Virus record (IMG/VR): IMGVR_UViG_3300037042_000214
Span: 1-40,466 of that record
DNA from: a virus
Strand: one strand, 5' to 3'
DNA length: 40,466 nucleotides
Made by a program: the position numbers and the translations under genes. The stretch's first letter is position 1; every line of letters starts with the position of its first letter. This document shows, in pieces, positions 1 to 40,466 of the stretch. The notes below the pieces were generated by a model. It searched no databases. It worked only from the letters and a program-made list of their open reading frames with translations, and was not told the origin of the DNA.

Positions 1-1198
1 CCGCGTGCTCATCGTGTGCCCCGTATCCATCATGCAATCGGCGTGGGTCGCTGACATATTCAAGACGGCCATGCGACTCCGGGTTGGGGTAGCGCACGGT
101 TCACGGGAGCAACGGCGCAAGGTTATCAACGGTGAGTACGACGTAGTCATCATCAACTACGACGGCATACCTATCGTGGAGGACGACATCAAGGGTAAGT
201 TCGACCTCATCGTGCTAGACGAAGCCAACTACGTTAAAACCGCTACGACGAAACGCTGGAAGGCGATCTACCGGCTTGTTCTGCCGGACACATGGTTATG
301 GCTACTGACAGGCACCCCCGCTGCGCAGTCCCCGCTAGACGCGTACGGGTTAGCCCGATTGGTTAGTCCGGCGCGGGTGCCCAAGTTCTTCGGCCAATGG
401 CGCGACAAAGTAATGGTCAAGATCAACATGTACAAGTGGGTACCGTCCCCACGCGCCACGGCGCAGGTTAATGCGGCTCTACAACCCGCGATACGGTTTA
501 CGAAGAAAGAATGTCTTGACTTACCAGACGAAACGTATCAAACTAGAACCATACCTCTCACACCGCAACAGGCTAAGTATTACAAAGAATTTAAGACCAA
601 GATGTTAGTCCGAGCTGCTGGAGAACCTATAACAGCGGTGCACGCGGCGTCGATGTTAAATAAACTTCTCCAACTATCGCTAGGGGCTGTTTACAGCGAT
701 TCAGGAGACGTGATACACTTCGACGGTAGTAACCGCACGAGTGCGCTGCTTGAAGTTGTTGAAGAGGCCAGTAACAAGGTCATTGTGTTCGTGCCGTACC
801 GTCATGCTATCGAACTGGTGACGGCAGCGTTAGAGAAGGAAGGGTATACGGTCGGAATCATCGACGGTAGTGTGCCGCTGGCTAGGCGCACAGCCCTATT
901 TAAGGCGTTCCAAGAGACGCCAGACCCGCATGTAATGGTTATCCAGCCGCAGGCCGCGGCGCATGGTGTGACCCTTACCGCTGCGGACACAGTTGTGTGG
1001 TTTGGCCCGGTGTCATCGGTCGAAACATACTTGCAGGGCAACGCACGGGTGCACCGCGCCGGGCAGACGAACAAAGTCACAGTCGTTAGGTTGTGCGGTT
1101 CTGCTGCGGAGGAGAAGGTGTACAAGTCGTTGGAAATAAAAGGTGGCGCGCAGGAATCCCTGATGTCGCTGTATGAGGATGTTATCAAAGGAGAATGA
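1..1198 (+). CDS. SNF2-type helicase, C-terminal part (cut by window edge)
   Basis: The frame is open to the left edge, so the Walker A end of the protein is missing; the apparent GTG at 5 is probably an internal valine. Visible superfamily 2 motifs, counted from that valine, are a motif Ia-like VLIVCPVS at the edge, motif II DEAN (about 72-75), motif III LTGTP (101-105) and motif VI QGNARVHRAGQ (344-354). The HRxGQ form is typical of the SNF2 branch. Such proteins use ATP to move on double-stranded DNA, and many phages carry short versions without chromatin-binding domains. It is the first visible gene of the plus-strand replication block, and its stop lies 2 nt before the next start, which suggests one operon. 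The SNF2 family call is firm. The exact role in replication or recombination is inferred. Confidence 0.88.
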   Translation, partial: RVLIVCPVSIMQSAWVADIFKTAMRLRVGVAHGSREQRRKVINGEYDVVIINYDGIPIVEDDIKGKFDLIVLDEANYVKTATTKRWKAIYRLVLPDTWLWLLTGTPAAQSPLDAYGLARLVSPARVPKFFGQWRDKVMVKINMYKWVPSPRATAQVNAALQPAIRFTKKECLDLPDETYQTRTIPLTPQQAKYYKEFKTKMLVRAAGEPITAVHAASMLNKLLQLSLGAVYSDSGDVIHFDGSNRTSALLEVVEEASNKVIVFVPYRHAIELVTAALEKEGYTVGIIDGSVPLARRTALFKAFQETPDPHVMVIQPQAAAHGVTLTAADTVVWFGPVSSVETYLQGNARVHRAGQTNKVTVVRLCGSAAEEKVYKSLEIKGGAQESLMSLYEDVIKGE

Positions 1199-1199
1199 A

Positions 1200-1583
1200 A
1201 TGGATGCAAACGCGCTCGTAGATGTGTACATCAAAATCCGCGACAAGCGTGCAGAGCTGAAGGCTGCCTTCGAGGAGAGCGATAAAGGGCTCGTCGAGAA
1301 GCAGGACAAGATCGAGCAAGCTCTGCTGGACCTGTGCAAAGAGCACAACATGGAAAACCTCCGCACGGAGCACGGCACTGCAACACGGGTTGTGCGTGAG
1401 CGTGCGTGGGCAACCGACTGGGAAGCGTTCACCGACTTTGTGCGCGAGCACGAAGCCTTTGGCTTGTTTGAGAAGCGTATCAGCCAAGGCAACTTCCGGG
1501 AGTTTATGGACGACCACCCGGACCTAGTACCCCCTGTAAATATCGACCGGCGTTACGCCATAACTGTGAGAAGGAGTAAGTAA
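1200..1583 (+). CDS. Conserved hypothetical protein, 127 aa
   Basis: I do not recognise a characterised family. The chosen start is the ATG at 1200, preceded by an AAAGGAG site at 1187-1193; an upstream in-frame ATG exists but lies inside the helicase gene. The N-terminal third (about residues 5-50) is rich in Lys, Glu, Leu and Asp with heptad-like spacing and is probably helical or coiled-coil. The rest is mixed and ends in a basic stretch (RRYAITVRRSK). There is no signal peptide or membrane segment. It sits between a helicase and a small DNA-binding protein in the replication operon, and its TAA overlaps the next ATG (TAATG). A DNA-metabolism accessory role is plausible from position only. 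Confidence 0.7.
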   Translation: MDANALVDVYIKIRDKRAELKAAFEESDKGLVEKQDKIEQALLDLCKEHNMENLRTEHGTATRVVRERAWATDWEAFTDFVREHEAFGLFEKRISQGNFREFMDDHPDLVPPVNIDRRYAITVRRSK

Positions 1584-1762
1584 TGGACTCAGGTCTACTT
1601 GATAGCAAGGAAGCAGCCGCGTTCCTTCGTGTATCACCCAGTATGTTAGTCAGTCTTCGCAAGAAGCACGGGCTACCACACATCCAACTTGGCCGTAAGG
1701 TCATGTTTACCAGAGATGCGCTTGTCGCGTACCTCGAATCCCGCACCACCACGCTAATCTAA
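1583..1762 (+). CDS. Small helix-turn-helix (excisionase/MerR-like) DNA-binding protein, 59 aa
   Basis: A compact reading frame whose ATG overlaps the stop of the previous gene (TAATG), with AAGGAG about 6 nt upstream. The layout matches the HTH_17/excisionase type: LLDSKEAAAFLRVSPSMLVS forms the helix-turn-helix (residues about 5-24), followed by a basic recognition segment (LRKKHG), then the usual wing (LGRKVMFTRDALVAYLES). Proteins of this family bind DNA as small architectural factors or transcription regulators, and phage members include excisionases. No integrase is visible here, so I do not call it an excisionase. Its place in the replication operon suggests a regulator of phage transcription or replication. 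Family call firm, role inferred. Confidence 0.82.
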   Translation: MDSGLLDSKEAAAFLRVSPSMLVSLRKKHGLPHIQLGRKVMFTRDALVAYLESRTTTLI

Positions 1763-1773
1763 GGAGCATTACT

Positions 1774-2664
1774 ATGGCAAATGATATGACTTTGTTTAAG
1801 GGCGCTATGCCCTCCTTCCTGAAGAACGTCGGCATCGACGAAACCACCAAGAAGCTGCTGGGCAGCGGTATGGGTGGCAAGCGCATCTCCGTCAAGGGCG
1901 GTGTGTTCCGTATGATCGCCGAAGGCGAAGAAGTTGCGGTCAATGAAGACCGCGCCATGAACGTTATTGTGGTTGAAGCCTCTGACCACGTGGCCCGTAC
2001 GTTCTACGCTGGGCAGTACAAAGAGGGCGAATTTACCGGCCCCGTCTGCTGGTCGGCTGACGGTAAAGCCCCGTCCGAAACCATCGCGTCCCCGCAGTTC
2101 TCCAACTGCGATAAGTGCCCGCAGAATATCAAGGGCTCTGGTCAAGGCGAGTCTAAGGCGTGCCGCTACTCTCGTAAGCTGGCCGTGGTACTGGACGGCG
2201 ATGTCGGTGGTGACGTGTACTCCCTGACCCTTGCAGCAACTTCTATGTTCGGCAAAGCAGACGGCGACAAGCTCCCGTTCGAGGCGTATGTACGCTACCT
2301 CGCTTCGCACAACGCGCCGGTTACGGCTGTGGTTACGGAGATGCGTTTCGACATCAAGTCTCCGGTACCTAAGCTGTTCTTCAGCCCGGTGCGCGTGCTT
2401 ACGGACGACGAGTGGGAAACCTGCCGCGAGAAAGCTGCGACCCCCGAAGCTAAGGCAGCGGTGACTGTGTCGTTTGCTGCGGAAAAGGCAGCTGCTCCGG
2501 CAGCACGCCCTAAGGCAATCACCAAGCCGAAGCCCCTCGCGGAGCCTGTTGCAGAGCCGGAAGAGGAGGAAATCGCGCCTGTTAAGGTTGAGAAGAAAGC
2601 CAAGCCCGCCGCCGTAGCAGAGACGGACGATCTGGCTGATCTGATCGACGAGTGGTCTAAGTAA
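1774..2664 (+). CDS. Probable phage single-stranded DNA-binding protein, 296 aa
   Basis: The start ATG at 1774 follows AAGGAG at 1761-1766. The N-terminal two thirds (about 1-215) look like a compact beta-rich domain and contain a cysteine cluster (NCDKCPQN... ACRYSRK) that could bind zinc. From about 230 the protein becomes an Ala/Pro/Lys/Glu linker and ends in an acidic tip with aromatic residues (DDLADLIDEWSK). A folded domain plus flexible linker plus acidic tail is the plan of T7 gp2.5-type and bacterial SSB proteins, where the tail recruits replication partners. I recall similar proteins in other marine or freshwater phages, mostly unnamed. It sits upstream of the primase-helicase. The ssDNA-binding role is inferred from architecture and context. 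Confidence 0.6.
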   Translation: MANDMTLFKGAMPSFLKNVGIDETTKKLLGSGMGGKRISVKGGVFRMIAEGEEVAVNEDRAMNVIVVEASDHVARTFYAGQYKEGEFTGPVCWSADGKAPSETIASPQFSNCDKCPQNIKGSGQGESKACRYSRKLAVVLDGDVGGDVYSLTLAATSMFGKADGDKLPFEAYVRYLASHNAPVTAVVTEMRFDIKSPVPKLFFSPVRVLTDDEWETCREKAATPEAKAAVTVSFAAEKAAAPAARPKAITKPKPLAEPVAEPEEEEIAPVKVEKKAKPAAVAETDDLADLIDEWSK

Positions 2665-2669
2665 CCAAC

Positions 2670-2687
2670 GGGGGGCTTCGGCCCCCC
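2670..2687 (+). promoter_or_regulatory. GC-rich UUCG hairpin between genes
   Basis: Six G and one C, a TTCG loop, then G and six C form a perfect 7-bp stem with the very stable UUCG tetraloop. It lies 5 nt after the ssDNA-binding gene and before the next ribosome site (AAAGGAG at 2690-2696). No T run follows, so it is not a normal intrinsic terminator. A likely role is to protect the 3' end of the upstream message or to partly attenuate transcription. Confidence 0.6.
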
Positions 2688-2703
2688 ATAAAGGAGAACA
2701 CGA

Positions 2704-2943
2704 ATGGAAAGCAACGTTAATTCCCCCGCCCACTATATGCAGGGCGGCATCGAGACAATCGACGCTATCGAAGCAGCGTTATCCCCTGAAGAGTTCCGCG
2801 GCTACTTGAAAGGTAACATCCTCAAGTACGTGCACCGCGAGCGCCTAAAAGGACAGACAGAGTCGATTATGAAGGCCGAGTGGTACGCTAAACGGCTGAT
2901 TCAGTTCGACAATAAAAACCCATTGCAGATGTCCTTGTTTTGA
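2704..2943 (+). CDS. DUF3310 family protein (T7 gp1.7-related), 79 aa
   Basis: The start ATG at 2704 follows AAAGGAGAACACGA. The sequence fits DUF3310: an N-terminal SPAHYMQGGIETIDAIEA, a central FRGYLKGNILKYVHR and a C-terminal KAEWYAKRLI helix. The family is small and helical and is found in many phages. In T7 the same domain is part of gp1.7, reported as an unusual nucleotide kinase. The protein here is only the DUF3310 core and has no P-loop, so kinase activity should not be assumed. It is the last gene before a terminator-like structure, which separates it from the primase-helicase. A role in nucleotide metabolism during replication is possible. Confidence 0.8.
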   Translation: MESNVNSPAHYMQGGIETIDAIEAALSPEEFRGYLKGNILKYVHRERLKGQTESIMKAEWYAKRLIQFDNKNPLQMSLF

Positions 2944-2977
2944 TAACGGGCATCTGATACCCTGAAATTTCCGCTTA

Positions 2978-3043
2978 AGAGAACGGCTAGGGCGACGGCC
3001 CGAACTACAGAGGCACCGCTGCCGCCGTTCTCTCCCTTTTTTT
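2978..3043 (+). terminator. Branched terminator-like structure upstream of the primase gene
   Basis: The 10-bp arm AGAGAACGGC (2978-2987) pairs perfectly with GCCGTTCTCT (3024-3033). CCC and seven T (3037-3043) follow, as in an intrinsic terminator. Inside the loop a second hairpin forms (GGGC 2990-2993, GCCC 2998-3001, loop GACG). The large branched loop is unusual for a simple terminator. It could terminate partially, or switch between forms before the downstream primase gene, which has a weak ribosome site (AAGGTG) and a GTG start. Confidence 0.6.
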
Positions 3044-3064
3044 GGTGCAGAATCAAGGTGCTAG

Positions 3065-5911
3065 GTGAATAGACAAGAATTCTTTTCGGTTGTAGTACCA
3101 CTGGATGGGTACTACTGCGTAGCAGGGGCACGGAACGGACGGCTGCATCACAAGTTCGCTTCGAGCGTAGAAGAGATAGAGGAGCTCGTAGAGACGCTAG
3201 TGGCCGGTAAGTACGACGTGTACTTCGCGTGCTCATCCTTTAAGACCAAGGAGCGGTCCCAAGACAACGCAATGGGGGCCCGTAGTTTCTGGCTCGACAT
3301 CGACTGCGGTGAGTCCAAGGCCAAGCCCGACAAGCACGGGCGCATCGGCGGGTACGCAACCCAAGAGTTAGGGTTAGAAGCCCTGCACGAGTTCTGTAGC
3401 GCAACCGGTCTGCCGGTACCGTGGGTGAATAACTCTGGGCGCGGATGGCACGCGTTCTGGATGCTGGATAACGACATACCTGCCGCCGAGTGGGTTGTTA
3501 CGGCGGACCGCCTCAAAGCCGCGACGCGTAAGTACGGGCTCATTGCTGACCCTGCTGTCACCGCGGATTCTGCACGCATACTGCGGGTGCCGGGCACGCT
3601 GAACTACAAAGACCCGAGCGCCCCGCTGGATGTGGTTGTGCACCAGACAGCCGAGCCTGTACCCTACACGCGGTTCAAAGCCATACTGGAAGGGCTCGAC
3701 CTTCCGACCGCGAAGCCGCGCATGTCAGGCACGTTGTTCGAGGGCGCGAAGGCACGTGCGCTGGACCCGGTTACGCAGGCGCTGCTGTCTAATAGCGTGA
3801 GTCGGTTCTCCACCATCGCTATGAAAAGCCTCAAGGGCACCGGGTGCGCGCAGATCAAGAACCTCATCCAGAACCAAGAGGACATCGACGAGCCGCTGTG
3901 GCGCGCCGGGCTGTCTATCGCATGGACATGCGTGGACAAGGATACAGCCATCCACAAGCTGTCCAATAGGCACCCAGAATACGACGCGGCGTATACACTA
4001 GAAAAGGCGGGGTTAACAAAAGGACCCTACAGGTGCGACACATTCGCCGAGCTTTCTCCGGGCCTTTGTGAAGGATGCACCCTGAAGCTCTCATCCCCGA
4101 TACAGATCGGAAAAGAAATAGAAGAATATGATTATAAAGCGAAAGTCGAGGAGACTTCAGAACTACCCCCCACAGAGTCTCAAGACGTGTCACCCGAGGA
4201 ATCCGAAGCTGTACTGGACTCCTTGGTAACGTACACCCCACCGTTCCCTTACTTCCGCGGTAAGAACGGGGGCTTATATCGTAAGGGCAAAGACGAAGAT
4301 CCTGATCGTCTCATATACGACTACGACATATACATTACCAAGCGCATCGACGACCCGGTAGACGGCATGTGCGCAGAGATCAACCTGCACACGCCCGTGG
4401 ATGGCCACCGTCGGTTCGTTGCACCTTGCAGCCACATCAACTCCCAAGACAAGTTCAGAGATCTTATGAGCAAGAACGGGGTGATGGCCAACGCAAAAGG
4501 AATGGGGGAGCTCATGCAGTACCACATCGACTTCGTGAAAGAACTACAGCGTAGAGGGCAGAAGCCCGACATGGCGCGACTGCAGTTCGGCTGGTCGGAC
4601 AAGGACACTAAGTTCGTCATCGGCAACCGCGAAATATCAAGCAAGAAAGTGCAGTACAGCCCTGCGTCCAGCTTCACGGTGAACGTCATCCCGTTCTACG
4701 AGCAGAAGGGCAGCATTGAGGAGTGGAAGAAGTCGTTTAACGTGATGGTTGGCGACGAGAACAGCGCACAAGCGTTCGCGCTTATGTCCACCTTCGGCTC
4801 CCCGCTCATCAAGTTTACGGGTGTGAAAGGCGCGATGATCTCGCTCGTCAGTAACGCATCGGGCACCGGCAAGACGACCATCCTCAAACTAATCAACAGC
4901 GTGTGGGGGCACCCTACCGAGTCTATGCTGCAGAAGGACGACACCTACATGTCCAAGCAGAACCGCCTCGGGGTGCTTAACAACATCTGCGCCACCATCG
5001 ACGAGATTACGAACATGCGGCCCGAGGAAGTGTCGGACACCGTGTACTCTGTGACGACGGGCCGGGGGCGCAACCGTATGGAGTCGTCTACCAACCGCGA
5101 GCGCCTTAACACGACCCGGTGGTCGCTTATCGCGGTGACTACGGGCAACTCGTTCCTGAGCGATAAGCTGGGTGCACTCAAGTCCACCCCGGATGGTGAG
5201 CTGATGCGCCTGTTGGAGATCGAAGTCAAACTAGCCGACAACCCAGACGCGGCCCGCCTGTTAGAGGCACTAGAGGAGAACTATGGACTAGCTGGTGACA
5301 TCTACATCCAGTACGTTCTCCAGAACCTCCCTGACATCGTGGCGATGATAGACAAGGTAAAGCGGCGTATCATCAAGGACTCCAACGCGCAACGCAAAGA
5401 ACGGCACTGGGTCAGCGTGGCGGCAAGCAACATCGTAGGTGGTGTGGTCGCTCAGAAACTGGGCCTGCACGACTACAACATGAAGGCCGTCTACCGATGG
5501 GCCGTGGCGTACTTCTCGACCATGCGCAGCACGGCGGAGTCACACATCGTGGATACCGCACACATACTGGGCGAGTTCCTTAACGAGAACATCAGCGCGT
5601 ATCTGGTCATGGACGCAACGCGGATAAACATCACGTCTGGCACGCACGTCGTGAAAGCGGTGCACCACAAGGTATCAGCTAGGTATGAGAACGACACCAA
5701 CACCCTGTACGTGTCGAAGAAGGAGTTTAAGGAATACTGCGTCAGTCGCCAGATGAGCTTAGAACGGGCGCTTAAGGAGTGCAGTGTGGACTACGCGTTC
5801 GTCGGGGCCGCCAAAAAGAGAATGGCTGCGGGCACAGGCGTATCGGCACCTGCCGTGGAGGTTTTCCAGTTCCGGGCTACCCCTACCACAGCGGGGTTGC
5901 TAGATGCTTAA
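3065..5911 (+). CDS. Primase-polymerase / DUF927-like superfamily 3 helicase fusion, 948 aa
   Basis: A replication protein with two enzyme halves. The N-terminal half is an archaeo-eukaryotic primase-type domain: FWLDID with the metal-binding D78xD80, SGRGWHAFW (about 124-132, H129) and ADSARILRVPGTLNYK (about 167-182). The C-terminal half has Walker A SNASGTGKTT (about 596-605) and Walker B CATIDE (D646/E647), followed by an NTTRWSLIAVTTGNSF segment, as in the DUF927 helicases of phages and mobile elements. Together they would prime and unwind the replication fork. The start is GTG with only a weak AAGGTG upstream and follows the 2978-3043 structure, so expression may be controlled there. 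Its stop overlaps the next gene's ATG (ATGCTTAA). Domain calls are firm; primase activity is inferred from conserved residues. Confidence 0.88.
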   Translation: MNRQEFFSVVVPLDGYYCVAGARNGRLHHKFASSVEEIEELVETLVAGKYDVYFACSSFKTKERSQDNAMGARSFWLDIDCGESKAKPDKHGRIGGYATQELGLEALHEFCSATGLPVPWVNNSGRGWHAFWMLDNDIPAAEWVVTADRLKAATRKYGLIADPAVTADSARILRVPGTLNYKDPSAPLDVVVHQTAEPVPYTRFKAILEGLDLPTAKPRMSGTLFEGAKARALDPVTQALLSNSVSRFSTIAMKSLKGTGCAQIKNLIQNQEDIDEPLWRAGLSIAWTCVDKDTAIHKLSNRHPEYDAAYTLEKAGLTKGPYRCDTFAELSPGLCEGCTLKLSSPIQIGKEIEEYDYKAKVEETSELPPTESQDVSPEESEAVLDSLVTYTPPFPYFRGKNGGLYRKGKDEDPDRLIYDYDIYITKRIDDPVDGMCAEINLHTPVDGHRRFVAPCSHINSQDKFRDLMSKNGVMANAKGMGELMQYHIDFVKELQRRGQKPDMARLQFGWSDKDTKFVIGNREISSKKVQYSPASSFTVNVIPFYEQKGSIEEWKKSFNVMVGDENSAQAFALMSTFGSPLIKFTGVKGAMISLVSNASGTGKTTILKLINSVWGHPTESMLQKDDTYMSKQNRLGVLNNICATIDEITNMRPEEVSDTVYSVTTGRGRNRMESSTNRERLNTTRWSLIAVTTGNSFLSDKLGALKSTPDGELMRLLEIEVKLADNPDAARLLEALEENYGLAGDIYIQYVLQNLPDIVAMIDKVKRRIIKDSNAQRKERHWVSVAASNIVGGVVAQKLGLHDYNMKAVYRWAVAYFSTMRSTAESHIVDTAHILGEFLNENISAYLVMDATRINITSGTHVVKAVHHKVSARYENDTNTLYVSKKEFKEYCVSRQMSLERALKECSVDYAFVGAAKKRMAAGTGVSAPAVEVFQFRATPTTAGLLDA

Positions 5912-6101
5912 CTGGAACGTGTACGCGACTATGTCGCAGATGCAGCCGGGGGACAGCTTCTTCATCCCTTGTGTCGACTGCGACCCCCTGCGTAGGAAGA
6001 TAAGCAAGACCGCAGACTCCATGCGGCTACGGGTAAACATCCGGTTCGTGGTCGAAGGCGAGATACAAGGGCTACGGACGTTTTTGCTTGAGACGGTATG
6101 A
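5904..6101 (+). CDS. Small hypothetical protein, 65 aa
   Basis: The ATG at 5904 overlaps the end of the primase-helicase gene, so it is probably translationally coupled. No known family was recognised. The protein is soluble-looking, with a CVDCDPLRRKISK segment and a C-terminal half that looks beta-rich (LRVNIRFVVEGEIQGLRTFLLETV). The CxxC pair is too little for a zinc-finger call. It is the last gene of the plus-strand operon. The layout resembles small phage proteins that contain a short AbrB- or HTH-like core, but I cannot support that. Confidence 0.6.
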   Translation: MLNWNVYATMSQMQPGDSFFIPCVDCDPLRRKISKTADSMRLRVNIRFVVEGEIQGLRTFLLETV

Positions 6102-6118
6102 CACGCCGGGTATATAAT
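6088..6118 (+). promoter_or_regulatory. Candidate sigma70 promoter at the end of the early operon
   Basis: A perfect -10 box TATAAT lies at 6113-6118 with a -35-like TTGAGA at 6088-6093; the spacer is 19 nt, longer than the preferred 17. The predicted start is near 6125, about 70 nt before a strong terminator, with no gene between. If active it would make only a short RNA. The long spacer makes this uncertain. Confidence 0.4.
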
Positions 6119-6124
6119 GCCAGC

Positions 6125-6193
6125 GCGAGGTTACCTCCTTTTCCTCGTGTGTCTCTCCTCCCTTTTCCCCGGCTCCGCGCCGGGGTATTTTTT
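6125..6193 (+). ncRNA. Candidate small RNA with an anti-Shine-Dalgarno motif
   Basis: A possible ~69-nt transcript between the candidate promoter (6088-6118) and the terminator (6167-6193). It contains ACCTCCTT (6133-6140), identical to the anti-Shine-Dalgarno core at the 3' end of 16S rRNA, and a second pyrimidine run TCTCCTCCC (6154-6162). A weak CGAGG/CCTCG stem could display the first motif. Such an RNA could pair with the AAGGAG/GGAGG sites of the phage's own messages. It might instead be only the 3' untranslated end of the operon transcript. Confidence 0.35.
6167..6193 (+). terminator. Intrinsic terminator of the plus-strand replication operon
   Basis: CCCCGGC (6167-6173) pairs with GCCGGGG (6179-6185) around a TCCGC loop, and TATTTTTT follows to 6193. 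This is a strong intrinsic terminator for plus-strand transcripts. The tail overlaps the stop codon of the convergent giant gene on the minus strand. Read on the minus strand the stem is not followed by T, so it works in one direction only. Confidence 0.85.
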
Positions 6194-9100
6194 ACAGCAC
6201 CCGCTCGCGTAGCCCCTTGATGTCCAGCTGCTTTATGTAGGCCGCTTCAATTTCCTTCATTCGGCGGATCTCGGTCGTCTTCTCGTCGTTCGGCATGTCG
6301 CTCTCCGTGACGATCCTTATGCGCTTACGAATTTTAGCGAGCTGGTCTGACACGCGCTCAAGCTGCTTGTTCGCTACCAACTGCTCCCGGTGTGCCTCGA
6401 CGTACTTATGGTATTCCTCTACGTTGCCTTCGCTCTTGAGAGCGTTTGCCGTAGTCGCTATCTTAGACAGCCTCGCCATCGCGTCGTACATGTCGTTGCG
6501 TTCGGAGTTGTTAAACTCACGTGCACCCGGCATCGTAAACCCGGGGATAGACGCAGCGAAGTCCTTGGCGCTCATCGCCGGGCGGCCACCTACGGTCGAG
6601 GCAACGATGTTGGTCGTGAGCAAGCCCATCGCCCCAGCAGCACCGAACATGCCGCGAAGGAAGTGGTCGACCCGCACCGGGGACGCGATGGCGATATTAC
6701 CTAGACCGACAGCCTCCATAGTCTCACCCCAACCCCGAGCCAGCGAGCTGGTGCTCGACCCGAACTGCCGCCACGCATCCACCTTACTCAATGAGAAGCC
6801 CACAAGAGCGTCGCCCGTGAACAGGTTGTGGTTCATAGCCTGCTCTGCGAGCTGCCGTACGGGAGCAGGGAGCGGTTCCGGCATAGCGGCAGCGCCGATC
6901 AGCAACGTGGAAGCCGCGGTGTACAGCCGTTTGGAGTCTACCGAGGCGGAGTCCGTGGTCTGGTTGTACATCATCTCAACCGCGATGGGCAGCAGGTTGG
7001 TCAGACTGGGACGACGGGGGATACCCCAACCGCCCATACCCGGGATCGTAAGCTGCCGCGCCCGCTGCTCAGGGCTCATGTTCTGGTACTCTTCGTCGTC
7101 CCCCGCGGCCATAGCGAACAGCAGGCCAAGAGCAGCCAGCATGGATGCGTTCTGCAAGTAGCGTTTGTACACCTCTCCGCGTGACTGCGATGTCAACCCT
7201 CTGCCGCCTAGCACCGCGAGATCCGCCCGCATCGAAGCCATAGCCGCCGTAAAGAACGGGGTGTATGCAGCGAAGAACGTAAGCGTCTTGCTGTTCGTCT
7301 TACGACGGAAGTTGATGATGTCCGCAGCCAGCTTGATCGCGTCCGTTTCCGACCACCCAGCGTCTTTTGCCGTGATGTACAGCGCCTGCCGGATAGCGTT
7401 GTCCGAGTGCATGGCTTGCTCTAGGCCCCAGTCGCGGGCCTTCGCAAACATCGACCTGTCTTTAGCCTCGTCGCCGTGGTACCCGGTAGCTTTCTTGAGG
7501 TACTCCGACTGCAGCACGCCAACGTCCGTACCCGAACCGGCGAACCCGCGTGCCCGTAGTACTTTGTGCGCTTCAGTTCTCTCGCCGCGCACGAGCGCAG
7601 CCATCTCTTTTGCGACAAGCCCCGGCAACTTAGCAGCGAACGAAGGCGGTAGCCCGGAGTTCAGCATCGCGGTCTGCGTGTCCATAAAAAGCTGCTTCGC
7701 TGAGAACGTAGGCGCGGCAATGATGGAGTTACGGAATATCTGGTTGAACACCCGGACGAACTTGGATACCTCAGGGTCCGCCAAGTTGGCGTTGAACATC
7801 GCGGCTTCTAGCGGGTTGTCGAACAACGCGTACTTCTTAACCCCGTTGTCGAAGAACCGCACGGTGCGGTTTTCAGCGCCTAGCTTCGCGTCCCCAACGT
7901 ACTCCGCGGCACCGAACTTAACTGCGTCGGCGATCAAGGTGCTTGTTGTGGCGTTGCGCATACTGTTGTGCAGCATGTACATAGCCCACTGCTCGAAGTT
8001 GTCCGTCAGGTCCGTCACCTCACGCTCGGAGCCCTTGAACGGCGCTTGCTTGTATGTAGGCTGCAGCTTGCTGGTCACATAAGCGCGGGCCTCATCCATA
8101 CTGGCTTGCTCGTCCTCGGAGAACTCCCGGCGGAATGGTATCCAGTCAGCGTTCTCGAGCAGGGTATCAGCGGTCGCACGCGCCCATACGCCAGACTGCA
8201 CCGCGAAGTCCGCGATCCACTTGCGCATACCGTTCTTCAGACGGACGACCTCTTCGATCTCCGGGTAGGCACCGAACAGCTCCAGCCGCTTGGTAGCGGT
8301 GTCGCGGTCCATATGCCTCGGCACGCGCATCTCTGCGGTCTCACGGAGCTGCTTAGCGGCCTTGGTCTTGCCTGCGGCCTCCAGAGCAGCGGCTCGCTCC
8401 ATCGCGTTGTCGTACGCTTTGTACAACCCTTCCACGCGCCGTGCTTCCATAGCGGAGTTAGCGAATAACCGCGCCTCGTGGTACGTCAGCCCGTGGACCT
8501 TCGCCATGTCCAGCAACTGCTGCTGGATAGCGTTACCACTGAATTCCGAATTTGTAGCCTTGAAGTACCCATCGGTGCCCATCTCTGCACCGCCACCCTC
8601 CAGCGCGTACCCCGTGACAGCACGTAAGTGGCCAATCTGAGCGATCAGCCCCAGCTTCGTGGCCATCTCCCCCGCCTCGTAGTCCTCAGTCCTCGCCCGG
8701 ATACGCTTCTCGGTCGCGTATGCCACATCCAACTTGGACATAGTCCAGTCGTACGCGTTCGAAGCAAGGGTCTTGGTGGGAGTGTATCCGGCCATAGCGG
8801 CCTTAACCTTGGCACTGGCAGGCCGGTTGTCTACTGGCGGTGCTACATACCCAGTATCCGCAAGGATACGACCGCCTTCTGACGCAGTTGCCTCCGGTGC
8901 AGATTTACGTGCGGTGATGTTCGAACTAGTGGCGCTGTACGACCCGTCATTCCCTACAGCAGACTTAACCTGCGTTGGGTTGTACGCAACCAGCTCTGTT
9001 AGTTCGCCGTCGCGGTACTGCATCAACCCGTCGTAGCCTTGCGCCCGTGCGCGGGTCATCACCTGCTTGCCGACGTATCCTTGCTCGTCGTAGGCTTTCT

Positions 9101-12100
9101 CCACAATCGCTTCGGCCTTGGGCCGCGCCACACCTAACAGCGTGAGGGCGTGCACCATAGGGTCTACCCCGCCGCTTGTACGAATCACCAACGGGTTCTG
9201 TAACGACGCGTACACAGGGATCACGTTACCGCCAACCACTGATGCGTACGTACTCGCAAACTCTGGATTCGGGGTCATGTAGATCCCCGCGCCTAACGCG
9301 CCGTCTTTTCCAACGCGCATGGTAGGACCATAGTCCTTATCCACCCCGCGGTACACCCGCAGCGGTTCGCCGTTTGCGTCGACGACCTTACTATCCTTGA
9401 ACCATTGATTGAACCCGTTAGTTCCGACTCGGGCTTTCGGTGCCGCTGCAGACTTCGCACCGCCCTGTACCATCCATTTACCTGCAACTCCGCGGGCCAG
9501 CGACGCTAGGTCGTCTGCCGTGAACTTCGTCACTATGCCTTTGGTACGGAGCCAGTTTCGTACAGCAGCCAGTATGCGTCGCATCAGCGGCATGTTGGGA
9601 TACCGCTCCGCTAGGTACGCAAGGCGCTCTTCGGCTACATGCTCTGATCGGGCGGCGCGTTCCAGCGCGACTTCATGAGCTTCCTGCACAGCGGTTCTAA
9701 ATGGGGAAGCCTGCGTGGACGTTAGCGCGTTCTCAATCTGGGACATAGCATCGGAATACAGCGCGTCACCGAGGATAGCCTTCCACCCAGCGTGCACTCC
9801 AGCCTCGTGGATCGCTGCTTTGATTCCGTCTGCCTTAGCTGTGTTACTTGCGATGACGGCGACGTAATCGTCATACGGCTCGTAGAACCCGCTTACATCC
9901 GCTTCGCCGGTGGCTTTTAACGCCGCGACGATCGCGCGGTCTTTAGCTGTCATACGCGGATCAGCCTCAGATTCGTACACGCGCAGACGCCCGGAATTTA
10001 TCGCTGCCAGTATAGTCTTGCCGCCGAACTCGTTAATCAGATCCCGCCCTAACTCCCGGGCCGACGCGTACCGCGGGTTCTTGCCCGGCGCTTTACGGGC
10101 GTACGGGTCAGTAGGCTCTAAACCCTCCGGCTTCCCGTAGGCTTCCCGGTCGCTCTTGGGCTTCATCCCCGGGTCGAACTCAGTTGTGGTTGTCTCGCCC
10201 GCGGAAGTCGAGAGGTTATCTCCCACCGGGAATACGTCAGTCAACCGACTAGAGTCGGGTAGCACGTAGATCTTCGAGTCGGCTGCCACGTCGCCGGAAG
10301 CGACCATAGGGCCAAACTTAACCGCGACGTTAGTGGGCACGTTTATGCACCCTTGGGAGATCCGGTTGTCCGCCGTGGTTTCGGTCGCTAGGCGTTGGTT
10401 ACGTACTTCTGCTGGTGAGCCCAGATAAACTGAGTGTACCGCGACGAACGAGTGGGGTGTTGCCGTCTCCGCCAACCTAAACGCCGGGCCGTAATTCGGG
10501 TCTTCGTACGGCTCCATCGAGAACTCCCCCGCCGGGGTGATCTTTTCCGCCGCGGTGTACAGATACGGCGCTTTATCGACCGGGTTCATGACGTCGCCCT
10601 TGGCTGCGCCAACGAGCACTGGGGTAGAGAACTGCAGCTTGCCGTCGCCGTTGAATACGTGCATCACTGCGTTCGGCTTGTCTACGACGAAATACGCCTT
10701 GCCGTTCCCGCGGTTCAGGGCGTGATTAGCTATTAGCCGTGCGTCGGCAGATACACTCTTCCCTGCAGTATCTACCGTTTGTGCATATGCCGTCGTAGGA
10801 GCTACTGGAACTATCACCTGCGTAATAGGTGCACCCACGTTGAAATTGAGCGCCACCGCGACCGACATCATACCTTGCTTAATCTGGGCAACGAGGTCGC
10901 GGACGACCTTCTTCAGGTGCATCAACTTGGAACCGCCGAGCATCGCCGCTACGTACTCCTGCAGCTTCTGGATGCCCGTGCGGTAATCCCCGTTACCTAG
11001 CTGCGGGTGAGTGGTTACGAGCTCTACGTCTGCATCGGACAGGGCTCCGTGTAACGCATCGCGCGCGTTGTTCTGCAGGTTCTCCCTGCGCTGTACGCTA
11101 AGATTTTGGGTGGTCTCGTTCTCAGCGATAACCCGCGCGCGTATAGCAGCGTTCAATGTCTTGACCCGCGCACCATCAGGCGAGCGACTACCTTGCTCTG
11201 AAATGAGCTCGTCCTCGAGCTCGGCGGTTGTGTAGTCGGCAAACTCGTCGGCTACCTCGTCGGCTACCTTCGGCTCTACCTTCGGCTCTACCTTCGGCTC
11301 TACCTTCGGCTCTACCTTCGGCTCTACCTTCGGCTCTGGCTGCGTCTCTACCTTCGGCTCTACCTTCGGCTCTACCTTCGGCTCTACCTTCGGCTCTACC
11401 TTCGGCTCTACCGCTGCACGGCGAGTGTCGTAATCCTTCACAAACGCGGCGGCGGCATCCGCATCATTACCCTGCCGTAGCTTCCGCGCGGCTTTACCGT
11501 CCTTGGAGTTCCCTGCTTCAGCAGAGATCTCGTTCAACCGCGTGAGCGTAGCAACGACGTCTACAGGCTCTACCTTCGGCTCTGGCTGCGTCTCTACCTT
11601 CGGCTCTACCTTCGGCTCTACCTGCGTCTCTGGCTGCGTCTCTGGCTGCGTCTCTGGCTGCGTCTCTGGCTGCGTCTCTGGCTGCGTCTCTGGCTGCGTC
11701 TCCGCCTTCGCGGCAGCGGCGGCCTTCCTCGCTTCAGTCTTCGGTTGCAGTGTGGTAACGTCCAACTTGCCCTGCTTACGCGACATCGCGTTGTATTTTG
11801 CGGTAGCCCACTGCGCGGGGTACAGCTCCTTAGCCAGCTGCTCAATGTCGGTCACCGCGTCCGTGTTACCCTCGGCACGGGCAGCGCGCAGGTCGCTCAG
11901 TAGGGCGGCAATGGCGGGGGGTTTAGGTTCAACGGGATCGGCGGGCATTGCACCGAAACCAAATTCACCCTGCGTGCCAAACGGCTGGTTCTCGAACTCC
12001 TGCTGACGCTGGGTCTCGAACATCATCTCTGTCTGGTCGGCCTTTTCTTGGTCGTGTTCCGCCCAGCGCCCTTCGTTTATAGCTTTAAGCTCGTCGGGTG

Positions 12101-14126
12101 ACGGATTACGCTTGTATTTATCCTTGAACCTCTGCAGCCGCTCTGCGTCGGCTTGTTTCCGCTTGTCCTCTTCCGCTTTCTGCTGCGCGAGGTTACCCTC
12201 TATATCAATCTCGGTCTGCTGCTGCATTAGCGGCAGGGCCTCTACCACATCACCTACACCTGTGATGTTGCTCGTCTCAGCGACCCGCGTCAGAACTTCA
12301 CGGACCTTGGCTACATCGGCTTCGTTGTCGAGGTTAAGTCCTATCAGCGACCGTAGGGGCTTACTGCGTGTAGCAGACGGACCGAAGCCACGCACGAGCC
12401 AATCACGGGTTACGAGGTTGGGCTGCGCTGTTTCTATCGTCGTGCCAAACGTGTCTCCCTCGGGGGAGGGTGTAAGCTCAAACGCCGGTTTAGTAGGAGC
12501 AGGAGCAGGAGTAGGAGTAGGAGTAGGAGTAGGAGTAGGAGTAGGAGCAGGAGTAGGAGTAGGAGTAGGAGTAGGAGCGTCGAAATCAAACCCCATCTGC
12601 GTCTTGTCAGTATTAGCCATACTGCCGCTGCCCATGTCGAGGCGCTCGGTTTTGATGCGTACCGACTCAGTCAGGGCTTTAATCTTACCCAGTGCTGCGT
12701 CCATCTCCGATTGCGACTGCGCGTTACGGAAGTCAGTATTCGCGGCATCTAGCTTCTTATGGTCCGATTTCAGTTGCTTCTCGAGCTTCTGTTCGCCGGT
12801 GTCAGTGTACCCGCCGTAGCCTACTAAGTTCTTGTTCTCGTTAGCTATTTCAGTCTGGTATCGCTGCGCTTCTTCTAGGCGGCCCTGCGCCATCAGCTTG
12901 TCGCGCTCGACAGAGAGGGACGCTATGCGCGCTTTGGACGCACGCTGGCGCTCCAGAAGAATCTGCTCAGGCTGCACACCGCGGGATTCAGCCTCGTTCA
13001 GAACGTCACGCGTTAAAGTCTCTACGTGCGACTTAACAGTGTCAGGAGTTTCCTCGAACCCCGGCAACGTGGCGGTAGGACCGCCAGCCAGAATACGCTC
13101 GGATCTAGCCGCTTTGGCCTGCGCCGCGGCTGCTTCTGCTCGTTGGGCTTGCTGCACTTGCTGCTCTTGCGCTGCTGCCTTGGCGTCTGCGCGTCGCGCT
13201 TGCCCTACCTCCATGCGGCGGCCCGTCAAACCAAAGGCCGGGGAAAGCAGCGCGGCACCTACAGCGCTCTCCTCGTATTCGCCCATAGCTTCTTTGCCGC
13301 CTAACGGCAGCCCCGCCTGCCAACGCTCTAGCGCTTGCTGCGACACCTCGGCGGGCACTTCAGCGAGCAGCGTACGCCCAGTACCAACCCCCAACGACTT
13401 CATCCATCCTTCCGAGGACAGCTCCTTCGCGGCTTGCTTCGTAGCCTCTCGCTCCCCCATACCGAATAGACGCTGTAAACCTGCTACGCGCAGGGTCACT
13501 AAATCCAGCGCCGCCTGACCACCCGCGGCGACCCCAGCTTTGCCGAACTGCCATTCTGGCGCGGCTTGCCCCTGCTGCCGCGCAGCCTCACGCTCAGCGG
13601 CTTGACGACGTATGTCGCTGCCATAGTGCTCAAGCCCTAATAGGCCCGCAGCCGCGAGGCCGCCGACTAACTTCGCCTGCGGAGCTGGAGCATACCGTGC
13701 CGCAGCTAGACCCCCTAACGCCGCAGGTGCCATAGCACCAACGGACGATCCGAACCCCTGCTTACTTAGCCCCCACAGCTCCCTAGCCGCCTCGCCGTAT
13801 TCGCCTCTGTTAAACGCGCTTTTAGCGTCTCCCCATGCCCAGCTAGGATCCCCCGCGCCTTCGAGCTGCTTACGCTCTAGTTCGAGATTCCCCGGTTGTG
13901 CTGTCTGCTGCACTGCCCGCGCACTACCGACGGTTGCGTCCCCTAGCGCACGCTCGAACGACTCGACGAGCCCCGGTCGAGCGGCTTTCCACGCTTCCCT
14001 CTGCGGGAGTATGTCGTTTTCGATGGCCGATAAAATATCGGCGTCGCTCATATCGACAGGGAAGTTAATAGGCCCAATACCCGGGATGTTGATCGGCCTG
14101 ACGTTGCTCTTGGATTTAGTCGCCAT
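6192..14126 (-). CDS. Giant polyvalent ejection-type virion protein, 2644 aa (metallopeptidase-like, L,D-transpeptidase and ADP-ribosyltransferase domains)
   Basis: Last gene of the virion operon. Regions in order: an N-terminal segment with MSDADILSAIENDIL; a hydrophobic Ala/Gly-rich stretch (about 135-175); coiled-coil and Gln/Ala-rich parts; a Pro-Thr array (about 515-545); KVEP and PETQ arrays (about 808-955); a YkuD L,D-transpeptidase domain (about 1115-1290) with H1231 and ISQGCINV (C1260); a zinc-peptidase-like HEAGVHAGW (1440-1448); an ADP-ribosyltransferase domain (about 1572-1735; VYRG at 1591-1594, then GAGIYMTP and YNPTQVKSA); and a long helical C-terminus resembling LPD38 of phage polyvalent proteins, with a hydrophobic stretch (LAALGLLFAMAAG). 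Such proteins are packaged and ejected with the DNA. The transpeptidase may remodel peptidoglycan during entry and the transferase may modify host proteins; both are inferred. Confidence 0.85.
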   Translation of the reverse strand: MATKSKSNVRPINIPGIGPINFPVDMSDADILSAIENDILPQREAWKAARPGLVESFERALGDATVGSARAVQQTAQPGNLELERKQLEGAGDPSWAWGDAKSAFNRGEYGEAARELWGLSKQGFGSSVGAMAPAALGGLAAARYAPAPQAKLVGGLAAAGLLGLEHYGSDIRRQAAEREAARQQGQAAPEWQFGKAGVAAGGQAALDLVTLRVAGLQRLFGMGEREATKQAAKELSSEGWMKSLGVGTGRTLLAEVPAEVSQQALERWQAGLPLGGKEAMGEYEESAVGAALLSPAFGLTGRRMEVGQARRADAKAAAQEQQVQQAQRAEAAAAQAKAARSERILAGGPTATLPGFEETPDTVKSHVETLTRDVLNEAESRGVQPEQILLERQRASKARIASLSVERDKLMAQGRLEEAQRYQTEIANENKNLVGYGGYTDTGEQKLEKQLKSDHKKLDAANTDFRNAQSQSEMDAALGKIKALTESVRIKTERLDMGSGSMANTDKTQMGFDFDAPTPTPTPTPAPTPTPTPTPTPTPAPAPTKPAFELTPSPEGDTFGTTIETAQPNLVTRDWLVRGFGPSATRSKPLRSLIGLNLDNEADVAKVREVLTRVAETSNITGVGDVVEALPLMQQQTEIDIEGNLAQQKAEEDKRKQADAERLQRFKDKYKRNPSPDELKAINEGRWAEHDQEKADQTEMMFETQRQQEFENQPFGTQGEFGFGAMPADPVEPKPPAIAALLSDLRAARAEGNTDAVTDIEQLAKELYPAQWATAKYNAMSRKQGKLDVTTLQPKTEARKAAAAAKAETQPETQPETQPETQPETQPETQPETQVEPKVEPKVETQPEPKVEPVDVVATLTRLNEISAEAGNSKDGKAARKLRQGNDADAAAAFVKDYDTRRAAVEPKVEPKVEPKVEPKVEPKVETQPEPKVEPKVEPKVEPKVEPKVEPKVADEVADEFADYTTAELEDELISEQGSRSPDGARVKTLNAAIRARVIAENETTQNLSVQRRENLQNNARDALHGALSDADVELVTTHPQLGNGDYRTGIQKLQEYVAAMLGGSKLMHLKKVVRDLVAQIKQGMMSVAVALNFNVGAPITQVIVPVAPTTAYAQTVDTAGKSVSADARLIANHALNRGNGKAYFVVDKPNAVMHVFNGDGKLQFSTPVLVGAAKGDVMNPVDKAPYLYTAAEKITPAGEFSMEPYEDPNYGPAFRLAETATPHSFVAVHSVYLGSPAEVRNQRLATETTADNRISQGCINVPTNVAVKFGPMVASGDVAADSKIYVLPDSSRLTDVFPVGDNLSTSAGETTTTEFDPGMKPKSDREAYGKPEGLEPTDPYARKAPGKNPRYASARELGRDLINEFGGKTILAAINSGRLRVYESEADPRMTAKDRAIVAALKATGEADVSGFYEPYDDYVAVIASNTAKADGIKAAIHEAGVHAGWKAILGDALYSDAMSQIENALTSTQASPFRTAVQEAHEVALERAARSEHVAEERLAYLAERYPNMPLMRRILAAVRNWLRTKGIVTKFTADDLASLARGVAGKWMVQGGAKSAAAPKARVGTNGFNQWFKDSKVVDANGEPLRVYRGVDKDYGPTMRVGKDGALGAGIYMTPNPEFASTYASVVGGNVIPVYASLQNPLVIRTSGGVDPMVHALTLLGVARPKAEAIVEKAYDEQGYVGKQVMTRARAQGYDGLMQYRDGELTELVAYNPTQVKSAVGNDGSYSATSSNITARKSAPEATASEGGRILADTGYVAPPVDNRPASAKVKAAMAGYTPTKTLASNAYDWTMSKLDVAYATEKRIRARTEDYEAGEMATKLGLIAQIGHLRAVTGYALEGGGAEMGTDGYFKATNSEFSGNAIQQQLLDMAKVHGLTYHEARLFANSAMEARRVEGLYKAYDNAMERAAALEAAGKTKAAKQLRETAEMRVPRHMDRDTATKRLELFGAYPEIEEVVRLKNGMRKWIADFAVQSGVWARATADTLLENADWIPFRREFSEDEQASMDEARAYVTSKLQPTYKQAPFKGSEREVTDLTDNFEQWAMYMLHNSMRNATTSTLIADAVKFGAAEYVGDAKLGAENRTVRFFDNGVKKYALFDNPLEAAMFNANLADPEVSKFVRVFNQIFRNSIIAAPTFSAKQLFMDTQTAMLNSGLPPSFAAKLPGLVAKEMAALVRGERTEAHKVLRARGFAGSGTDVGVLQSEYLKKATGYHGDEAKDRSMFAKARDWGLEQAMHSDNAIRQALYITAKDAGWSETDAIKLAADIINFRRKTNSKTLTFFAAYTPFFTAAMASMRADLAVLGGRGLTSQSRGEVYKRYLQNASMLAALGLLFAMAAGDDEEYQNMSPEQRARQLTIPGMGGWGIPRRPSLTNLLPIAVEMMYNQTTDSASVDSKRLYTAASTLLIGAAAMPEPLPAPVRQLAEQAMNHNLFTGDALVGFSLSKVDAWRQFGSSTSSLARGWGETMEAVGLGNIAIASPVRVDHFLRGMFGAAGAMGLLTTNIVASTVGGRPAMSAKDFAASIPGFTMPGAREFNNSERNDMYDAMARLSKIATTANALKSEGNVEEYHKYVEAHREQLVANKQLERVSDQLAKIRKRIRIVTESDMPNDEKTTEIRRMKEIEAAYIKQLDIKGLRERVL
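11263..11413 (-). repeat. 12-bp tandem repeats coding for (KVEP)n in the giant protein
   Basis: The unit CTTCGGCTCTAC (plus strand) repeats about a dozen times, interrupted once by a TGGCTGCGTCTC (PETQ) unit. It encodes a charged Lys-Val-Glu-Pro linker. Because the unit is a multiple of three, slippage would change linker length without a frameshift. Confidence 0.9.
11564..11701 (-). repeat. 12-bp tandem repeats coding for (PETQ)n and (KVEP)n
   Basis: A second array of the same kind, mainly the TGGCTGCGTCTC unit (Pro-Glu-Thr-Gln) with a few KVEP units at one end. It is separated from the first array by a short folded segment coding for about 45 residues. The two unit types are mixed in both arrays, which points to exchange between them. 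Confidence 0.9.
12493..12577 (-). repeat. 6-bp tandem repeats coding for (Pro-Thr)n / (Pro-Ala)n
   Basis: The hexamer GTAGGA (with GCAGGA variants) is repeated about 14 times on the plus strand and encodes a Pro-Thr/Pro-Ala linker in the giant protein. On the plus strand it looks like a row of AGGAG sites, but no plus-strand gene uses them. It is a likely slippage site that keeps the frame. Confidence 0.9.
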
Positions 14127-14143
14127 GTAACGCCTTTTGCTGG

Positions 14144-16912
14144 TTACTTACCGTGCGGCACGTAAATGTCGCCTTCGAGCCTGCCTTTTCCACCCGGTGC
14201 GGCAGGGGGCACGACCGTGTTGCCCGACACGGCGGCCCACGCACTCATAACAGTGTCCAACTGCGCCTGCAACGCCGCTCTCGCTTTGGGGTCCATCTCG
14301 TTTTTCAGAGCCGCCGTTAAATTATCGGCGTGTTGCACGTAGTACTTAATACGCTCGGCTTTCTCGGCGCGGCTGATCGCTGCCGCTTGGGTGTGACCTT
14401 GCTGGGTTTGAATCCGCTCATACTCTTTATTATGCCGGGCAGTCTCAGTGATCTTGAGTCCTTCTTGGTGCAACCCTGCGAGCGAGGCGAGACGCGAAGC
14501 GTTAGCTTCGTACGTCTTCCAGTCGTTGTCCTTAGCGGCCTTCTCCATAGCGAGCTCTGCCGCTGTGATCTCTTTCTCGAGGTCACGTAGGTCTTTCTTG
14601 CCTGCAGCATAGGCTTCAAGGCCCTTGATGCCGCCAGCACCCATGTTGGTCATAGCGTGCGGAGAAGTGCCCGCCATCATAGACAAACCAGCCTGCATGA
14701 GTCCCATGTTGAACGGCTCATCCTTACGGGCGTCGACTCGGTCTTGCAGCTTCTTAAGCAGGGCCGTTTCTTTGTCCGTGTTGTACTTCGTCGGTTCCAA
14801 AGCAGCGAGCGCCCCCATAGTACTCTTCAGGTCCATCGGGAACGCGGACGGCAGAACGTTAGTCAGCGCGGGGGTGGGTACGATTGTAGGTGTAAGGGCT
14901 TTGGGCTTCGGTTTCCCAACGACCACTCTGTTAATAGGGGTAGCTTGGATGGCCGCAGCGCCCGGAGTAGTTGACCCCGTTTGCGTATCTCCCATAGCGC
15001 GCCGCGCTTCATTATCGACCTCTGTAGGCAATGGCTGCGGGGGCGCGATACTCTCGCCCGCGGCCTTAGCTATAGATGCGGGGACTCCGCGTGCAAGGTG
15101 CCCAACGAGCCCCGCAACACCCTTCTGCACCCAAGGAGGCGTACCAGTATCTGCAGCGGCGTACGTCTCTGCGAGGTTCTGCGGTCGAGTAGACTTGAAC
15201 CGAGTGTTTAGCCCGGCGAATTCCGCATCCGGTAGTTTTAGTCCGGTACCGCGCTGCTGCCACGTCCCGTCGGTATTCTGATCCCAGCTGCCTTTACCAA
15301 ACACCTCAAGACTCATGTTGCTGGCCGCGACGGGAGCAACAGGATTGCCGGGAGCCGCAGGGGCAGAGCCCGCAACTCTAAACTCGCCTTTGGGGTCGAA
15401 AGCGTGCGGGAACTGGGTTTTAGCATTAGCGTATTCGATCGGAATCCGCGGCCCGCCCCCAGCAGGTTGGATCTCGTATCTTGTTCTACCCGGGATGCCG
15501 AGGAACGTGTCAGCGACTCGATGCAATACAGGGACTTGGCCCCTGTCGGCGAACGCGAGCGGCCTTTGGGTTTTGGCGTCGTACGACTCCCCGAGGATCT
15601 CTTTGATCTGGGCTTCGGTGTAGGTCCCCGGCGGCAGTACCCCCGGGATCTCGTACAGGGTAGTCGGTCGGGGGCTCTCATAGAGCGTGAAGTCGCTGGG
15701 TTCTTCGATCGCGGAGCTCGCATAGACCGCATCGTTCGCCATCTGCGCACCACCAGAAGACATATCACCCCCGGCAACACCGCGAGCCGCAGGTGCAGCC
15801 AACAGACTGCGTACCCCAGCGCCGCTGGCCTTTGTAGCGGAAGCACGGACGGGAGCACTGCTCAGATCGGCACCACCAGAAGGCATAGCACCACCGGCAA
15901 CACCGCGAGCACCCGCAGGGGCGGCCAACAGACTGCCAACACCAGCGCCACGCGTCGAACCTGCGGGAGCGGAAGCACGGACGGGAGCACTGCTCAGATC
16001 GGCACCACCAGAAGGCATAGCACCACCGGCAACACCGCGTGAACCACCGGCGACTACATCTAAGAGGCTCTGCAGCCCGGCGGAAGGAGCCTCACCTGCG
16101 GGAGCGGAAGCACGAGCGGGGGTAACACTCGTTTCAGTATCACGCGCCAACGCTGGACGGGCTAGAACATTCGTAACCGCTTGGTCATCTGCAGGAACCA
16201 CAGACGGGGCGGCGGGGTTTACAGAGGGGGTCAGAGGAACTACGGCGCTCTTAGATCCTGCAGGGGGTTGGGGCTCCGCAACTTTAGTTGACGCGGGGCC
16301 TACCGTGGGCTTGTCTTCCTTCCGGGGAGCGGTCACGAACGGCATCAGCTCATCACGATGCGCGGGGTTGGTGCCCATACTCATAGTAAAACTACCCGGC
16401 GAACCGCTGAGCAGGTCCTCGCGGCTACCCATATACCAATTTATACGGCCATGTGAGTCTTCGAGCGGAAACTCAGCGTATGCCGAATCTATACCCAACC
16501 GTTTCATTACTTGCTCGAGCGTCTCACCTCGAGCGTTACGCACTACCTCCGGCGCTTTCTTAGCTTCCGGTTTCGGTTTCGGTTTCTTACTACTCTGCGT
16601 GTACCGCTTCGAATCCTTCGGATCGCCGCCTTGGGCGAACGACACAATACCGCCATCGGCAAACGCAGGCGGCTCCATCGGCAGCGCAGCGATACCCTGC
16701 TCCATCCCCGGCGTAGCGGCTTGGCTTATCTCTTCAGCTACCGTACTCTTGGGGGCTTCGTTAGCCGCGCCTGCGGACTGACGCATCTTCTGACGGCGCT
16801 GCATCTCAGACAAGACTAGAAACTGCGGGCTCGCACCCGTGTTCATCTGCTCTGCCAGCTGGCGGTCGGAGAGGTCCTTAAGATGGTTCTGGACGGATAG
16901 TAAATTCATCAT
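14144..16912 (-). CDS. Large low-complexity virion protein, 922 aa
   Basis: I do not know a defined function. The N-terminus (NHLKDLSDRQLAEQMNTG, then PQFLVLSEMQRRQKMRQ) and the FADGGIVSFAQGGDP motif at about 80-95 match a group of virion-associated proteins I recall from uncultured aquatic phages. The middle is Ala/Pro/Gly/Ser-rich with three copies of a GVAGGAMPSGGADLSSAPVR unit, two of them from a perfect 71-bp DNA repeat. The last third (about 690-880) is helical and probably coiled-coil, with LEKEITAAELAMEKAAKDND-type heptads. The start overlaps the previous stop (ATGATG/TGA), and the gene lies just before the giant ejection protein. It may be an internal or ejected protein; this is inferred from order and composition. 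Confidence 0.7.
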   Translation of the reverse strand: MMNLLSVQNHLKDLSDRQLAEQMNTGASPQFLVLSEMQRRQKMRQSAGAANEAPKSTVAEEISQAATPGMEQGIAALPMEPPAFADGGIVSFAQGGDPKDSKRYTQSSKKPKPKPEAKKAPEVVRNARGETLEQVMKRLGIDSAYAEFPLEDSHGRINWYMGSREDLLSGSPGSFTMSMGTNPAHRDELMPFVTAPRKEDKPTVGPASTKVAEPQPPAGSKSAVVPLTPSVNPAAPSVVPADDQAVTNVLARPALARDTETSVTPARASAPAGEAPSAGLQSLLDVVAGGSRGVAGGAMPSGGADLSSAPVRASAPAGSTRGAGVGSLLAAPAGARGVAGGAMPSGGADLSSAPVRASATKASGAGVRSLLAAPAARGVAGGDMSSGGAQMANDAVYASSAIEEPSDFTLYESPRPTTLYEIPGVLPPGTYTEAQIKEILGESYDAKTQRPLAFADRGQVPVLHRVADTFLGIPGRTRYEIQPAGGGPRIPIEYANAKTQFPHAFDPKGEFRVAGSAPAAPGNPVAPVAASNMSLEVFGKGSWDQNTDGTWQQRGTGLKLPDAEFAGLNTRFKSTRPQNLAETYAAADTGTPPWVQKGVAGLVGHLARGVPASIAKAAGESIAPPQPLPTEVDNEARRAMGDTQTGSTTPGAAAIQATPINRVVVGKPKPKALTPTIVPTPALTNVLPSAFPMDLKSTMGALAALEPTKYNTDKETALLKKLQDRVDARKDEPFNMGLMQAGLSMMAGTSPHAMTNMGAGGIKGLEAYAAGKKDLRDLEKEITAAELAMEKAAKDNDWKTYEANASRLASLAGLHQEGLKITETARHNKEYERIQTQQGHTQAAAISRAEKAERIKYYVQHADNLTAALKNEMDPKARAALQAQLDTVMSAWAAVSGNTVVPPAAPGGKGRLEGDIYVPHGK
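15837..16039 (-). repeat. Perfect 71-bp direct repeat inside the 922-aa gene
   Basis: Copies at 15837-15907 and 15969-16039 appear identical base for base and encode the GVAGGAMPSGGADLSSAPVR unit. A third, diverged copy lies between about 15720 and 15790. Identity at synonymous positions means a recent duplication or gene conversion. Confidence 0.88.
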
Positions 16913-18414
16913 GTTCCGCTCCCCTGTCCTGATCTGTACGCGCCAAGACCCGCAAGGCCAAGGCCCGCTATTTGAGATGCTGCACTAGGCGCGGGAGTAT
17001 ATACAGACTGGTTCATAGATACCGGTACACCCCGAAGGATGTTGTTATACCAGTTAATCATATTCTGCTCGTAGTCGCGCTGAGCGGAAAAGTCAGCGTA
17101 CGACTGATCTAGCTCCTGCTGTTGCAGGGCTTGCTGTTCTTTGCCTACTCCGCCTAGCGCCTGAGCGCGGTCGAACGCAAGTTTCTGCTCGGCTTCGCCC
17201 ATCGCACCCAACTGCTGCCCTTGAGTCCCGAGCTGCTGCATCGCCTGTAGTCCCGATGTCGCACCAAACTGCCGAGACGCTTCAGACGCTTTCTGGGCTT
17301 CCAAATTCGCTTGCTGGTTGAGCTGCTGTGACTGCATAGTGTTAGCCATGTTCTGCAGTTCCATCTGCTGCCGCATCTGGGCGTTGGCCTGCTCTGTCGT
17401 GAGCCCCGCTTGCTGGTTAGCCAAGTTCGCTTGCTGTTGCAGCTGTGCGGCCTGCTGACGTATCTGGTTGGCCTGCTGTTGGTTGCCCTGCTGTGCCGCG
17501 AGGTCCGCCTGCTGGTTAAGCTGTTGGGCCTGCATACCAAACTCGGCACCGCGGATCGTTGCTTGCTGCTGGTACTGTTGGTTGCCCTGCGACGCCTGTA
17601 GTTCTGCGGCGCGTTGGGCTTGCAGCGCTTGCACGCCCTGTTCATACGCACCCTGCATACCTTTGGACTGGATACCACCAAGTTGTGTAGTAAGTGCCCG
17701 CTGGGCTTCAGCAGCTTCCACTGCCTGACGAGAACCCCCAAACGCCCCAGCACGGGCAGCTTGCGCCCCGCGCATCTGAGACCCGATCTGGTAGTCCCGC
17801 ACCGCAGCGGCTTTTTCTGTGTCCGTAACAAGCTGCTGATACGGCGACATGAACGACTGTATAGTACCTATATCACGAGCCGATAGCTGGTTGCCTACAC
17901 GCTCGACGGAAAGCTGCCCGGGCGCGCTCACCTGTTGGGCAGCTATATCTCGATACGGAGTGATCTGAGCGCCTTGAACCCGTTCGTACGGCCCCATCTG
18001 GGACGCATTACCATATGCGGCTTGAACCCGCTCTTCTTGGAACTTAGTAGGGTCGTAGCTGTACTGGCCTAGACGGTTCGCCACATCCATACCGATCTGC
18101 TGCCCGGTCTGGAGCCCTTGGGGCGTTCCGCCAAGCGCGATCTGACTTGTCATGTCATGTGCGGCGGTCTGTGTGGGGGAGAACCCAGCAACGCGCTGGC
18201 CACCATAGGTTTGATGTGGCGTTAACGACGCGGCTTGGCCGCGGTTCATAATGTCTTCGAAATACGGCTTCGCGTACTCCGGCAGGCTAGAAGTATACTG
18301 GGTAGACGTTGTAGTCCCACCACCGCCGCCCTCAAGGGTCATGCGACGACCGAGTTTCTTAAACGCCTGCTCTGGCAGGTCCGCAAAATCTTGGTATTTA
18401 CCCCAACGGCTCAT
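16909..18414 (-). CDS. Gln/Ala-rich coiled-coil virion protein, 501 aa, N-terminal paralogue of the 244-aa gene
   Basis: Function unknown. The first 32 residues (MSRWGKYQDFADLPEQAFKK, then LGRRMTLEGGGGG) nearly equal those of the gene at 18815-19549. Residues about 40-200 hold an ordered-looking segment (SLPEYAKPYFEDIMNRGQAA, then GGQRVAGFSPTQ) seen in virion proteins of uncultured phages. Residues about 215-440 are a long Gln/Ala/Asn-rich region with repeated ANLANQQA / QQADLAAQQG units, probably a long coiled coil or fibrous rod. It ends with a Gly/Ala-rich hydrophobic stretch (SAASQIAGLGLAGLG). GGGAG precedes the ATG. It overlaps the next gene by ATGA and follows the acetyltransferase gene. 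Likely an internal or tail protein ejected with DNA. Confidence 0.7.
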   Translation of the reverse strand: MSRWGKYQDFADLPEQAFKKLGRRMTLEGGGGGTTTSTQYTSSLPEYAKPYFEDIMNRGQAASLTPHQTYGGQRVAGFSPTQTAAHDMTSQIALGGTPQGLQTGQQIGMDVANRLGQYSYDPTKFQEERVQAAYGNASQMGPYERVQGAQITPYRDIAAQQVSAPGQLSVERVGNQLSARDIGTIQSFMSPYQQLVTDTEKAAAVRDYQIGSQMRGAQAARAGAFGGSRQAVEAAEAQRALTTQLGGIQSKGMQGAYEQGVQALQAQRAAELQASQGNQQYQQQATIRGAEFGMQAQQLNQQADLAAQQGNQQQANQIRQQAAQLQQQANLANQQAGLTTEQANAQMRQQMELQNMANTMQSQQLNQQANLEAQKASEASRQFGATSGLQAMQQLGTQGQQLGAMGEAEQKLAFDRAQALGGVGKEQQALQQQELDQSYADFSAQRDYEQNMINWYNNILRGVPVSMNQSVYTPAPSAASQIAGLGLAGLGAYRSGQGSGT

Positions 18415-18818
18415 AGCTTAACTCCCACTATCCGATACTTCTCTTCAAACCCGAACCTACGCCACAGACGGGCTATCGACTCACGTGCGGCACCCTCAAT
18501 ATGAGTGGCACCGTAGATCTTGCAGATTTCCTTTAAGTTCATAAAGGTATCCGGGTTTGCAACTAGGTTAGCACCGACCGCTACAACAAACGCTACACGG
18601 CTCGTGGGGCGGTTAAAAAACTGTATAGCCGCAGCACCAATAATAGCATCGTTTTCCTCTGCCACAATAAGCACCCACTGCCCGGTAGTGAGATAGACGC
18701 GCACATGTTCTAACTCGTAATCACCCTTAGCGAACTCGAGTGCGCTACCGATCCACGGAGCTACGGCGTCCCACATCTGCGGGACGTACTCCATTTGGAC
18801 TACTTTGAGGGCGATCAT
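18411..18818 (-). CDS. GNAT-like acetyltransferase fold protein, 135 aa
   Basis: The length and layout fit a phage GNAT protein: N-terminal strand and helix (IALKVVQMEYVPQMWDAVAP), a central WVLIVAEENDAIIGAAAIQF strand pair (the usual beta-4 region), and a C-terminal WRRFGFEEKYRIVGVKL ending typical of the fold. The acetyl-CoA loop (R/Q-x-x-G-x-G/A) is not clear, so catalysis is uncertain. Proteins with this fold are common in the virion modules of T7-like and marine phages, where some are structural. The ATG overlaps the upstream stop (ATGA) and the gene lies between two genes sharing one head sequence. Fold call moderately sure; substrate unknown. Confidence 0.7.
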   Translation of the reverse strand: MIALKVVQMEYVPQMWDAVAPWIGSALEFAKGDYELEHVRVYLTTGQWVLIVAEENDAIIGAAAIQFFNRPTSRVAFVVAVGANLVANPDTFMNLKEICKIYGATHIEGAARESIARLWRRFGFEEKYRIVGVKL

Positions 18819-19549
18819 GACGACGATGAAGTGGCCGTGTAGGCCGCCAGCCGCCTCTCTAGGTCGGCAATCTTGTCTTGGAAGGTTTTACTCTGCTTCA
18901 CCCAATACTCGTTTTGTGCAACATTGGGCGAATTTACGCGTTCGGCGGGCGTGTACCCTTGGTGCCCCGTGCCGTAGCTCTGGTTGTACGCGTCTACCTG
19001 AGTGTTGTATGCGCCGACGTCGTTGTGGTACTGCCGTTGCTGCCCCATGTAATCCCCCATTTGACGTCCGTACTGCCGCGTGTCTGTGGCAACTCTATTA
19101 TACGCGGGCATGGCGTCTCGAAGTTGCTGGTACGGAGACGGGTGTAGAGGCTGGTACTCAGACGGGTGTAGAGTCTGGTACTGAGGCTGATACTGAGGCT
19201 GATACTGAGGCTGATACTGAGGCTGAGGCTGCGGCTGATACTGAGGCTGATACTGAGGCTGCGGCTGATACTGAGGCTGTTGCTGCTGCTGGGGCCGGTA
19301 AGCGAAACCCGTACTGGTGCGCGAGGCGTAGGGGTTCATACCGCTCTGGTACCCCGGAGTGTACGCTGTGGGGGTAGTAGGTGCAGTGGGGGTAGTGGGG
19401 CGCACCCCCCCAAACGCGGGGGCATAAGGTAAAGGCGCAGGGGTACCGCCACCGCCGCCGCCACCCTCAAGGGTCATACTACGACCTAGTTTCTTGAACG
19501 CCCGCTCTGGCAGGTCCGCAAAATCTTGGTATTTACCCCAACGGCTCAT
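18815..19549 (-). CDS. Gln/Tyr-repeat virion protein, 244 aa, short paralogue of the 501-aa protein
   Basis: Function unknown. It opens with the MSRWGKYQDFADLPERAFKK head and poly-Gly linker shared with the 501-aa protein two genes downstream. The middle (about 85-145) is a YQPQ repeat, a flexible and possibly sticky segment. The C-terminus (KQSKTFQDKIADLERRLAAY) is a short coiled coil that could make it oligomeric. A GGGAGG ribosome site lies just inside the preceding gene. It could be a partner of the 501-aa protein, sharing a docking head but with a different shaft. That is inference from the shared head. Confidence 0.65.
   Translation of the reverse strand: MSRWGKYQDFADLPERAFKKLGRSMTLEGGGGGGGTPAPLPYAPAFGGVRPTTPTAPTTPTAYTPGYQSGMNPYASRTSTGFAYRPQQQQQPQYQPQPQYQPQYQPQPQPQYQPQYQPQYQPQYQTLHPSEYQPLHPSPYQQLRDAMPAYNRVATDTRQYGRQMGDYMGQQRQYHNDVGAYNTQVDAYNQSYGTGHQGYTPAERVNSPNVAQNEYWVKQSKTFQDKIADLERRLAAYTATSSSS
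19175..19291 (-). repeat. Short tandem repeats coding for (YQPQ)n
   Basis: A 12-bp unit (CTGATACTGAGG on the plus strand) with a 6-bp subunit (CTGAGG/CTGCGG) is repeated about ten times and codes for Tyr-Gln-Pro-Gln. The unit keeps the frame, so copy number can change freely. Confidence 0.88.
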
Positions 19550-19550
19550 A

Positions 19551-21077
19551 TCAGCCTCCCTTACGATTACGTTTCGCTGCGTCTAGTATGGCGTAAAACT
19601 GCTTCGCCCCGCCAGCTTTCTTGACCTGCTTCTTAGGAATATAGGCTTCTCCGTTGGATACGCGGGCTACCTCTGCGCCGTCAATAGAGGCGGGTATAGA
19701 GTCACTAGTACCCGTACCTTTCCCACGAATTGCCTTTGCCCCTACTTTGCGCTTGAGCGCCATCAGCCCTTGCTCAGTGTTCCCTCTGCCAACTGCGTCA
19801 ACCGCGTACTTAGGCACAACGAATCCGCCGGACTCCAGTGGGAAAGATTTGGAATTAGGCACCTTACCACCAGTAGCAGCGTTCCACGCACCGGGCCAGT
19901 CGTTACGGCCCACGGCAGCGTAGTTGCCCATGATCTTGCCCTTCAGCCGCGCGTATTCCGCTGCGCTCTTGGCTTCAGACTCTTTGGCTTCGCCCTCCCG
20001 CTCGGCTATCTCAGCCGCGCCCGCCTGCATCCCGTAGCCCATAATCGCCGCGGGGGCACCGTACTTCATACCGCCGGTCTGCATCAACGTGTCCAGCCCG
20101 CCCGTTTTGGTCGCAACCTTCTCGAACCCTTTGCCTACGTTGCTCATTCTGTCGCCAAATGAGCTCATGGAGCGATCTAAAAGGCCGGGTTGAGCGGCAG
20201 GGGTGGAAGCGAGGGTAGGGGCTGGACTAAGTTTAAGGGTAGGGTCGGCAGGGGTAGAAGCGAGGGTAGGGGCGGCGGGAACGGGAGCAGCGGCACTGGT
20301 AGGAGCCGCGTTGAGCGTACGATCTAATTTAAGGCCGAGGGTAGTGTCGGCGGGAACGGCGGGGGCAACGGCAGGGGTAGGTGACATGTATGTTGGAGTC
20401 CCGCCTGCCATAGACGCTTGCAAACTTTGCGTGGCTTCCCCAGTGCCGTACATCGCTGGGTTTCCTACAAGCGCTTGGTTCTGGGCCAACATAGATCGGG
20501 CTTGTTCACCCGGCAGCATAGACGGTGCTCCACCCAGCGCCGCGTTTTGCGCTGCCATATCAGTCATCTGCGGGCCAATCGCAGCAACACTAGGATCAAC
20601 CGGAGGCACCGCCCCAGCGCCCATCTCCGCCACACCGCCCATCATCCCTGCCATACCGCCGGTCATAAGTCCTGTACCTAACGCCTGCATCGGATCCCCG
20701 GTCTGCGCGTATTTAACCGCGCCGGAAGCCAAACCAGAAGTAAGCGCAGGGCTGCCTGCAAGCGTGGTCATAATCCCACTACCCAACCCCCCAGCAGCAG
20801 CACCACCCAACCCACCAGCAGCCCCCGCGGCAGCCGGAGCAGCCAGACCGCCCGTAAGGGCCACAGCCGCTATACCAGCGATAGTGGGCAGCAGATCCTC
20901 GAGCCACCCTGCCTCAGGCAAGCCCGTCCGCGGGTTGTACGTCATGTTTTTGCCGGAGGCTTGCGCCAGCGCGTGCAGCCCAGCTACCTCCCGCGGAGTG
21001 ACATGTATCAGCATAGAGTCGTTACCGCGACCCCTACCAGCGAGCTCCCGGGCTTGGAGTGTGTCTAATCCGTTCAT
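19551..21077 (-). CDS. Gly/Ala-rich membrane-active virion protein, 508 aa
   Basis: Function not established. The N-terminus (GLDTLQARELAGRGRGNDSM, then LIHVTPREVAGLHALA and MTYNPRTGLPEAGWLEDLLP) matches a conserved virion protein of uncultured phages as I recall it. From about 62 to 165 it is hydrophobic and rich in Gly and Ala (IAGIAAVALTGGLAAPAAAG), a likely membrane-inserting region. A Pro/Ala/Thr linker (about 225-300) follows. The C-terminal domain (GTSDSIPASIDGAEVARVSN, then GEAYIPKKQV) is a motif that recurs in phage internal proteins. Its position among putative ejection proteins suggests it could help form a channel through the envelope. Start ATG with AAGGTGA upstream. Confidence 0.65.
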   Translation of the reverse strand: MNGLDTLQARELAGRGRGNDSMLIHVTPREVAGLHALAQASGKNMTYNPRTGLPEAGWLEDLLPTIAGIAAVALTGGLAAPAAAGAAGGLGGAAAGGLGSGIMTTLAGSPALTSGLASGAVKYAQTGDPMQALGTGLMTGGMAGMMGGVAEMGAGAVPPVDPSVAAIGPQMTDMAAQNAALGGAPSMLPGEQARSMLAQNQALVGNPAMYGTGEATQSLQASMAGGTPTYMSPTPAVAPAVPADTTLGLKLDRTLNAAPTSAAAPVPAAPTLASTPADPTLKLSPAPTLASTPAAQPGLLDRSMSSFGDRMSNVGKGFEKVATKTGGLDTLMQTGGMKYGAPAAIMGYGMQAGAAEIAEREGEAKESEAKSAAEYARLKGKIMGNYAAVGRNDWPGAWNAATGGKVPNSKSFPLESGGFVVPKYAVDAVGRGNTEQGLMALKRKVGAKAIRGKGTGTSDSIPASIDGAEVARVSNGEAYIPKKQVKKAGGAKQFYAILDAAKRNRKGG

Positions 21078-21086
21078 AATGTCACC

Positions 21087-21713
21087 TTAAGGAGGAGGGG
21101 GTGTCGGCCTAGGGTCGGGTATAGGCGCGATGAAGTTTACCGAAATAACGGACGAAGCGATACCCGGGTGTGGGGCCGCGGCGGGGGAGGCGTTAAGTAT
21201 TACGTTAGTGTTTGTAACGGACACGACAATTTCCATGTACTCGTTCACGTCCATGTCGATGTCGAATTCCCAAGTAACCGCGATACTCGACCCGGAACCA
21301 GACAGCGTGTAATCTCTGGATGAGAATCCTATATCTGTGCCGCTACGGCGCAGCCACACGAATATGTTCTTCGTACTGGCGTTCGTGCTCGTGAACTGCC
21401 CTGAGTACTGGAAGTTGTACACCCCCGCAATCCGGGCGTTAATCCGAGACGTATTAGATAAATCGACGCTGTTCGTCAGGTATGTGGCGTTGTATGCCAC
21501 AGGATACGCGGTGTCAGCAGCGGCAAACGTTTGATCCGCGGTGTTAAAAAACAGCCCGTAAGGGCAATCAATATACTGGCCGCCAATGGGGCCTAGGATC
21601 GAGCGGAATAGGGAGTCTAGTTTGCTGAAGTACAGCGTCAGGATGCTGACGAACCCCGACACCACCGGGGGCGGTATGCTAGGGGCTCTGGAGGGGATGA
21701 GGCTATTTCTCAT
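21087..21713 (-). CDS. Probable jelly-roll tail or fibre protein, 208 aa
   Basis: The ATG overlaps the stop of the preceding tail protein (ATGA). The N-terminus has a hydrophobic helix (VVSGFVSILTLYFSKLDSLF). From about 55 the sequence is beta-rich, with a pattern of C1q/TNF-like or phage jelly-roll domains: AGVYNFQYSGQFTSTNASTK, then IFVWLRRSGTDIGFS and EYMEIVVSVTNTNV. Such domains often form trimers at fibre tips or tail needles. The protein ends in a proline-rich tail (PDPRPTPPPP). By position next to the P22-gp10-like gene it may belong to the tail tip. Family inferred from the strand pattern only. Confidence 0.6.
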   Translation of the reverse strand: MRNSLIPSRAPSIPPPVVSGFVSILTLYFSKLDSLFRSILGPIGGQYIDCPYGLFFNTADQTFAAADTAYPVAYNATYLTNSVDLSNTSRINARIAGVYNFQYSGQFTSTNASTKNIFVWLRRSGTDIGFSSRDYTLSGSGSSIAVTWEFDIDMDVNEYMEIVVSVTNTNVILNASPAAAPHPGIASSVISVNFIAPIPDPRPTPPPP

Positions 21714-23575
21714 TTGCGCCCGTCAAGGCGAACATCAAACCGAGGAACGCCCAATCGCCATGTAACGCCCGCCGCATCAGACGCCACCCGGAACTCTAAC
21801 TGACGGCCACGCACGCGTACGAACACTTCGTTGGTGTACTGCTCAACGGGAACAGTGGAACTGCGCGTGACCGCACCGCCTGCTGAGTCGTATGTGGAAC
21901 CGGGGAACCGTCGCGCCTTGAACGTCATAGTCACGGTGGGGGTGGATGCTGTGGAGCCGTCGAACGTAATATCTGGTACGACCCGGTTGATGAGCCCGAA
22001 CTTGTCCCCCGTATCCAACGAAAAGTCAGACGAGTCGAGGTAGGACGCGATGGCCGTGACCGGATAGGTCGTAGCGTCATCAACGCCGTAGTCCTGTATG
22101 TACAAGTACCCTTTCTGCGTCGATGTGCTATACACCCCCGCCATCGGGTTAGACTTAAGCGGGGAGTCCATCCACACCGTGCGACCCATAGAGCCTATTA
22201 CCCATGTGTTTTCCACATAGTTGAACACGACGTAGCGGTCGTTGACGAGCGAGCTCCCGGACGGATAGTGCCACCAGATCTCGTTGAACTTCTCACTCTG
22301 CCCGCATGTAACCTGCCATGCTTGGTCCATATTCAGGCTGTCGAACACGTAGGACTGAACAGCGCATGGGACGGGCTGCACATTACCGCCGTACGTATAG
22401 AATTTATCACGCCCCATCCAGAACGCCGTGTTGTTGACGACGATAGCCGCGTTGGGGCCCATGATGGATAGGTTGTCCGCGAGGGTATTAAACCCGAAAA
22501 CGTACGGCGGCCCGAGGTACTGCATGGAGAACAACGCCGCGTCCGACCAGATCAGAATCTCTTGCCGTGACTGCTTGGCGCACACGAGGTACGACCCGAC
22601 GCTCATCAACTGGCTACCCGCTTGCGTAGTCGCCTTCGGCTCCCATTCCAGATAATCTTCCTGATCGCTCCACCGTACCAACATCGGGCTCGCGGTCGTA
22701 GATCCGTAGTCATTAGAGCCTAGAGTGATAACAAAGCGCGACTGGTCAGAGACGAGGATGTAGTTCTGGTATAACGGCACGTGGTTCGCGCCGGGAAGTG
22801 ACGAAATGAGGCTGCCCCGAACAAGTAGAGAAGCGGTACTGGTGTATTCCCAGTAGTACAGACCACCGCCACGGGGGCCAAACACTACCGCGCTACCGTA
22901 GGTAGCTACGTTCCACAAGCGCAACTGATACCCGACACCTACAGTGGTGCCAGAACCCCATGTGTCGCGCCCGTAAGTGCCCGCACCCCAGCCCGTACCG
23001 AGGGTGTAGATCGCGTTGCCAGTCAATACTTGGTATGCTGCAGAGACAGCCGCACCGCCCGCACCCGTATCCGACCCGTTAGCCGTGGCCGTGGCCGTGA
23101 ACGTATATGTACTACCAGAAACGTAGGCGACCTGATACTCTTGATTCAGCACCGCGGCGGTGATGTTTCCACCGAGGGATACCGCCCCAGAGAACGTAAC
23201 GAAGTCCCCCGTCTGGACTGTATGTCCTGCGTCTGTAACCGTAATGACCGCGGAGCCAGAAATAGCTGCGAACGGATTGGCAAGAACGTTAGTCTCGTCT
23301 AACGGAGTGATGTCGTTGTAGGCTGCGCCCGACTCCATGTAGAACTTAAGGTTGGTCCCCAGCGCGGTTAGTGTAGCGCCGCAGGAGCACTGGAACGCCA
23401 GAGCGGTACGCGCTACGCCCCAAAACTCCAAGGGGGAGTAGTATGCCCACCCGCCTATCTTTTCCGGTGTTCCGTACTGGAACCGCACCTTATCGCAGTC
23501 GAACCAGCTACCTTCGGTACTGTAGTCAGTACCTTCTTTGTTAATTCCCGGCTTGCACTGGACCTTCTGGAGCAT
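21710..23575 (-). CDS. Tail accessory / packaged-DNA stabilisation protein (P22 gp10-like), 621 aa
   Basis: The N-terminus (KPGINKEGTDYSTEGSWFDC, then DKVRFQYGTPEKIGGW) is typical of the P22 gp10-type tail accessory proteins that close the head after DNA packaging and form the tail hub. Residues about 100-190 contain a repeat-like beta insertion (DAGHTVQTGDFVTFSGA, then YTFTATATAN) of the kind labelled FCCH in some databases. The remainder is Trp/Tyr-rich beta-propeller-like sequence (MLVRWSDQEDYLEWEPK). GAGGTGATAC precedes the ATG. It follows the holin gene by 9 nt and overlaps the next gene by ATGA. The assignment supports a short-tailed virion. Confident about the family, less so about exact placement in the tail. 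Confidence 0.75.
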   Translation of the reverse strand: MLQKVQCKPGINKEGTDYSTEGSWFDCDKVRFQYGTPEKIGGWAYYSPLEFWGVARTALAFQCSCGATLTALGTNLKFYMESGAAYNDITPLDETNVLANPFAAISGSAVITVTDAGHTVQTGDFVTFSGAVSLGGNITAAVLNQEYQVAYVSGSTYTFTATATANGSDTGAGGAAVSAAYQVLTGNAIYTLGTGWGAGTYGRDTWGSGTTVGVGYQLRLWNVATYGSAVVFGPRGGGLYYWEYTSTASLLVRGSLISSLPGANHVPLYQNYILVSDQSRFVITLGSNDYGSTTASPMLVRWSDQEDYLEWEPKATTQAGSQLMSVGSYLVCAKQSRQEILIWSDAALFSMQYLGPPYVFGFNTLADNLSIMGPNAAIVVNNTAFWMGRDKFYTYGGNVQPVPCAVQSYVFDSLNMDQAWQVTCGQSEKFNEIWWHYPSGSSLVNDRYVVFNYVENTWVIGSMGRTVWMDSPLKSNPMAGVYSTSTQKGYLYIQDYGVDDATTYPVTAIASYLDSSDFSLDTGDKFGLINRVVPDITFDGSTASTPTVTMTFKARRFPGSTYDSAGGAVTRSSTVPVEQYTNEVFVRVRGRQLEFRVASDAAGVTWRLGVPRFDVRLDGRK

Positions 23576-23584
23576 GTATCACCT

Positions 23585-23995
23585 CTACGCTTTGCCCTTG
23601 ATACGCTCAAAAGTGCGCAGTCCACCGAGCCCTAGCATCCCGGTCAATAGTACCATCAGCGTCTCGTTGTCGATAGGTGGGAGCGGCGGGACAGAACCAC
23701 CCATGACGGTAGCGACCCAAGGCACGAGCGGTTGGAGAAGGAACTGGTAGACGAGGCCAAAGACGCAGGCCCACCCTGTAGCGGGCCGCCATCCTCCCCT
23801 GAACATATCCGTACCGGCCTCAGCCTTGTTGATCTCCATCTGACCCAACGCCATCTTGGTCTCTGCGTCAAGCACGGCCAGCTCGCCCTGTTGGGCCAGC
23901 TCAAGGAGTTTCAGTTTCGCATCGGCTTGCGCTGTCGGGTCTGGCAGGATTTTATCGAGTACGGTGCTGACTAACGGAATAATTGCTTGCCACAT
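23585..23995 (-). CDS. Holin, three-transmembrane type, 136 aa
   Basis: The chosen start (MWQAIIPLVS) is the ATG at 23995, preceded by GGGAG and lying 1 nt after the endolysin stop; a longer in-frame version would run back into the endolysin gene. Residues about 20-60 are an amphipathic charged helix (ADAKLKLLELAQQGELAV). FRGGWRPATGWACVFGLVYQ (about 65-84) is the signature of the GTA_holin_3TM family. Hydrophobic segments lie at about 72-90 and 110-128, with a shorter one near the N-terminus. The protein would open the inner membrane to let the endolysin reach the cell wall. Context and motif agree. Confidence 0.85.
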   Translation of the reverse strand: MWQAIIPLVSTVLDKILPDPTAQADAKLKLLELAQQGELAVLDAETKMALGQMEINKAEAGTDMFRGGWRPATGWACVFGLVYQFLLQPLVPWVATVMGGSVPPLPPIDNETLMVLLTGMLGLGGLRTFERIKGKA

Positions 23996-23996
23996 G

Positions 23997-24350
23997 CTAT
24001 TTCTCCCAACGGGCTTGCTTGCCCCTAACGTCCACGTGGTTCCACGACCTATAAAGCCCAAGGCCGTACTTGCCGGGGTACTTGCCAACGAGATACTGAT
24101 GCACTTTAGCCGGGCTCACACCAGACACCACGATGTCAGCAGCAATGCCCTGCAGGTGCTTGGAGCCCTCTTCACCGCCCACGGCATTGTTGTGCGCAGG
24201 GCAACGGCAGCCCGAATTGATAGTGACCGGGACGTTGTACACCTCCCGCAGGTTCTCAAGGACTTCGATCAACTCCACATCAACGGTTGCAAACCCGCAG
24301 TTGCAGCCACAAGCAAATTCTTCGCGGTTGAAATGCTCAGAGATCTTCAT
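23997..24350 (-). CDS. Endolysin, M15-family D-Ala-D-Ala carboxypeptidase type, 117 aa
   Basis: A short zinc peptidase of the Peptidase_M15 group that cuts peptidoglycan cross-links. Metal ligands are visible: H65 and D72 in SKHLQGIAAD, and H105 in WNHVDVRG with D107 nearby. The N-terminus (ISEHFNREEFACGCNCG) is the usual opening of this group, with a Cys-rich patch. There is no signal peptide, so release depends on the holin that follows after 1 nt. The ATG overlaps the stop of the 52-aa gene (ATGA). Its length is normal for the single-domain form. High confidence in the family and in the lysis role. Confidence 0.9.
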   Translation of the reverse strand: MKISEHFNREEFACGCNCGFATVDVELIEVLENLREVYNVPVTINSGCRCPAHNNAVGGEEGSKHLQGIAADIVVSGVSPAKVHQYLVGKYPGKYGLGLYRSWNHVDVRGKQARWEK

Positions 24351-24505
24351 GCTTTACACACCAAATAACGACAACCACCGTAATCAACCGTGGTCGTCTT
24401 TTCGACAACAGGCGCTACAAATTCAATCCGCGGCACTTGCGCCGGGACGATGGTCACTATCACAGGCTGCCCCAGAAAATTGCTCAGGAATATCAGTATC
24501 GGCAT
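24347..24505 (-). CDS. Small hydrophobic-N-terminus protein coupled to the endolysin, 52 aa
   Basis: The ATG at 24505 follows GAGAGG with about 6 nt spacing, and the TGA overlaps the endolysin ATG (ATGA). It begins with a hydrophobic stretch (MPILIFLSNFLGQPVIVTIV) and ends with DYGGCRYLVCKA. It overlaps the end of the 85-aa frame by about 83 nt. The hydrophobic start in a lysis cassette suggests a membrane-linked helper or antiholin-like peptide, but no family was recognised. The ribosome site and tight coupling argue that it is real. Confidence 0.5.
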   Translation of the reverse strand: MPILIFLSNFLGQPVIVTIVPAQVPRIEFVAPVVEKTTTVDYGGCRYLVCKA

Positions 24506-24680
24506 CGGAGGCCTCTCGTTGGTTCATATCCGTGAAATCACGGCATTGGTCGTAGCGTTTGACTAAATTGAAGTGCGCGTGGTTGAATAGGCATATTTTA
24601 GAGGTGAACGCACCGCCGTTGGAATACTCCAGCATCGTATCCTCGTGCAAGCAGACCGAACATAACGTTCCCATGGTCAT
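24423..24680 (-). CDS. Small Cys/His-containing hypothetical protein, 85 aa
   Basis: The start is taken as the ATG at 24680, which overlaps the stop of the 26-aa membrane peptide (ATGA). Four cysteines and three histidines in the first 50 residues (GTLCSVCLHEDTMLEYSN, then KICLFNHAHFNLVKRYDQC) could form a zinc site. The acidic and polar C-terminus (NQREASDADTDIPEQFSGAA) is probably disordered, and its DNA is shared with the start of the 52-aa gene. No family recognised. It lies between a probable spanin-like gene and the endolysin. Gene status is moderately likely. Confidence 0.45.
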   Translation of the reverse strand: MTMGTLCSVCLHEDTMLEYSNGGAFTSKICLFNHAHFNLVKRYDQCRDFTDMNQREASDADTDIPEQFSGAACDSDHRPGASAAD

Positions 24681-24757
24681 CGCATCAGGAGCGACCAGAT
24701 GTAGCATACGGCTGCGGCTATGCCAGCAAGAGCGAGGATTTCGTCTACCTCACCCAT
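24677..24757 (-). CDS. 26-aa single-membrane-segment microprotein
   Basis: The frame MGEVDEILALAGIAAAVCYI (then WSLLMR) begins inside the last codons of the 79-aa gene (overlap ATGGGTGA) and its TGA overlaps the ATG of the next gene (ATGA). An acidic head, a hydrophobic helix of about 17 residues and a basic tip (MR) fit a tiny membrane protein. Both overlaps are of the coupled type. It is far below usual annotation size, so many pipelines would miss it. Confidence 0.45.
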   Translation of the reverse strand: MGEVDEILALAGIAAAVCYIWSLLMR

Positions 24758-24989
24758 GGCCCTTATCTACCTTATTGTCGATTTTATCGAACAGGCGCTG
24801 GAGCATCTCTTTCAGCTCTTTGACATCTGATCTGTAGTCATCTCTGGCCACATAGTCTTTGGGCAACTCCTCACGGAGTTTAGCGAGATCAGATTTCAAC
24901 TCCTGCACAGCTTCCCAGAGAGTCCTCAATAGATACCCGCCGACCAGCAGGATGGCGTTATAGACCCAGTCGAGTACCTGCATTTCCAT
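24750..24989 (-). CDS. Membrane-anchored coiled-coil protein (spanin-like), 79 aa
   Basis: One N-terminal membrane helix (about residues 8-26, VYNAILLVGGYLLRTLW) is followed by a charged coiled coil (about 28-75: LKSDLAKLREELPKDYVARD, then VKELKEMLQRLFDKID). This layout resembles inner-membrane spanins (Rz-like) and some phage holin-associated proteins. No lipobox partner is obvious; the 26-aa peptide that overlaps its end is a possible but unusual partner. AAGGAT lies upstream of the ATG. It sits directly ahead of the endolysin-holin genes. A lysis role is inferred from architecture and context. Confidence 0.6.
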   Translation of the reverse strand: MEMQVLDWVYNAILLVGGYLLRTLWEAVQELKSDLAKLREELPKDYVARDDYRSDVKELKEMLQRLFDKIDNKVDKGHG

Positions 24990-25020
24990 GATCTATCCTT
25001 AAATCAGCCGTTACCGAATA

Positions 25021-25413
25021 CTAGCATTTTATCTTAGTCGCCCATTTATGCGCGTCCTTTGTTGTGACCCGCACATCATATCTGATTGGAGGCTCGAACA
25101 TGTCGTTGGTGTCTGCGTAGCGAGACTCCGTTATGGTATCCACCCACACAAGGAGGTCGGCAGCGAACCTATTGCGGATTGCTTCTGTAGGGGCCACGAA
25201 GTCGCATATAACCACATCTGTGGTGGCTTCCCCTGCCAACTTCCGCATCCGCTCTACCTGCCGCAATCGACCCCCCGGCGAGAAGTCCCAATCGTTGTAT
25301 CGGGCGCGTACCTCGTCAGCGTTGAACCACGTGACTGACGGCAAAAGCGCGGTCAGCGTCTTAGCCAGCGTGGTCTTGCCGCTGCCGGGTAGCCCGAAAA
25401 TCAGCACGATCAC
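25021..25413 (-). CDS. APS-kinase-like P-loop kinase, 130 aa
   Basis: P-loop GLPGSGKTT (7-15), then NADEVRARYNDWDFSPGGR (31-49) and a strand VVICDFVAPTEAIRNRF (67-83). This order closely follows adenylylsulfate kinase (CysC), where the D-x-R and D-F-S-x-x-x-R elements bind APS. It is shorter than bacterial CysC (about 200 aa), lacking part of the C-terminal region, but ends with the expected VWVDTI and YDVRVTT strands. CysC makes PAPS, the sulfate donor of sulfotransferases, and a sulfotransferase gene lies about 1.6 kb upstream. The GTG start overlaps the previous stop (ATGTGA). It could instead be a nucleotide or polynucleotide kinase with the same fold. Confidence 0.68.
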   Translation of the reverse strand: MIVLIFGLPGSGKTTLAKTLTALLPSVTWFNADEVRARYNDWDFSPGGRLRQVERMRKLAGEATTDVVICDFVAPTEAIRNRFAADLLVWVDTITESRYADTNDMFEPPIRYDVRVTTKDAHKWATKIKC

Positions 25414-25793
25414 ATCAAGGCATCCAGTTCGTCGTGGCTCGTACAGGCTTCGATGGCTACAATCTTCGGAGCAACAGCATCTTTAGCCGCTTGCAGCGCA
25501 ACGGGGTCGTAAGCCATCGGGTCATGCATCTGTTTCTGCATTTCTTGTTGGAAGCCCATAGACGCATTCAGCTTCATGCCCGCCTTGCGATCGTCCACAG
25601 CAACATCGTAAGTGCCATAAACGATGCCTACTGGATCAGTAGAGAGATCAAAGGTATGAGCGGTATAGCCTTGACGATGCGCTGTGATAGCCGGACGGAC
25701 TTCGACGGCGGACCGCCAGCCAGATTCCCCGGCAGGTGGTTGTGTGTCCCAGCATTGTGTAACTTCGTTATTTACGACTTTTACATAAAACAT
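25410..25793 (-). CDS. Hypothetical fibre-associated protein, 127 aa
   Basis: The start ATG follows ACAGGAGAATCAAA. The N-terminal half is beta-rich with Trp and Pro (MFYVKVVNNEVTQCWDTQPP, then ESGWRSAVEVRPAI). The C-terminal half is helical with Met, Gln and Asp (MGFQQEMQKQMHDPM, then AKDAVAPKIVAIEACTSHDE). Short two-part proteins directly downstream of fibre genes are often assembly chaperones, and this one follows the third RCC1 gene. I cannot match a specific chaperone family, so the role is position-based. It overlaps the kinase gene by 4 nt. Confidence 0.5.
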   Translation of the reverse strand: MFYVKVVNNEVTQCWDTQPPAGESGWRSAVEVRPAITAHRQGYTAHTFDLSTDPVGIVYGTYDVAVDDRKAGMKLNASMGFQQEMQKQMHDPMAYDPVALQAAKDAVAPKIVAIEACTSHDELDALM

Positions 25794-25817
25794 TTTGATT
25801 CTCCTGTTGTGAAAAAA

Positions 25818-27026
25818 TTAACCGCGAGTGATGGCTATGGTGTGGGCGTAACCACCCGCGATGCTTGACCAAGTGGTCAACGCTCCGACTTGGACAGGGC
25901 TGGAGCGGTCGGTGGTATCACCTAGACCTAGTTGACCGTAGAGGTTAAATCCCCAAGTCCACAGCGTGCCATCGGTCTTACGGGCAATGGTGTGGTAGCT
26001 GCCACCCGCGATGCTTAACCATGTGGTTAACGCTCCGACTTGGACAGGGCTGGAGCGGTTGGTGGTATCCCCTAGACCTAGTTGACCGGAGCTGTTACGG
26101 CCCCAAGTCCACAGCGTGCCATCTGTCTTGGTGGCGATGGTGTGGGCGTAACCACCCGCGATACTTAACCACGTGGTTAACGCTCCGACTTGGACAGGGC
26201 TGGAGCGGTTGGTGGTATCACCTAGACCTAGTTGACCGTAGGGGTTATATCCCCAAGTCCACAGCGTGCCATCTGTCTTACGGGCAATGGTGTGGTAGAA
26301 ACCACTCGCGATGCTCAACCAAGTGGTCAACGCTCCGACTTGCTTCGGTGAGCTGTATTGGGTGGTGTTACCTAGACCTAGTTGACCGTAGGCGTTATTG
26401 CCCCAAGTCCACAGCGTGCCATCTGTCTTACGGGCGATGGTGTGGAAGCCGCCACCCGCGATGCTTGACCATGTGGTTACCGCCCCGACTTGCTTCGGTG
26501 AGTTGTATTGGGTCGTGTTACCTAGACCTAGTTGACCGTAGGCGTTATATCCCCAAGTCCACAGCGTCCCATCTGTCTTAGTGACGATGGTGTGGTAGGC
26601 ACCCCCCGCGATGCTTGACCAAGTGGTCACCGCTCCGACTTGGACAGGGCTTAAGCGGGTGGTGGTATCCCCTAGACCTAGTTGACCGAAGTCGTTACGG
26701 CCCCAAGTCCACAGCGTACCATCGGTCTTACGGGCTATGGTGTGGTAGCCGCCACCCGCGATGCTTGACCAAGTGGTTACCGCTCCGACTTGCTTCGGTG
26801 AGTTGTATTGGGTCGTGTTACCTAGCCCTAGTTGACCGTAGTTGTTCCAGCCCCAAGTCCACAAGTATTTATTCAAGACGGGTTTAGGCCATTGTCCTAG
26901 TTTCTCGTAGCTCATCGCTTGGTCGAGCGTCCATATTCCGGGTGCAGAGCCGCCTTCTCCATCTACGGGACCGACAACTGTGGGGGGCGTTTTGGAAATG
27001 ATTCCGCCGGGCCAAGTTTGGCTCAT
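25818..27026 (-). CDS. RCC1 seven-bladed propeller tail-fibre protein C, 402 aa
   Basis: The N-terminus has a fibre-type head (MSQTWPGGIISKTPPTVVGP, then APGIWTLDQAMSYEKLGQWP) seen in phage tail proteins. Seven RCC1 repeats of 50 residues follow, each with the core WTWGxNxxGQLGLG, then S-P-x-Q-V-G-A, W-x-S-I-A, H-T-I-A and K-T-D-G-T. Seven blades make a closed beta-propeller like RCC1 itself. Blades differ almost only at WG-x-N-x-x-G and SIAxG-x-x, which should lie on neighbouring surface loops. AAGGAG precedes the ATG, and its start overlaps the end of the sulfotransferase gene. It is likely a receptor-binding or decoration protein. Propeller call is firm; binding role inferred. Confidence 0.85.
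   Translation of the reverse strand: MSQTWPGGIISKTPPTVVGPVDGEGGSAPGIWTLDQAMSYEKLGQWPKPVLNKYLWTWGWNNYGQLGLGNTTQYNSPKQVGAVTTWSSIAGGGYHTIARKTDGTLWTWGRNDFGQLGLGDTTTRLSPVQVGAVTTWSSIAGGAYHTIVTKTDGTLWTWGYNAYGQLGLGNTTQYNSPKQVGAVTTWSSIAGGGFHTIARKTDGTLWTWGNNAYGQLGLGNTTQYSSPKQVGALTTWLSIASGFYHTIARKTDGTLWTWGYNPYGQLGLGDTTNRSSPVQVGALTTWLSIAGGYAHTIATKTDGTLWTWGRNSSGQLGLGDTTNRSSPVQVGALTTWLSIAGGSYHTIARKTDGTLWTWGFNLYGQLGLGDTTDRSSPVQVGALTTWSSIAGGYAHTIAITRG
25840..26870 (-). repeat. Seven 150-bp RCC1 blade repeats, gene C
   Basis: Seven tandem 150-bp units, each with a conserved CCTAGACCTAGTTGACC core (plus strand; one unit has CCTAGCCCTAG) and CAAGTCCACAGCGT. The framework is nearly identical at the DNA level, including silent positions. 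Blades 1, 3 and 4 are the NTTQYNSPK/NTTQYSSPK type; 2, 5, 6 and 7 are the DTTxRxSPV type. Confidence 0.93.
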
Positions 27027-28795
27027 GAGACACTCCTTAATTTTGGCTGGGCAGCGGAGAGGGTCCCGGCAATCGCATCGAACGGTGCTTGCCAGTCGCC
27101 GAATGTTTCTTGCCGAAATAATTTAACTGTATCGTAGTAGGGGCAAGTCTCGCCTTCCGCTGCCCACAGGAAATATGGCATTATGGGTGTGACGATCCAT
27201 GTCTCTACGCCCATCGCAGCAGCCAAGTGCGCCACACTCGTACAGGACGAAATGACGATGTCACACGATGCTATTGCTGCTCTAGTGTCTTCCCAAGAAT
27301 TCAGCGGCATTTCCTTGACCCAACCCGGTCGCACCTCTAGGTCTGCATCGCGTTGCAGCGAGATGAATTCAGCGTCCGCGCACTTTACGGCGTGGAACAG
27401 CAACTCCGCCGGGAACAGCTTGTGGTGCTCGTGTTCGAACGCCTTCTGCCCAGACCAGCGCAGCCCGATGCGCTTCCTACGCGCCTTGATTGTCTTCGGC
27501 TTGGCGATATACGGCTTACCCGAGATGTCCTCAAGCTCCAGCCCCAAAGGAACCACAGCCGACATGCCCTGAACAAAGTAGTCGTGGTAGATGCCGAACG
27601 CTGCCTCGTGCTGGATGACAGCAGATACGCCCTCTACACCAACAAAGAGCGATGCCAATGCGCCGGTACAAGCGACGATGACTTTACATCCCTTGTCAGC
27701 TATCAACTTGGCATACCTAACTTGGTGGATTTGATCGCCAAGACCGCCCTCCAGGTACAGCATTACCACACCCTTGCTCTTACCGTCCCATGGCAAAGTC
27801 GGCACATCGGGTCGCTTGTCGCCGAACGCATTGACCTTACGGCCCCTGTCCATCAACTGGTAGCCCTTTTGGATCTGCCCTTGACGCAGGTAGTACCAGC
27901 CATGGTTACACGCCGCACGGTCGTTGGTTGGCTCCTCGGCTTCAAGTTTTTGAGCCATACGCCAGCCTTCGGCAAAATCGCCAATAGTTGACGCTGCTAG
28001 TTGCACGTCTAGGTCGTGTAGTTCTGGTACGGTTCTTGGCGTATCCAGCCAAAACTCTGGCTGGCAGAAGGTGGTGTAGTGATGCTTGAGCAAGTCGCGG
28101 GGGTCTTGATGGTGTTGTGCCTCCAGTTTTGGCTTAACATCGTGCATACCGGCTGTGCCATGCAACTGCTCGTCGTCCTCAGCCACAGTAGAGCCGTCGA
28201 TGTTATCGAAGTCGTACTCGAAGTCTGGCAGTTCCAAGAAGGCGTGGACTCTTTGCAGTTGGGCTTTGGGGGCTGCAATAAGGTCTTCGTACTCAACAAA
28301 CAAGAAGTTTTCAGGCGCGTAGTTGTAGCCGTTTTGCAGCGAGACATACGCAGCCTTCAGGTGATCTATCAACTGCCCCGAGGCCATGAACTCGTCTAGG
28401 TTATCGGGCTTGGCAATGCGAACGAACGATGCAGCGCAATCAGGAACAGAGCGCACCGTTGCAATAATCTTCGGAGGGTGTCCAAGCACCTGCTCCATAG
28501 CACCCATGATTTGCGCGATAGGCCAACCGCGTGATTTATCAATCACTACCGGAGCCTCTGCGTCCTCGTAGAACGCATCAATCATGCCCCGCATTGTTTG
28601 TGCGAGCTTGGAGCGGTCTCTATCGTTCTCGTTTAAGAGGCCAGCGGAATGCCAAGTGTTCGCCAATCCATCCAGCGCATGAACCAACCCAGATGTCGTG
28701 CTGACATGCGTCTGCGGGTTTTGATTGAGGATAGCCGCGAGAACTGTAGAGCCGCTGCGCGGGATGCCTGAGAGAAAGTGAAGTTGTTTTTTCAT
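27023..28795 (-). CDS. Sulfotransferase - glycosyltransferase fusion enzyme, 590 aa
   Basis: Start chosen at the ATG 28795, 1 nt after the stop of the preceding RCC1 gene; an alternative ATG lies 9 nt upstream and overlaps that gene. The N-terminal domain (about 1-240) is a PAPS-dependent sulfotransferase: the 5'-phosphosulfate loop LSGIPRSGST (8-17) and the 3'-phosphate segment ATVRSVPDCAASF (112-124). A TPR-like helical linker (about 285-330; CNHGWYYLRQGQIQKGYQLM) leads to a GT-B-type glycosyltransferase domain (about 335-580) with GGLGDQIHQVRY and CTSVAHLAAAMG, as in heptosyltransferase-like enzymes. The pair could add sulfate and sugar to a carbohydrate or to the RCC1 fibres. The domain order is clear; the substrate is unknown. 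Its end overlaps the next RCC1 gene. Confidence 0.8.
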   Translation of the reverse strand: MKKQLHFLSGIPRSGSTVLAAILNQNPQTHVSTTSGLVHALDGLANTWHSAGLLNENDRDRSKLAQTMRGMIDAFYEDAEAPVVIDKSRGWPIAQIMGAMEQVLGHPPKIIATVRSVPDCAASFVRIAKPDNLDEFMASGQLIDHLKAAYVSLQNGYNYAPENFLFVEYEDLIAAPKAQLQRVHAFLELPDFEYDFDNIDGSTVAEDDEQLHGTAGMHDVKPKLEAQHHQDPRDLLKHHYTTFCQPEFWLDTPRTVPELHDLDVQLAASTIGDFAEGWRMAQKLEAEEPTNDRAACNHGWYYLRQGQIQKGYQLMDRGRKVNAFGDKRPDVPTLPWDGKSKGVVMLYLEGGLGDQIHQVRYAKLIADKGCKVIVACTGALASLFVGVEGVSAVIQHEAAFGIYHDYFVQGMSAVVPLGLELEDISGKPYIAKPKTIKARRKRIGLRWSGQKAFEHEHHKLFPAELLFHAVKCADAEFISLQRDADLEVRPGWVKEMPLNSWEDTRAAIASCDIVISSCTSVAHLAAAMGVETWIVTPIMPYFLWAAEGETCPYYDTVKLFRQETFGDWQAPFDAIAGTLSAAQPKLRSVS

Positions 28796-28796
28796 G

Positions 28797-29924
28797 TTAT
28801 CCATTAGTAAGGGCGATGGTGTGGTAGCCGCCACCCGCGATGCTTGACCAAGTGGTTAACGCCCCGACTTGGACAGGGCTGGAGCGGTTGGTTTCATCGC
28901 CTAGACCTAGTTCACCGTTGCCGTTATTGCCCCAAGTCCACAGCGTGCCATCTGTCTTGGTGGCGATGGTGTAGTAGCTGCCACCCGCGATGCTTGACCA
29001 AGTGGTCACCGCTCCGACTTGGACAGGGCTTAAGCGGTTGGTGGTATCCCCTAGACCTAGTTGCCCTTGGATGTTATAGCCCCAAGTCCACAGCGTGCCA
29101 TCTGTCTTACGGGCGATGGTGTGGTAGCCGCCACCCGCGATGCTTGACCAAGTGGTTAACGCTCCGACTTGGACAGGGCTGGAGCGCTCGGTGGTGTCAC
29201 CTAGACCTAGTTGACCGGAGCTGTTACGGCCCCATGTCCACAGCGTACCATCTGTCCTAGTGGCGATGGTGTGGAAGCGGCCACCCGCGATGCTTGACCA
29301 TGTGGTTAACGCTCCGACTTGGACAGGGCTGGAGCGGTTGGTGGTATCGCCTAGACCTAGTTGACTGTAGTTGTTAAGGCCCCAAGTCCACAGCGTACCA
29401 TCGGTCTTACGGGCGATGGTGTGGAAGCCGCCACCCGCGATGCTTGACCAAGTGGTTAACGCTCCGACTTGGACAGGGCTGGAGCGGTTGGTGGTATCTC
29501 CTAGACCTAGTTGACCATAGGGGTTCCATCCCCAAGTCCACAGCGTGCCATCTGTCTTGGTAGCGATGGTGTGGTAGACACCACTCGCGATGCTTAACCA
29601 AGTGGTTAACGCTCCGACTTGGACAGGGCTGGAGCGGTTGGTGGTATCTCCTAGACCTAGTTGACCGTTGAGGTTGTATCCCCAAGTCCACAGCGTGCCA
29701 TCGGTCTTACGGGCGATGGTGTGGAGGCCGCCACCCGCGATGCTTAACCATGTGGTTACCGCCCCGACTTGCTTCGGTGAGTTGTATTGGGTCGTGTTAC
29801 CTAGACCTAGTTGACCTTCGGCGTTATATCCCCAAGCATACAAAAACGGCTGCCCCGTCCATGTCCCGGCAGCAACGGCTTGCATCTGCGCTTCGAGTGA
29901 CCACATGCCAGAATAATTAGCCAA
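28797..29924 (-). CDS. RCC1 seven-bladed propeller tail-fibre protein B, 375 aa
   Basis: A short head (MANYSGMWSLEAQMQAVAAG, then TWTGQP) is followed directly by seven RCC1 blades. The start is TTG at 29924, supported by a strong site, AGGAGGT/GGAGGT, at 29930-29935; the next in-frame ATG would cut into the head. Blade variable sites read YNAEG, YNLNG, WNPYG, LNNYS, RNSSG, YNIQG and NNGNG. Blade 4 has the only serine in place of the last glycine, and blade 7 has GELGLG. The head motif SGMWSLEAQMQ is a common anchor in aquatic phage fibres. It is followed at once by the sulfotransferase gene. Confidence 0.85.
   Translation of the reverse strand: MANYSGMWSLEAQMQAVAAGTWTGQPFLYAWGYNAEGQLGLGNTTQYNSPKQVGAVTTWLSIAGGGLHTIARKTDGTLWTWGYNLNGQLGLGDTTNRSSPVQVGALTTWLSIASGVYHTIATKTDGTLWTWGWNPYGQLGLGDTTNRSSPVQVGALTTWSSIAGGGFHTIARKTDGTLWTWGLNNYSQLGLGDTTNRSSPVQVGALTTWSSIAGGRFHTIATRTDGTLWTWGRNSSGQLGLGDTTERSSPVQVGALTTWSSIAGGGYHTIARKTDGTLWTWGYNIQGQLGLGDTTNRLSPVQVGAVTTWSSIAGGSYYTIATKTDGTLWTWGNNGNGELGLGDETNRSSPVQVGALTTWSSIAGGGYHTIALTNG
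28830..29860 (-). repeat. Seven 150-bp RCC1 blade repeats, gene B
   Basis: The same 150-bp unit as in genes A and C. Only blade 1 is of the NTTQYNSPK type; blades 2-7 are DTTxRxSPV (DETNRSSPV in blade 7). Several units are nearly identical to units of the other two genes, which points to exchange between genes. Confidence 0.93.
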
Positions 29925-29939
29925 GATGTACCTCCGGTA

Positions 29940-31322
29940 TCATGCCGATGTTTTGATGGCGATGGTGTGGTAGCTGCCACCCGCGATGCTTGACCAAGTG
30001 GTTAACGCTCCGACTTGGGCAGGGCTGGAGCGATCGGTGGTATCTCCTAGACCTAGTTGACCGTAGGTGTTTTGGCCCCAAGTCCACAGCGTGCCATCTG
30101 TCTTAGTCGCGATGGTGCAGTAGCCGCCACCCGCGATGCTTAACCAAGTGGTTAACGCTCCGACTTGGACAGGGCTGGAGCGGCTGGTGGTATCCCCTAG
30201 ACCTAGTTGACCGTAGACGTTCCATCCCCATGTCCACAGCGTGCCATCGGTCTTACGGGCGATGGTGTGGACCGTACCACTCGCGATGCTCAACCAAGTG
30301 GTCAACGCTCCGACTTGCTTCGGTGAGCTGTATTGGGTGGTGTTACCTAGACCTAGTTGACCGTGGACGTTCCATCCCCATGTCCACAGCGTACCATCTG
30401 TCTTGGTGGCGATGGTGTGGGCGTGACCACCCGCGATGCTTGACCAAGTGGTTAACGCTCCGACTTGGACAGGGCTGGAGCGGTTGGTGGTATCACCTAG
30501 ACCTAGTTGACCGACATTGTTATATCCCCAAGTCCACAGCGTGCCATCGGTCTTGGTGGCGATGGTGTGGCCGTAACCACCCGCGATGCTTGACCAAGTG
30601 GTTAACGCTCCGACTTGGACAGGGCTGGAGCGGTTGGTGGTATCCCCTAGACCTAGTTGACCGTTGCTGTTACGGCCCCAAGTCCACAGCGTGCCATCTG
30701 TCTTACGGGCGATGGTGTGGGTGCCGCCACCCGCGATGCTGGACCATGTGGTTAACGCTCCGACTTGGACAGGGCTGGAGCGGTCGGTGGTATCTCCTAG
30801 ACCTAGTTGACCTAAGGTGTTATAGCCCCAAGTCCACAGCGTGCCATCTGTCTTACGGGCGATGGTGTGGTAGGTGCCACCCGCGATGCTTAACCAAGTG
30901 GTTACCGCTCCGACCTGCTTAGGTGAGTTGTATTGGGTGGTATTACCTAGACCTAGTTGACCGTAGTTGTTACGGCCCCAAGTCCACAAATAAAAGCCAG
31001 CCGGAGTCACACTATTACTCGCCGCACTCCCAAGGCTATTTCCATAGGCATTCAACGCGGCCACAGTAATTGTATAGGGCGCATCGGTTGTCAACCCAGA
31101 GACAGTGATTGGCGATGATCCGTTAGATGCACTAACCGTGGTTCCGTCTGATGTTTTCTTAGCGGTGGCGACATAGCCTGTCACCGTCCCAGCAGATGCG
31201 GTGAATGTTACAGTCGCGCTTGTCTCGCCGCCAATGGATGCCTCCCCGATAACTGGAGGATTTGGTGCAAGAGCACCATTCCAACCGGGCCTGTTTATAC
31301 CTGCCTTGTATCGCATTGACAT
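29940..31322 (-). CDS. Fibronectin-III plus RCC1 seven-bladed propeller fibre protein A, 460 aa
   Basis: A head (MSMRYKAGINRPGWNGALAP) is followed by a fibronectin type III domain (about 22-108; ATVTFTASAGTVTGYVATAK, then PYTITVAALNAYGNS) and seven RCC1 blades (about 110-455). FN3 domains are common spacers or carbohydrate contacts in phage fibres. Variable sites read RNNYG, YNTLG, RNSNG, YNNVG, WNVHG, WNVYG and QNTYG. Blades 1 and 5 are NTTQY types. GAGG lies upstream of the ATG. It is the first of three RCC1 genes in transcription order, and each carries a different head, so blades and heads look like separate modules. Confidence 0.85.
   Translation of the reverse strand: MSMRYKAGINRPGWNGALAPNPPVIGEASIGGETSATVTFTASAGTVTGYVATAKKTSDGTTVSASNGSSPITVSGLTTDAPYTITVAALNAYGNSLGSAASNSVTPAGFYLWTWGRNNYGQLGLGNTTQYNSPKQVGAVTTWLSIAGGTYHTIARKTDGTLWTWGYNTLGQLGLGDTTDRSSPVQVGALTTWSSIAGGGTHTIARKTDGTLWTWGRNSNGQLGLGDTTNRSSPVQVGALTTWSSIAGGYGHTIATKTDGTLWTWGYNNVGQLGLGDTTNRSSPVQVGALTTWSSIAGGHAHTIATKTDGTLWTWGWNVHGQLGLGNTTQYSSPKQVGALTTWLSIASGTVHTIARKTDGTLWTWGWNVYGQLGLGDTTSRSSPVQVGALTTWLSIAGGGYCTIATKTDGTLWTWGQNTYGQLGLGDTTDRSSPAQVGALTTWSSIAGGSYHTIAIKTSA
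29955..30990 (-). repeat. Seven 150-bp RCC1 blade repeats, gene A
   Basis: Seven tandem units with the same DNA framework as in genes B and C, giving 21 units over the three genes. Blade 5 (NTTQYSSPK, with SGTVH) closely resembles blade 4 of gene C (NTTQYSSPK, with SGFYH) along its whole length apart from the variable codons. Confidence 0.93.
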
Positions 31323-31335
31323 CGCGTTGCCTCTA

Positions 31336-31710
31336 TCAGGAGATTTCGTCCCAGCTACAGGTCACGACTAGATCATTCGCGGTTCCAGCAGTCGCGCCGA
31401 TGCTCATATTTTCTTTGAGGTACACGGCAGTCGTTTTATCTAGCACGATCAAACTCGCATCAGACGGCACAGAGATGGTGGACGCGACTGGATACGCCGT
31501 ACCCCCGAGCGAAGCTGCGGAGTAGATGTTGATTGTGATGTCCGCCGCCGATGCGCCGTCCACATTAGACACAACGATGCTGTTGATTTTCAGCACCTTG
31601 CCGCTTGAGGCAGCGTTGTTGACCAGTTGCGTTGCGCTGGTAGTGGTCAGCGAAGTGTTCGAGATGTCTCCATAAATGGAGGCTACTGCGACGATGTTAG
31701 GGTTTGCCAT
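31336..31710 (-). CDS. Small beta-rich virion protein, 124 aa
   Basis: ATG with GGAG upstream in a short gap. The sequence is a compact beta-sandwich-like protein (ITINIYSAASLGGTAYPVAS, then IVLDKTTAVYLKENMSIGA), with alternating Thr/Val/Ser and no charged clusters. I recall close relatives in marine and freshwater phages next to tail-fibre genes, usually labelled structural. The VLDKTTAVYLKENMSIGATA strand pair is typical of these. It probably decorates the fibre base or tail. No enzymatic motif is present. Function inferred from context. Confidence 0.6.
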   Translation of the reverse strand: MANPNIVAVASIYGDISNTSLTTTSATQLVNNAASSGKVLKINSIVVSNVDGASAADITINIYSAASLGGTAYPVASTISVPSDASLIVLDKTTAVYLKENMSIGATAGTANDLVVTCSWDEIS

Positions 31711-31722
31711 GTTTGCTGCTCC

Positions 31723-32499
31723 TTAAAAGCCCATGACCATCGCCAACGCGATAGATGTGCCTGCTGAAATGCCGGATGATGCGGTGGTGAACGCTAAATT
31801 GCCTGCGCCATCAGTTTTTAAGACTTGGTTCGCTGTGCCGTCGGCGATTGGAAGGGTGAGGGAGAACGATGCAGCTAGTGCGTCTGCTGACTTCAGCGTC
31901 ACTGTATTGACACCGTTGTCGGTGTCCTCAGCCAAAACCAAGCTCGACCCTGCGGTCGCTGTGCCAGCCACTGTAACCGCCCCAGTGAACGTCGCCGCCC
32001 CCGTGTCGCTCAGTGTCGCGCCTGTAGAGTTCTGAAGCAACGCACCCGTGGTGCCATCAAACCGCGTAAACGCGTTATCTGTGGAACTCGTAGGGGCTAC
32101 AACACCCACAAACACAAAATCCGATCCGTTCCACGCCACTAGAGCATTAACTCCAGCTGCTAGGCTCACACCTGTAGTAGCTGCGCCTTTGACGACCACC
32201 GCGGCGTTAGATTGGTTAACGACTACGTATGCCTTTGAAACGCTTGGGGCGATGATATTGCGGCTTACGCCCGGGGAGCCTGTGGGGATCAATAGGGCAC
32301 AACGCGCTTCGTTAACGGCCCCAGAGCCGGTAGTGGAGAGGGTCCAGTCTGCCGCACCAACACTCGCAGTCGCAGTCGCCGCGATGGCATCCTCAATGAG
32401 CTCAGTGATACTGTTGTTTACGGTCGTGCCCCAAGTCCCCGACAGCTCGCCGGTTACTGGAAGAGCGAGCCCTAAAAGGGTCGTATATGAAGTTGCCAT
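31723..32499 (-). CDS. Tail-fibre-type protein, 258 aa
   Basis: ATG with TTAGGAGCAAGC upstream. The N-terminus MATSYTTLLGLALPVTGELSGT, shortened here as TTLLGLALPVTGELSGTWG, is a common opening of phage tail fibres. The middle is beta-rich and includes FTRFDGTTGALLQNSTGATL, a triple-beta or knitted fibre-like stretch found in many tail fibres, followed by GAATFTGAVTVAGTATAG repeats. It ends in a short Ala/Ile-rich segment. It is likely a trimeric shaft protein. Its place just upstream of three propeller genes fits a fibre complex in which it could be the stalk. The partner relation is inferred. Confidence 0.75.
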   Translation of the reverse strand: MATSYTTLLGLALPVTGELSGTWGTTVNNSITELIEDAIAATATASVGAADWTLSTTGSGAVNEARCALLIPTGSPGVSRNIIAPSVSKAYVVVNQSNAAVVVKGAATTGVSLAAGVNALVAWNGSDFVFVGVVAPTSSTDNAFTRFDGTTGALLQNSTGATLSDTGAATFTGAVTVAGTATAGSSLVLAEDTDNGVNTVTLKSADALAASFSLTLPIADGTANQVLKTDGAGNLAFTTASSGISAGTSIALAMVMGF

Positions 32500-32519
32500 T
32501 GCTTGCTCCTAATCAATCG

Positions 32520-33290
32520 CTATGTGGGGATATTAACCCACGCGGGTGTTTCGGCGTCGTTTATTTCGCCCCAAACTAACTCTTTGCCTGTCTCAGTGCC
32601 GATCACTTGCCCTGTCGGATGCACGTTCGCCTTGCCTATAATAGATACCGAACTTACTGCGCTCGAAAAACTCTGCCCAAACACCGGTATGTAGTTGCTA
32701 GTGGCTGTGGTAACTACCCCCAGCGCGCTAACTATCTCTTGCCCCGTCGCCGCTACATTACCATGACCAATTACACTCACTGTACCGACTGCTGTAGCGG
32801 CACTGCTACCCGTAGCGTGTATGATAGCAGAACAACGAACAACTACGTTTCCAACTGCTAGAGTCATAGCTAGGGGGTCGTAGTCAAGCCCCCAAGCCCC
32901 GCGGCCATAAGCCCCAGAACCCCAACCAACGTCCGGCAGCCCCGCGTAAATAACAGCGGCACCCGTAGCGCTTACTGTACCAGTACCGGAAATAATACTA
33001 CTTCCGGTTACAGAAACAACCGCGACCTGAACTGCATGTACCGTGACACCGCCGACTGCTGCGCCTACTGACTGGCCTGTAGCAAGCGCTTTCGCGCCCC
33101 CTACAACACTTACAGTACCACTCGCTGTAAATACATCCAGCCCAGTGACCTCAACAACAGCGGCACCCGTAGCACTTACAGTGCCTACACCCGAAGATAC
33201 CTCAACACCAGATACGAGAACGCCTGTAACGTCGTTTCCCCAAGAACCACGGCTATAAGGCCCTGACCCCCATCCGGTGTAATCAGGCAT
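32520..33290 (-). CDS. Gly/Val/Ala-rich beta-repeat virion protein, 256 aa
   Basis: It contains two GWGSGxYxRGxWG motifs (residues about 6-18 and 122-133), each followed by a run of repeats of the type ATGxxVxxxxGxVxVxGxA, e.g. VEVSSGVGTVSATGAAVVEV. This gives regular beta strands with almost no charge, suited to a fibrous or tube-lining structure. The two halves look like an internal duplication. A similar layout is common in virion proteins of marine phages. Function unknown, probably tail or fibre. Only a weak ribosome site precedes the ATG, so coupling to the upstream gene is likely. Confidence 0.65.
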   Translation of the reverse strand: MPDYTGWGSGPYSRGSWGNDVTGVLVSGVEVSSGVGTVSATGAAVVEVTGLDVFTASGTVSVVGGAKALATGQSVGAAVGGVTVHAVQVAVVSVTGSSIISGTGTVSATGAAVIYAGLPDVGWGSGAYGRGAWGLDYDPLAMTLAVGNVVVRCSAIIHATGSSAATAVGTVSVIGHGNVAATGQEIVSALGVVTTATSNYIPVFGQSFSSAVSSVSIIGKANVHPTGQVIGTETGKELVWGEINDAETPAWVNIPT

Positions 33291-33291
33291 A

Positions 33292-33711
33292 TTAGCTCAA
33301 GCGCAGCAGTGCGTTAGATGCGTCAGGAGTAGGCATAATCACAGAAAAGTCACCCGCGGTGGAGGTCTTGTCCGAACCAAAATCCAGAACCAGAACCGTA
33401 CGGTTAGCCTTACTGCTGTTATAGATCACTGCGCCACGAGCCGTCAGCGTAGCTGTCGTCCACGTAACATCCGCGCAATCAAAGAACGCCGTAGTGCCAG
33501 ACAGAGTAACCGTGGGGCTCGTAATCGTAGCGCCGCCCGCCGTATATCCAGTACCCGACACCTCGTTGGTCGCGGAATACACTGTCGTAGTCGCGCCAAG
33601 AGTAGCCGAACTGGTATAAAGGGCCATCTTGAAAGTATCCGCATCCATGTCCTGAATGCCTTCTAATAGCTCTTGTTTGAACGAGCTGCACACTGCTTGG
33701 GTTATAGCCAT
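33292..33711 (-). CDS. Conserved small virion protein, 139 aa
   Basis: AAGGAG precedes the ATG. The MAITQAVCSSFKQELLEGIQ opening, TFKMALYTSSATLG and the later VSGTGYTAGGATI are the core of a conserved structural protein seen in many aquatic phage genomes. It starts with a helix, then beta strands (YTSSATLGATTTVYSATNEV). There is no membrane segment or catalytic motif. Its place between the adaptor protein and beta-repeat genes supports a tail or head-tail role. Exact function unknown. Confidence 0.65.
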   Translation of the reverse strand: MAITQAVCSSFKQELLEGIQDMDADTFKMALYTSSATLGATTTVYSATNEVSGTGYTAGGATITSPTVTLSGTTAFFDCADVTWTTATLTARGAVIYNSSKANRTVLVLDFGSDKTSTAGDFSVIMPTPDASNALLRLS

Positions 33712-33721
33712 TACATTCTCC

Positions 33722-34360
33722 TTACATCACTTGAAGCCGCGCTTGACCGCTGCGGTATGCGTCCTGCCGATCCTTGCCATCGCATAATACCTTAAGTTTA
33801 GCGAGAGCCTCGTCATATTGCTTCTGGTACGTCGCGGTCATATCCGGTTCGCCCTTGATGAACATGTTAGCTTCAACTAGGGAACCATACAATAGGACAG
33901 TATCGAAGTTATCACCCAACCACGAAGTACCTGCGGTTACGATGGTTTGTGGGTAGTAGAAATAGTGCAGCTCCATTGCGTAATCCGCGTTCGGGGTAGG
34001 GCCGAGAATAAACGCCGTGTCACTAAATACCGCGTAGTGCGTGGGGGCACCGGACGTAGCGGGATAGGGGAACGCCTCGCGGATGTAATTCACATCCTTG
34101 TTCAGTAGGTATGTGTAGGCCCCCGTGGTCGGGTCAATCGCTGCGATAGAGAACGTAGAGAGCCAGTCAGTCGGGATGCCGAGATACTTGTTGCCACTAG
34201 CTGCCGCACCTGTCACGTTCTTGCGTAGCGCCGGGATCTGGACGGTGTTGTAGACCTTCTGCTCGACCGACTTCACGAAGTTCGGGATGTTCGCTACGAA
34301 GTCAGTATCCCCCGCCTCGACGTACTGTTGAATTGCCGTAACCAGACTCGCGTAGTTCAT
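33722..34360 (-). CDS. Head-tail adaptor / connector protein, 212 aa
   Basis: The sequence has the pattern of phage adaptor proteins: an N-terminal helical region (TAIQQYVEAGDTDFVANIPN, then FVKSVEQKVYNTVQIPALR), a middle LGIPTDWLSTFSIAA and YYPQTIVTAG segment, and a C-terminal helical region (MTATYQKQYDEALAKLKVLC, then DRQDAYRSG). These connect the portal or connector to the tail. It follows the tagged 87-aa gene, overlapping its stop region. The type is conserved in uncultured marine phages as I recall. Assignment is reasonably firm, the precise ring position less so. Confidence 0.72.
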   Translation of the reverse strand: MNYASLVTAIQQYVEAGDTDFVANIPNFVKSVEQKVYNTVQIPALRKNVTGAAASGNKYLGIPTDWLSTFSIAAIDPTTGAYTYLLNKDVNYIREAFPYPATSGAPTHYAVFSDTAFILGPTPNADYAMELHYFYYPQTIVTAGTSWLGDNFDTVLLYGSLVEANMFIKGEPDMTATYQKQYDEALAKLKVLCDGKDRQDAYRSGQARLQVM

Positions 34361-34624
34361 TTAGCGCACCTTACACTTCTTAGCGCTGCGAGCCTTACCC
34401 CACCCCCGGACGGACCCGCCATTCTTGTAGGGTTTAGTCTGCAGGGGTTCTTCAGGGCGCTGCATCGCACCGGAGCGGTACCGCAACTCCTTCTGCTCTT
34501 CAGTAAGCTCGGACTCTGGTTTGGACTCGAACAGCGTGCCCGCTCCAAACCCTTTGGAAGGATCCGACGTGGTTAGCGTAAGCGCACCGCTCGCGTTAGG
34601 GTCTTTGGTTACAAACATTCCCAT
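34361..34624 (-). CDS. Small protein with basic C-terminal tag, 87 aa
   Basis: Start is the ATG at 34624, which has GAGGTG about 5 nt upstream; a TTG four codons earlier lacks its own site. The N-terminal part is polar and probably partly disordered (VTKDPNASGALTLTTSDPSK). The last 20 or so residues (NGGSVRGWGKARSAKKCKVR) belong to the tag shared with three other genes in this region. Function unknown. The tag makes a role as part of the virion plausible: basic tails often bind DNA or scaffolds. It follows the zinc-ribbon gene by a few nucleotides. Confidence 0.6.
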   Translation of the reverse strand: MGMFVTKDPNASGALTLTTSDPSKGFGAGTLFESKPESELTEEQKELRYRSGAMQRPEEPLQTKPYKNGGSVRGWGKARSAKKCKVR

Positions 34625-34632
34625 TTCACACC

Positions 34633-34980
34633 TCAACTCACCGTTACCGTTACTGTACCAACCTCTATAGTCATCGCCAAATCATTCGGGGTGTCGCTTT
34701 CGCTGTTACCCCCGCCTACCGGGGCCCAGCCCCATTGGAAATCTCTACTCTCGGTCAGGTTATCATTCGGCCTTGGATCGCGCAACGCCTGCGGGTCGTT
34801 AACCGGGGTCTCACCTAAATGCAACTGCGGGTGATCCGGGTCCCAGCAGGACGGACACGAGTGCGTACCTGTAACCTTGCCCTTTACAACAACTGCCTTC
34901 AAACGAGAAAGCAAGTACCGCTGGCCACAAACGTCGCAGTACCCTAACGCTTTCTTGCCAACGGCATAGTTAGCACCCAT
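34633..34980 (-). CDS. Zinc-ribbon virion-region protein, 115 aa
   Basis: A four-cysteine site (YCDVCGQRYLLSRLKAVVVK, then CPSCWDPDHPQLHLG) would bind zinc. The CxxC...CxxC spacing with PQLHLG after it matches a small conserved protein that I recall near head-tail genes of aquatic phages. A Pro/Asp/Arg segment (DPQALRDPRPNDN) and an acidic, beta-like C-terminus (LAMTIEVGTVTVTVS) follow. The ATG lies inside the 97-bp repeat (copy 1) with a weak site (GGTGATGT). A second truncated start of this gene is found in the other repeat copy. Function unknown. Confidence 0.65.
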   Translation of the reverse strand: MGANYAVGKKALGYCDVCGQRYLLSRLKAVVVKGKVTGTHSCPSCWDPDHPQLHLGETPVNDPQALRDPRPNDNLTESRDFQWGWAPVGGGNSESDTPNDLAMTIEVGTVTVTVS

Positions 34981-35620
34981 ACATCACCGAATCTTGCACT
35001 TCTTGACGCCCTTAGTGGCGCAACCAGCACCGCGAACGGTACCGCCTTTGGCGAACTTCTCAAACTTTCCTTCTTTACTAAGCCGCTCCAAATCTTTGGC
35101 CTTAACCGCCCAGTTACTACCTCTAACTTTGTCTATCGGGGCACGGATAGTCTCGCCACCACCGTCCTTCCACGCGCGACCAAAAGCGCCCGCTTCGTCG
35201 CCGGGGCTCCACCACTTTGAGTCGTTGCCCCACTTCTGAGGGGTCGGAGATTTACGCGCCCTACCTGTGGCCGCTATCGCCTGAATCTCGTCTGGCTTTG
35301 TGTTACGGTACGCGTGCGTAGGTGCTACGCCGGGCGACGGTAGCCGCCCAGTGAACAACGTAGATCTACCCGGCGGCACGTCGGTAACTATATTCTTAAC
35401 ACGGTTCCGCAGAATTCCTGCTCCTACCTTACCGGCTAGTAATGGGCCACCTACCAAACTCTCAAGCGCCGCAACAGGCTCTACCGGCCCGTCGTTAAAG
35501 TAATCGTCGCGTTCTTTATTCGTCGGCATAGTTAGCACCCATACATCACCGAATCTTGCACTTCTTGACGCCCTTAGTGGCGCAACCCGCACCGCGAACG
35601 GTACCGCCTTTGGCGAACTT
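34962..35620 (-). repeat. 97-bp direct repeat flanking a tagged gene
   Basis: Copies at 34962-35058 and 35524-35620 differ at one position by my alignment. Each contains the C-terminal tag codons of a gene, the stop, and the start codons of a gene beginning MGANYA. In copy 2 the second start leads only to an eight-codon frame, so it looks like a left-over. The gene at 34984-35529 is bracketed by the two copies, as expected after a duplication or recombination between tag ends. Confidence 0.93.
34984..35529 (-). CDS. Tagged protein of unknown function, 181 aa
   Basis: Start is taken as the ATG at 35529 (MPTNKERDDY), since the longer in-frame version runs back through the preceding gene. It has a Gly/Ala hydrophobic stretch (PVAALESLVGGPLLAGKVGA), then THAYRNTKPDEIQAIAATG, WWSPGDEAGAFGRAW and APIDKVRGSNWAVKAKDL. 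The spacing of YR, the WWSPG turn and the later strands is reminiscent of an ADP-ribosyltransferase-like fold, but I do not claim it. It ends with the tag FAKGGTVRGAGCATKGVKKC (then KIR). It is bracketed by a 97-bp direct repeat, so it looks like a gene inserted or duplicated at the tag. Confidence 0.5.
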   Translation of the reverse strand: MPTNKERDDYFNDGPVEPVAALESLVGGPLLAGKVGAGILRNRVKNIVTDVPPGRSTLFTGRLPSPGVAPTHAYRNTKPDEIQAIAATGRARKSPTPQKWGNDSKWWSPGDEAGAFGRAWKDGGGETIRAPIDKVRGSNWAVKAKDLERLSKEGKFEKFAKGGTVRGAGCATKGVKKCKIR

Positions 35621-35950
35621 GTATTCGAACTCCACCCCTGCGTCTGTGGCACGCGCATGAGGCTTGCTGCCGCTACTCTTCTGTATCACACCGCCGATGT
35701 ACGGACGAACACTCGCGTTTTTGCCTAGCGGAACGTCGCCCTGTAGCCGACCGCTGAGCCCCACGCCGTAGCCGAGTTCGCCACCTTTAGGGGCGTAGAA
35801 CCCACCAGAAAGGTTCACGCGCTTCAGCGCGAGGTAATCATTGAGCGCTACATCGGGGATATTGAGCCGCGCGTCTCCAAAAGTGCCGGACGCATCTCTC
35901 GCGCCCTCGCCTTGGAGGCTGGTCTGGCTAGATTCTTTTTTCTCAGCCAT
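35546..35950 (-). CDS. Tagged beta-strand-rich protein, 134 aa
   Basis: The ATG overlaps the end of the connector gene; GAGGATGT is the ribosome site. After a polar start it shows alternating beta strands with Gly turns (VNLSGGFYAPKGGELGYGVG, then SVRPYIGGVIQKS) and ends the folded part with DAGVEFEYKF, close to the aromatic end of outer-membrane beta-barrel strands. The tag (AKGGTVRGAGCATKGVKKCK) follows directly. It is too short for a full barrel by itself, but could form an oligomeric one or simply a beta-sandwich. The same tag is on three other genes. Function unknown. Confidence 0.55.
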   Translation of the reverse strand: MAEKKESSQTSLQGEGARDASGTFGDARLNIPDVALNDYLALKRVNLSGGFYAPKGGELGYGVGLSGRLQGDVPLGKNASVRPYIGGVIQKSSGSKPHARATDAGVEFEYKFAKGGTVRGAGCATKGVKKCKIR

Positions 35951-36629
35951 ACATCCTCGGTACGAACCTCACCGGGGCTTTCTCCCGGTCCTCTGTAGAT
36001 GCCAGATCCCACGCCTCATCGTACTGCATCTTTAACGCAGCCATACGGTTTGGACCGTCAGGGAGTTTCATCGACAGGTAGTACGCCAGCCCTGCGACCA
36101 ACGCGGGGAGCATACGGAACGGAATGTCTTGGGTGTTAACTCCGTTACCCGCGTCCTGCATACGGCGCAACCGCCAGTACACGAATGTGTAGGTCTCAGC
36201 GCTATCAGGAACCGGCCATACGGTGATCGTCGGAGTGGTCTGCGCCCTGTTGATATACACTTGAATTGGGCGGCCTGTGTTCAACTTGTTTGGGATCGTA
36301 GAATACGTAGAAACCGAGATCCGCGAGATAGACAGGTCAGCTTGGTTACTCGTGCTGCCCGCATCCGTACGGATAACGTGCTCTATGAGGTCTACGGTGT
36401 CCGTAGGCAGGTTATATGTGGCTGTGCCAGCTACGAGCGGCACCGAGCCCTGTTCGACGGTCCAGAGGTTAAGCCCCCGGTTCGCCCACTCGGTAAACAG
36501 CAGGTTCAGACTACGACGGGCCGTACGGAAATCATAACCCGAGCGCACCTCAGCGCCGCAGCGTTCGAAGCACTCTTCAACAATTTCGTTGAGATCAAGG
36601 TTAAACGCCGTCGTGCCCGTCGTTGCCAC
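35943..36629 (-). CDS. Tail-tube / connector protein (gp4-like or T7 gp11-type), 228 aa
   Basis: Start chosen at the GTG 36629, which shares its first base with the preceding stop (TAGTG); GGGGTGA lies upstream. LDLNEIVEECFERCGAEVRS (about 11-30), then GYDFRTARRSLNLLFTEWAN, is the hallmark of a conserved family of short-tail connector proteins. The rest (VAGTATYNLPTDTVDLIEHV, then MLPALVAGLAYYLSMKLPDG) fits too. It would sit between the portal and the nozzle. Conserved in many aquatic phages. Family call is good. Confidence 0.75.
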   Translation of the reverse strand: MATTGTTAFNLDLNEIVEECFERCGAEVRSGYDFRTARRSLNLLFTEWANRGLNLWTVEQGSVPLVAGTATYNLPTDTVDLIEHVIRTDAGSTSNQADLSISRISVSTYSTIPNKLNTGRPIQVYINRAQTTPTITVWPVPDSAETYTFVYWRLRRMQDAGNGVNTQDIPFRMLPALVAGLAYYLSMKLPDGPNRMAALKMQYDEAWDLASTEDREKAPVRFVPRMYG

Positions 36630-36955
36630 TACTTCACCCCGCCAAACTTGGTACCCCGAGTAGCACAACCGCCGCCACGGCAGACGGATCCACCAGCGGC
36701 CTTCTTCACCTTACCGCCGCAGCCGTATCCTAGGATCTCTTTCCGGGCTTGATACGCCCCGGCGTCGTAGTCTTTGTCGCTAGACATAGCGTCCATGACA
36801 GGGTCTGCGAGCAGCTTACGACCCCACTTCTTAGCGAACGCCGAGATCCGCCCATCGTTCTTCTCGGGGGTGTGGAGCTTAGTAGCCTCGTCGTAACCTT
36901 CTTTGCGCTTAACGCTCGCAGGTTTCGGCTTGTGTGCCCAAGGGTTCTTTTCCAT
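36629..36955 (-). CDS. Basic protein with C-terminal tag, 108 aa
   Basis: GAGGTGAATC precedes the ATG. The first half is rich in Lys, Arg and Pro (MEKNPWAHKPKPASVKRKEG), the middle is helical (ISAFAKKWGRKLLADPVMDA), and the end carries a diverged form of the tag (GGSVCRGGGCATRGTKFGGV). The strong positive charge suggests nucleic-acid binding or packing inside the capsid. Function unknown. It is the first tagged gene in transcription order, and the tag here (CATRGTKFGG) is less similar than those of the two genes bracketed by the repeat. Confidence 0.6.
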   Translation of the reverse strand: MEKNPWAHKPKPASVKRKEGYDEATKLHTPEKNDGRISAFAKKWGRKLLADPVMDAMSSDKDYDAGAYQARKEILGYGCGGKVKKAAGGSVCRGGGCATRGTKFGGVK

Positions 36956-36963
36956 GATTCACC

Positions 36964-37239
36964 TCAACCGTAGAAGATAGTGACAGACGAGACGTTCGTC
37001 ACAGCGACGTAGATGTCGGTGCCAAACAAGATGCCCTCGCCGGGGATGATAATGTCGTGGAAGTCAGCTACTGCGGGGGTATTGAGGGTCAAAAGCGTGG
37101 TGCCAGAAGCACCGCCGTCCTTGAACACCACACTACCCGCCGAGGCAGTGGCGGTGAGCACAGCGCCTTTGAGGCGGTTGCGACCACTAACCATCGTGCC
37201 ATCAGCAACTGCAACCGCGCTTTTGACGTCGGTTTGCAT
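36964..37239 (-). CDS. Small beta-rich virion protein, 91 aa
   Basis: ATTAGGAGCC lies upstream of the ATG. The sequence is mostly beta (LKGAVLTATASAGSVVFKDG, then DFHDIIIPGEGILFGTDIYV), without cysteines or catalytic motifs. It matches a conserved type of small structural protein, possibly decoration, that sits between capsid and tail genes of aquatic phages. It is the second gene after the candidate promoter at 37530-37558. Function unknown. Confidence 0.6.
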   Translation of the reverse strand: MQTDVKSAVAVADGTMVSGRNRLKGAVLTATASAGSVVFKDGGASGTTLLTLNTPAVADFHDIIIPGEGILFGTDIYVAVTNVSSVTIFYG

Positions 37240-37252
37240 GATAGGCTCCTAA

Positions 37253-37438
37253 TTAAGCAGCGGAGATAGCAGCGAGCGTGTCAACGCGCAGCCAGTTGGT
37301 GCCGTTACTGAACGCCAGCACGGGGGAGCCCGCAGCGCCGTTCGAGAAGTACGTCACTTGGCCTGCGGTAGCAGCAGAAGGAGCGGTAGCTACAGTGTAG
37401 ACACCAAGGCTAACGGGACCGGAAAAAGATGTAGACAT
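37253..37438 (-). CDS. Small virion protein, 61 aa
   Basis: First gene after the candidate promoter/operator, with GAGG about 8 nt ahead of the ATG and an ~85-nt leader. Low-charge Ala/Ser/Thr/Gly-rich sequence (SGPVSLGVYTVATAPSAATA, then FSNGAAGSPVLAFSNG). Its VYFSNGxxGxPVLAFSNGTNW-like end resembles short segments of phage tail or decoration proteins. Function unknown. Confidence 0.6.
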   Translation of the reverse strand: MSTSFSGPVSLGVYTVATAPSAATAGQVTYFSNGAAGSPVLAFSNGTNWLRVDTLAAISAA

Positions 37439-37510
37439 TTGAATACCTCATGCACGAGTCGCCCATCAGTCTGTGCATCGTCCGCCGGGCCGGTCTGCTG
37501 GGCTTGAATA

Positions 37511-37524
37511 TAGTCCCGGGACTA
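37511..37524. promoter_or_regulatory. 14-bp palindromic operator candidate
   Basis: TAGTCCCGGGACTA is a perfect palindrome. Reading the minus strand, it begins about 6 nt downstream of the -10 box and covers the expected start point (about 37523) of the promoter at 37530-37558. A symmetric site there is where a dimeric repressor would block transcription. The same bases could form a hairpin at the 5' end of the RNA. Confidence 0.55.
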
Positions 37525-37529
37525 GGGTC

Positions 37530-37558
37530 TTTATAGCACTAAGATTTTTGGGTGTCAA
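37530..37558 (-). promoter_or_regulatory. Sigma70-type promoter for the tail/fibre block
   Basis: On the minus strand: -35 TTGACA (37558-37553), 17-nt spacer, -10 TATAAA (37535-37530). The -35 matches consensus fully and the -10 at five of six. It overlaps the last codons and stop of the homing endonuclease gene and points at the gene at 37253-37438. A 14-bp palindrome covers the predicted start. Confidence 0.75.
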
Positions 37559-38393
37559 CGGTGCCATCGAGGTACTTAAACTGCAGCCCGGCGAACCGCC
37601 CTTTAGAGATCGGCTGCGCTGACACAAGTGCTCTACGAAGCGCCACCATCTTCATACCGTAGTGCTGTATAGCCGCGGTCAAGCTAGGGAACTCGTGGTT
37701 ACCTGTGACCTCAGCGACGCGCTTACGCATCTTAGTCTTAGTCTCTTCTGTGTGGGTTCTACCAAGGAAATTTGTGTTGCTGAGCATACGCGCCCTAATA
37801 GCTTCGCGCTCCGCGGCGGTGCGCTTATACCCTTTAGCGCATTGGTTTCCTTTTAGCGCCGCTGACATCTTGGCGCGGGTTTCCGCTGACGGGATAAACC
37901 GTCCACCCCGCCCTTCAGCAAGCGCAGTTTGCACTTTAGCGCTAATCTTTTCACGGGTTTCTGCCGAGTGTATACACCCCGTACGGGGGTCTGGCTGGCG
38001 CAGCCGTGCTTCACGCAGCTTCTGTTTAGCCGCGGCGGACATTGGTCTTCCGTAGTTCGGGTGATCTTCTGGTTTACAACCGCGCCACGGAGCTTTAGAC
38101 GCGAGCCCGTGGTTATAACAGTGGTCTTTGCCAACGTGCACACTAAGCCAAGCATCTTCCGCGAGTTCTAAGTCGGTAGGGCCCGCGCTCTCCGGCAAGC
38201 GCTCCACAATATCGAACTTAAAGCACTCTTCACCATACTTGTTCCACGCGGCTTGCAAGTGGGCGCAGTGATGTGTACCTCTACGCAACCTCCCTCTATG
38301 GGTGCGGAACCTCTCGCGCGTGTTTGTGGTGCTACCTACATAAAACTTCTGGTTAACGATGTTTTTAATTACGTATATGACTGCCGCTTTCAT
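37539..38393 (-). CDS. Free-standing GIY-YIG homing endonuclease with NUMOD3 repeats, 284 aa
   Basis: GIY-YIG nuclease domain (about 1-95): VIYVIKN (5-11), FYVGST (17-22), R28 in the RERFRTH segment, the catalytic Glu in LELAEDAWL (76 or 79) and HCYN (91-94). Three NUMOD3-type DNA-binding units follow (HSAETREKISAKV about 142-154; PSAETRAKMSAALKG about 168-182; HTEETKTKMRKR about 214-225), then a C-terminal helix-turn-helix-like SLTAAIQHYGMKMVALRRAL. Such genes copy themselves into relatives lacking them by cutting DNA at the site. No intron is seen, so it is free-standing, lying between the capsid terminator and the tail promoter. GGAG precedes the ATG. The family call is firm; activity is inferred. 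Confidence 0.88.
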   Translation of the reverse strand: MKAAVIYVIKNIVNQKFYVGSTTNTRERFRTHRGRLRRGTHHCAHLQAAWNKYGEECFKFDIVERLPESAGPTDLELAEDAWLSVHVGKDHCYNHGLASKAPWRGCKPEDHPNYGRPMSAAAKQKLREARLRQPDPRTGCIHSAETREKISAKVQTALAEGRGGRFIPSAETRAKMSAALKGNQCAKGYKRTAAEREAIRARMLSNTNFLGRTHTEETKTKMRKRVAEVTGNHEFPSLTAAIQHYGMKMVALRRALVSAQPISKGRFAGLQFKYLDGTVDTQKS

Positions 38394-38425
38394 ATTAGAC
38401 TCCGGTACAACGTTAAGGAGCCCTA

Positions 38426-38464
38426 ATCATATCACACCTACACAGCGTGTGTCACAACGTGACA
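38426..38464 (-). promoter_or_regulatory. Candidate promoter with inverted repeats upstream of the homing endonuclease
   Basis: On the minus strand: -35 GTGACA (38455-38450), 18-nt spacer, extended -10 TGATATGAT (box TATGAT, 38431-38426). Two inverted repeats overlap: TGTCAC-AAC-GTGACA at 38450-38464, covering the -35, and ACACA-GCG-TGTGT at 38440-38452 in the spacer. They may be repressor sites. It would drive the endonuclease gene separately from the capsid genes. Confidence 0.55.
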
Positions 38465-38495
38465 TAAAAATAAAAAACCCCGCCGAAGCGGGGTT
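38465..38495 (-). terminator. Intrinsic terminator after the major capsid gene
   Basis: On the minus strand AACCCCGC-TTCG-GCGGGGTT forms an 8-bp stem with a UUCG loop (38495-38476), followed by a T-rich tract (TTTTATTTTT) to about 38465. It should end most capsid transcripts, so the tail block needs its own promoter (found at 37530-37558). Confidence 0.88.
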
Positions 38496-38526
38496 CCAAT
38501 CGAGGGTAAACCCTTGATTTCAAAGG

Positions 38527-39441
38527 TTAAGCGCCCGGCGAGCCGAAGATGCCAAGAGCATCGGACACTCCAAACGAGTAACGCTCGCGACTTTTAAATC
38601 GCACATTGCCGGTCTCGAAATCGCCCTCCATTCCAGTGCTCAACGGCGAACGCACAAAGTGCTTCAGACCGTTCGGAATGTCAGTGGTCAAGAACCATGC
38701 GTTCGTATCGGTCAACCAGTTGTTAACCGTGTAACCGCCGGGGATGGAACCCATGTTACGGATAGCATTGATGTCGTTGTCAGCGGTACCGACGCGCAGA
38801 TCGGTATCCAACAGGCGGGTGGCTACGAATTGCAGGGACGGCGGAAGAATCAACTTCTTCGGCTTAGCAGCAATCAACAGGCCACGCTCGTCGGTCCATG
38901 CAGCGATCTGAATGACGGCGGACTCCAAGGAAGTCTCGTTCAAGTCAGCAGCAACAGCAGGACGGTTGGAGTTGGTACCACCAGACACCAGCGGGTGCGC
39001 GGTAGAGCACAGCACTTGGCCGTCACCGTAGGTCGGGTTGCCAGCGCCCGTGAACGCTTTGTTCAGGACGGAAGCAGCTTTGACCTGCTTGGTGTAAGCC
39101 ATAGCGCGAGCAAGCGCCTTGGTATAACGGGACGACAGGGAGTCGTACAGGTTATCTTCCACAGCTTCTTCGGTGATGGAGAAGCCAAGAGCGATGGTCT
39201 CGTGGGTGTAGCGAGCCGTGAAAGCCTCTTGCGCGTTATCGTAAGCGATAGCAGCGCCTTCAGTCTTCACCGGAGCAGCACCGAAGCCAGACAGCTTGGT
39301 CTCTTCTTCGAAGGAACGATCGGAGTTCTCAGTGTCAAAAATTTCCTTATGCTGTTCAGCATAACGCTTGTACTCCATGCCAAACAGGGCGTTAAGCCCC
39401 GGCAGGAGTTCTTTCATCAGTTGGGCACGTGAAATAGCCAT
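38527..39441 (-). CDS. Major capsid protein (Mu gpT-like), 304 aa
   Basis: TAAGGAG precedes the ATG. The sequence fits the HK97-fold major head proteins of the Mu gpT type: GLNALFGMEYKRYAEQHKEI, the E-loop region with FEEETKLSGFGAAPVKTEGA, YTHETIALGFSITEEAVEDN, and LYDSLSSRYTKALARAMAYT (about 100-120), then STAHPLVSGGTNSNR, LLIAAKPKKLILPPSLQFVA (about 190-210) and a C-terminal domain ending FGVSDALGIFGSPGA. It builds the capsid shell. A strong terminator follows. Firm call. Confidence 0.88.
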   Translation of the reverse strand: MAISRAQLMKELLPGLNALFGMEYKRYAEQHKEIFDTENSDRSFEEETKLSGFGAAPVKTEGAAIAYDNAQEAFTARYTHETIALGFSITEEAVEDNLYDSLSSRYTKALARAMAYTKQVKAASVLNKAFTGAGNPTYGDGQVLCSTAHPLVSGGTNSNRPAVAADLNETSLESAVIQIAAWTDERGLLIAAKPKKLILPPSLQFVATRLLDTDLRVGTADNDINAIRNMGSIPGGYTVNNWLTDTNAWFLTTDIPNGLKHFVRSPLSTGMEGDFETGNVRFKSRERYSFGVSDALGIFGSPGA

Positions 39442-39452
39442 GATTTATCTCC

Positions 39453-40061
39453 TTAGATGCCGGTGTTGTTGGTGTACGAGTGCGAACCCGGATTGAACTT
39501 CACGAGTACGTCGGTGTAAGCGTCGCCCACGGTGGAAGCCGTAGACTCAACGAAACCGACAACACGGAAGGCCAGACCAGAAGTCGCAGCCGCGCTGGAA
39601 GCCGCAATAGCGGTGTTGGAGTTGCCTGTGGTGGTAGAACCCGTAGAGGTGCTCTGCACAGCAGCCAGATTGACGTTATTACCCAGAGTGGTCTGAGCCA
39701 TAGAGCCATTAGCCTGTACTTGGAACACGACCATCGGGTCGTCAATCACGAAACCAACAGCGTCAGAAGCGACGGTGCCGGTCGGCCAAGATTGACGCTG
39801 CAGCAAGTAACCCAGACTCGGGTCAGTGTACTGACAGCCAACGAACACGCCCAAAACACCAGCCGGGAACGGGGTGGTAGCGTCGCCATTGGTGGTGACA
39901 ATCTCAAGGGTGCCGGACGAGCCGAGCGCGACGATAGAGCCGTTGAAGATGTTAGTCGCATAGCCGGAAGCGATCTTGACTTGACGCATCGCACCTGCAT
40001 ACGGCATACCATCAACACGGCCAACGGGTTTCATACCGTAGGGAATAGCAGTAGTTGCCAT
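39453..40061 (-). CDS. Putative head decoration / minor capsid protein, 202 aa
   Basis: TTAGGAGATTAAC precedes the ATG. The N-terminus MATTAIPYGMKPVGRVDGMP is a conserved opening of virion proteins located beside major capsid genes. The body is beta-rich with Gly and Ser (FNGSIVALGSSGTLEIVTTN, then FPAGVLGVFVGCQYTDPSLG) and includes a Ser/Thr-rich segment (VQSTSTGSTTTGNSNTAIAA). It ends with SHSYTNNTGI. A decoration or minor capsid role is inferred from position next to the capsid gene. Confidence 0.65.
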   Translation of the reverse strand: MATTAIPYGMKPVGRVDGMPYAGAMRQVKIASGYATNIFNGSIVALGSSGTLEIVTTNGDATTPFPAGVLGVFVGCQYTDPSLGYLLQRQSWPTGTVASDAVGFVIDDPMVVFQVQANGSMAQTTLGNNVNLAAVQSTSTGSTTTGNSNTAIAASSAAATSGLAFRVVGFVESTASTVGDAYTDVLVKFNPGSHSYTNNTGI

Positions 40062-40092
40062 GTTAATCTCCTAAATAAGTAAAGTTTGACTC

Positions 40093-40466
40093 TTACGAGC
40101 CCCGACCAAAAGAGACCGACGTCTTGCTGTCCTTAAACAGCGGCATACGCGGGTCGTTCTCACGCATAAGGCTAGAGTCCACGGATTCAATCTGTGCGTC
40201 CGTGTGTTGCTGGTAGTACGCATTACGCGCCATAACCATCTCCAACGGCATCGAACATAGAATCAAACCGCCAATTTCAACCAGCCCCGAGTTCTTGGCG
40301 TCAACATCAATAGACAGCGCCAGTTCAGGATGGTCTTCAAGGCGGCATGGCTCCCAACCTTCACGGAAGCTACGCGAAGTATTCGTAGGGTCCGCCTGTC
40401 CAAGAATGGACTTGCGAATGTAACGAAACTCCACCCCATCACGCGGGGTAGGTGCGGGCAACAAAT
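40093..40466 (-). CDS. Hypothetical head-region protein, partial (cut by right window edge)
   Basis: The frame is open to the window edge; no start with a ribosome site is visible, and the first apparent start is a TTG at the very end. About 123 residues are seen: an N-terminal LLPAPTPRDGVEFRYIRKSI segment, then WEPCRLEDHPELALSIDVD, VEIGGLILCSMPLEMVMARN and a C-terminus RENDPRMPLFKDSKTSVSFG. The last part is conserved in uncultured aquatic phages as I recall it. Upstream of capsid genes such proteins are often scaffold or portal-associated. Function unknown. Confidence 0.55.
   Translation of the reverse strand, partial: LLPAPTPRDGVEFRYIRKSILGQADPTNTSRSFREGWEPCRLEDHPELALSIDVDAKNSGLVEIGGLILCSMPLEMVMARNAYYQQHTDAQIESVDSSLMRENDPRMPLFKDSKTSVSFGRGS

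Follow-up and report, generated by a model that had tools for sequence, protein, structure and literature searches.

The stretch of DNA considered here (the window) is a whole IMG/VR virus record of 40,466 bases, which is classed as linear and is possibly a fragment. Three genes on its minus strand encode proteins in which a head of differing type precedes seven RCC1 blades, recognised in each open reading frame as seven PF00415 stretches. Gene C (29940-31322) encodes 460 aa, with the blades at residues 113-460 and an FN3-type head at residues 1-112 (30987-31322), in which the FN3 domain covers residues 31-101 (PF00041, E 4.6e-8) and an AlphaFold2 (AF2) model places strands within residues 24-91. 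Gene B (28797-29924; 375 aa, with a TTG start assumed) has a head of 28 aa, and gene A (25818-27026; 402 aa) one of 55 aa. The gene A head (26862-27026) resembles the N-terminal end of a ConA-like lectin protein encoded among the tail genes of phage DSL-LC04 (tblastn, 43% over residues 1-51, E 2e-4). The original prediction took the three propeller genes to be adjacent, which is true of B and C only, because the gene at 27023-28834 sits between B and A. This gene, also on the minus strand, encodes a 603-aa fusion of a TPST-like sulfotransferase (PF13469, E 2.6e-17), a TPR region and a GT-B enzyme that resembles SPY, OGT, TibC and heptosyltransferases in Foldseek comparisons.

Further genes on the minus strand frame this module. 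Directly upstream of the propeller genes lies that of a small protein (31336-31710), a homologue of the DSL-LC04 'putative lectin' by 75% identity and synteny. A tail-fibre-like protein (31723-32499) matches in sequence the intramolecular-chaperone protein of DSL-LC04 and, over a short C-terminal part, tail fibre-like proteins. Directly downstream of the module is a small conserved gene, recognised by synteny (25410-25793), and the downstream border is formed by a small P-loop kinase-like gene (25021-25413; PF13671/PF01583), which is syntenic in many relatives. A tail stabilization/hub-like structural protein is encoded near the module (21710-23575; 37% to the DSL-LC04 'stabilization protein', with a match to phrog_3287, virion structural protein). 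The gene order is kept in relatives, running from the small protein at 31336 through propeller genes, the enzyme gene at 27023 and one or more further propeller genes to the genes at 25410 and 25021. Among 82 other RCC1 loci scanned, the small protein at 31336 was present in 43 and the 25410-25793 gene in 31; the latter had no match in the phage collection searched.

In the lake phage DSL-LC04, the large ConA-like lectin protein is encoded in the corresponding region; the match between its residues 1-51 and the gene A head suggests that an attachment head is shared and that the binding parts can be exchanged. In the cultured cyanophage S-SRM01, the gene for a 'long tail fiber protein distal subunit' is followed by the RCC1 genes, among which stand one gene for a TPR protein and one for a sulfotransferase. 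The module of the window lies, as would be expected of tail adhesins, within a block of tail-appendage genes, and its heads are of the tail type. Judged from gene order and similarity, this context supports a role as tail adhesins, which it fits without proving.

The three genes hold 21 blades, seven per gene, with a period of exactly 50 codons. Pfam RCC1 (PF00415) matches seven stretches in each gene with E-values of 2e-98 to 6e-95, and Tandem Repeats Finder gives a period of 150 with scores of 1222-1418, far beyond chance, so that the predicted 21 copies of a 150-bp blade are borne out. The two variable clusters that had been predicted in each blade correspond to columns 5, 7 and 8, within WG-x-N-xx-G, and to the pair at columns 38 and 39, which stands before the H in SIA(G/S)G-xx-H. 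The combination of residues at these five columns is different in 21 of the 21 blades, and each propeller contains 35 variable residues (five columns in seven blades). The framework is common to the paralogues A, B and C and is near-uniform, as expected, but the claim that it is almost identical even at silent positions was overstated: among the 21 blades the silent divergence amounts to pS 0.22, equivalent to 82% identical codons at positions with the same amino acid, and two linked haplotypes are found at columns 15-23, N..QYNSP.K (NTTQYNSPK) and D..NRSSP.V (DTTNRSSPV). More framework polymorphism is present at columns 28, 32 and 44. The two haplotypes at columns 15-23 alternate among the blades and are common to all three genes (25840-26880, 28811-29840 and 29958-30988).

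With regard to the fold, the AF2 model of gene C, for which the input was an alignment of 34 window and locus proteins, is a closed propeller with a mean pLDDT of 92.4 and a pTM of 0.85. The nearest solved structures identified with Foldseek are UVR8, the RCC1-like domains (RLDs) of HERC1 and HERC2, and RPGR, with target-normalised TM values up to 0.90. Both results support the expectation that seven blades close one propeller. The blades are four-stranded in the model (DSSP, for example 131-136, 142-148, 152-157 and 162-166). In all seven of them, columns 5-8 begin the loop following a blade's last strand and columns 37-39 form the turn joining the second and third strands; from the strand order of the antiparallel meander, these two elements would share one face. 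On the other side of the disc, the turns at columns 25-29 and 46-49 show little variation within the window. At the level of the model, all 35 variable residues of a propeller are confirmed to lie in two loops of one face. None of them falls in the propeller core, a location that would speak against contact loops; the variable columns are surface loops on a single face.

An alignment with UVR8 places column 5 at W94, W198, W250 and W302, column 7 at D96, column 38 at W233, W285 and W337, and column 39 at R286, residues that lie at the UVR8 dimer interface (PMC7455749, PMC5091643). The equivalent of column 3 in this alignment is the buried W ring of UVR8 (PMC7455749, PMC5091643). The variable face is thus, as far as the alignment indicates, equivalent to the dimer-interface face of UVR8. 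UVR8 and RCC1 (4dnw, 4d9s, 1a12) have the same fold as the phage propellers, but their function is unrelated and their blades are individually diverged; Ran guanine-nucleotide exchange, the function of eukaryotic RCC1, is not expected in a phage protein. The blades of BLIP-II consist of three antiparallel strands (PMC6121496), whereas those of the phage protein have four in the model.

Scans of IMG/VR yielded hundreds of related phage arrays. Exactly seven blades were counted in 177 of the 184 RCC1 ORFs of a first set, and in 337 of 395 complete arrays (about 85%) under wider sampling and stricter blade counting. In certain phages (L033, L042, L078) the separate RCC1 genes, of seven blades each, number seven or eight and mostly stand one after another. 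Across the related phage arrays, columns 5, 7, 8, 38 and 39 rank 1-5 for within-array diversity, and only one of 10,035 within-gene blade pairs is identical at all five positions. A search of IMG/VR with the framework DNA pattern gave only three single matches, from which it follows that the window has no close relative there. Bacterial RCC1 arrays have the same variable columns as the phage arrays, so that the variable face is a general property of these prokaryotic propellers; the pattern therefore marks a binding face generally and is no proof of a phage-receptor role. The myxobacterial and Bacteroidetes arrays L184, L190, L215 and L227 combine young scaffolds with the same diversified loop columns.

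In the window, loop codons have a pN of 0.55, as against a pS of 0.15 in the same codons and of 0.22 in the framework. The ratio of loop pN to framework pS is 2.5 (bootstrap 2.1-3.0), a value that is approximate, since recombination violates the tree assumptions when pN/pS is taken across repeat copies, and that is probably an underestimate because loop pN is near saturation. Loop pN is about 0.54-0.66 in all arrays, irrespective of scaffold age (pS 0.14 in young scaffolds, above 0.55 in old ones). The third base of the loop codons is nearly constant in each column (T in column 5; C in columns 7, 8, 38 and 39), beyond what codon usage would give (p<0.001 in four columns, p=0.009 in column 8), and first and second bases are randomised beside these frozen third bases. 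As loops that simply predated the homogenised scaffold would be expected to show scrambled third bases too, the loops appear to have been diversified since the last common ancestor of the blades. Their composition is depleted in K, E and M and enriched in Y.

Comparable evidence comes from twelve near-identical phage pairs with a framework divergence of at most about 3%, which are relatives of the window and not the window itself. In these pairs, an amino-acid change is present in 21 of 411 codons of the loops and in 22 of 3664 of the framework (OR 8.9, p=9e-11), a concentration in the loops that is the opposite of substitutions spread evenly over the blades, the outcome that would have counted against the original prediction. 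Changes of more than one base account for 13 of the 21 in loops and for 4 of the 22 in the framework. Furthermore, amino-acid replacement is more frequent per codon in the loops (21/411) than silent change is in the framework (51/3664).

In some of the near-identical pairs, replacement within one blade covers 6 to 21 codons and includes silent changes, several other blades being identical, which is the mark of short-tract recombination. The tracts are located in blade 5 for L061/L259, in blade 2 for L064/L067 and in blade 7 for L064/L248. Other loop codons in near-identical phages are swapped whole, with no flanking silent change. Several pairs present zero loop change, and the loops are mostly identical where one phage was recovered from more than one sample, so that constant hypermutation is not at work. 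Linkage within the blades of the window has an r2 of 0.56 within 10 bases and of 0.02 at 30-60, with a partial return to 0.14 at 60-100. An exact-match search of the collected loci for donors of the replaced loop tracts returned only the array itself, sister phages and same-contig copies.

The replaced tracts carry loops along with silent changes, and conversion hence probably spreads loops and does not just polish the scaffold. It had been proposed that gene conversion keeps the scaffold uniform while the loops vary. The variation of the loops stands, but uniformity does not describe the system as such: in most related arrays the scaffolds have diverged at silent positions (median pS 0.63) and the loops are equally diverse, and a uniform scaffold is therefore the recent state of a minority of arrays. 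This uniformity is caused by amplification, conversion or both, and is not a requirement.

The three genes probably encode tail-appendage adhesins, which would form a receptor-binding repertoire that owes its shape to blade amplification, recombination over short tracts and diversifying selection; we infer their presence in the virion, their contact with a receptor and host range as the selective force. Each protein would consist of a virion-attachment head and a closed seven-bladed RCC1 propeller, in which the loops at columns 5-8 and 38-39 of all blades would present 35 variable residues for contact with a receptor on the surface of the bacterial host. Diversity would arise by ordinary mutation and by short-tract recombination between blades of the same array, of paralogous arrays or of those of other phages, with the common scaffold supplying the homology. 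Loop variants would be kept by selection for changed receptor contacts and the scaffold by purifying selection, and an occasional re-amplification or conversion would reset the scaffold to near uniformity, as in the window. Of the predicted repertoire, the loop-concentrated change, the mapping to one face, the tail context and the head shared with a lectin protein are retained, the uniform scaffold as its operating system is given up, and binding itself is putative.

Were the variable face an unconstrained surface, amplified blades would drift neutrally in the loops while folding held the scaffold. Near-identical blades that arose by recent amplification are common among propeller families, RCC1/BLIP-II with its viral members included (PMC9218822), and variation at the same columns in bacterial arrays would also be in keeping with drift. 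Drift, however, predicts a loop pN no higher than the silent pS, and is disfavoured by the excess of loop pN (0.55) over the pS of the same codons (0.15) and of the framework (0.22). Nor does it account for frozen third bases beside randomised first and second ones, for the depletion of K, E and M with enrichment of Y, or for loop amino-acid changes that outnumber framework silent ones per codon in near-identical phages, and we regard it as improbable. The fixed third bases, which make the loop codons resemble NNC/NNT, are superficially like AAY-derived codons of a diversity-generating retroelement (DGR), and a targeted hypermutation of this kind would rewrite loop codons from a template. Nevertheless, reverse transcriptase (PF00078) was absent from the window and from 46 other records with arrays (0 of 47, some of them maybe fragments), while control genomes matched; the conserved AAC at column 6 (21/21) and the silent A of CTA at columns 11 and 13 (42/42) are unmutated beside the loops, and the loops mostly shared between copies of the same phage in different samples point the same way. 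With no reverse transcriptase in these records and with adenines near the loops intact, an adenine-directed DGR is essentially refuted; a non-canonical mechanism driven by a template would require a copy of that template, and targeted hypermutation as a whole has hardly any likelihood.

A diversified face could also track a variable host protein other than a receptor, if the propellers were anti-receptor or superinfection-exclusion proteins, secreted or host-retained anti-defence proteins, or BLIP-II-like inhibitors. One member of this propeller group, BLIP-II, acts as a secreted inhibitor (PMC6121496, PMC9218822). The host surface could be where the sulfotransferase-GT partner acts, and the presence of three to eight paralogues in a phage would be in keeping with a repertoire directed at several targets. 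The position of the genes inside the tail-appendage block, the likeness of their heads to other tail proteins and the RCC1 genes adjoining the tail-fibre gene in S-SRM01 argue against such a target, which is rather unlikely, and in favour of tail adhesins.

If the propellers are tail adhesins, the enzyme encoded between them could act on them. The N-terminal half of the 27023-28834 product has tyrosylprotein sulfotransferases as its top Foldseek matches, and the C-terminal half (TPR and GT-B) has SPINDLY, OGT, TibC and WaaC/F. The enzyme is mostly 58-82% identical across relatives and is regularly associated with RCC1 arrays, which it adjoins in the majority of related phage loci; elsewhere among phages, each half has a gene of its own. 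The enzyme or one of its halves is found in 76 of 117 phage array loci (67 with the sulfotransferase, 74 with the GT and 65 with both), as against 0 of 80 tail-hub control loci without arrays and 0 of 80 bacterial array loci. This association, together with fold neighbours among TPSTs, SPY/OGT and TibC, supports the tentative proposal, possible although not the likelier outcome, that the enzyme modifies the propeller adhesins post-translationally and that recognition would proceed via a face both diversified and sulfated or glycosylated. The enzyme may instead modify host surface polysaccharide. Modified propellers, if real, would be a phage tail-fibre modification system, and so frequent a partner enzyme points to a possible chemical modification of tail proteins. 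Sulfation of loop tyrosines, as deduced from composition, is unsupported, given that the Tyr content of the loops is independent of the enzyme (16.7% in loci with it and 17.1% in loci that lack it, compared with 23% in bacterial arrays).

Recently amplified RCC1/BLIP-II propellers are known, a few of them viral, and share with the phage propellers PF00415, seven blades and the near-identity of blades (Pereira and Lupas, PMC9218822, available text); that text describes no phage tail module, no one-face diversifying positions in hundreds of arrays and no sulfotransferase-GT partner. The WD40 repeats of the Podospora NWD genes het-d and het-e undergo concerted evolution within and between paralogues, as the phage blades may do, and in both systems a few surface codons per repeat are under diversifying selection (Paoletti et al. 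2007, PMC1805685). The 69 NWD repeats comprise 55 combinations at four positions (PMC1805685), compared with 21 in 21 at five positions in the window. NWD proteins are fungal self/non-self receptors with a WD40 fold, a variable repeat number and RIP mutation (PMC1805685), whereas the phage propellers have the RCC1 fold, a tail context and a blade number nearly fixed at seven. For the phage phAPEC6, its authors suggested a DNA-ordering role of the eleven RCC1 proteins (PMC7247149), a proposal that face-specific diversity fits poorly. In PMC12906663, RCC1 is merely part of the designations of algal strains.

In the literature searched, a scope outside which most subscription papers fall, no description of diversified RCC1 propellers serving phages as tail adhesins was found. 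The T-even gp38 adhesins are alike in that conserved scaffold motifs flank hypervariable segments at the receptor-binding tip, which are exchanged by recombination; they differ in their fold and in being one adhesin per phage, as against several multi-blade propellers here. Besides DGR-diversified proteins and gp38-type tips, phages may thus have another protein solution, in which a rigid scaffold is kept and a whole binding face is varied; each propeller has 35 variable positions, a phage has as many as eight propellers, and the environmental arrays number in the hundreds. How phages make host-range variants without dedicated mutators becomes directly testable in this setting. Elsewhere in the window, the gene at 6192-14126 encodes a polyvalent protein of 2644 aa, in which ART-PolyVal and LPD38 are recognised and YkuD is matched weakly, and contains several low-complexity DNA repeats (11235-11707, 12492-12577); a homing-endonuclease-like gene (37539-38393) adjoins the major head protein gene.
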